Positions 1 through 33,613 of a stretch of 33,613 bases of DNA are shown here, one piece after another. A program made the translations under genes and the position numbers. Location: NCBI GenBank assembly GCA_022766785.1, contig JALEOL010000084.1, forward strand, positions 1-33,613. The letters run 5' to 3'. The DNA is from Oscillospiraceae bacterium. Its GTDB lineage: Bacteria; Bacillota; Clostridia; Oscillospirales; Ruminococcaceae. Under the pieces are notes generated by a model. The model searched no databases, was not told the origin of the DNA, and saw only the letters and a program-made list of their open reading frames with translations. Within the stretch, counting starts at the first letter, position 1, and each line of letters opens with the position of its first letter.

Positions 1-262
1 AGTGAAGCTCATCGGCAAGACCGAGAGCTGGCTCATGGTGGGATTTGAGCCGAACGTCAGCCTTTATTTTCAGGGAGAGAAGCCGGAAAAGACCGCGTTC
101 GTGGAGGTCAGCCTTTACGGCAGCGCTTCTCCCTCCGACTGTGACAGAATGACCGCGGAGATCTGCCGGATCTACGGCGAGGTGCTGGGCGTTCCCTCCG
201 ACAAGATATACGTCAAGTATTCCCCCACAGACCAGTGGGGCTGGAACGGTGGAAATTTCTGA
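1..262 (+). CDS. MIF/phenylpyruvate tautomerase-family protein (3' part)
   Basis: This is the C-terminal 86 or so residues of a protein of the macrophage migration inhibitory factor/tautomerase family. The reading frame is open to the left edge, so the start and the N-terminal catalytic proline lie outside the window; family members are about 115 residues. The stretch KLIGKTESWLMVGFE matches the family's central strand and the C-terminal WGWNGGNF matches its end. Bacterial members are small trimeric cytoplasmic proteins, often with tautomerase activity on phenylpyruvate-like substrates; activity cannot be judged here because the proline is not visible. A hairpin follows the stop codon. Confidence 0.85.
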   Translation, partial: VKLIGKTESWLMVGFEPNVSLYFQGEKPEKTAFVEVSLYGSASPSDCDRMTAEICRIYGEVLGVPSDKIYVKYSPTDQWGWNGGNF

Positions 263-273
263 TAACGCACAAA

Positions 274-298
274 ACAGGGCAAGCAAAGCTCACCCTGT
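274..298 (+). terminator. Hairpin after tautomerase gene
   Basis: ACAGGG and CCCTGT arms enclose a 13-base loop just after the stop codon. There is no long T run, so it is a modest terminator candidate for the plus-strand tautomerase gene. Confidence 0.45.
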
Positions 299-311
299 AA
301 GAAATATTAAT

Positions 312-332
312 GGGCGGAACGAGTGTCCGCCC
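312..332 (-). terminator. Hairpin downstream of terminase gene
   Basis: A perfect 7-bp stem (GGGCGGA/TCCGCCC) lies 17 bases past the terminase stop. On the minus strand it is followed by an AT-rich stretch. It could serve either of the two convergent genes. Confidence 0.55.
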
Positions 333-348
333 GTTGATGTGTATACTG

Positions 349-1581
349 TCAGTATCTGAAAAGCTCGCGCTCAAAGCGTTCTATCGAGTATTCGAACGCG
401 TCCAGGCTGTCGATGTTGGTGGAACCGTCGTCGAGCCTCATGTCCCGGTGAATGCTCTTTTCGTCCCACAGCGCGGTTTTCAGCGCCTCAATGAGGTGCG
501 GACACTCGGTGCTGATGTGCAGCCGTCCGGAGGATATCAGCCGGTTCACCATGTTGATACGGGTGCCGACCTGCTTTTTCATGGCGTTGCGGACTTCAAT
601 GTTGACGGCGCTGCGGAAGCTCTTTATCAGCAGCTGTTCCGCGCTGTCGCAGCACGCCATGCAAAGCGTGGGGAAGCGCTCTTTTTCCGAATCGATGAAC
701 CCCGAAAACGCGGCGATAAGGCTTTCCGTAGACATATTTCGTTTGTCGTAGTGCTCCGAGAGGACGTACACGTTCTGAAATCCGGCGTCGTACCCGGTGT
801 GCACGAACGCGCTGGCGCTCTTGTTTCCGCCGTAGTCCACCCCCACGACCGAGGTCATGAGCGGCGATACGGACAGCCGGCTTTTGAGTTCTGCCGGGGA
901 TATCAGGCATTTGTCGGAGAAATCCTCGTATATCCTGCCCTCGGCGGCGACCCAGTTGCCGAGTATGAACCGGTCGTAGTACACCCCGGTGTATTCCGTT
1001 TTCAGTGCTCGGACGTATTCCGGCGGCAGATACGGGTTGTCGTCAAGCGTGAATTTGATGTCCAGTAGGTCAATGGAGCTGTTGCCAAGGTAATTGCGTT
1101 TCAGCCAGTGCCCGGGATTGTCGGGGTTGGTGGTGGCGAGGAGCTTTGCGCCGCTGACGGACAGCCTTGACAGCAGCATGGCGAAGAATTCCTCCGGGAA
1201 CAGCGACAGCTCGTCGCAGTAGGCTCCGTTAAGGGTCATGCCCCGGATCTTGCTTTCCGCCTGGGCGTTCGCCGCGCCCTCCAGGTAGACGCGCCTGCCG
1301 AAAAGCCGTGCTTCCTTTTTGCTCAGGCTGTAGGTGAAGCATTTCCCGAACAGTCCGCACATGGGTTCAAGCACGTTGCGTCGCAGGGTGGTGAGGGTCT
1401 TTCCTGCCATGAGGTAAGCGCCGTCCCTCGGCGAAGCTGCGACCCAGAACCCCCACATCACCGCGGATATCCAGGTCTTTCCGCTGCGGACGCTTCCCTC
1501 CAGGATATTTATGCGCCGCAGTCCGCCGGACTTCACCAGCGATAACGCCTGCTGCTGGCGTGGGGAGAATAGCGTGCTCAT
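349..1581 (-). CDS. Phage terminase large subunit (PBSX-like)
   Basis: A 410-residue terminase large subunit, the motor that packages phage DNA into proheads. The ATPase half has a Walker A (GSVRSGKT, residues 29-36), a Walker B with catalytic Glu (YCDELS, Asp123-Glu124) and a coupling motif (TTNPD, 150-154). The nuclease half has acidic residues at Asp249 (VVGVDYGG), Asp312 and Asp391/394. All key residues and the full length are present, so the gene is not visibly decayed. Its ATG overlaps the stop of the upstream small gene by four bases (ATGA), which implies translational coupling. No portal, capsid or tail gene lies next to it: the neighbours are a tautomerase and a DUF2461 gene. It is either a prophage remnant or a domesticated pair. 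Confidence 0.93.
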   Translation of the reverse strand: MSTLFSPRQQQALSLVKSGGLRRINILEGSVRSGKTWISAVMWGFWVAASPRDGAYLMAGKTLTTLRRNVLEPMCGLFGKCFTYSLSKKEARLFGRRVYLEGAANAQAESKIRGMTLNGAYCDELSLFPEEFFAMLLSRLSVSGAKLLATTNPDNPGHWLKRNYLGNSSIDLLDIKFTLDDNPYLPPEYVRALKTEYTGVYYDRFILGNWVAAEGRIYEDFSDKCLISPAELKSRLSVSPLMTSVVGVDYGGNKSASAFVHTGYDAGFQNVYVLSEHYDKRNMSTESLIAAFSGFIDSEKERFPTLCMACCDSAEQLLIKSFRSAVNIEVRNAMKKQVGTRINMVNRLISSGRLHISTECPHLIEALKTALWDEKSIHRDMRLDDGSTNIDSLDAFEYSIERFERELFRY

Positions 1582-1826
1582 TGTTCCTCCTCGCTTATCC
1601 CGGAATAGGCGGAGATCATTGCTGCAAGCTGCGTTCCGCTGTCCGGGGAGTTTTCCTCCAGCATCTCGAATACCAGCCGGAACACCTTTGCCAGCTTCTC
1701 AAGATCCTTTTCGGCGAGGGCGGTTATCAGCTGCTCGTCGGTGAGCTTTCGGGTGAACATTCTTCCGAACTTCATGAATGCGGCGTTGTTCTTTTCAAAG
1801 AACTGCGCCGGAGTTATTTTAGCCAT
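1578..1826 (-). CDS. Small protein coupled to terminase, possible small subunit
   Basis: An 82-residue acidic, mostly helical protein. The same frame is open further upstream, but the ATG at 1826 is preceded by AGAAGG at good spacing and the longer N-terminus has no ribosome site, so this start is chosen. Position and four-base overlap with the large terminase gene suggest a small terminase subunit or packaging accessory. I do not recognise the fold, and it lacks the longer HTH-containing build of classical small subunits such as XtmA, so the role is inferred from context only. Its ribosome site and start codon lie in one arm of a long hairpin (1826-1870). Confidence 0.72.
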   Translation of the reverse strand: MAKITPAQFFEKNNAAFMKFGRMFTRKLTDEQLITALAEKDLEKLAKVFRLVFEMLEENSPDSGTQLAAMISAYSGISEEEQ

Positions 1827-1870
1827 AATATTACCTTCTTTCTGCAAGAGTATCTTGCAGGGTAATATTA
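1826..1870. repeat. 18-bp interrupted palindrome over the start of the small terminase gene
   Basis: Outer arms TAATATTACC (1826-1835) and GGTAATATTA (1861-1870) and inner arms CTGCAAGA (1842-1849) and TCTTGCAG (1853-1860) are all perfect. They are separated by a 6-base one-sided bulge and a 3-base loop. In the minus-strand transcript the GG of the ribosome site and the start of the ATG are paired. It may be an RNA switch or a dyad operator in the divergent promoter region. Confidence 0.75.
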
Positions 1871-1911
1871 CACCATGGTCTACTGCAAAACACTGCATAA
1901 GGAGCAAAATA

Positions 1912-2574
1912 ATGAATTTTTCACAGAGATCCGTTGATTTCCTGTTTGAAAACCGCCTGCACGACAGCCGGGAGTGGTTCGCCGAGCACAAGGAGGAATA
2001 CCGGGAATTTGTCACCGAGCCAATGAAGGAGCTTGTGCTGGAGCTTGCCCCGGCGATACTCAAAATAGATCCGCAGATCGAAATAAACCCGGCACGGATC
2101 TCAAGGATCTACCGGGATATGCGGCTTCACCCGGACTCGATATTCCGGGATCATATCTGGTACACTTTCAGCAGGAGCCATGAGCAGTACCACGCGCTGC
2201 CGGGGTTCTATTTCTCGATCGGCGCCGGTGGGATAAGCTACGGCTGCGGATACTACTGCGCTTCGGCGAAGTCTATGCAGTCGCTGAGACGGCTTATCCT
2301 TGCCGGGGACGACAGCTTCAAGAGGGCGTTCATGGCGGTGGAGAAGCAGAGGACGTTTTCTCTTTACGGTGATATGTACAAGCGCAGCAAATTCCCCGAC
2401 CAGCCCGAGGAGCTTCGCCGCTGGCTGGACAGGAAAGGGATAGGCTTGTCGTTCGACACTGACGACCCGGAGATCATGTTTTCGGCAAAGCTCGCGAAGA
2501 AGGTCGCGGCGGATTTCCGGAAGATCGCTCCGTTCTATGATTTCTGCATGAAAGCGGAGGCTTCCGCTGAATAA
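1912..2574 (+). CDS. DUF2461 family protein
   Basis: A 220-residue protein of the DUF2461 family, whose biochemical role is unknown. It starts at an ATG preceded by AAGGAG; the frame is open further upstream but that part overlaps the divergent terminase promoter region and has no ribosome site. Family features include the N-terminal FLFENRLHDSREWFAEHK, the ARISRIYRDMRLHPD motif, and the Gly/Tyr-rich GFYFSIGAGGISYGCGYY segment. No signal peptide or membrane segment is visible, so it is probably cytoplasmic. It appears monocistronic, divergent from the terminase pair and convergent with spo0A. Length and motifs look complete. Confidence 0.88.
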   Translation: MNFSQRSVDFLFENRLHDSREWFAEHKEEYREFVTEPMKELVLELAPAILKIDPQIEINPARISRIYRDMRLHPDSIFRDHIWYTFSRSHEQYHALPGFYFSIGAGGISYGCGYYCASAKSMQSLRRLILAGDDSFKRAFMAVEKQRTFSLYGDMYKRSKFPDQPEELRRWLDRKGIGLSFDTDDPEIMFSAKLAKKVAADFRKIAPFYDFCMKAEASAE

Positions 2575-2578
2575 TTAA

Positions 2579-2879
2579 AGCCCTCCTTTTTTCGGGAGAG
2601 CTCAGTCTGTCGAAAAAGTCTTACGACTTTTCCGACAGAGTACATCCGCACTGCGCGCACTCATTGTCGGCAAAGCCGACAATTCGCACACTTGCGCGGA
2701 TAGCAGTGTTTTTTGCCCAGGCAACACGATGTTGCCAAGGTCGAAACCAAAGCGCAACAGGACGTTGCGCAACTAAGTTTCGACACAGAGACCCGTGGCA
2801 AAAAACGGATTTCAATTGGTCATTTTCCTGCGGAAAATGACTTTTTCGACAAGCTGAGCCCTCCTTTTTCGGGAGGGCT
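2579..2879. mobile_element. MITE-like element of nested inverted repeats
   Basis: A non-coding block between DUF2461 and spo0A bounded by 21-bp terminal inverted repeats (2600-2620 and 2839-2859, 19 of 21 matching). Inside are nested or adjacent perfect palindromes: GTTTTTTGCC/GGCAAAAAAC (2708-2717, 2797-2806), GTCGAAAC/GTTTCGAC (2740-2747, 2777-2784), GGCAAC/GTTGCC, GCGCAAC/GTTGCGC, TTGTCGGC/GCCGACAA and CATTTTCC/GGAAAATG. A terminator-like 23-24 base sequence flanks it as a direct repeat (2579-2602 and 2857-2879, one indel and one substitution). No transposase is present. It could be a mobile miniature element or a structured repeat RNA. Short open frames across it read the palindromes and are not genes. 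Confidence 0.7.
2857..2879 (-). terminator. Terminator of spo0A
   Basis: AGCCCTCC and GGAGGGCT pair as a near-perfect 8-9 bp stem with a T-rich loop, a few bases past the spo0A stop. It is the right-hand copy of the repeat flanking the MITE-like element and could also stop plus-strand transcripts. Confidence 0.7.
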
Positions 2880-2886
2880 GTATTTG

Positions 2887-3666
2887 TTATCTCTGGAACG
2901 CCGGAACGCTGCCGCGGGATTTGAATTTGAGCCGCAGATGATCGGCAATAAGCGCGATGAACTCTGAATTGGTGGGCTTTCCCCTTGAGGTATGTACCGT
3001 GTAGGAGAATATCCTGGTGAGCACGTCGATGTCGCCCCTGTCCCATGCGATCTCGATTGCGTGGCGTATTGCGCGCTCTACACGGGAGCTGGTGGTCTGG
3101 TAACGCTTTGCGACTGTGGGATAGAGCAGCTTTGTGACGCAGTTTATCATCTCATCGTTGTTGACGGACAGCATTATCGCCGTGCGGAGGTAGTGGTAGC
3201 CCTTGATGTGCGCAGGTATCCCCACCTGGTGGATTATCTCGGTCACGGCGCATTCAAGGTCGGTCTCGTCCGGCACTGCTTCCGGCTCGTCGCAGGGAGA
3301 GCACAGCCGCTCCACCCGGCTGACAAGATACTGGGGATCCACCGGCTTCACCATAACTCCTGCCGCGCCTGCGTTTATCGCGTCGCGCTCCAGCCTCGGG
3401 TCGTCCGTGCCGGATACTATAAGAACATTGGGGCAGTATTTCTTTTCGGTTTTAAGTCTGCGGATAACCTCCACGGCGTCGCAGTAGGGCATTTTTGCTT
3501 CAAGCACCGCCACGTCGGGTGCCTCTGATTTTATAGAGCTGAGCACCGCGTTTCCGTCGCAGTGCCGCGTTATCGCATACATTCCTGCGCCCTTGAGCGC
3601 GCCTGCCCATGCCATTCCGCATTCAGCTGTGTCGCTTCCGATAAGTACTTTGATCCTGTTTGTCAT
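2887..3666 (-). CDS. spo0A: Sporulation response regulator Spo0A with Glu at the phosphosite
   Basis: A 259-residue Spo0A, the master DNA-binding regulator of sporulation entry. The effector domain (about 140-250) is highly conserved: IIHQVGIPAHIKGYHYLR, ASRVERAIRHAIEIAW-like and KPTNSEFIALIAD segments. The receiver (1-120) is unusual. The phosphorylated Asp56 of Bacillus is Glu56 here (VAVLEAKMP), and the first acidic-pocket residue is Ser11 (VLIGSDT), while Asp12, Ser85 and Lys107 remain. The start at 3666 has a GGAGGT ribosome site; an ATG seven codons upstream has none. It is transcribed alone, with a sigma-A-like promoter upstream. The changes suggest a receiver that is not phosphorylated in the usual way, or that mimics the active state. 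Confidence 0.96.
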   Translation of the reverse strand: MTNRIKVLIGSDTAECGMAWAGALKGAGMYAITRHCDGNAVLSSIKSEAPDVAVLEAKMPYCDAVEVIRRLKTEKKYCPNVLIVSGTDDPRLERDAINAGAAGVMVKPVDPQYLVSRVERLCSPCDEPEAVPDETDLECAVTEIIHQVGIPAHIKGYHYLRTAIMLSVNNDEMINCVTKLLYPTVAKRYQTTSSRVERAIRHAIEIAWDRGDIDVLTRIFSYTVHTSRGKPTNSEFIALIADHLRLKFKSRGSVPAFQR

Positions 3667-3754
3667 GATATACCTCCGTTTTGTCATTCCTTATCGCCCG
3701 GATATTTTCCCCTTCGGCGGTATTTGTGGAATGTCTGGTTTTTTCTGTAAGTTT

Positions 3755-3783
3755 ATAATACCATATTCTGGATATTTTTGCAA
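3755..3783 (-). promoter_or_regulatory. Sigma-A-type promoter of spo0A
   Basis: On the minus strand TTGCAA, a 17-base spacer and TATTAT stand about 90 bases before the spo0A start codon. A weak sigma-H-like match (AGGGGAAAA then GGAAT) lies closer to the gene but is not convincing. The rest of the 370-base gap to spoIIID holds only the spoIIID terminator; no gene is seen. Confidence 0.55.
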
Positions 3784-3986
3784 GAGGTTTTTGGAAAATA
3801 TTTGAAATGATACTCTGCGCCACAATATCACATCAGATACCCACAAATGCCGTAACAATCCCGTTTTCCGGACATTCCCCGTCATTGTGCAGCACTGGTA
3901 ATTCTGTTTTCTTAACGGATTTTTAACGCGGCAGCCTGCTGGTAATGGTATGTAAATGGATATCGTTTCCTGGAAATACACATGTG

Positions 3987-4023
3987 AAAAAAGCGCTGCT
4001 CCCTCCGGAAATTCAGAGGGAGC
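3987..4023 (-). terminator. Rho-independent terminator of spoIIID
   Basis: On the minus strand GCTCCCTC and GAGGGAGC form an 8-bp stem with a 10-base loop, followed a few bases later by a run of six T. It starts 13 bases past the spoIIID stop. Confidence 0.85.
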
Positions 4024-4035
4024 GGATTATGTATG

Positions 4036-4290
4036 CTATATCCTTTTTCTGGAAAGCTCTGCGTATTTCTTCTTTGTAGCCTGACCTCCGCGCAGGTGGC
4101 GTTCCTGCTTGTTCCTGTCAAGGACTGCTTTTACCTCGTCATGTAGCTGTTTGTTCACTTTCTCCAGTCTTGCGGTGATATCCTGGTGCACCGTGCTTTT
4201 GCTTATCCCGAACTGTTTTGCTGCCGCGCGGACTGTTGCGTTGTTTTCTACTATATAATGTCCGAGTGTGACACATCTTTCCTGATCCAT
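4036..4290 (-). CDS. spoIIID: Sporulation transcription factor SpoIIID
   Basis: An 84-residue SpoIIID, the small HTH regulator acting in the mother cell after sigma-E. Diagnostic blocks are LGHYIVENNATVRAAAKQFG, the recognition helix ISKSTVHQDITARL and the basic tail RHLRGGQATKKKY. An ATG at 4332 would add 14 residues, but a sigma-E-type -10 (CATACAAT) overlaps that codon, so transcription would begin past it. Homologues also start close to the chosen Met, which has a closely spaced GGGG as ribosome site. The gene lies upstream of spo0A on the same strand, separated by its own terminator. Confidence 0.93.
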   Translation of the reverse strand: MDQERCVTLGHYIVENNATVRAAAKQFGISKSTVHQDITARLEKVNKQLHDEVKAVLDRNKQERHLRGGQATKKKYAELSRKRI

Positions 4291-4330
4291 TTCCCCGTTT
4301 GTATCTTTCTTCACTTCAAATCGCACCCCC

Positions 4331-4338
4331 ATTGTATG
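4331..4338 (-). promoter_or_regulatory. Sigma-E-like -10 element of spoIIID
   Basis: CATACAAT on the minus strand matches the sigma-E -10 consensus (CATACANT) exactly, about 41 bases before the spoIIID ATG. The -35 region is not a clear match. spoIIID is a known sigma-E target in Bacillus. Between here and 4493 no gene or other signal was seen. Confidence 0.55.
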
Positions 4339-4493
4339 ATGTGGTTTTCACTCTCCTCTTGCCCCCAGCGTGTCTGAGGACGTTTCTTTTTCACATCTTA
4401 TGAGGAATTGCGATGATATATGACTTCTGATCCGCATTGGACAGCCATTTGCAAAATCTGTCCCAAATAACCGGGAAAATTTTTCAAAACCCC

Positions 4494-4522
4494 TTGACAT
4501 TTCAATAAAAATATGCTAAAAT
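4494..4522 (+). promoter_or_regulatory. Sigma-A promoter of cysK
   Basis: A consensus -35 TTGACA (4494-4499), a 17-base spacer and TAAAAT (4517-4522) predict a start near 4529 and a leader of about 160 bases ahead of cysK. Confidence 0.8.
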
Positions 4523-4529
4523 CATACTA

Positions 4530-4691
4530 AGCTGATAGGTGATATTGGTATTAGGGCGGAAAGTCCCCCTGCCTGTCACCCGGGGAAACGCGGATCAGGA
4601 AAAGAGGAAACTTGCGCGGCAATTTAGTTTCGCTTTGCATTGATCGGCGTACCCCAAACTATTTCGGATAATATGAAAAGGAGAAAACAGT
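4530..4691 (+). promoter_or_regulatory. Structured 5' leader of cysK, possible riboswitch
   Basis: The leader folds into two visible parts. The first pairs GGTGA (4538-4542) with TCACC (4576-4580) and encloses AGGG/CCCT. The second is a long stem of GGGG/CCCC (4582-4585, 4652-4655), CGC/GCG and GATCA/TGATC (4593-4597, 4641-4645), capped by GAAACT/AGTTTC (4607-4612, 4626-4631) with TGC/GCA inside. There is no terminator before the ribosome site AGGAGA (4679-4684), so any control is more likely at translation or RNA stability. It does not match a T-box, S-box or TPP layout that I know. Confidence 0.5.
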
Positions 4692-5621
4692 ATGAAGGTT
4701 TACCAGACTATCACTGACACGATCGGACACACCCCTCTGCTTGAGGTGACAAAAATCGAGGAGGAAGAGCAGGCAGGCGCGAAGATCTTCGCAAAGCTGG
4801 AGCTTTTCAACCCGGCAGGCAGCGTAAAGGACAGAGTTGCTGCGGCTATGATAAACGACGCTGAGAAGCGCGGCGTGCTCAAGCCCGACAGTGTTATCAT
4901 CGAGCCTACCAGCGGTAACACCGGTATCGGTCTTGCTTCCGTTGCGGCGGCGAGGAACTACCGCATAATCATCGTTATGCCCGAGACTATGAGCGTGGAG
5001 CGCCGCAACCTGATGAAAGCCTACGGCGCAGAGCTGGTGCTCACAGACGGAGCGAAGGGCATGAAGGGCGCTATCGCAAAGGCTGAGGAGCTTGCAAAGG
5101 AGATCCCCGGCGGATTTATCCCGTCCCAGTTCACGAACCCTGCTAACCCTGCCGTTCATGAGGCTACCACAGGCCCGGAAATCTGGGAGGATACCGACGG
5201 CAAGGTGGATATCTTTGTTGCAGGCGTTGGCACCGGCGGTACTGTCAGCGGCGTTGGCAAGTATCTCAAGAGCAAGAACCCGGCGGTAAAGGTAGTAGCG
5301 GTGGAGCCGAAGAGTTCTCCTGTTCTTTCCGAGGGCAAGGCAGGTCCCCATAAGATCCAGGGTATCGGCGCCGGATTTGTACCCGACACCCTCGATACCA
5401 AGATCTACGATGAGATAATCACCGTTGATAACGACGACGCATTCGCCACCGGCAGACGTATAGCGCGCACCCAGGGTGTTCTGGTGGGAATTTCCTCCGG
5501 CGCGGCGATGTGGGCTGCTATCCAGCTTGCAAAGCGCCCCGAGAACAAGGGCAAGAACATTGTTGTGCTTCTCCCCGATACTGGTGAGAGATATCTCTCT
5601 ACTGCGATGTTCTCTGATTGA
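4692..5621 (+). CDS. cysK: Cysteine synthase A (O-acetylserine sulfhydrylase)
   Basis: A 309-residue PLP enzyme that makes cysteine from O-acetylserine and sulfide in the cytoplasm. The PLP lysine is Lys46 in NPAGSVKDR, the substrate loop is TSGNTG (73-78), the phosphate-binding loop is GTGGT, and the C-terminal SSGAA and [12 protein letters not shown] blocks are present. The length is typical of CysK. It starts at an ATG seven bases after AGGAGA. It is transcribed alone from its own promoter and leader and is closed by a strong terminator. Its sulfur product feeds the cysteine desulfurase/ThiI pair just downstream, although these are separate transcripts. Confidence 0.96.
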
Positions 5622-5644
5622 TCCCTTATTTCAGAATAGTACAT

Positions 5645-5680
5645 ATCCCCCGGAAAACTTCTCCGGGGGATAATTATTTT
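5645..5680 (+). terminator. Terminator of cysK
   Basis: ATCCCCCGG and CCGGGGGAT form a perfect 9-bp stem with a 9-base loop, followed by AATTATTTT. Confidence 0.88.
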
Positions 5681-5686
5681 ACAAAA

Positions 5687-5718
5687 CCAAAAACCCCCGG
5701 CGAACCGGAGGTTTTTGG
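5687..5718. terminator. Second, bidirectional terminator-like hairpin
   Basis: CCAAAAACC (5687-5695) pairs with GGTTTTTGG (5710-5718), with an inner CCGG/CCGG stem and CGAA loop. It has an A run on one side and a T run on the other, so it could act on either strand as a backup to the cysK terminator. Confidence 0.65.
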
Positions 5719-5972
5719 AATTGGAGGATCATATATTATATCATGATTAAGATGTAGATGTTCTTGCTTTTCTCTTTCTGTATATATTGTATCACCGGAA
5801 AAGAGAAAAATCAATATATATGACAATATTGTAACCGGATTTCCTTACATTGTCATTTTTCAGTAACTTTTCCGGGTTTTCTGTAACCGTTTTGTAACCT
5901 TTTGTTATTTCGCCGTAAACACAATGAAATAAAAGTGAAAATTTCAAAAAAAGACTGTTCAAAACGTGGATT
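5719..5972. other. AT-rich intergenic stretch with short repeats, no gene
   Basis: No coding region is supported. Visible structure: two interleaved inverted pairs (TTTTCTCTTT with AAAGAGAAAA-like arms and TATATATTG with CAATATATA, about 5768-5820), TGACAAT/ATTGTCA (5821-5827, 5849-5855), and four GTAAC copies at 5831, 5863, 5883 and 5894, three of them GTAACC. These could be protein-binding sites for the downstream operon, but the spacing is irregular. Confidence 0.45.
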
Positions 5973-6001
5973 TTGTGATATACTGATATAGTATATATAA
6001 T
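5973..6001 (+). promoter_or_regulatory. Sigma-A-like promoter of the desulfurase-thiI array
   Basis: TTGTGA (four of six), a 17-base spacer and a perfect TATAAT at 5996-6001, about 50 bases before the first start codon. Confidence 0.6.
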
Positions 6002-6049
6002 GCGTCACTATGCGAATAAACAGGCAAGTGGACAAAAGGGAGAATAACA

Positions 6050-7141
6050 ATGATATATCTTGACAGCGCGGCAACCACAAAGCCCTGCGCTGAAACGGTG
6101 GCGGCGGTCGCAGAAGCCATGCGTGACAGCTTCGGCAATGCAAGCTCGCTCCACAGAATGGGAATACGCTCCGAGAAGATCATCACGGCGGCGAAAAAGA
6201 CGCTGCTTTCAAAGCTGGGAGAGGGGGACATCATCTTCACCTCCGGCGCAACGGAAAGCAGCAACACTGCAATAAACGGCGCGGCGGACATCTACCGCCG
6301 CACGGGAAACAGGATAGTCACCACCGCCATTGAGCACCCGTCGGTGGCGAACGTAATGACCCGCCTGGAGGAAAAGGGCTTCGAGGTAGTGCGCCTTGCA
6401 CCGAAGGATCACCCGGACTTCGTTCAGGCGCTGGCGGACGCAGTGGACGAGCACACCCTGCTGCTAAGCTGCATGGCGGTAAACAACGAGACCGGGTATG
6501 CGGTGGACGTAAAGCGTCTGTACCGCCTTGTCAAAAAGAAAAATCCTAAGACGATAGTTCATATCGACGCGGTGCAGGGATTTCTTAAAGTGCCGCTGGA
6601 GGGCGATCTTATCAGCATTTCCGGGCACAAGATCCATGCGAGCAAGGGTATTGGCGCGCTCTACATAAAGAAAGGCATACGCATTACTCCGCTGCTTCTG
6701 GGCGGCGGTCAGCAGAAAAACCTGCGCAGCGGAACCGAGCCGGTGGAGATTATCGCCGGGCTGGACGCAGCTGTAAGGGCTTACCACGGCACTGCGGAGC
6801 ACTTCTCGGCGCTGAAGCAGCGTCTGCTGGAGAGGCTTTCCTCTCTTTCGGGGATCACGGTGAATTCCGGGGAGGACTGCCTGCCCAACATTGTGAATTT
6901 CAGCGTGGAGGGCGTGAGGTCTGAGATAATGCTGCATTCTCTGGAGGAACGTGAGATATACGTTTCCAGCGGCTCGGCGTGCTCCAGGGGAAAGACAAGC
7001 GGAGTGCTGGCGGCGTTCGGTATACCGGACAAGCTGGCGGACAGCGCCGTGAGAGTAAGCATGTGTGCGGACACCACGGCTGAGGACATCGACGCTCTTG
7101 TCGCCGGGATCAACGCCGGGATAGAGCGTTTCCGCAGATGA
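6050..7141 (+). CDS. Cysteine desulfurase (NifS/IscS family, NifZ-like)
   Basis: A 363-residue PLP enzyme that strips sulfur from cysteine as a protein-bound persulfide. The N-terminal MIYLDSAATTKP, ATESSNTAI loop, IEHPSV, PLP Lys194 (SGHKIHASKG) and active-site Cys311 (SSGSACSRGK) are all present. The ribosome site AAGGGAGA precedes the ATG. The thiI gene begins 21 bases later. This pairing is known in Firmicutes, where the desulfurase (NifZ in Bacillus) supplies sulfur specifically to ThiI for 4-thiouridine in tRNA; this role is inferred from context rather than from unique motifs. It heads the plus-strand array reaching to the sortases. Confidence 0.93.
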   Translation: MIYLDSAATTKPCAETVAAVAEAMRDSFGNASSLHRMGIRSEKIITAAKKTLLSKLGEGDIIFTSGATESSNTAINGAADIYRRTGNRIVTTAIEHPSVANVMTRLEEKGFEVVRLAPKDHPDFVQALADAVDEHTLLLSCMAVNNETGYAVDVKRLYRLVKKKNPKTIVHIDAVQGFLKVPLEGDLISISGHKIHASKGIGALYIKKGIRITPLLLGGGQQKNLRSGTEPVEIIAGLDAAVRAYHGTAEHFSALKQRLLERLSSLSGITVNSGEDCLPNIVNFSVEGVRSEIMLHSLEEREIYVSSGSACSRGKTSGVLAAFGIPDKLADSAVRVSMCADTTAEDIDALVAGINAGIERFRR

Positions 7142-7162
7142 TTTGCAAAGGAATAACAACAG

Positions 7163-8359
7163 ATGAAAGAGATAATACTGGTAAAATACGGAGAGATAGC
7201 CCTGAAGGGACTGAACAAGTCCACCTTTGAGGACATGCTCCAGAAGAACATAAAACGCCGTCTGAAAAAGCTCGGCACATTCGAATTCTACCGCAGACAA
7301 TCCACGATATACATCACCCCTCCCGGGGACGCGGACATTGACGAGGTGATCGGCAGACTTCAGAAGATATTCGGCATAAGCGCAATACAGCGCTGCGCGG
7401 TGTTCCCGAAGGATTTCAGCGTTATCGCACAGCACGCCGGGGAGTATCTGAGGGAAGCGCTGGAGGGTGCAAAGACCTTCAAGGTGGAGTCCAAGCGCAG
7501 CGACAAGGCTTTCCCGATGAAGACCCCGGAGATACAGCAGGAGCTGGGCGCGGTCATTCTTGACGCGTTCCCTCATCTGGGAGTGGACGTTCATGAGCCG
7601 GAGGTAACAGTAAGGCTGGAGATACGCGATAACGGCGCATATCTGAGCGCACTGAGGATACCCGGCGCCGGGGGTATGCCGGTGGGAAGCTCCGGAAAGA
7701 GCCTGCTTATGCTCTCCGGCGGCATCGACAGCCCGGTGGCAGGCTACATGATGGCGAAGCGCGGACTTATCGTGGACTGCATACACTATGTCAGTCCGCC
7801 GTACACCTCGGAGCGTGCGCGCATGAAGGTGGAAGCCCTCTGCGAAAAGCTCACCGACTGGTGCGGCGACATCATATTCTACTGCGTGCCGTTCACCGAG
7901 CTTCAGGAGGCGCTGCGCGACAACTGTCCCGAGGAGCTTTTCACGGTGCTGATGCGCAGGCTGATGGTGAAGATAGCGAACCGCGTGTGCGCCGCCAACG
8001 ACTACGGGGCGATAATCACCGGGGAGAGCGTTGCGCAGGTGGCAAGCCAGACGCTGCCGGCGATATTCTGCACCAATGCCGCTGCGGAGTATCCGGTGTT
8101 CCGTCCGGTCATCGGCATGGATAAGCGTGAGATCGTGGATATTTCCAGAAAGATCGACACCTTCGATATCTCCACGCTCCCGTATGAGGATTGCTGCACG
8201 GTGTTCTCGCCGAAGCACCCCAAGACGCGCCCCACTATGGAGGATATCCTGAAGGCGGAAGCGTCCTTCGACTTTGAGCCGCTTATCGAAAAAGCGGTGA
8301 GAGAAACCGAGGTGAAGCGGTTCAGATACGGTCAGCGCACCGTGGGTCTGGACATGTGA
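7163..8359 (+). CDS. thiI: tRNA 4-thiouridine synthase ThiI (no rhodanese domain)
   Basis: A 398-residue tRNA sulfurtransferase that adenylates U8 and replaces its oxygen with sulfur. It has an N-terminal ferredoxin-like and THUMP region (about 1-165, with KYGEIALKG at the start) and a PP-loop ATP site SGGIDSP (185-191). The protein stops after the catalytic domain. It lacks the C-terminal rhodanese domain of the E. coli form, as is usual in Bacillus-type ThiI, so sulfur is expected to come directly from the neighbouring desulfurase. AAAGGA provides the ribosome site. The next gene starts one base after its stop. Confidence 0.95.
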   Translation: MKEIILVKYGEIALKGLNKSTFEDMLQKNIKRRLKKLGTFEFYRRQSTIYITPPGDADIDEVIGRLQKIFGISAIQRCAVFPKDFSVIAQHAGEYLREALEGAKTFKVESKRSDKAFPMKTPEIQQELGAVILDAFPHLGVDVHEPEVTVRLEIRDNGAYLSALRIPGAGGMPVGSSGKSLLMLSGGIDSPVAGYMMAKRGLIVDCIHYVSPPYTSERARMKVEALCEKLTDWCGDIIFYCVPFTELQEALRDNCPEELFTVLMRRLMVKIANRVCAANDYGAIITGESVAQVASQTLPAIFCTNAAAEYPVFRPVIGMDKREIVDISRKIDTFDISTLPYEDCCTVFSPKHPKTRPTMEDILKAEASFDFEPLIEKAVRETEVKRFRYGQRTVGLDM

Positions 8360-8360
8360 T

Positions 8361-8867
8361 ATGACGGCTGGTGAGATCTACAGCAGCATTTCGGCGCTGG
8401 CGGCGGATATCGTTGCAGAGTGCGTTTCCCGTGGGGTAAGGATATCCACGGCGGAGAGCTGCACCGGCGGAATGATCTCCGGGGCGGTGACATCTGTGTC
8501 TGGAAGCTCGGCGGTGATAGAGCTGGGGGTGTGTTCTTATTCCAACAGGATAAAGCAGCAGACGCTCCACGTCAGCAGGGATATTCTGGAAAAGTACACG
8601 GAATACAGCGTGCAGTGCGCTGAAGCAATGGCGGAGGGCGTTCGGCGGCTTTCCGGCGCGGACTTTGCGGTATCCACAACAGGAGTCGCAGGGCCAACGG
8701 GAGGAAGCGCCGAGCACCCCGTCGGGGAAGTATGCATAGCAGTGAGCGGCGCAGTGGGCTGCCGGGGGGAACGTTTCCTGTTCTCCGGGGACAGGGAGCT
8801 TGTACGCGCACAGGCGGCGCAAAAGGCGCTGGAGCTGCTTTCAGAGAGAATTAAGTCAGGGGGATAA
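8361..8867 (+). CDS. pncC: Nicotinamide-nucleotide amidase (CinA C-terminal domain)
   Basis: A 168-residue stand-alone CinA C-terminal domain, PncC, which deamidates nicotinamide mononucleotide to nicotinate mononucleotide in pyridine nucleotide recycling. The family motifs AESCTGG (31-37), STTGVAGPTGG (about 105-115) and PVGEV are present. The N-terminal molybdopterin-binding-like domain of full CinA is absent, as in many bacteria. The gene starts one base after thiI and its stop overlaps the ribosome site of the first sortase gene, so it is co-transcribed and probably translationally coupled. Confidence 0.93.
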   Translation: MTAGEIYSSISALAADIVAECVSRGVRISTAESCTGGMISGAVTSVSGSSAVIELGVCSYSNRIKQQTLHVSRDILEKYTEYSVQCAEAMAEGVRRLSGADFAVSTTGVAGPTGGSAEHPVGEVCIAVSGAVGCRGERFLFSGDRELVRAQAAQKALELLSERIKSGG

Positions 8868-8869
8868 AT

Positions 8870-10060
8870 ATGGCAAACTATACAGACAAGCCAAAGAAGA
8901 AAAACACCTCTGCTTCGAGAGACATCGCGGTGGACAAGCTGGATTTCTATTCCGAGCCGCACCCCCGCAGGAAGCAGGATAAAATAAAGGGCAGACCGAA
9001 ATCCGGCTGGCAGCGGTTCTGCGCTGCGGCGTTTCCACAGGCGGACGACGAGCCGGGAGAGAAGTTTCGCAAGATCGTACTTATCGCGGCGATAGTCGTG
9101 TTCGTGGCGACTCTGGGCGTGCTTGCATGGCAGCTTATCGGCATGAACAACGACCGCAACACCAACTCCAGTATAGCTAACCTGGGCGGCGTGGAAAATG
9201 ATAACCTCGTGAATGTCGATCCGGATTACGACCCGTTCAACACCAGCACCATAGTCACGGCGGAAGCAGGTACGGAGGAAATTAACGTTACTCCGCTGGA
9301 GAACACTCCGATATATCCCAACTGGTCTGATCTGAAGTCCACCAATCCCGACACCCGGGGGTGGATAAAGATAACCGGCACCAGCGTGAACAATGTTGTG
9401 GTGCAGTCCAACGACAACGAGTACTACCTCACCCACGACTTTTACGGGAACAACAGCGTGTCCGGCACGGTGTTCTCGTCCTACAAGAATAAGTGGGACG
9501 GAACGGACGGCAACATAATCCTCTACGGACACAACATGATAAGCGGCGAGTTCTTCGCGCATGTGACGCACTATGTGCCCAACGACTCGAGCCGCGAGCC
9601 GCTGGCGTTCTACAAGGTACACCCCACCGTTATGCTGGCGACCCCGGACGGCGGCTGCGCGACCTACAAGATCTTCGCAGGCGTGCTGGCGAATACCCAG
9701 TCGGAGTACGGCGAGGTGTTCGATTACGCACACAAGACCTCGTTCAGCAGCAAGGACGATTTCAACGATTTCGTCATCGGCATAATGGAAAGAAGCTGGT
9801 TCTTCACCGATGTTGACCTCACCTACGGCGATCAGCTGCTCACAATGTCCACCTGCTGCTGGCCGCTGGGAAAGAGTATCGACACCAGGTGGGTGCTCTT
9901 TGCAAGAAAAGTACGCCCCGGTGAGAGCGAGAGCGTTGACGTCACCGTGGCAAAGCGAAATCTCAATCCCAGACTGTTCCGTATCTATTACGAGCGCATT
10001 TACGGCGGTTCATGGAACGGCGTGTGCGAGTGGGACAAGAGAAAGCTGCTCAGCTATTGA
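8870..10060 (+). CDS. Class B sortase 1
   Basis: A 396-residue membrane-bound class B sortase, a transpeptidase that attaches surface proteins to peptidoglycan. It has a basic cytoplasmic tail of about 68 residues, a membrane helix (69-90), an acidic linker, and a sortase barrel with catalytic His221 (LYGHNM), Cys329 (STCC) and Arg340 (DTRW). The N-terminal tail is longer than usual for SrtB and shares a juxtamembrane motif (FPQADDEPGEKFRK) with the next two sortases. The ribosome site GGGGGAT lies over the end of pncC. It is first of three tandem paralogues. No substrate with a clear NPQTN or LPXTG signal is encoded nearby. Confidence 0.93.
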   Translation: MANYTDKPKKKNTSASRDIAVDKLDFYSEPHPRRKQDKIKGRPKSGWQRFCAAAFPQADDEPGEKFRKIVLIAAIVVFVATLGVLAWQLIGMNNDRNTNSSIANLGGVENDNLVNVDPDYDPFNTSTIVTAEAGTEEINVTPLENTPIYPNWSDLKSTNPDTRGWIKITGTSVNNVVVQSNDNEYYLTHDFYGNNSVSGTVFSSYKNKWDGTDGNIILYGHNMISGEFFAHVTHYVPNDSSREPLAFYKVHPTVMLATPDGGCATYKIFAGVLANTQSEYGEVFDYAHKTSFSSKDDFNDFVIGIMERSWFFTDVDLTYGDQLLTMSTCCWPLGKSIDTRWVLFARKVRPGESESVDVTVAKRNLNPRLFRIYYERIYGGSWNGVCEWDKRKLLSY

Positions 10061-10136
10061 TACTAATAGCCATTTGAACTCAGGAGCTATATTCAGAGAT
10101 CCGGCACCGCTCCGGTTGTCAAGCGGTTATTAGTAT
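10060..10136. repeat. Inverted repeat between sortase genes 1 and 2
   Basis: ATACTAATAGCC (10060-10071) and GGTTATTAGTAT (10125-10136) pair over 12 bases with one G-T type mismatch and enclose the gap, including a CCGG/CCGG hairpin. The left arm overlaps the last base of the first sortase gene. It is likely an RNA stem affecting relative expression; it lacks a T tract. Confidence 0.6.
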
Positions 10137-10162
10137 GACAGTTTCCGAAAGGACAGATCGAT

Positions 10163-11227
10163 ATGGCAAATTTTGTTGAGAAGGAAAACATATTCCTGCG
10201 GATAGCGAAATACCTTATTCCCTGGAAGGGCGACAAGCCTGTGGAGATCGTCAGAAAGGTGATCTTCCTGGCTGCGGCGGTGGTACTGGTGGTATCGCTG
10301 GTGACTATCATTACGTTCTACGGCAGCGGAGCCAAGGACAAAAAGCTGAACGAACAGCTGAGCGAGATATATCACGGCACCGCGACCGTCACGGTGGATC
10401 AGAAAAAGCAGGAGGAGCTTGCCGAGGAATACCCCGAGGTGAACAAGGATTTCCTGCCGCTGCTGGAGCAGAACAAGGACGTTATCGGCTGGATAACCAT
10501 GGGAGATCCCGACGACCCGTTCATAAACAACGTTGTGGTTCAGGGCGAGGACAATGACTACTACCTCGACCACAATCTCAACGGAGAATACAGCAAGACA
10601 GGCACCGTGTTCGCGGATTACCGTGAGAAGATAACTCCGGATAATACCCCGGCGAATACGATACTGTACGGGCATAATGTCGTTACCGGCGAGTATTTCG
10701 CAAAGCTGACCAGGTACTTCAATTACCGCTACGGCAAGGACAACGGGCTTGACTGGTACAGGCAGTACCCCACGATAACCTTCAACACGCTCTACCGCAA
10801 CTGCACCTACAAGATATTCGCCGGAATGCTGGTGAATACAGAGGAAGAGGACGGCGAGGTGTTCTATTACCTCCAGGGCAGGAAGTTCAAGACAAAGGCG
10901 GAATTTGATAACTACATCGCCCAGATACTCGACCGCACCACCTTTTACACGGACGTAGACCTGCAGTACGGCGATAACCTTATCACGCTGTCCACCTGCA
11001 TTCTTGACTACGGCGTGGACTGCCGCTGGGTCATTTTCGGCAGGGAGGTGCGCGAGGGCGAGGATCCCACGGTCAATGTTGACAAGGCGTATGCGAACCC
11101 CGATCCTCTCTATTTTGACTACTATTACAAAGTGTACGGCGGCTCCTGGGGCGGCAGGAAGTGGGATCCCGGAATGATCTTCGATTATTCCTACACCACC
11201 GAAGCGGAAAAATCCGACGACGAATAA
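10163..11227 (+). CDS. Class B sortase 2
   Basis: A 354-residue class B sortase. It has a short basic tail, a membrane helix at about 33-53 and the catalytic set His171 (LYGHNV), Cys279 (LSTC) and Arg288 (CRWV). The juxtamembrane motif IPWKGDKPVEIVRK parallels those of its two neighbours. The ribosome site GAAAGGA precedes the ATG. It lacks the long N-terminal tail of sortase 1 but has the same extracellular order: a Glu-rich linker, an IGWITM start of the barrel and the FYTDVDLQYGDNL segment before the Cys. Intact paralogues in tandem suggest separate substrates or stages rather than a decaying copy. Confidence 0.93.
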   Translation: MANFVEKENIFLRIAKYLIPWKGDKPVEIVRKVIFLAAAVVLVVSLVTIITFYGSGAKDKKLNEQLSEIYHGTATVTVDQKKQEELAEEYPEVNKDFLPLLEQNKDVIGWITMGDPDDPFINNVVVQGEDNDYYLDHNLNGEYSKTGTVFADYREKITPDNTPANTILYGHNVVTGEYFAKLTRYFNYRYGKDNGLDWYRQYPTITFNTLYRNCTYKIFAGMLVNTEEEDGEVFYYLQGRKFKTKAEFDNYIAQILDRTTFYTDVDLQYGDNLITLSTCILDYGVDCRWVIFGREVREGEDPTVNVDKAYANPDPLYFDYYYKVYGGSWGGRKWDPGMIFDYSYTTEAEKSDDE

Positions 11228-11294
11228 TACTGCTCCCGGAACAACCCGGTTTATACCTGGTATAATTGCAACTCTGAAAGGAAGATAATTACCA

Positions 11295-12419
11295 ATGGCA
11301 GAAATGGATATGGGACTGTCCCCGAACAATAACAGGAAGAAGCGCAAAAAGAAAAAGCAGAGCTTCGGGAAGAGCCTTGTTACGGGACTGTTTCCGTGCA
11401 AGGGAGACGATGGCAGCGAGGTCGCAAGAAAGCTGATATTCCTGCTGTCGCTGCTGCTTCTCATAGGAGCGGTGGTCATCATCGCGATTCATTTCATTTC
11501 ACTGGCGTTCGCGCCGGAAAACGACGGTCTGGATCAGATAGTGAACAGCAACGGCGAGACTGTCGTTCAGGACGGTCAGACGGTGGTGGTGAACGCAAAC
11601 GAGCCTACCCAGCAGCAGATAGACAATCTGCCCGACGGCTCCATTAACGAGGAATACGCCGCTTACTACGACGCAAACAACGACTTCGTGGGCTGGATCA
11701 CCATAAACGGCACCAACGTTGATTATCCCGTGGTGCAGGGCGACGACAACCTGTTCTATCTTCACCACAACTTCAACAAGGAGGAAGAATTCGCCGGGAC
11801 GATCTTTACGGATTACGAGGGCAGGTTCGGTCCCAATGAAATGCCCAACAACACTATCCTGTATGGTCACAACATGCTGTACAAGTACAAGTTCGCGGCG
11901 CTGAACAACTACAACAACAATATCGACTTCCTCAGGGATACTCCGGTAATAGACTTCAACACGCTTTACCAGGATAACAAGTACAAGATAATCTCCGTGT
12001 TCATAATCAACACAAACGAGGAGCACGGCGAGGTGTTTGATTACACCAAGTACGTTTATTTCAAGAACAGCGATGAATTCTACAAGTATATCATGGAGGT
12101 AATGGATCGCAGCAAGTACAATACCGGTGTTGACGTTGAGTACGGTGATGAGCTGCTGACGCTCTCCACCTGCGACGGCTCCACCGGATTTGAGGATCTG
12201 AGGCTTGTTATCGTTGCGAGAAAGGTTCGCGAGAACGAAAGCCCGGAGGTCGATACATCAAAGATCACCTGGAAATCCAGCGTGAAGTATTTCGACGCGT
12301 ATGTGAATGCGTTCGGAGACAAGTGGAAGGGCAGGACATGGGATATTTCTCTCGTTCCGGGCATGAAGGAGTATCTTGAGGAGAACGGGCTGATGGATGA
12401 CCCGGAAAACTACCAGTAA
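11295..12419 (+). CDS. Class B sortase 3
   Basis: A 374-residue class B sortase. It has a very basic tail (NNNRKKRKKKK, 11-21), the juxtamembrane motif FPCKGDDGSEVARK, a membrane helix (46-70), an acidic Gln/Asn linker and the catalytic set His192 (LYGHNM), Cys293 (LSTC) and Arg303 (DLRLV). The ribosome site is AAGGAAG. In the 67-base gap before it there is an extended -10 (TGGTATAAT, 11258-11266) without a good -35, so an internal promoter is possible. Two residues after the catalytic Cys it differs from the other two copies (DGSTGF), which may alter specificity. Confidence 0.93.
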   Translation: MAEMDMGLSPNNNRKKRKKKKQSFGKSLVTGLFPCKGDDGSEVARKLIFLLSLLLLIGAVVIIAIHFISLAFAPENDGLDQIVNSNGETVVQDGQTVVVNANEPTQQQIDNLPDGSINEEYAAYYDANNDFVGWITINGTNVDYPVVQGDDNLFYLHHNFNKEEEFAGTIFTDYEGRFGPNEMPNNTILYGHNMLYKYKFAALNNYNNNIDFLRDTPVIDFNTLYQDNKYKIISVFIINTNEEHGEVFDYTKYVYFKNSDEFYKYIMEVMDRSKYNTGVDVEYGDELLTLSTCDGSTGFEDLRLVIVARKVRENESPEVDTSKITWKSSVKYFDAYVNAFGDKWKGRTWDISLVPGMKEYLEENGLMDDPENYQ

Positions 12420-12429
12420 CGGAGGCTTC

Positions 12430-13857
12430 ATGAAAATATCACTTGTGAAAACAGGTACGGCTCTGCTGATAGGCAGCTGCTATATGTTCGTCTGCGGAGT
12501 AACGGGAACGGTGGGCGGAGAGGCTATGAGCCAGGATACCGCCGCTGCCACAGCGGAGGCTGACGGAATGATCGACGATATCGGCGAGGCAGGCGGTCAG
12601 GGAACGCTGGACTTCCTGGTTCCGGACGAGACCAGCTCCGGGCTTATCACGGTTGACTTAATGGAAATGGCTCCGCTGTCGCTGTCCAGCAAAATGGTGC
12701 AGAGTACATACAGCGTGCGTGACGATATCACCCGGGAACCGCCCACCGGGGAGACTGATGAGATCCTCGGCGGCACCGGGGAAGTTACCGATGAGATAGT
12801 CATCACTCTGCCCGAGGAGGAAGAGGATACCCCGGCTGAAACGACAACGGCGGCAACTACCACCACAGCTGCCACAACTACGCAGCCGGTTCAGACCACC
12901 GCGGCCACCACTACGACTGCGGCGACAACCCAGACTACCACAACTGCTGCGACAACTCCGGCAGGTATCCCGGTCGATACGGATACCACCACGGCTTCCG
13001 ACGACCAGCCGGACATTACCGAGCCGGAGGACGAACCCGGCAGCGATGTGACGGGAGAGGTGCTTTATGTGCGCTCCAACGGCGGAGTTGTTTCCGGAAG
13101 TGCGCTGGAGATAGTCGCCAAAATAACCCAGCACGAGGTCGGGTATACGTTCGCACCCGAGGCGATAAAGGCGCAGGCAGTCGCGGCGTATACATACGTT
13201 AAGTTCTGCAATGACTACGGCACATATCCCAGCGTGGGACTTTCAAGCAGCGTTTCCGACTCGGTGGAGGTGCTGGTGGAGTCCGTTATCGGCAAGGGGA
13301 TATATTACAACGGCGCGCTGATACAGGCGGTTTATTCCGCGTCCTCGGCAGGGTATACCGCTTCCAGCATTAACGTGTGGGGAACTGACTATCCCTATCT
13401 CGAAAGCCGCTTCTGCGACCTGGACGCAAAATACGATCCGAATTACGGAAAGACCACGCAGTTCTCCTCGGCGGAGATAAAGCAGAACGTGCTGGATAAG
13501 ACCGGTATCGAGCTTTCCGGCGACCCGTCGTCCTGGCTTTCGATAGAGAACCGTATTGACGGCAACTATGTCGGGCAGATGAGTATCGGCGGTTATCACA
13601 GCTACACCGACAGCAGCGGCAACTCCGTGAAGATCACCGGCAGGGTGTTCCGCGAGAAGATAATGAGCTTCGGGCTGCGGTCAAGCTCGTTCGATATATC
13701 TTACGACCCGGGAACGGATATGTTCACGTTCACGACATATGGATACGGTCATGGCGTGGGAATGAGCCAGAACGGCGCGAACGCCCTTGCCACCTACCTC
13801 GGATATGACTATAAGCAGATACTGACCTACTATTACAGCGGTACAGAGGTGTACTGA
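12430..13857 (+). CDS. Secreted SpoIID/LytB-domain protein with Thr-rich linker
   Basis: A 475-residue exported protein. It has an N-terminal signal or anchor helix (about 5-25), an acidic region, a Thr/Ala-rich linker (about 136-190) and a SpoIID domain (about 210-475). SpoIID proteins are lytic transglycosylases or amidase enhancers that cut peptidoglycan glycan strands; the expected catalytic Glu is Glu236 (ITQHEVG), followed by APEAIKAQAVAAYTY and the C-terminal GYGHGVGMSQNGA (438-450). The start at 12430 follows GGAGG; the open frame before it runs inside sortase 3. The Thr-rich linker argues for a cell-surface role with the sortases rather than the engulfment SpoIID itself. Confidence 0.88.
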   Translation: MKISLVKTGTALLIGSCYMFVCGVTGTVGGEAMSQDTAAATAEADGMIDDIGEAGGQGTLDFLVPDETSSGLITVDLMEMAPLSLSSKMVQSTYSVRDDITREPPTGETDEILGGTGEVTDEIVITLPEEEEDTPAETTTAATTTTAATTTQPVQTTAATTTTAATTQTTTTAATTPAGIPVDTDTTTASDDQPDITEPEDEPGSDVTGEVLYVRSNGGVVSGSALEIVAKITQHEVGYTFAPEAIKAQAVAAYTYVKFCNDYGTYPSVGLSSSVSDSVEVLVESVIGKGIYYNGALIQAVYSASSAGYTASSINVWGTDYPYLESRFCDLDAKYDPNYGKTTQFSSAEIKQNVLDKTGIELSGDPSSWLSIENRIDGNYVGQMSIGGYHSYTDSSGNSVKITGRVFREKIMSFGLRSSSFDISYDPGTDMFTFTTYGYGHGVGMSQNGANALATYLGYDYKQILTYYYSGTEVY

Positions 13858-13865
13858 AAAACGAA

Positions 13866-13898
13866 TGCCGTCCCGGCAAAGCGTGGGGCGGCAGTTTT
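13866..13898 (+). terminator. Terminator after the SpoIID-domain gene
   Basis: TGCCG/CGGCA arms with a further TCCC/GGGG pairing, followed by GTTTT. It probably separates or attenuates transcription into the CBS gene. Confidence 0.6.
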
Positions 13899-13919
13899 GC
13901 AGAAAACAGGAGAAATACT

Positions 13920-14363
13920 ATGACAAGCGAAAATACAGAGCCTCAGGTGAATATCGCGAGGATAATGATACCGAAAATATCCGTTGCCGCAGTTCATGCA
14001 AACGACACGGTGCGCCAGGGACTTGAGATAATGAAATACCACCGCTATACCTCTATCCCGGTGCTTGATGATCAGGACGTCTATCTCGGCAGCGTGACGG
14101 AGGGAGACTTCCTGCGGCATATCCTCGCCGTGGGAACTACCGAGATGAAGGCTCACGAAAAGTATCGTATAGCAGAGATATTCCGTCCGAATTTCTGTAC
14201 GCCGCTTCCGATATACGCGTCTCTCAGGGAGCTTATTTCGCGGTCGCTGGAGCAGAACTACGTTCCGATCGTTGACGGGCGCGGCTGCCTGTGTGGTATA
14301 GTAACGCGCCGTGCGCTGATACTCCACCTTGACGGGACTATCACAGGTGAGAATATCGAATGA
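13920..14363 (+). CDS. CBS-domain pair protein
   Basis: A 147-residue cytoplasmic protein made of two CBS motifs (about 12-70 and 80-140). CBS pairs bind adenine nucleotides, and small stand-alone forms such as CbpB of Bacillus act as nucleotide-second-messenger sensors. Visible blocks include VRQGLEIMKYHRYTSIPVLD, GSVTEGDFLRHI and NYVPIVDGRGCLCGIVTRRAL. The ribosome site AGGAGA precedes the ATG. It is last in the plus-strand array, after a terminator-like hairpin, and converges with the GH59 gene. The ligand and partner cannot be told from sequence. Confidence 0.88.
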   Translation: MTSENTEPQVNIARIMIPKISVAAVHANDTVRQGLEIMKYHRYTSIPVLDDQDVYLGSVTEGDFLRHILAVGTTEMKAHEKYRIAEIFRPNFCTPLPIYASLRELISRSLEQNYVPIVDGRGCLCGIVTRRALILHLDGTITGENIE

Positions 14364-14372
14364 ATATACAGG

Positions 14373-14428
14373 AAAGGCACTGCGGACTACACAGCGCCTT
14401 TATTGTTTTCAAACCGTTGCATAACGGT
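14373..14428. terminator. Convergent terminators between CBS and GH59 genes
   Basis: AAAGGC...GCCTTT with an inner CTG/CAG pair (14373-14401) is followed by ATTGTTTTC and serves the plus strand. ACCGTT-GCAT-AACGGT (14413-14428) lies just past the GH59 stop and may serve the minus strand. Confidence 0.65.
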
Positions 14429-14435
14429 GTTGATA

Positions 14436-17210
14436 TCACTTTTTCTTCTTTTGGTGTACTGCCACTCCGATACCTATACCGGCTGCGGCTGCGACCGCCG
14501 CGCCCGTTCCGACGATAGCGCCTACCGGGAAGCCGTTTGCGGAATTGTCAGCGTTTTCTGAATTATCAGCGTTACCGGGATCGGAGCTGTCAGGGTTTGC
14601 AGTATCGCCTGCGGCTTCACCGGAGATCGCTCCACGGTCAGAGCCGGACTGGTCTTCGGTGTTCTGCACGGGGGTGTAAACTTCGTCCTTTGAGTGAGAA
14701 AGCTGCTTTGCGGTGTATACCTCGCCGCCGGATATCTCAGCAGAGTCAACGTTGAACGTTCCATCGTTTATCGTTAATTGCAGCGTGTGATGTCCCTTTT
14801 CAAGACCTGTCAGCAGGAATGTTACGCCCCTTGTCGCAGTGACCGGAACGGTGTACTCCTGCGGCTCGCCGCCGTCAATGGTGTAGGTTGCCGCCGCGCC
14901 CTTTCCGCCGCCGGTGAGGGCAATTCCTGTTCCGTCAAACTCCACAGTGAGGGAGCAGCCGGCTTCACCGGTGGAAACAGTGCGCTTGTGGTTCTTGAAG
15001 CTGGACATAGTCTCATGCTGCCATTCGCCGGAATAGCTGAACATTGCGTGGGTATTGTCGTACCGGGTGATGTACGGCTCAGCACCGTCCGCGGCTTCAA
15101 TAACCAGGTTGTCGAACCCATTGCGGTTATAGGAGGAATACAGTGCTGCTCTGCCTGCGCTGAGGGAGCTTACCTCGCCTGCGGTGTAATCGCATACCTG
15201 CTCGCCGTTTACCCAGCAGATAACATTATCGTTTACCGCCTGGATCTTCAGATCGACCGCGGCGGAGGTATCGGCGGTGCAGCTGCCCTCTTCCAGTACC
15301 TTGCTGTTCTTCCAAAGGCTCCAGCTGCCGCTTTCGGTGAGCTTCAGCCAGTAGCCGGAAGCGCCCATGTGCCCCTGATTGTAGCGCAGTCCCACACCGG
15401 CGTAATTAGCGCTCTTATCCTCAGCCGGGGCGAATATCACGTCAGCGGAAACGCTGTAGTTGTACCAGCGGTCGTCGCCGAAATTCGTTGTCGGGTCGGG
15501 AGTCCAGCCCCAGTCCTTTGCCTTGATATCGGCGGTTATCTGCTGAACAAGAACGCCGTTTTCAACCTCGAAAGCGCCGCCCTCGTCGGTGGTGTATCTC
15601 GGTGCGTTTCCTCTGGAGGAAAGGTAGTTTTCAGGATAATCCGCGTACTCGTAATCATCGGTATAGGGGAGTTCCAGTATCGTGCGCTGCTCCGGCTCGC
15701 TCCGGTGATATTCCGCCGGGGTAAGCTCTATCGTGGAGGCGGTGAGGATAGAATAGGGCTTCACGGTGACGGAATAGGAGTATGTGCCGTCGCTCTCATC
15801 CGGGGTGATTTTGCCGATATTCCTGAAGTAATTCTCGTTATATGCTCCGCTGTCAGGGCCTCTTGTCTCCCAGAGGTTGATATCCTTTCCGGCTGCGTCC
15901 AGGTCGGACACCGTGAACCGGTAGGTTATCGGCTCGGGGGTGGTGTTGGTGATGACGGTAGTGTAATCCGACTTGTCGGGGCTGCAAAGGGTTATGTAGC
16001 TGTATTTCGCGTCAACTATCGCGTGACCGTCGCCGCCGGGCACTCCGTCAGCGTAGCACGCACCGTCGATGTAGCTCCAGCCCTTGTCCAGGAACTGCGT
16101 GAACTGGAGCATCATGTAAAATCCGCTGTCCAGAGTGTAGTATCCGCTCCAGGGGTCGCAGGCGTTGATGAACTGCTTCTGGCAGTAGCACACGCCGTCG
16201 TAGTACCCTGCAATGATCGGCTGGAACTGGCATAGGGTCATTCCGCCCTGGGGATACATTGAGAGAAATCTGTTGGCGATATCCAGCGCGCCGTTTATCC
16301 CGGTCAGTCCGGAATTTCCCTCGTCAAAACGCCATGTGCCCTCGGAATAAGCCATGGGAGTGCTGCCCTCGCTGAACCACAGCTCCTTGCCGTATTCCCG
16401 GGCGAGGGTCTGCGCATGCTCGTTTGAGCTGCTGGTGTAGTGGCTTCCCAGTACGTCTATGCAGTCAGACAGGCTGTTGTCGCCGTCCTTTACCTGCTTT
16501 AGCACCTCGGACGCTGCCTGCCATGTGCAGACCTCCTCGCCGGCGACTATCTTTATCGCGGAGTAGTCGTAAGGGCAGTCGGTCTCGGATCTCAGGTGCT
16601 CCGAGAGGTACTTTATCCAGTCGTTGTCCCTGACGCGCTCGTTCTGGGTAGAGGAAACATAGTCGAACTTCAGCCCGTAGGTCTCGTAAGCTGCGTCGAG
16701 GGTCTGCTTGTACCACTTGTAGCGTGCAGCGTAAACGTCCGTGGAATTGCTGACCCAGAGCGGCTCGCTCCACCACAGCATGTCGAGGGTGAGGTCGGGG
16801 TTTATAGTCTTTGCGTCCGCCGCCAGCTGGTAGCCTGCGCCGCGTGTTACGTCCGCTTTTTCGTCCTCGGTGCGCATTACGGAAGGCTCGGTGCCTGACG
16901 AGGAGTTCACGTCAGAACCCATTTCCAGTTTAAGGTGGGCTATTTCAAGTCCCTGCTTTCCGAACATGTAGTTCATTATCTCCCAGTATGCCTCGGGATT
17001 TTCGTTTTTGTAGTCCAGCAGCAGGCGCGAGGAATTGTTGCCGCTTACCATTCCCACACCCCGGTACAGCATATTTTCCAGAGTGTTGGCGTTTTTTCCG
17101 TCAATAACTATATTCATGGGCTGCACCTCCTGTTCCGCCGCCGCAGGCAGTATTACCGAATTGACCGAAGCCGCCGCACATACAGCCGCCGCGATTTTTG
17201 CCAACTTCAT
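14436..17210 (-). CDS. Secreted, anchored GH59 galactocerebrosidase-family glycosidase
   Basis: A 924-residue surface enzyme. It has a signal peptide (1-25, AAA cleavage site), a GH59 catalytic domain (about 35-360) and beta-sandwich domains. These include a laminin-G/lectin-like region (about 540-730) and a further binding-type domain (about 740-840). After them come an acidic Asp/Ser/Asn linker, a hydrophobic helix and a KKKK tail. Compared with mammalian galactosylceramidase, the acid/base is Glu191 (TQNERVRDND) and the nucleophile Glu281 (LWFSEGST); RGVGMVSGNNSSRLL and GTEPSVM also match. GH59 enzymes cleave terminal beta-galactosides; a plant or host galactoside is the likely substrate here. 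An ATG eight codons upstream is rejected because AAGGAGC sits just before the chosen ATG. The anchor lacks a canonical LPXTG or NPQTN. Confidence 0.9.
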   Translation of the reverse strand: MKLAKIAAAVCAAASVNSVILPAAAEQEVQPMNIVIDGKNANTLENMLYRGVGMVSGNNSSRLLLDYKNENPEAYWEIMNYMFGKQGLEIAHLKLEMGSDVNSSSGTEPSVMRTEDEKADVTRGAGYQLAADAKTINPDLTLDMLWWSEPLWVSNSTDVYAARYKWYKQTLDAAYETYGLKFDYVSSTQNERVRDNDWIKYLSEHLRSETDCPYDYSAIKIVAGEEVCTWQAASEVLKQVKDGDNSLSDCIDVLGSHYTSSSNEHAQTLAREYGKELWFSEGSTPMAYSEGTWRFDEGNSGLTGINGALDIANRFLSMYPQGGMTLCQFQPIIAGYYDGVCYCQKQFINACDPWSGYYTLDSGFYMMLQFTQFLDKGWSYIDGACYADGVPGGDGHAIVDAKYSYITLCSPDKSDYTTVITNTTPEPITYRFTVSDLDAAGKDINLWETRGPDSGAYNENYFRNIGKITPDESDGTYSYSVTVKPYSILTASTIELTPAEYHRSEPEQRTILELPYTDDYEYADYPENYLSSRGNAPRYTTDEGGAFEVENGVLVQQITADIKAKDWGWTPDPTTNFGDDRWYNYSVSADVIFAPAEDKSANYAGVGLRYNQGHMGASGYWLKLTESGSWSLWKNSKVLEEGSCTADTSAAVDLKIQAVNDNVICWVNGEQVCDYTAGEVSSLSAGRAALYSSYNRNGFDNLVIEAADGAEPYITRYDNTHAMFSYSGEWQHETMSSFKNHKRTVSTGEAGCSLTVEFDGTGIALTGGGKGAAATYTIDGGEPQEYTVPVTATRGVTFLLTGLEKGHHTLQLTINDGTFNVDSAEISGGEVYTAKQLSHSKDEVYTPVQNTEDQSGSDRGAISGEAAGDTANPDSSDPGNADNSENADNSANGFPVGAIVGTGAAVAAAAGIGIGVAVHQKKKK

Positions 17211-17242
17211 AAGAACGCTCCTTTCGTGCTTCATGTGATTAT

Positions 17243-17271
17243 AGTATAGCGCATACGGGAGCGGTTTTCAA
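17243..17271 (-). promoter_or_regulatory. Sigma-A promoter of the GH59 gene
   Basis: On the minus strand TTGAAA, a 17-base spacer and TATACT stand about 35 bases before the start codon, in the gap after the AraC-type gene. Confidence 0.75.
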
Positions 17272-17306
17272 TCTCAAATATTTGCCGGACTATCAAAATA
17301 TGAACA

Positions 17307-18116
17307 TCACGACCCGGGCGAGAGCTTCCTCCAGACGGAGGGCGACACACCCTCATAACGGCGGAATACCGTTCCGAAGTAGGTGGGGGTGCTGTAGCCG
17401 GTCATGGCGGCTATTTCGGTGACGGAGCGATCCGTGGAGCTTAACAGGCGCTTTGCCTCTGAAACCCGGCGCAATGCGAGGTATTCCATAGGCCGCATGC
17501 TGAACTGCTGCCGGAACACCCTGCAAAAGTGCTGTACCGAAACGCTGCACAGCTCTGCTAGCTCTTCCAGCGTGATATCCCGGCTGAAATTCTCGTCCAT
17601 GAAGCGCACCGCCGGGGCGGTAAGCCCACCCTCCCGTGAATTTCCGCAAAGCAGCAGTGCACGCACCTCCAGCAGGTATTCGTAAACCAGCATGGAGCAG
17701 CGCTCTCCGCCGGACAGCGGATCAGCGGCGGCGGACATTATCCGGCTGAAGATCCGTTCGCAGCCGGAAAGATCCACGCCGCTTTTCTCGTGCCATGCGC
17801 CAAAGCCCATTTCTGCGATCGTCTCGCGGATATGCGCTCCCCGGAATACCACCCACGCGGTCTCCCATTCGCCGCTTTCGGGGTAGTATTCATGCGGCAC
17901 GCCCGGGGTCAGGAAAAACAGGCTCCCCGGGGTCTGGGGAAGGATCCTGCCGTCTATCCGGAGTATCCCGGTGCCGCGCCTGGTAAAGAGTATCTGGCTT
18001 GACACCAGTCCCTCGGGGCGCGTCACATGGTATTCCGGGTCGGACACCCCGGCGCCGGAAAGGTAGAAGGGGAGCCTTGTCTGGGCTGCAAGGACGGGAT
18101 AGATACTGCTGTGCAT
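17307..18116 (-). CDS. AraC-family transcriptional regulator
   Basis: A 269-residue regulator with an N-terminal cupin-like sensing domain (GTGILRIDGRILPQTPGSLFFLTPG, given in part: LPQTPGSLFFLTPG) and a C-terminal AraC double HTH. The helices read ITLEELAELCSVSVQHFCR and VTEIAAMTGYSTPTYFGTVF. The start at 18116 follows GAGGTGA; an ATG at 18164 lies within the -35 of the promoter and cannot be used. It is upstream of, and on the same strand as, the GH59 gene. Such regulators commonly sense a sugar and control a neighbouring glycosidase, so the GH59 gene is the likely target; this is inference from position. Confidence 0.92.
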   Translation of the reverse strand: MHSSIYPVLAAQTRLPFYLSGAGVSDPEYHVTRPEGLVSSQILFTRRGTGILRIDGRILPQTPGSLFFLTPGVPHEYYPESGEWETAWVVFRGAHIRETIAEMGFGAWHEKSGVDLSGCERIFSRIMSAAADPLSGGERCSMLVYEYLLEVRALLLCGNSREGGLTAPAVRFMDENFSRDITLEELAELCSVSVQHFCRVFRQQFSMRPMEYLALRRVSEAKRLLSSTDRSVTEIAAMTGYSTPTYFGTVFRRYEGVSPSVWRKLSPGS

Positions 18117-18135
18117 AGTTATCACCTCTGTCAAT

Positions 18136-18164
18136 ATTTTAGCATAAAGTATACCTCCAGTCAA
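18136..18164 (-). promoter_or_regulatory. Sigma-A promoter of the AraC-type gene
   Basis: On the minus strand TTGACT, a 17-base spacer and TAAAAT stand about 20 bases before the start codon. It decides the start of the AraC-type gene. Confidence 0.75.
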
Positions 18165-18182
18165 GCTGTACGCATGGAAATA

Positions 18183-18205
18183 CCCCGGTGGGGAATACGC
18201 CGGGG
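18183..18205 (-). terminator. Hairpin after the XRE-type gene
   Basis: CCCCGG and CCGGGG arms with an 11-base loop, about 15 bases past the stop. There is only a short T stretch, so termination may be partial. Confidence 0.5.
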
Positions 18206-18219
18206 CATGGTGTGTTTCG

Positions 18220-18993
18220 TCAGTCTGCTGTTGAAATATTTTCGGCTATTGCAGAGAAAATGTCGGTGAGAATCCCCGGAGTGCCCGGCGAGTGTTCCGT
18301 GATGAGCGCCCGTGCCTGCTCCGCCGGTATCGACTGTGGGATCTCGACTGTTCCCTGAACCGAGTCGCCGATCGCGATCTTTGCGTGGGCAAGTCCCCCG
18401 GCGGCGATCTCAGAGGCGAACGCGGCTCCGCCAATGGAGTATACCCCCACGGCAAGTCCCCCCAGCGCGACAACTCCCACTGCAACGCCGCCGAAAGCGA
18501 GCACGCCGGCAGCGACCGCCCCCAGCGCAATTATCCCTGCCGACAGCGTGCCGATAGCCAGCAACCCGGCGCACAGCAGCCCTGCGGAGATCACGCCCAC
18601 CGAGAGAAATCCGGCGGAGATCACTCCCACAGCCTTGTTACCGACGGCGATGATGCCTTTGGCGGTGCGCCTGCCAAGACCTAGGTTCACATGTACAAGG
18701 GGGATACCCCGGACGGTGCGGCTGCTTTTGTACTCCAGTCCGAGCCTTACGGGTGCGGTTTTTTCTGCCCGGAACCCGGAGCTGCTGACCTCCGGAGCCT
18801 CGCCTTTTATCAGCTCGTCTGTGGTTATGCCGAAAAGATCGCTTATTGCTGCAAGCTTATCCATTTCCGGGGTGGTCTGTCCAAGCTCCCATTTTGATAT
18901 AGTCTGACGGGTCACGCCCAGCTTTTCGCCGAGCTGCTCCTGGGACATGCCTTTCGAGCGGCGCAGCTCCATGAGTTTCTGAGAAAAGTTCAT
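18220..18993 (-). CDS. XRE-family regulator with Gly-periodic pentapeptide tail
   Basis: A 257-residue protein. Residues 4-58 are a Cro/C1-type HTH (SQEQLGEKLGVTRQTISKWE). After a linker, residues 113-192 form sixteen consecutive five-residue units beginning with Gly (Gly at 113, 118, 123 and on to 188), mostly of the form GxxAx with aliphatic residues. The period of five suggests a right-handed beta-solenoid like pentapeptide-repeat proteins; a membrane-embedded tail is the alternative because the segment is hydrophobic. The last 60 residues are ordinary and Ala/Ser-rich. AGAGGT precedes the ATG. It has its own promoter and is divergent from the first TerD gene. Confidence 0.85.
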   Translation of the reverse strand: MNFSQKLMELRRSKGMSQEQLGEKLGVTRQTISKWELGQTTPEMDKLAAISDLFGITTDELIKGEAPEVSSSGFRAEKTAPVRLGLEYKSSRTVRGIPLVHVNLGLGRRTAKGIIAVGNKAVGVISAGFLSVGVISAGLLCAGLLAIGTLSAGIIALGAVAAGVLAFGGVAVGVVALGGLAVGVYSIGGAAFASEIAAGGLAHAKIAIGDSVQGTVEIPQSIPAEQARALITEHSPGTPGILTDIFSAIAENISTAD

Positions 18994-19028
18994 GATGATA
19001 CCTCTTTTCTGATTTTGTCTGTGGTTTT

Positions 19029-19057
19029 ATTTTAGCACAGTGCCGCCGGAATGTCTA
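19029..19057 (-). promoter_or_regulatory. Sigma-A promoter of the XRE-type gene
   Basis: On the minus strand TAGACA, a 17-base spacer and TAAAAT stand about 35 bases before the start codon. Confidence 0.65.
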
Positions 19058-19156
19058 CCAGTTTCGGTTGGAAATCTGTCAACTAAACTTAACATTGGCT
19101 CTGTTATGCGGAATTCTGACCCTGTAGGATTTTTTTTACAACAGGAAAAAATCCAC

Positions 19157-19185
19157 TTGATTTTTAATGAAAAATGTGGTATATT
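19157..19185 (+). promoter_or_regulatory. Sigma-A promoter of the first TerD gene
   Basis: TTGATT (19157-19162), a 17-base spacer and TATATT (19180-19185), divergent from the XRE-type gene, which makes that protein a candidate regulator. Confidence 0.68.
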
Positions 19186-19238
19186 ATAGGTAGCGTATTC
19201 CGCGTCTGGCGGAAAAACAAAATCACGGAGGTAAGAAC

Positions 19239-19832
19239 ATGTCCGTTAATCTTCAGAAAGGTCAGAAGGTTGACCTTACAAAAGGCAACACAGGGTTAAA
19301 GACGATACTTGTCGGACTCGGCTGGGACGAAGCGCCGAAGAAATTCTCCCTATTCTCAAAGCAGGAGGATATCGACTGTGACGCGTCCGCGCTGCTCATA
19401 AGCGCACAGACCGGAAAGCTGAACGGACCGGTAGACGTTGTGTATTTCGGCAATCTCACACATCAGTCCGGTGCAGTTCACCACATGGGCGACAACCTCA
19501 CCGGCGCAGGCGACGGTGACGACGAGCAGATACTTGTTGAGCTGCCGAAGCTGGGAAGCGCTTATTCAAAGATAGTATTCACCGTTAATATTTATCAGGC
19601 TATGCAGCGCAAGCAGCATTTCGGCATGATAAAGAACGCTTTCATCAGACTTGTGGACGCAGACAAGGGCACAGAGCTGTGCAGATACAATCTTTCGGAG
19701 AACTACGACGGCAAGACTGCCATGATCTTCGGAGAAATCTATCTGTATAACGGCGAGTGGAAGTTTAACGCTATTGGCGAGCCTACGAATGACAACAGCA
19801 TTTCCGAGCTTGCCGCAAGATATCAGCGCTGA
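19239..19832 (+). CDS. TerD-family calcium-binding stress protein
   Basis: A 197-residue TerD-family protein (tellurium resistance/general stress). The N-terminal SVNLQKGQKVDLTKG, a CDASALL strand and the acidic calcium loop MGDNLTGAGDGDDE (83-96) are all present, as is the C-terminal EIYLYNGEWKFNAIG. TerD domains bind Ca2+ through the acidic loop and are thought to act in cytoplasmic membrane-stress complexes. An insertion (PKKFSLFSKQEDID, about 33-46) separates it from the second TerD gene in the window. GGAGG precedes the ATG. It leads a short unit with a small membrane protein and lies 1 kb ahead of the main Ter-like cluster. Confidence 0.93.
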   Translation: MSVNLQKGQKVDLTKGNTGLKTILVGLGWDEAPKKFSLFSKQEDIDCDASALLISAQTGKLNGPVDVVYFGNLTHQSGAVHHMGDNLTGAGDGDDEQILVELPKLGSAYSKIVFTVNIYQAMQRKQHFGMIKNAFIRLVDADKGTELCRYNLSENYDGKTAMIFGEIYLYNGEWKFNAIGEPTNDNSISELAARYQR

Positions 19833-19861
19833 TTTTATCTATATTAAAGGAGGATCGTTCT

Positions 19862-19996
19862 ATGTCTAAGAAGCTTGTAGTTATCGCGGGTATTGTAGGT
19901 CTTGCAGCAATTGCGGCTGCGGCTGTAGCATTCTTCCTCACAAGGAACAAGTCCATCTGCGAATGCCTTGAGACAGAGGAAGACGACGAGATCTGA
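19862..19996 (+). CDS. Small single-pass membrane protein with acidic Cys tail
   Basis: A 44-residue open frame with an excellent ribosome site (AAAGGAGG, 19846-19853). It has two N-terminal lysines, a hydrophobic Ala/Val/Ile helix (about 5-27), a short basic turn (TRNK), a CEC motif and an acidic end (EEDDEI). It starts 29 bases after the TerD stop and is followed by a strong terminator, so the two form one transcript. The charge pattern predicts the acidic tail outside unless it is inserted with the N-terminus out. I do not recognise a family. It may tether or partner the TerD protein at the membrane. Confidence 0.75.
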   Translation: MSKKLVVIAGIVGLAAIAAAAVAFFLTRNKSICECLETEEDDEI

Positions 19997-20027
19997 TGAA
20001 ATTTACCTGCTGAGGTACGGCAAAATG

Positions 20028-20061
20028 CGGAGGGGCTTGCCCCTCCGTAATGTTTTGTGTT
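20028..20061 (+). terminator. Terminator of the TerD/small-protein unit
   Basis: CGGAGGGG-CTTG-CCCCTCCG is a perfect 8-bp stem with a 4-base loop, followed by TAATGTTTTGTGTTTT. Confidence 0.85.
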
Positions 20062-20100
20062 TTGATATGAACATGGCGGAGAACGCCCACAGGAGTTATC

Positions 20101-20586
20101 ATGGCAAAGGAAAAAGAGATAAAGACCAACGCAATGAGAATGCTTGACAAGCTCAGGCTGCCGTATAAGGTGCACACCTATGAGTGCGATGAGTTTATCG
20201 ACGGGGTGCACATCGCTGAAATGCTGGGGGAGGACTGCGACAGCTGCCTGAAGACCCTGGTCACTAAGGGAAAAAGCGGAAACTATTATGTTTTCGTGCT
20301 CCCGGTGGACAAGGAGCTTGACCTGAAAAAGTGCGCACGTTCGGTGGGGGAGAAATCCCTGGAGATGGTGCATGTAAAGGATATCAATGCGGTCACAGGG
20401 TATATCCGCGGCGGCTGTACTCCCATCGGCATGAAGAAGCAGTACAAAACTGTTATCCACAGTTCCGCGCGGGAGTACGAAAGGATCATTGTCAGCGGCG
20501 GCAGGCTGGGAACGCAGCTGGAGCTTTCTCCGCAGGATCTTGCGAAAGCCTGCCAGGCGGTCTTTGAGGATATTATCACAGAATAG
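20101..20586 (+). CDS. ybaK: Cys-tRNA(Pro) deacylase (YbaK/EbsC family)
   Basis: A 161-residue trans-editing protein that hydrolyses cysteinyl-tRNA(Pro) formed by prolyl-tRNA synthetase. Family blocks are NAMRMLDKLRLPYKVHTYE, the Lys in CLKTLVTKGK, ELDLKKCARSVGEKSL, and the Gly-rich GYIRGGCTPIGMKK. The length is typical for stand-alone YbaK. AGGAG stands before the ATG. It sits between two terminators, so it is probably monocistronic unless there is read-through from the TerD unit. No functional link to the stress genes around it is evident. Confidence 0.93.
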   Translation: MAKEKEIKTNAMRMLDKLRLPYKVHTYECDEFIDGVHIAEMLGEDCDSCLKTLVTKGKSGNYYVFVLPVDKELDLKKCARSVGEKSLEMVHVKDINAVTGYIRGGCTPIGMKKQYKTVIHSSAREYERIIVSGGRLGTQLELSPQDLAKACQAVFEDIITE

Positions 20587-20590
20587 CGAC

Positions 20591-20609
20591 GGGAGGGCTT
20601 TGCTCTCCC
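20591..20609 (+). terminator. Terminator of ybaK
   Basis: GGGAG/CTCCC arms plus an inner GC/GC pair, followed by ATTTTATGTATTTTTT. Confidence 0.75.
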
Positions 20610-20661
20610 ATTTTATGTATTTTTTCAATGGCACTATTTAGTTAAATGTTCCAAATATCTA

Positions 20662-20690
20662 TTGACATAATGGAGATTTTAGGTTATAAT
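20662..20690 (+). promoter_or_regulatory. Perfect consensus sigma-A promoter of the Ter-like operon
   Basis: TTGACA (20662-20667), a 17-base spacer and TATAAT (20685-20690): all twelve consensus positions match. It drives a leader of about 115 bases and then the vWA gene. Confidence 0.88.
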
Positions 20691-20814
20691 TATCTGTGAG
20701 CAGGCTGTAGTTTTGTAAAATATTACTTGCTCCCAACAGATCTCAGTCATGGTTTGCGCAGTGAGCTGCGAAAAAAATCTGTGCCGCAGTCTGCGGTGAA
20801 AATGGAGGTCAATC
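20691..20814 (+). promoter_or_regulatory. Structured leader of the Ter-like operon
   Basis: Pairs seen: GAGCA with TGCTC near the 5' end, ACAGAT (20736-20741) with ATCTGT (20777-20782) enclosing CGCAG/CTGCG (20757-20761, 20766-20770), and CCGCA/TGCGG (20784-20788, 20792-20796). The ribosome site GGAGG follows directly. A consensus promoter combined with a folded leader suggests post-initiation control. No known riboswitch class was recognised. Confidence 0.45.
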
Positions 20815-21456
20815 ATGTCGGATTACATCAGAAGGCTGCCGGTTTACCTGCTGCTCGACTGCTCCGGTTCAATGTCCGGAGAGCCTATTGAAGCGGTAAA
20901 GCAGGGAATAAAGGCTCTGCTCAGCGAGCTTAAAGGGGATCCCCAGGCACTTGAAACGGCTTACCTTTCAGTTATTACTTTTAACAGCACCGCACGGCAG
21001 GTGTCTCCGCTGACGGAGCTTATGCTTTTTAAAGAGCCGGAGCTTACCGCAGGCGGTGCAACGGCTCTCGGCGGCGCGCTGACAGTCCTCGCCGACTGCA
21101 TAAAGAACGAGGTGCGCACCTCCACCGCCACGCAGAAGGGCGACTGGAAGCCGCTGGTGTTCCTGCTGACAGACGGCGCACCTACCGACAATCTCGACGA
21201 CGGTATCGACGCGCTGAAGCAGGTCGCTACCAGCAACATCATCGCCTGCGCCGCGGGTGCTAACGCAAATACGAACACCCTCAGAAAGATCACCAACAAC
21301 GTCCTGATGATGAACAACCTCACCGCAGGCGATCTGGCGGCGTTCTTCGCATGGGTATCCGGTTCGATCAAGGCTTCCTCCAAGAGCATTGACGCAAAGC
21401 CCGGAGAGGCTATCCAGCTTCCGCCTCCTCCCCAGGGATTTGCGATCGTTCCCTGA
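20815..21456 (+). CDS. TerY-type von Willebrand factor A protein
   Basis: A 213-residue cytoplasmic vWA protein. The metal-binding MIDAS site is intact: DCSGSMS (Asp15, Ser17, Ser19), Thr83 in GGATALGG and Asp120 in LLTDGAPTD. The end is Pro-rich (PPPPQGF). In known Ter-type systems such a protein forms a triad with a PP2C phosphatase and a kinase, and exactly these follow here. The ribosome site GGAGG precedes the ATG and the next gene starts 11 bases after the stop. MIDAS proteins usually assemble complexes through a bound divalent metal; the partner here is probably the phosphatase, kinase or TerD proteins. Confidence 0.92.
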   Translation: MSDYIRRLPVYLLLDCSGSMSGEPIEAVKQGIKALLSELKGDPQALETAYLSVITFNSTARQVSPLTELMLFKEPELTAGGATALGGALTVLADCIKNEVRTSTATQKGDWKPLVFLLTDGAPTDNLDDGIDALKQVATSNIIACAAGANANTNTLRKITNNVLMMNNLTAGDLAAFFAWVSGSIKASSKSIDAKPGEAIQLPPPPQGFAIVP

Positions 21457-21467
21457 TCGGGGGAATT

Positions 21468-22967
21468 ATGGACAGAGATGATAACAGACTTCCGGGTACC
21501 GCGCCGGAGGAGATGAATCTCATATCCGAGCCTGTCCGCGCGGATAGCACCAGGGGCAGCCGGACTGCCGATGATATGGCGATCCCGCCGGTACAGGAAG
21601 ATGCCGCACAGCCCGAGAATACCGGTGTGAAATGTTCCGTTGCAGCTCAGCAGGATAATTCCCGTGAGGGAGTTCAGGATAATGCGCTGCCGGAGAATAT
21701 TCCGGTACAGGACAGCTCTCGATCAGATAAGAACGGGGAAAGCGAACAAGTCACCACCGGTGTTGATGAGCAGGAGCAGCGCATGTCCGACAGCGACGTA
21801 ATGCGGCACACTGCTTCATTGTGGCGCTACAGGACGGTCGCGGAGAACGGGACGGAGCTTCACACCGAATACCACGGAAAGTACACCAGGACGGGTATCG
21901 GCGAGATGATCGGCGCCCGGGTCCGCGGAAAAAAGCACAAGCATGAGGGCACCAACTGCGACGACTGGTTCGAGACCGCTGTCGCGGACGGCTGCTTTAT
22001 CGCTGTGGTGGCGGACGGCGCCGGTTCAAAGCAGCTGTCGAGAATTGGAGCGAGGGTCAGCTGCGAGAGCGCGGTGGAGTACCTAAAGACTGCGATCCCG
22101 GAGATGTTCGCACAGGACTCGGGGATTAGGTCAAAGCTAAGCGGCGATATGTCCGGGGAGGATTTCCTGGGGGCGTGCGGTCAGTTCGCGGCAATGATCA
22201 GAAAATCAGCGGAAACGGCTTTCGACAGCGTGATAAAGAAGCTGAAAAGCCTGTATTCCGACCAGAACTATATATCCACCCTGGGGCGAAATCCCACGCT
22301 TGCCGATATGGGAAGCACGTTCCTGGCGGCGGTGGCTGTTCCCGTGGAGGTAAACGGCGAGCGGCAGCGTTTCGTGGTCACTTTGCAGATAGGTGACGGC
22401 TGTATCTGCGCCATTGACAGCAAGGCGGATCACAACGGCTGCTTCCGTCTGCTGGGAGAAGCCGACAGCGGTGCATACTCCGGAGAAACGGAGTTTCTTT
22501 CAGAAAGAACTGTGTCGGAGGGGGTAATTGCCCGAAAGATCCGCATAAGCCGCGGCAGATCAGACATATTAATGCTGATGAGCGACGGCGTTGCCGACGA
22601 CTATTTCCCGGCGCAGCCCATGATGAAGCGGCTGTACCTCGACCTGTGGCTTAACGGCATTCTTCCGATGAGGGACGGGTGCCAGGGGCGGAAGGAGCCT
22701 GAACCGCTGAAATTCCCGGCGGTCACTCCCGAGCAGCAGCCGGTGGCGATACAGTACGCAAAGCAGCTGCTGAGCGAAAACTCCGACGACGCAGTGAACG
22801 AGCTGTGGGATTCCCGGGATACGCTTGCGCCCTACTCCCTTGCGGCGTGGGGAAGCTCCCTCGGGGACAGACCGGATAACCGGCTCCAGAGCTGGCTGGA
22901 TAATTACAACGAGCGCGGCAGCTTCGATGACCGCACGCTTGTTGTGATGAATTTTGACGTCGAGTGA
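21468..22967 (+). CDS. PP2C-type protein phosphatase with disordered N-terminus
   Basis: A 499-residue protein. Residues 1 to about 115 are acidic and low-complexity (Glu, Asp, Gln, Asn, Pro, Ser). The PP2C domain follows, with metal ligands in GTNCDDWFE (about 161-169), VVADGAGS (Asp183-Gly184), LMLMSDGVADD and the final DDRTLVVM (Asp487/488). It should remove phosphate from Ser/Thr targets of the kinase encoded next. A long insert near residues 380-470 before the last motif sets it apart from plain PP2C. The ribosome site is GGGGG, 11 bases after the vWA gene, so the two are tightly co-expressed. Confidence 0.9.
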   Translation: MDRDDNRLPGTAPEEMNLISEPVRADSTRGSRTADDMAIPPVQEDAAQPENTGVKCSVAAQQDNSREGVQDNALPENIPVQDSSRSDKNGESEQVTTGVDEQEQRMSDSDVMRHTASLWRYRTVAENGTELHTEYHGKYTRTGIGEMIGARVRGKKHKHEGTNCDDWFETAVADGCFIAVVADGAGSKQLSRIGARVSCESAVEYLKTAIPEMFAQDSGIRSKLSGDMSGEDFLGACGQFAAMIRKSAETAFDSVIKKLKSLYSDQNYISTLGRNPTLADMGSTFLAAVAVPVEVNGERQRFVVTLQIGDGCICAIDSKADHNGCFRLLGEADSGAYSGETEFLSERTVSEGVIARKIRISRGRSDILMLMSDGVADDYFPAQPMMKRLYLDLWLNGILPMRDGCQGRKEPEPLKFPAVTPEQQPVAIQYAKQLLSENSDDAVNELWDSRDTLAPYSLAAWGSSLGDRPDNRLQSWLDNYNERGSFDDRTLVVMNFDVE

Positions 22968-23221
22968 TATTTCCCGTCAATATAACGGACGGTAATGCGG
23001 CGAGACCACCGACAGCTTTCTGGGGAAAACCACATTGCCGGATCAGCAGGCAGTGATCGGATATATTATGCGCGACTTAAAGTGATATTATAAAAAGATA
23101 TTACGGAGCGTATATATTGAGAGCGTGGTTTTCTGCTGAATTATCACCCGGAGCAAGCACGAAAAAATACTCGCGGAATAATTTCGATAAATATAACAGA
23201 AGGTAAAAGGCTGGTGAGAGT
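22968..23221 (+). other. 254-base gap between phosphatase and kinase genes
   Basis: No convincing gene, terminator or consensus promoter was seen. The right half is AT-rich (TATTATAAAAAGATATTAC around 23080-23100) and could hold a weak internal promoter. Confidence 0.35.
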
Positions 23222-24700
23222 GTGAGAAGCGGCGAGATAGTGACTGCGGCGCTGGAGGGCGGCGGAACGATAGAGTTCGTATATGACGCGAACGCTCCGC
23301 GCGGCGGTATGAAGCACACCTTTTTCACACCCGACAGGCAGTACGCCGTACAGTTTTTCAACGACCCTTCGGACGGAATGAACCCGAATATACAGGATCG
23401 TATCCGCACGATAGTCGGGGTGTACAATCCCACCTTGTCGGAGGAAAACGGCGGCGCCATGGGCAACACGGAAAAGACGGCGGAGTATTTCCGCAGCCGT
23501 TTCTGCTGGCCGGTGGCGATAGTCAGCAGCCCTGAGTTCGGGATAGTGTGCCCGGCTTACCCGAAAAGGTTTTTCTTCGGGGAGGGCGCTTCCACCGCCG
23601 GACTTAACCTCAAGGGAAAGGACAAAAAGAGCAACTGGTTCACCGGCAGAATGAGGAAATACATAAGCCCCGGCGAGCTTGGAGATTTCCGGACGATGCT
23701 TGGAGCGGCGATCTGCCTTTCAAGAAGCATTCGAAGAATGCACCAGGCAGGGCTTGCGCATTCCGACCTTTCCTGCAACAACGTGCTTATCGACCCACAG
23801 ACGGGAAGCACGGTGGTTATCGATATAGATTCGCTGGTCGTACCGGGGAAATATCCCCCGGAGGTATGTGGCACAAAGGGGTATATCGCCCCGGAGGTGA
23901 TCGCGACCATGGAGTACGACCCCGGTGATCCCAGGCGGTGCCTGCCCTGTGTTTCGACAGACCTGCACGCGCTGCCGGTGCTTATTTACGAATACCTGTT
24001 CCTGCGGCATCCGCTTGTAGGACCTAAGGTATACAGCACAGCCTCGGCGGAGGAGGACGACTTCCTCGGCATGGGACCGATGGCTACATTCATTGAAAAT
24101 CCCACGGACAAAAGCAACAGACCCCCTGACCTGAAAGTGACGATACAGTCGCTGTCAAAGGGTCTGGAGAAGCTCTTCCTGCGCGCTTTCGTTGACGGAC
24201 TTCACGATCCGTCGGAGCGCCCCACCGCAATGGAGTGGGAGAGCGAGCTGCTGAAAGCGTGGGACAGACTCAGACGGTGTGAAAATCCACGCTGCGAGAA
24301 AAAGTGGTTCATTCTCAGAGATGAGAACGATCCGGTATGCCCCTTCTGTAAAACACGAGTTACGGACAGGATCATCAGGCTCACCTTAAAGAGCGGGGTG
24401 CGGGGCAAAAAGGGCATCTACAGGGACTGCGGCGAGATCATCGCGTATGATCAGATGCCGCTGTACGACTGGCATGTCTATTCCAATGTCCATAACGATG
24501 AAAAGGCGAGCACCGAAATGCGTGCATATATCTGCAAGCACAGAGGAATGTGGCTGCTCGTCAACAACGGCGTCGAGGGAATGACTTCCCCGACTGGAAG
24601 GCTTGTTCCAAAGGGACAGGCGGTCGAGCTACGCAACGGAGCTGTATTCCGCATGACCGACCGTGAGAACGGTCTTTTGTGCGAGGTATCGGTGTACTGA
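23222..24700 (+). CDS. Atypical protein kinase with zinc ribbon (TerY-linked)
   Basis: A 492-residue protein starting at GTG; AAAAGG lies about 13 bases upstream. The kinase fold (about 10-350) shows a catalytic loop HSDLSCNN (His180, Asp182, Asn187), a DID in place of DFG (201-203), and GTKGYIAPEV as activation segment. The usual ATP-anchoring Lys of the VAIK motif reads Gln44 (YAVQFF). A zinc ribbon follows (Cys353, 358, 373, 376), then a beta-rich C-terminal region with an FHA-like look (GQAVELRNGAVFRM). It completes the vWA/PP2C/kinase triad of Ter systems. Activity is likely but the missing Lys leaves open a pseudokinase. Confidence 0.88.
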   Translation: MRSGEIVTAALEGGGTIEFVYDANAPRGGMKHTFFTPDRQYAVQFFNDPSDGMNPNIQDRIRTIVGVYNPTLSEENGGAMGNTEKTAEYFRSRFCWPVAIVSSPEFGIVCPAYPKRFFFGEGASTAGLNLKGKDKKSNWFTGRMRKYISPGELGDFRTMLGAAICLSRSIRRMHQAGLAHSDLSCNNVLIDPQTGSTVVIDIDSLVVPGKYPPEVCGTKGYIAPEVIATMEYDPGDPRRCLPCVSTDLHALPVLIYEYLFLRHPLVGPKVYSTASAEEDDFLGMGPMATFIENPTDKSNRPPDLKVTIQSLSKGLEKLFLRAFVDGLHDPSERPTAMEWESELLKAWDRLRRCENPRCEKKWFILRDENDPVCPFCKTRVTDRIIRLTLKSGVRGKKGIYRDCGEIIAYDQMPLYDWHVYSNVHNDEKASTEMRAYICKHRGMWLLVNNGVEGMTSPTGRLVPKGQAVELRNGAVFRMTDRENGLLCEVSVY

Positions 24701-24721
24701 CGTCTCGAGAGAGGAAAGAAT

Positions 24722-27454
24722 ATGAAGCAATTTGGTTTAACAGACAGTCAGGCTGAGGAGTCCCGTAAGAAATACGGCGACAACTCCATGACAGAGCAGG
24801 CTTCCGAGAGCTTCTGGGATAAGCTCAAGGGCAACCTCGGCGACCCGATGATAAAGATACTCATCGTGGCGCTGCTTATCAACATCGTTCTGGCGATACT
24901 TGGTATCACCGGGGTCATCAGCGAGGGCGCACCGGAGTGGTATGAGCCGCTTGGTATTTTCATAGCTATCGCACTGGCAACGCTGGTTTCCACATTCTCT
25001 GAGTACAGAAACGAGAACGCATTCCAGAAATTGCAGGAAGAAGCCTCCCGTATCATGTGCAAGGTCTACCGCAACGGAGTTATCACAGAGGTAGCTATCA
25101 ACGATATCGTTGTAGGCGACGCAATTCTTTTGCAGGCAGGCGACAAGATACCTGCCGACGGTATCCTGATAGACGGCGACCTCAAGGTAGACCAGTCGGT
25201 GCTCAACGGCGAGAGCCGCGAGGCTAAGAAGCTGGCTGTTTCCGAGGGCTGGACTGACACTGACGAGAGCCTTAACTTCGACAACGAGCATAAGGTGTTC
25301 AGAGGCAGCGTAGTCTGCTCCGGCAACGCGGTAATGGAAGTCACAGTTGTAGGCGACAAGTCGGTTTACGGCAAGATAGCAAGCGAGTTACAGACGGACG
25401 ACGACCGCGATACTCCCCTTAAAGTAAAGCTTGGCAAGCTCGCCGGCGGTATCTCAAAGTTCGGCTACATCGGCGGTATCGCTATCGCAGTCGCAATGCT
25501 GGTAAAGACGCTGTTCCTTGCTCCCGGCGGAGTTGAGGCAGTTCTGTTCGCAGGCGGAGAATTTCAGTGGGTAGCGCTTGTCAACGCTGTTATCCAGTCG
25601 GTAATGCTGGCGGTCATCATCATCGTTATGGCAGTTCCCGAGGGTCTGCCGCTTATGATAGCGATAGTTTCGGCGCAGAACATGGGCAAAATGCTCAAGG
25701 ATAACGTCCTTGTAAGAAAGGTCGCAGGTATCGAGACCGCAGGTTCCCTCAATATCCTGTTCTCCGATAAGACCGGTACTATCACCAAGGGCAAGCTGGA
25801 GGCTGTCACCTTTATTGACGGCGGTCTGAACGAGTCAAAGACCTACGCAGAGGTAGGCGGCAAGCTGAAAGACATTCTGTCCCTGTCAATTCACAAGAAC
25901 ACCCTGTCGGTGATCTCCGGCGAGGGCAAGGATATGAGAGTTATCGGCGGCAACGCGACTGAGCGCGCTATCTTAGGCTTTGCGGCAGGGGAAAGCTGTT
26001 CCGCGAACGTCGCCGCCGTGGGCAATATCCCGTTCAATTCCACGAACAAGTACTCCGCAACACAGGTCAAGGGCGACTACGACCTGACGCTGATAAAGGG
26101 CGCACCGGAGAAGATACTCCAGAGATGCTCGCACTACTGGGGCGTTGACGGTGAGAAGAAGCCGTTTGATATGGCTGAACTCAACAAGCGTATTGACGAG
26201 CTTGCAAACCGCGCTATCAGAGTGCTTGCTATCGCAACAAGCGAGGACGCTCTCGGCGAGGAGTCGCTGCCCGAGGGCAACAACTGGACTCTTGTAGGCG
26301 TTGTGGGGATCCGTGACGAGGTTCGCCCTGAGTCTGTCACCGCTATCGCTGAAGTTAAGGGCGCAGGCGTACAGGTAGTCATGATCACCGGCGACCGCAA
26401 GGAGACCGCAGTTGCTATCGCAAAGGACGCAGGTTTGCTGGAGAAGGACACCGATGTGGTGCTCACCTCCGACGAGCTTGCAAAGCTGTCTGACGAGGAG
26501 ATAAAGCAGAAGCTGCCGAACATTCGCGTTATCGCGAGAGCGCTTCCCTCCGACAAGAGCCGTCTGGTTCGTCTGGCACAGGAGCTTGACCTTGTTGCAG
26601 GCATGACCGGCGACGGCGTGAACGACTCCCCGGCGCTGAAAAAGGCGGACGTTGGCTTCGCAATGGGCGGCGGTACGGAAGTCGCAAAGGAAGCGAGCGA
26701 CATCGTTATCCTGGACGACAACTTCAACTCTATCGACCGGGCTATCCTGTACGGACGTACTATCTTCAATTCTATCAGAAAGTTTATCGTATTCCAGCTC
26801 ACTATCAACGTATCTGCGGTGCTTATCAGCTTTATCTGTCCGCTTATCGGTCTGGCAAATCCGCTGTCGGTTATCCAGATCCTGTGGGTAAACCTCGTAA
26901 TGGACACCCTCGCGGCGCTTGCATTCGGCGGCGAGCCGGCGCTCAGCCGTTATATGCGTGAAAAGCCGAAGCGCAGAACTGAGCATATCATCAGCAAGAA
27001 CATGATGTCGCAGATAGTCACCGGCGCAGCGTGGACGTTTATCCTGTCGCTTGCAATGCTTGTTCTTGGCACATTTGACGCCGACCCGAATAACCCCGGA
27101 ATAAGCTTCCTCGAAAGCTGGGGCATAGTCCGTGACAGCAATATCAAGGGCGAGGCTCACGCTTATCTGCACACCGCTTACTTTGCGTTCTTCATCTTCA
27201 TTGCGGTATTCAACGCGTTCAATGCAAGAACCGACCGCCTGAACCTGTTCGACAACCTGAAAAAGAACAAGGGCTTCCTGACGGTATTCGGCATTATCGC
27301 AGTGGTTCAGATACTGATGACCTATCTGGGCGGCGCGATACTCAGCGGATATGGTCTGACTATCGAGTGGCTGCTGGTACTCGGCATGGCTATCTCAATC
27401 ATACCGATAGACCTTATCAGAAAGGCTATCGCGAACGCTTCTTCAAAGAACTGA
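24722..27454 (+). CDS. P-type Ca2+-transporting ATPase
   Basis: A 910-residue P2-type pump that exports Ca2+ across the membrane using ATP. It has an N-terminal cation-ATPase domain, an actuator motif LNGESREAKK (161-170), the M4 ion-binding motif PEGLP (306-310), phosphorylated Asp349 in DKTGT, the nucleotide domain with KGAPEKILQ, MITGDRKETA and GDGVNDSPALKKAD, and a C-terminal six-helix bundle. The layout is of the PMCA/SERCA-like bacterial type. It begins 21 bases after the kinase gene with GAGAGGAAAG before the ATG. In a Ter-type operon the usual integral membrane protein is TerC; here this pump takes that position, which links the cluster to calcium. Confidence 0.95.
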   Translation: MKQFGLTDSQAEESRKKYGDNSMTEQASESFWDKLKGNLGDPMIKILIVALLINIVLAILGITGVISEGAPEWYEPLGIFIAIALATLVSTFSEYRNENAFQKLQEEASRIMCKVYRNGVITEVAINDIVVGDAILLQAGDKIPADGILIDGDLKVDQSVLNGESREAKKLAVSEGWTDTDESLNFDNEHKVFRGSVVCSGNAVMEVTVVGDKSVYGKIASELQTDDDRDTPLKVKLGKLAGGISKFGYIGGIAIAVAMLVKTLFLAPGGVEAVLFAGGEFQWVALVNAVIQSVMLAVIIIVMAVPEGLPLMIAIVSAQNMGKMLKDNVLVRKVAGIETAGSLNILFSDKTGTITKGKLEAVTFIDGGLNESKTYAEVGGKLKDILSLSIHKNTLSVISGEGKDMRVIGGNATERAILGFAAGESCSANVAAVGNIPFNSTNKYSATQVKGDYDLTLIKGAPEKILQRCSHYWGVDGEKKPFDMAELNKRIDELANRAIRVLAIATSEDALGEESLPEGNNWTLVGVVGIRDEVRPESVTAIAEVKGAGVQVVMITGDRKETAVAIAKDAGLLEKDTDVVLTSDELAKLSDEEIKQKLPNIRVIARALPSDKSRLVRLAQELDLVAGMTGDGVNDSPALKKADVGFAMGGGTEVAKEASDIVILDDNFNSIDRAILYGRTIFNSIRKFIVFQLTINVSAVLISFICPLIGLANPLSVIQILWVNLVMDTLAALAFGGEPALSRYMREKPKRRTEHIISKNMMSQIVTGAAWTFILSLAMLVLGTFDADPNNPGISFLESWGIVRDSNIKGEAHAYLHTAYFAFFIFIAVFNAFNARTDRLNLFDNLKKNKGFLTVFGIIAVVQILMTYLGGAILSGYGLTIEWLLVLGMAISIIPIDLIRKAIANASSKN

Positions 27455-27470
27455 TAAACTTACGGCAAAC

Positions 27471-27493
27471 GGGCGCTGAGTTACACAGCGCCC
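27471..27493 (+). repeat. Intercistronic hairpin between Ca2+ ATPase and TerD genes
   Basis: GGGCGCTG and CAGCGCCC are perfect 8-base arms with a 7-base loop. There is no T tract, so it more likely stabilises or attenuates the mRNA than ends it. Confidence 0.65.
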
Positions 27494-27523
27494 CAGCCGG
27501 CGACATAAAAGGAGGAAAACAAA

Positions 27524-28108
27524 ATGGCAGTAAATCTTTCAAAGGGTCAGAGAGTAAGTCTTGATAAGTCAGTTACACTGGCTAGGATCGGTCTGGGCTG
27601 GGATACCAACCGCTATGACGGCGGTCAGGATTTCGACCTTGACGCGAGCGTGTTCCTTCTGGGTGCGAACGGAAAGGTGCTCCGTGACGAGGACTTCGTA
27701 TTCTACAACAACCTCAACGGCAGAAACGGCGCGGTAGTTCACACCGGCGATAACCGTACCGGCGAGGGCGACGGCGACGATGAGGCTATAATCATCGACT
27801 TTACAAAGATACCGCCTGAGATCGAGAAGATCGCAGTGACTGTTACAATTTTCGACGCACAGCAGCGCAACCAGAACTTCGGTCAGGTATCCAACGCTTA
27901 TGTCAGAGTAGTGAAGATCGACAATCCCGACGACGTAAACGGCGAGGAGGTAATTCACTTCGACCTGATGGAGGAGTTCTCCATTGAGACTGCGCTGGTA
28001 GTATGCGAGGTTTACCGCTACAACGGCGACTGGAAGTTCAACGCAGTCGCAGCAGGTTATCAGGGCGGACTTGAGGCGCTCTGCCGCGCTTACGGCGTGA
28101 ACATCTGA
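27524..28108 (+). CDS. TerD-family calcium-binding protein 2
   Basis: A 194-residue classical TerD/TerE-type protein. Hallmarks are AVNLSKGQRVSLDK at the start, GLGWDTNRYDGGQDFDLDAS (23-42), the acidic Ca2+ loop HTGDNRTGEGDGDDE (73-87), FDAQQRNQNFGQV and EVYRYNGDWKFNAVAAGYQ. It is closer to the standard form than the first TerD gene, as it lacks the insertion near residue 35. AAAGGAGG precedes the ATG. It follows the calcium pump and precedes a TerD-fusion gene. TerD proteins are abundant under stress in many Firmicutes and may buffer or sense Ca2+ at the membrane. Confidence 0.95.
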   Translation: MAVNLSKGQRVSLDKSVTLARIGLGWDTNRYDGGQDFDLDASVFLLGANGKVLRDEDFVFYNNLNGRNGAVVHTGDNRTGEGDGDDEAIIIDFTKIPPEIEKIAVTVTIFDAQQRNQNFGQVSNAYVRVVKIDNPDDVNGEEVIHFDLMEEFSIETALVVCEVYRYNGDWKFNAVAAGYQGGLEALCRAYGVNI

Positions 28109-28141
28109 TAAAACAGCAGATCTACCGGAGGGGGCAGCGGT

Positions 28142-29473
28142 TTGGCAACAATATATGATATTATCTCGGCAACGCCGGACAATGGTACCGCCGCGCTCCC
28201 ACCCGGAGAGTTTGAAGGTCCTGTTGTGATCGGCAGACCGATGAAGCTCCAGGGGAGAAATACCACGGTGTGGGCGCGTCACGGCGCTGTTATCGGTATT
28301 GAATCCCCCGGCGTCACGCTTGAGGGTCTCCGGGTGGAGATAACCGAGGGCGAGACTTCCGAGACGGCGATAAAGGCGAATTACCCCACAAATGTTTCCA
28401 ACGTCGAGGTGCTGGGTACCGTCAGCGGCTTCGGCGGCGAGGACGGCATGGCGGAGATACCGCGCACCCTGGCTTTGGGAGAGATGTCGCCGCAGGAAGA
28501 AAACAGCTTCCTGATGACGGTGGATATCCCGGCGGAGGCTGAGATAGTCTGTAGCCAGGGCGGAGTGACGTTCGTTCCGGATAAGCTGCCGGCCGGCAGG
28601 AGCGAGGTTAAGATAATCGTAGCCGCACCGGGCACTCCGGGGCTTGTGTATTCGGAGATACTGCTGAATTCCGCGTTCCGCAGGAGGATATACCTCAGCG
28701 GCAGGTTTTCGGCAGGCGCGCCGGCGGTGAAAGACCGTGTGATATTCACGGCGCAGAATGTCGTTCGCAAGCCGGCACCCAGCGTTCCGGAGCAGCCTAA
28801 GTCTATCTGTATCCCGTCCGTCCCGGCTTTTGTCCCGTCAATGGGAACAGGGACTCCGGGCAGCGGTGTTTCGGTGCAGGGCATGACCCAGGAGCGGAGA
28901 AAGACCACAGCAGAGCTTGCGGCGGCGCTCCGTCATGCGGCGGAGGAAAAAGCTCCGCTGGTGATGAAGCGCGGACAGCGTATCCCGGCGGCGCAGCTGG
29001 GCGAGAGCTTTTCTGTGTATCTCACGGGAGTGAAGCTGGGCGAGCTTGACGTCGACCCGTATGTGTTCATGCTTGACGGCAACGAAAAAAGCGTGGGCGA
29101 CGGCGGACTGGTGTTCTTCGGGAACACTTCCTCGCCGGACGGGGCGGTGAAATACGACAGCGAGGACGGCCACATCAGTGTAGAACCCGGCAGGATATCC
29201 CCCGGTGTAAAGCGGGTGGTGATCGCGTATTCGGTCTATTCCGGAACCAGTCGCAGAAATTTCTCGCTGGTGAAGGATCCGATACTGTCGCTGTACTCCG
29301 GCGGCAAAGAATGCGTCAGCTTCCCCATTGACGGGCTGACGAACGAAATTACGATAGTTGCTATGGAGATGTACCTGTATAAGGGCGAGTGGCGTATCTC
29401 ATCGGTCGGCTCGGGCTACCGTGACGGACTGGTGAAGCTGTGCAACCGCTATGGCATCGAGGTCAGCAGCTGA
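28142..29473 (+). CDS. Beta-helix/TerD-like fusion protein
   Basis: A 443-residue protein starting at TTG behind GGAGGGGG; no in-frame ATG offers a better start. Residues 1-95 look like a right-handed beta-helix (GPVVIGRPMKLQGRNTTVW, GVTLEGLRVEI), 96-205 form another beta-rich domain, 210-250 is a Pro/Ser linker and 272-443 is a TerD-like domain. The TerD part aligns with its neighbour (DVDPYVFML, GLVFFGN, EMYLYKGEWRISSVGSGY), but the acidic calcium loop has shrunk to DSEDGHIS, so calcium binding is probably lost. No signal peptide is present, so it is cytoplasmic. It may be a scaffold for the Ter-type complex. Confidence 0.85.
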   Translation: MATIYDIISATPDNGTAALPPGEFEGPVVIGRPMKLQGRNTTVWARHGAVIGIESPGVTLEGLRVEITEGETSETAIKANYPTNVSNVEVLGTVSGFGGEDGMAEIPRTLALGEMSPQEENSFLMTVDIPAEAEIVCSQGGVTFVPDKLPAGRSEVKIIVAAPGTPGLVYSEILLNSAFRRRIYLSGRFSAGAPAVKDRVIFTAQNVVRKPAPSVPEQPKSICIPSVPAFVPSMGTGTPGSGVSVQGMTQERRKTTAELAAALRHAAEEKAPLVMKRGQRIPAAQLGESFSVYLTGVKLGELDVDPYVFMLDGNEKSVGDGGLVFFGNTSSPDGAVKYDSEDGHISVEPGRISPGVKRVVIAYSVYSGTSRRNFSLVKDPILSLYSGGKECVSFPIDGLTNEITIVAMEMYLYKGEWRISSVGSGYRDGLVKLCNRYGIEVSS

Positions 29474-29503
29474 TACCAAACATGAGAGGAAAGGTCTGGC
29501 AGA

Positions 29504-31684
29504 ATGGCTCCTAATGGATTTACACGATATATCGGATATGACAACGCCGATGTTTTCAAGAATATGCTGATAGAGAGCTACGCTGCGGCGAAGAAAAACG
29601 GGCTTTTCTTCGAGGGCAGGATCCCGATGGCTTCCACCACCGAGATAAGCACGGCGGCAGGGTATGCGGCGGCGGATCTGAGCGACGAGAGATCGGTGAA
29701 GTCCGGGCTTCAGAGCTGGCTTTCCTCGCAGCGGCTGCAGTACAGCGCCGAGGTGATAACACCGCTGCTTACCGAGGCGATAAAGACCTGCGGCGCGAAC
29801 GGAAAGAATACATACTTCGTCCTGCTTTGCTGGCTGATGAAGTATCTTTCGATAAAGCCTGCGTCGCTGCTGTACATCGGCTCGGGAACGCTCAGGGAGC
29901 TGTTCTTCATGCTTATCCTGAGCAGCTGCGGAGTTAAGGTCACTTATGTGTCCTACGGCAACGACCCGGATTTTGAGAAGTTCAGCCACAAGGATAAGGT
30001 GCAGACTATTGACGGAGCAATGAGCGGCGTTGTGCAGATAGACTTCGCCCATATCGACCTGTCAAAGGCGGCTCAGCTGTGTGAGATGCGCGCGTCCGCC
30101 CAGCAGGTTGAGGGGATAGTCCAGCGGCTGAATACCACGGCTGCCGGTATCTTTGAGGATCTCATGGTGGATCGCCGCACCCGTGTGGTGAAAAACGGCG
30201 GCGTTTACACCGAGGACGGAGTTATCCCGGTATACTGCGCGTCGCTGATAGGCTATGACGACGAGGCGGTATACAACAATATGCTGCTGAACTTCAAGGA
30301 GGGCTTCGCCAAAAGCAAGAAGCAGCTCATCTTCATCGAAAAGCCGCTGGATAACCCCAACGCCGATGAGATAAAGCAGCTTGGCAGCGTAAACCGCAGC
30401 AGTGTTACAACGATGATCGACGAGCTGGCGCTCAAAATAAAACTGAACGGCGACCCTGTACGCACAGCACTGGCGCAGACGGAGCTGAGAAAGCTGCTTA
30501 ATTCGCTGTACACCGGCAATCCTACGGTGGTGTTCAACTATGGCAGCAAGTTCATTTCCTGGCTGTATCGCTGCACCCAGGCGAGAAAATACGCGGTGCA
30601 GTACGAAGACATTCCGCTGATACTGTATTACGGCGATATCTCCCAGTCGGAGCTGTACTTTTTGCATTACATGTCCCGGGTGGGATTTGACATCATCTAT
30701 ATCACGCCTAACAAGCTGCTGCTGGATATCACGGTGGACAAAAACCTTGACAACCGAATGCAGATATTCCAGCTGCCCCAGACCAAGGACAGCGGAAGCT
30801 ACCCCACAAAGGCGATCAAGATGAAGGTGAACACCGTCGCATATTCCGCCGAAAGGGAGCTTGACACGATGCTCTACAGCGGCGACGCCGGTATCTTCCG
30901 GGATTTCCAGTTTCTCAACAGCCAGACGGTCACGCTGAGAACTACCCTTGAGGAGATCGGTATACTGTGGAAGCAGGAGGCGAGGTTCCGTCAGGGCTTT
31001 GCAACATCGGGAAATCTTGTCACAGTGCCTAACGTTTTTGCGAAGATCAGCGGAGTTAAAGACGGCAACGTCAATGCATACTGGGAGGAGATCCGCGACA
31101 GGCTCACCCCGGAGACTATCCTGCGTGTAAAGGGCGAGAAGCCGGAGCAGCATGGAACGCCCGATCTGTCGGCGTACCGCAGCTTCTACCGAAACGGACA
31201 GATCGACACCGAACGTCTCAAGACTTCTTCTCTGAATAAATACAGCTATCTGCCGGACAGAATACAGGATTTGCTCCTGTTCAAGCTGCAGGAGGCGGTT
31301 GACAGCAAGTTCCTGAAGCTTTCCGGCGACGACCTTATGTGCGCCGTTATGCACTTCGGAATGAACCTAGACAAGGAGTTCATGAAGCTGCTGCAGAGCT
31401 TTGATTTCACGAAGCAGCTGCCGAAGCTTATCTGGATAGACGCGGTGGAGCAGACCTTTACGCTGGAGGAGTGCATTCAGCTGGTGCTGTGCAATCTGAT
31501 AGGCTTTGATATCCTGATATACACCCCGACGGGGTATAAGAACCTTGAAACGTTCGTGTCATCGGACGCATTTGAGGAGCATACACTCAACGATTTTCAG
31601 TACAACCTGGAGGTGCCGAAGTTCAAGATACCCTCCGAAACCAGAAACAGCGGTTTGTTCGGCAAGCTGTTCAGGAAAGGATAA
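29504..31684 (+). CDS. yceG: YceG-family Ter-cluster protein with internal duplication
   Basis: A 726-residue cytoplasmic protein of the YceG family, found next to TerD and TelA genes in the Bacillus yceCDEFGH operon. Two related halves are visible: YIGYDNADVFKNML (about 8-22) recurs as LIGYDDEAVYNNML (about 248-261), each followed by a FFEG/FIEKP segment; and LLYIGSGTLRELFF recurs as LILYYGDISQSELYF. It is longer than the Bacillus protein (about 540 residues, from memory). Published domain analysis links YceG to a proposed biosynthetic module in Ter systems; its reaction is not established. AGGAAAGG precedes the ATG. TelA starts five bases after the stop. Confidence 0.82.
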   Translation: MAPNGFTRYIGYDNADVFKNMLIESYAAAKKNGLFFEGRIPMASTTEISTAAGYAAADLSDERSVKSGLQSWLSSQRLQYSAEVITPLLTEAIKTCGANGKNTYFVLLCWLMKYLSIKPASLLYIGSGTLRELFFMLILSSCGVKVTYVSYGNDPDFEKFSHKDKVQTIDGAMSGVVQIDFAHIDLSKAAQLCEMRASAQQVEGIVQRLNTTAAGIFEDLMVDRRTRVVKNGGVYTEDGVIPVYCASLIGYDDEAVYNNMLLNFKEGFAKSKKQLIFIEKPLDNPNADEIKQLGSVNRSSVTTMIDELALKIKLNGDPVRTALAQTELRKLLNSLYTGNPTVVFNYGSKFISWLYRCTQARKYAVQYEDIPLILYYGDISQSELYFLHYMSRVGFDIIYITPNKLLLDITVDKNLDNRMQIFQLPQTKDSGSYPTKAIKMKVNTVAYSAERELDTMLYSGDAGIFRDFQFLNSQTVTLRTTLEEIGILWKQEARFRQGFATSGNLVTVPNVFAKISGVKDGNVNAYWEEIRDRLTPETILRVKGEKPEQHGTPDLSAYRSFYRNGQIDTERLKTSSLNKYSYLPDRIQDLLLFKLQEAVDSKFLKLSGDDLMCAVMHFGMNLDKEFMKLLQSFDFTKQLPKLIWIDAVEQTFTLEECIQLVLCNLIGFDILIYTPTGYKNLETFVSSDAFEEHTLNDFQYNLEVPKFKIPSETRNSGLFGKLFRKG

Positions 31685-31689
31685 ACATT

Positions 31690-32859
31690 ATGGGATTACA
31701 GTTTACACCCGGCTCACAGTTACAGGCACAGCCTGAAGTACAGGCGGCTCCGGCTGCCACTCTCGCAAAGACCCCGGAAGAAGTTGCGCTCGATGTCCAG
31801 ATCGAGGAAGCCAAGAACTACAACATCGTGGTCGAGACTGACAAGATCAAGCAGGAGCTTGCCACCAGCGCAGATATCGACAGACTGGTAAGCACCATCA
31901 ATCTCAACGACTCCAACACGATCGTGAAGTTCGGTGCGGACGCTGCCGAGGAGATCTCCAAGGCTTCCGACCAGGTGCTCAATTCCATGACGATCGACCA
32001 GGTGAACGACACCGGCGTAATGCTCAAGGAGCTTTCGAAGATCATGGAGCGGTTTGATATAAACGAGATCAAGGACGACAAGCCCGGACTTTTCGGCAGT
32101 CTCAAGAAGAAGCTGGAGAAGATCATCGGCAAGTACGAGACCATGGGCAACGAGGTGGACAAGATCTATGTTCAGCTCAAGCAGTATGAGAGGGAGATCG
32201 GAGAAGCAAACACAAAGCTCGATAACATGTATGAGGCAAATCTCGGCTATTATCAGGAACTGGTGAAGTATATCATGGCAGGCGAGCAGGCTGTAAAGGA
32301 GCTTGACAGCTACATTGAGGACTACACAAAGAAGTCCGAGGCAAACCCCGACGACGGCACTATCCGCATGGATCTCTCCAACCTGACCCAGATGCGCGAG
32401 ATACTCGACCAGCGTGTAATGGATCTGAAGGTAGCAGAAAACGTAGCTATCCAGACGGTGCCCATGCTCAAGACCATGGAGTATTCCAACCTCAATCTGG
32501 TGAGAAAGATAAACTCCGCATTCATCATCACCATGCCGGTATTCAAGCAGGCACTGGCACAGGCTATCATGCTGAAGCGCCAGAAGATCATCGCAGACTC
32601 CATGCAGGCTCTGGACGAAAAGACCAACGAGATGCTGAAGAAGAACGCACAGAACACCGTTGCACAGAGCAAGGCGATCGCGGCAATGGCTTCCGGTTCT
32701 TCTATCAAGGTAGAGACTCTCCAGGAGACCTGGACGACTATCGTCAACGGTATCGACGAGGTTCAGGCTATCCAGACCCAGGCAAGAGAGAAGCGCAAGC
32801 AGGACGCTGTTGTGCTTGAAAATATCAAGGCTGACTACAAGAAGCGCATGAAGGCGTAA
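31690..32859 (+). CDS. telA: TelA/YceH toxic-anion-resistance protein
   Basis: A 389-residue TelA-family protein, predicted to be mainly helical with coiled-coil stretches (about 130-215 and 300-389). Diagnostic segments are the FGSLKKKLEKIIGKYETM region, VDKIYVQLKQYEREIG and KTMEYSNLNLVRKINSAFIITMP-like blocks in the second half. TelA proteins are linked to resistance to tellurite and to cell-envelope stress; the mechanism is unclear. The N-terminal 30 residues are Gln/Pro/Ala-rich. It is the last gene of the operon, five bases after yceG, and ends in front of a terminator that overlaps the recombinase gene on the other strand. Confidence 0.94.
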   Translation: MGLQFTPGSQLQAQPEVQAAPAATLAKTPEEVALDVQIEEAKNYNIVVETDKIKQELATSADIDRLVSTINLNDSNTIVKFGADAAEEISKASDQVLNSMTIDQVNDTGVMLKELSKIMERFDINEIKDDKPGLFGSLKKKLEKIIGKYETMGNEVDKIYVQLKQYEREIGEANTKLDNMYEANLGYYQELVKYIMAGEQAVKELDSYIEDYTKKSEANPDDGTIRMDLSNLTQMREILDQRVMDLKVAENVAIQTVPMLKTMEYSNLNLVRKINSAFIITMPVFKQALAQAIMLKRQKIIADSMQALDEKTNEMLKKNAQNTVAQSKAIAAMASGSSIKVETLQETWTTIVNGIDEVQAIQTQAREKRKQDAVVLENIKADYKKRMKA

Positions 32860-32916
32860 CTTTCAGCATATCAACAGGGCGTACTCCGAAAAGGGCGGGG
32901 CGAATAAAGAAGTTTT

Positions 32917-32948
32917 GAAAGGCTATGTGACCGCTCACTCAGCCTTTC
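32917..32948. terminator. Bidirectional terminator between telA and the recombinase
   Basis: GAAAGGCT and AGCCTTTC (8 bp) with an inner GTGA-CCGC-TCAC hairpin, followed by TTCTTTTC. The recombinase stop codon lies within the hairpin. Confidence 0.82.
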
Positions 32949-33613
32949 TTCTTTTCGGCTGGTAGTCAAGCCTGTTTGCAGTAGTGGTCGAAACCGCCAC
33001 ATTAAACCGCCAGTAGATGTCTATCCGCTGTGTGCGATGTCCGCCGGACTTGTCGGGAGCGTGAACAACGATTTTCTCCACGAACTCGTGCATTATCGTT
33101 GGCGTTAGCTCGATGACCTCGGAATACTTGTGTACTATCTCCACGAATTTTGCCGTATCCGCAGTTTTCTGTTCCCTTGCCGCGATAAATTCCGTCAATT
33201 CGGGGACTTTTGCTTTAAGTTGTTTCTGCTCGTCCTCATAGGTTTTGGAAATTGCGGTGTAACGCTCGTCCGACACTTTACCGGATACATTGTCCTCATA
33301 GAGCTTAATGAACAGCCTGTCGATTTCCGCAATTCTTCGTTCAGCCTGCGAAAGCTGTTTCCTTGCGCTTTTGAGTTCTGCGGATTGTTGCTGTGTGGAG
33401 TTGTCGAGAGCCATCTGGACGAACTCTTGCTCATGTTCTTTGACTATACTCATAATCCCGTTCAGCTCCGCGAGAACTATTTTTCGCAGCACCGCCGTCC
33501 TCACGAAATGCGCCGAGCAGACCTCTTGGTTGTTCGCGTAAGAGCTGCATTTGAGGTGTTCCTGCTCCGCCGTGTGCGACTTAGACCGACAAAGATACAT
33601 CAGCCTTCCGCAG
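32935..33613 (-). CDS. Large serine recombinase, C-terminal part
   Basis: The last 225 or so residues of a large serine recombinase; the frame stays open to the right edge, so the catalytic N-terminal domain is outside the window and the ATG at 33600 is internal. Visible are part of a recombinase zinc ribbon (CGRLMYLCRSK, then CSSYANNQEVCSAHFVR), a long coiled coil (LKSARKQLSQAERRIAEIDR) and a DUF4368-type end (HEFVEKIVVHAPD, RIDIYWRFN). Such enzymes move Tn-type and ICE elements. It points towards telA and shares a terminator with it, so a mobile element ends, or has ended, right beside the Ter-like cluster. Confidence 0.88.
   Translation of the reverse strand, partial: CGRLMYLCRSKSHTAEQEHLKCSSYANNQEVCSAHFVRTAVLRKIVLAELNGIMSIVKEHEQEFVQMALDNSTQQQSAELKSARKQLSQAERRIAEIDRLFIKLYEDNVSGKVSDERYTAISKTYEDEQKQLKAKVPELTEFIAAREQKTADTAKFVEIVHKYSEVIELTPTIMHEFVEKIVVHAPDKSGGHRTQRIDIYWRFNVAVSTTTANRLDYQPKRRKAE

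Follow-up and report, generated by a model that had tools for sequence, protein, structure and literature searches.

The window, by which we mean the whole stretch of 33,613 nucleotides that was analysed, carries eight co-directional open reading frames between positions 20815 and 32859, in the order vWA, PP2C, kinase, P-type ATPase, TerD, beta-helix/TerD, YceG and TelA. This order and these family assignments had been proposed in a sequence-only reading and both are borne out, with all the reading frames in place and the profile matches in agreement; Pfam matches to every family named show that a vWA/phosphatase/kinase triad is present together with a TerD/YceG/TelA set. The features are as follows:

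19239..19832, forward strand: additional stand-alone TerD, upstream of the operon (PF02342, 1.6e-70)
20662..20690, forward strand: promoter, TTGACA-17-TATAAT with an A-rich upstream stretch (12/12 consensus, sigma-70 type)
20815..21456, forward strand: vWA protein of the TerY type, 213 aa (PF00092, E 4.2e-16)
21468..22967, forward strand: PP2C phosphatase with a variable N-terminal extension, 499 aa (PF13672, PP2C_2, 2.7e-31)
23222..24700, forward strand: protein kinase with a C-terminal zinc ribbon, 492 aa, GTG start (PF00069, 4e-10)
24722..27454, forward strand: PMCA-type (IIB) Ca2+ P-type ATPase, 910 aa (TIGR01517, 595 bits, cut-off 507)
27524..28108, forward strand: TerD1, Ca2+-binding type, 194 aa (PF02342, 6.5e-76)
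28142..29473, forward strand: TerD2, beta-helix/beta-sandwich plus TerD, 443 aa, TTG start (PF02342, 5.7e-24, at residues 300-437)
29504..31684, forward strand: YceG domain protein, 726 aa (PF14266, YceG_bac, 4.8e-63)
31690..32859, forward strand: TelA, 389 aa (PF05816, 7.7e-98)

The interval from 20662 to 32859 thus runs from the start of the promoter to the TelA stop. Intergenic gaps within it are 5–69 bp, with the exception of the 254 bp between the PP2C and kinase genes, and the gene order recurs across the genus, an operon arrangement beyond that expected by chance. A terminator-like hairpin lies at 20591, 5' of the promoter. In the 40 upstream regions scanned (the window and 39 genus loci; two further loci lack the vWA gene), a perfect promoter is found at most 260 bp from vWA in 38 and a match of at least 11/12 in 39, compared with 2 of 200 shuffled controls reaching 11/12; a perfect site is also present in L115, but further upstream. 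No conserved operator was detected in the promoter flanks across the genus loci, where just an A-rich/AT-rich upstream element is kept, and no RNA element was found within the window at the gathering threshold. Because the perfect promoter is retained across the genus and its flanks hold no conserved operator, expression of the operon is probably strong and constitutive, and control of an operon that is made constantly would therefore be exerted after translation.

The three triad genes are adjacent and co-directional, as in a TerY-P system. In the vWA protein, DCSGS, TALG and DGAPTD, which we take to be of the MIDAS type, are invariant in a 40-row alignment together with the C-terminal LPPPPQGF tail, and the PP2C protein has invariant NCDD, DGAGS, GDG, DGV-DD and DDR motifs (25 rows), presumably its metal site. 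The kinase has invariant HSDLS (H180, D182), N187, D201 and D203 in 10 rows from six genera, residues to which we assign catalytic roles by assumption, and four cysteines (C353, C358, C373 and C376, alignment A3) in a CxNPxC..CPxC pattern that is invariant and predicts the zinc ribbon. Lys31 in the glycine loop and Gln44, at what we assume to be the usual catalytic Lys position, are likewise invariant in these rows, an arrangement that presumably resembles that of WNK kinases. As the protein has neither the usual catalytic Lys nor a DFG motif, its activity is uncertain. The subfamily seems uncommon outside the family, since a search of 391 genomes of the class with kinase alignment A1 (E 1e-20) matched the window genome alone.

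The pump passes the PMCA-type (IIB) cut-off and its motifs are intact, which supports the earlier assignment as a Ca2+-type ATPase. It matches the Pfam domains E1-E2_ATPase (7.1e-37) and Cation_ATPase_C (7.5e-37), TIGR01517 is the best of the type II models, and the NCBIfam models for SERCA and for PMR1, the pump type known for Ca2+/Mn2+ transport, are both failed; the best match among solved structures is plant ACA8 (8qmp). DKTGT, PEGL in M4, N696 in M5, and N724 and D728 in M6 show no variation across 10 genus rows, and M5 carries Ala699 at the SERCA Glu position, leaving no second-site acid; here we rely on the SERCA site positions, as we take them to be, for placing Ala699 and the Ca2+-site residues. 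By its motifs the window ATPase is an intact Ca2+ pump, transport itself being predicted, and it has only short tails at both termini. On the pump tree no fewer than four changes on supported branches, gains and losses counted alike, are required by the label 'pump next to kinase', and the kinase-adjacent slot is thus occupied by PMCA pumps of more than one lineage.

TerD1 matches the Klebsiella pneumoniae TerD structures 2kxt/2kxv (1.3e-64) with identical acidic motifs, which are conserved in 28 rows; 2kxt is described in its source as the TerD whose Ca2+ binding was studied. In TerD2 the alignment reveals a retained TerD domain with the acidic motif mostly lost, and the N-terminal part matches a NosD-like beta-helix model weakly (1.5e-6), far under the cut-off of that model. 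From the strand pattern of its AF2 model (pLDDT 89.5, pTM 0.53) we read TerD2 as composed of short beta-helix coils, a beta-sandwich and the TerD domain, the last of which matches structures 3ibz and 2kxt. A comparison of TelA with solved structures found nothing useful.

A kinase orthologue (at least 72% identity) is present in 41 of the 43 genus genomes, full length in 38 and fragmented in three; the other two are G169, a draft of 69% completeness, and G178, which has a distant kinase only, and in both the pump, with TerD1 adjoining, lies at the end of a contig or close to it. We fetched 41 genus loci from 40 genomes, four of which end at the kinase, leaving 37 that can be assessed. The pump is directly behind the kinase in 34 of these (35 of 38 with the window), so that it is a conserved member of the operon; a pump missing from the cluster in most relatives, which would have spoken against the earlier reading, is not what we observe. 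This conservation, with its kinase-adjacent position in other genera, led us to reject the idea of a local passenger. A phage origin was also rejected, no relative of the pump or kinase being found in viral contigs; one of the searches used a single sequence as query and so covers close relatives only. TerD1 follows in 25 of the 29 genus pump loci with room for it, the other four genomes having several TerD genes elsewhere, and YceG and TelA are present in all 25 genus loci that extend far enough. The remaining three loci lack both the pump and TerD1. Their kinases form one clade, and the absence of the operon pump is therefore probably the result of one event; all three genomes encode an unlinked IIA-type pump (best model PMR1-type, 624–628 bits, cut-off 798) that a search at E 1e-80 did not detect in any of the 40 remaining genus genomes.

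Beyond the genus the arrangement is looser. In a family sample of 148 genomes the pump was found in 20 (E 1e-150), and is thus missing from 128, and a kinase match above 700 bits in 14, both counts including the window genome and one other of its genus. In the 18 non-genus pump loci the kinase is directly upstream in five (L127, L128, L129, L130 and L134) and not beside the pump in 13; five have pump and TerD without the triad (L131, L132, L133, L136 and L141), one (L139) has TerD, TelA and YceG some kilobases off, and in seven no such gene lies nearby. When named genomes were scanned with alignment A3, at least 578 kinase relatives were returned, of which the best 80 were analysed (29 genus-like and 51 others by our own grouping, overlapping in organisms with the genus and family sets). 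In these best 80 loci the slot behind the kinase holds a PMCA pump with DKTGT in 48 (25 genus, 23 other), a degenerate short pump in 17, all non-genus, a truncated or unclear pump in three, none in 11 and a contig end in one; hence a pump, pseudo-pump or truncated pump follows the kinase in 68 of the 79 that can be assessed. Four of the 11 loci with no adjacent pump have one elsewhere in the locus (L185, L191, L207 and L214). A looser count, which includes distant pumps and a split gene, gave 26/29 genus-like and 25/51 other loci; we prefer the adjacency count. A same-strand TerD gene is present in 72 of the 80. Neither YceG nor TelA was found within 10 kb in any of the 51 non-genus kinase loci, many of which end sooner, and for this reason the two genes appear separable from the switch; YceG-TelA pairs also occur without the triad. 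In L184 the triad-pump-TerD set is followed by genes for AIM24, a C-C bond lyase, PRTase/TRSP and StiP/PELOTA, the last three of which we take to be the Ter biosynthesis set. A gene of about 226–260 aa between TerD genes in relatives, which we initially read as TerC, is AIM24 in L184 and in L201, the locus of the cultured Anaerobacterium chartisolvens DSM 27016, which carries the triad, the pump and TerD genes.

The sequence-only reading had the Ca2+ pump standing in the place of TerC. TerC, a component of the canonical ter operon, is indeed missing from the window's draft genome (85.75% complete), as that reading noted. However, it was found in none of 62 genomes compared and none of the 148 family genomes (controls were positive in 9 of 14), whereas just 20 of the latter have the pump. 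TerC absence is thus a trait of the lineage and not a swap, since it holds in the family with or without the pump. The predicted mutual exclusion also fails: of the 391 class genomes, 27 have TerC above cut-off (33 at E 0.001) and 25 have the pump, with two genomes having both against the 1.7 to 2.1 expected by chance, a comparison in which the two 391-genome draws are taken to be identical and the best two pump candidates per genome were scored, so that pumps may be missed. The parts of the earlier proposal that stand are the conservation of the pump, its Ca2+-type sequence and its co-occurrence with TerD; the substitution for TerC does not. In the 62 genomes (43 genus and 19 family genomes with a Ter-type TelA; G131, G056 and G017 were excluded for another TelA type), PMCA pump and stand-alone TerD, scored above 200 bits and with some of the pumps being fragments, occur together in 51 and are both absent in eight. 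Two genomes have the pump only (G021 and G122) and one, 73% complete, has TerD only (G170). The association (Fisher p 1.2e-7) ignores kinship, and the eight genomes with neither gene represent about five lineages.

The 17 short proteins behind the kinase, hereafter pseudo-pumps, are 675–715 aa long, align along the pump core and retain most of the N-terminal GLT..E..S..KYG pattern. All 17 lack the actuator LNGE, PEGL in M4, a full DKTGT, TGD, TGDGVND and the M6 Asp, and all are missing M7–M10; 13 end after M5 and four keep an M6-like stretch. The acceptor Asp is retained in eight, in altered surroundings. A TerD2-type gene lies downstream. One of them (L204) has a Pfam P-type domain above cut-off (47 bits); in another (L180) one P-type domain falls just under (27.8 versus 28.1) and the N-terminal domain just over (20.6 versus 20.4). 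Their assignment as heavy-metal ATPases was considered and rejected, family models for three and the motif alignment of all 17 placing them nearest to type II. A model of L204 from a 17-row alignment (pLDDT 86.5, pTM 0.83) gave 50 listed Foldseek matches, all P-type ATPases, the best being SPCA1a with a TM-score of 0.80 by query length. The pseudo-pumps would thus have a P-type fold, as modelled for L204, without the catalytic motifs, and they are predicted to be unable to pump.

Pairwise dN/dS values for the pseudo-pumps are 0.09–0.22 (eight pairs, three from one trio), and these are rough because dS is about 1 or more in those pairs; values for kinases (six pairs) and for real pumps (six pairs, a seventh being saturated) are both 0.02–0.08. 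By these estimates the pseudo-pumps are intact and constrained genes, somewhat relaxed and evolving faster than real pumps. In a tree of 67 kinases, from which most genus kinases were left out, the pseudo-pump kinases sit in a supported 30-row clade that includes active-pump loci, and the pseudo-pump label requires three changes in this clade, at least two of them forced. Decay of a working pump is therefore likelier than a separate origin. In the pump tree all the pseudo-pumps fall to the same side of a single branch, although the branches that carry them are long and are flagged by the program. Three family genomes have a pseudo-pump and no PMCA pump (G002, G124 and G092, the latter two being L181 and L183 again), and two of the three carry a IIA-type pump.

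Taken together, we consider it about an even chance (roughly 50%) that the operon encodes a Ter-type envelope or ion stress module, in which a TerY-P phospho-switch has its own Ca2+ exporter. In such a module the vWA protein would hold the kinase and phosphatase together, and the switch would act on the PMCA-type pump, or the pump would anchor the switch at the membrane. TerD1 may bind cytosolic Ca2+ and so report or buffer it, TerD2, YceG and TelA may be downstream envelope-side factors, and the switch would either tune Ca2+ export or be tuned by it. Within this scheme we infer phosphorylation of the pump or docking on it, Ca2+ as the signal, and the roles of the vWA protein, YceG and TelA. 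That the slot is filled from more than one lineage and is kept after decay suggests that the switch depends on a membrane partner with the shape of a pump, whether this serves as its target or as its anchor. We place the tuning of Ca2+ export first because the window pump is intact; it cannot, however, be the sole business of the switch, given the 11 of 80 loci without an adjacent pump and the 17 of 80 with a pseudo-pump.

The same genes could form a plain co-regulated stress operon that responds to envelope damage and Ca2+ influx with no direct phospho-control of the pump, and we regard this as a real contender, short of even odds. One strong promoter precedes all of the genes, and the genes do come apart, YceG and TelA occurring without the triad, and pump and TerD doing so in the five family loci described above; against this, the adjacency of kinase and pump is retained where the pump has decayed. 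It is also possible, if doubtful, that the pump, or its degenerate descendant, serves the TerY-P switch primarily as its receptor or scaffold in the membrane, sensing an ion, a lipid or the state of the membrane and setting the kinase accordingly, with transport secondary, or gone in the pseudo-pump clade. Equally tentatively, the conformational state of the pump would set the switch, and one clade would consist of transport-dead pseudo-P-type ATPase receptors that serve signalling only. Such a role would fit the 17 intact pseudo-pump genes in the same kinase-adjacent slot, followed by a TerD2-type gene, their constraint, the P-type fold modelled for L204, and the clade that their kinases share with active-pump loci, and a precedent exists in Apicomplexa, whose guanylate cyclases carry P4-ATPase domains that are degenerate in one case (PMC6592433). 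However, the genus pump has an intact sequence, and where it is absent another Ca2+-type pump is present, which favours transport; eight of the pseudo-pumps keep the acceptor Asp, and as a group they evolve faster than real pumps. The odds of these explanations overlap because the receptor role is partly contained in the module with its own exporter.

The two other explanations are both improbable. Modules resembling TerY-P have a role in defence and are found with CoCoNuTs (PMC11090510), and the kinase has weak PADLOC matches (mad6, 5.7e-7; MkoA, 4.1e-5; PD-T4-6, 4.7e-5), as might be expected of an anti-phage module of the TerY-P/PP2C-kinase sort; yet the other seven operon proteins have no PADLOC match, there is no system-level match, no nuclease or killer is found among the eight proteins, and the kinase is present in 41 of the 43 genus genomes, unlike patchy defence genes. 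Least probable of all is an ATPase that functionally replaces TerC by exporting Mn2+ or another metal. TerC is absent here and TerC proteins take part in the metalation of exported enzymes in Bacillus subtilis (PMC10550928), but the family lacks TerC whether the pump is present or not, no exclusion is seen in the class, and the pump is of the IIB/PMCA type and fails the PMR1-type model.

TerY-P triads and Ter modules are both known, and what is added here is the kinase-adjacent PMCA pump or pseudo-pump. To our knowledge, no well-defined switch that links a Ca2+ pump to a regulator is described for bacterial Ca2+ signalling; gene order, co-absence and the decay of the pump all suggest one within Ter, a system over whose main role debate continues. 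The triad as described, vWA, PP2C and a Ser/Thr kinase with a zinc ribbon (PMC11090510), is matched here in its three proteins and in the ribbon at the kinase C-terminus, but here it adjoins a PMCA-type pump or pseudo-pump and, as a possible further difference, its kinase has a Lys in the glycine loop; a kinase/PP2C/vWA set is also reported in other conflict systems (PMC7159879). With the Ter system, which comprises TerD, TerC, TelA and genes for biosynthesis of a signal nucleoside (PMC7824862), the operon shares TerD, TelA and YceG, and the L184 relative with triad and pump also has biosynthesis-type genes; by contrast, TerC is absent from the genome and from the 148 family genomes, and the window operon has no biosynthesis genes. 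The catalytic and single Ca2+-site residues and the full core are those of PMCA/ACA-type Ca2+-ATPases (TIGR01517, ACA8 8qmp), but the window pump has no long terminal tail and any regulation would be in trans. The huge gut 'Jug' phages have highly transcribed Ca2+ P-type ATPase and TerD genes in one genome, though the parts of that source available to us do not describe them as adjacent or with a kinase triad (PMC12363816). The apicomplexan guanylate cyclase likewise has a P-type ATPase module wired to signalling and degenerate in one paralogue (PMC6592433), but it is eukaryotic, of the P4 type and fused to a cyclase, whereas here a separate gene lies beside the kinase. TerD and P-type ATPases are both named in PMC12054061 and PMC9604106. 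A partial survey of the literature found no link between a P-type Ca2+ pump and TerY-P genes, no pseudo-P-type ATPase beside a kinase, and no conversion of a large bacterial P-type pump into a non-transporting protein. A mutation in a PMCA-type pump, reported from a milk strain under antibiotic selection (PMC7839403), was set aside, as its authors did not tie the phenotype to the mutation in the text available.

The pseudo-pumps may serve as a natural experiment, in which the kinase family and the slot are unchanged and transport is predicted to be lost. They suggest that large bacterial P-type pumps can become non-transporting proteins and, if the receptor role is true, they would constitute a pump-derived receptor family in bacteria.

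The stand-alone TerD gene at 19239–19832, upstream of the operon, did not figure in the sequence-only reading. It possibly belongs to the same system, and one relative (L087) likewise has a TerD gene beside the operon.

In relatives outside the genus of the window organism, the gene immediately 3' of the kinase gene encodes a degenerate P-type ATPase of ∼680 amino acids at 17 loci (L180, L181, L183, L187, L189, L190, L192, L193, L194, L200, L204, L205, L206, L209, L218, L219 and L220). These pseudo-pumps lack the catalytic loop and the Ca2+-site motifs at all 17 loci, with the acceptor aspartate retained in 8 of them, and the family is under purifying selection. At three further loci with Lachnospiraceae and Selenomonadaceae taxon labels (L185, L191 and L214), the pump is absent behind the kinase and a different PMCA-like pump lies 8–11 kb upstream. 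Within the genus, the members G152, G154 and G155 (loci L233, L234 and L235, respectively) lack the operon pump and TerD1, and instead have a Ca2+ pump of IIA type that is not linked to the operon.

The kinase itself (window 23222–24700) has a lysine in the glycine loop and a glutamine at the usual lysine position, and its DFG motif is replaced by D-I/V-D, all three features being found in 10 rows from six genera. Its C-terminal 100 residues look FHA-like in the window protein; Pfam returned no match for this segment.

The perfect consensus promoter of the operon (window 20662–20690) is also present in 38 loci of the genus, and is conserved genus-wide whereas the downstream kinase diverges to ∼72% identity. 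The PP2C and kinase genes are separated by 254 bp (22968–23221), a gap containing a weak promoter-like site at 23117, while the rest of the operon is tightly spaced.

Other features of the window include:

349–1581, (-), phage terminase large subunit, at one end
14436–17234, (-), protein of 932 amino acids containing a domain of glycosyl hydrolase family 59
32935–33600, (-), DUF4368 protein, at the other end

DUF4368 is often the terminal part of serine recombinases, and it is possible that the two end genes are pieces of mobile elements. AraC- and Cro/CI-type regulators adjoin the 932 amino acid protein. Three consecutive sortase-like genes, the middle one marginally below the Pfam cut-off, are followed by a weak SpoIID-like protein whose match is also below the cut-off (8870–13857).
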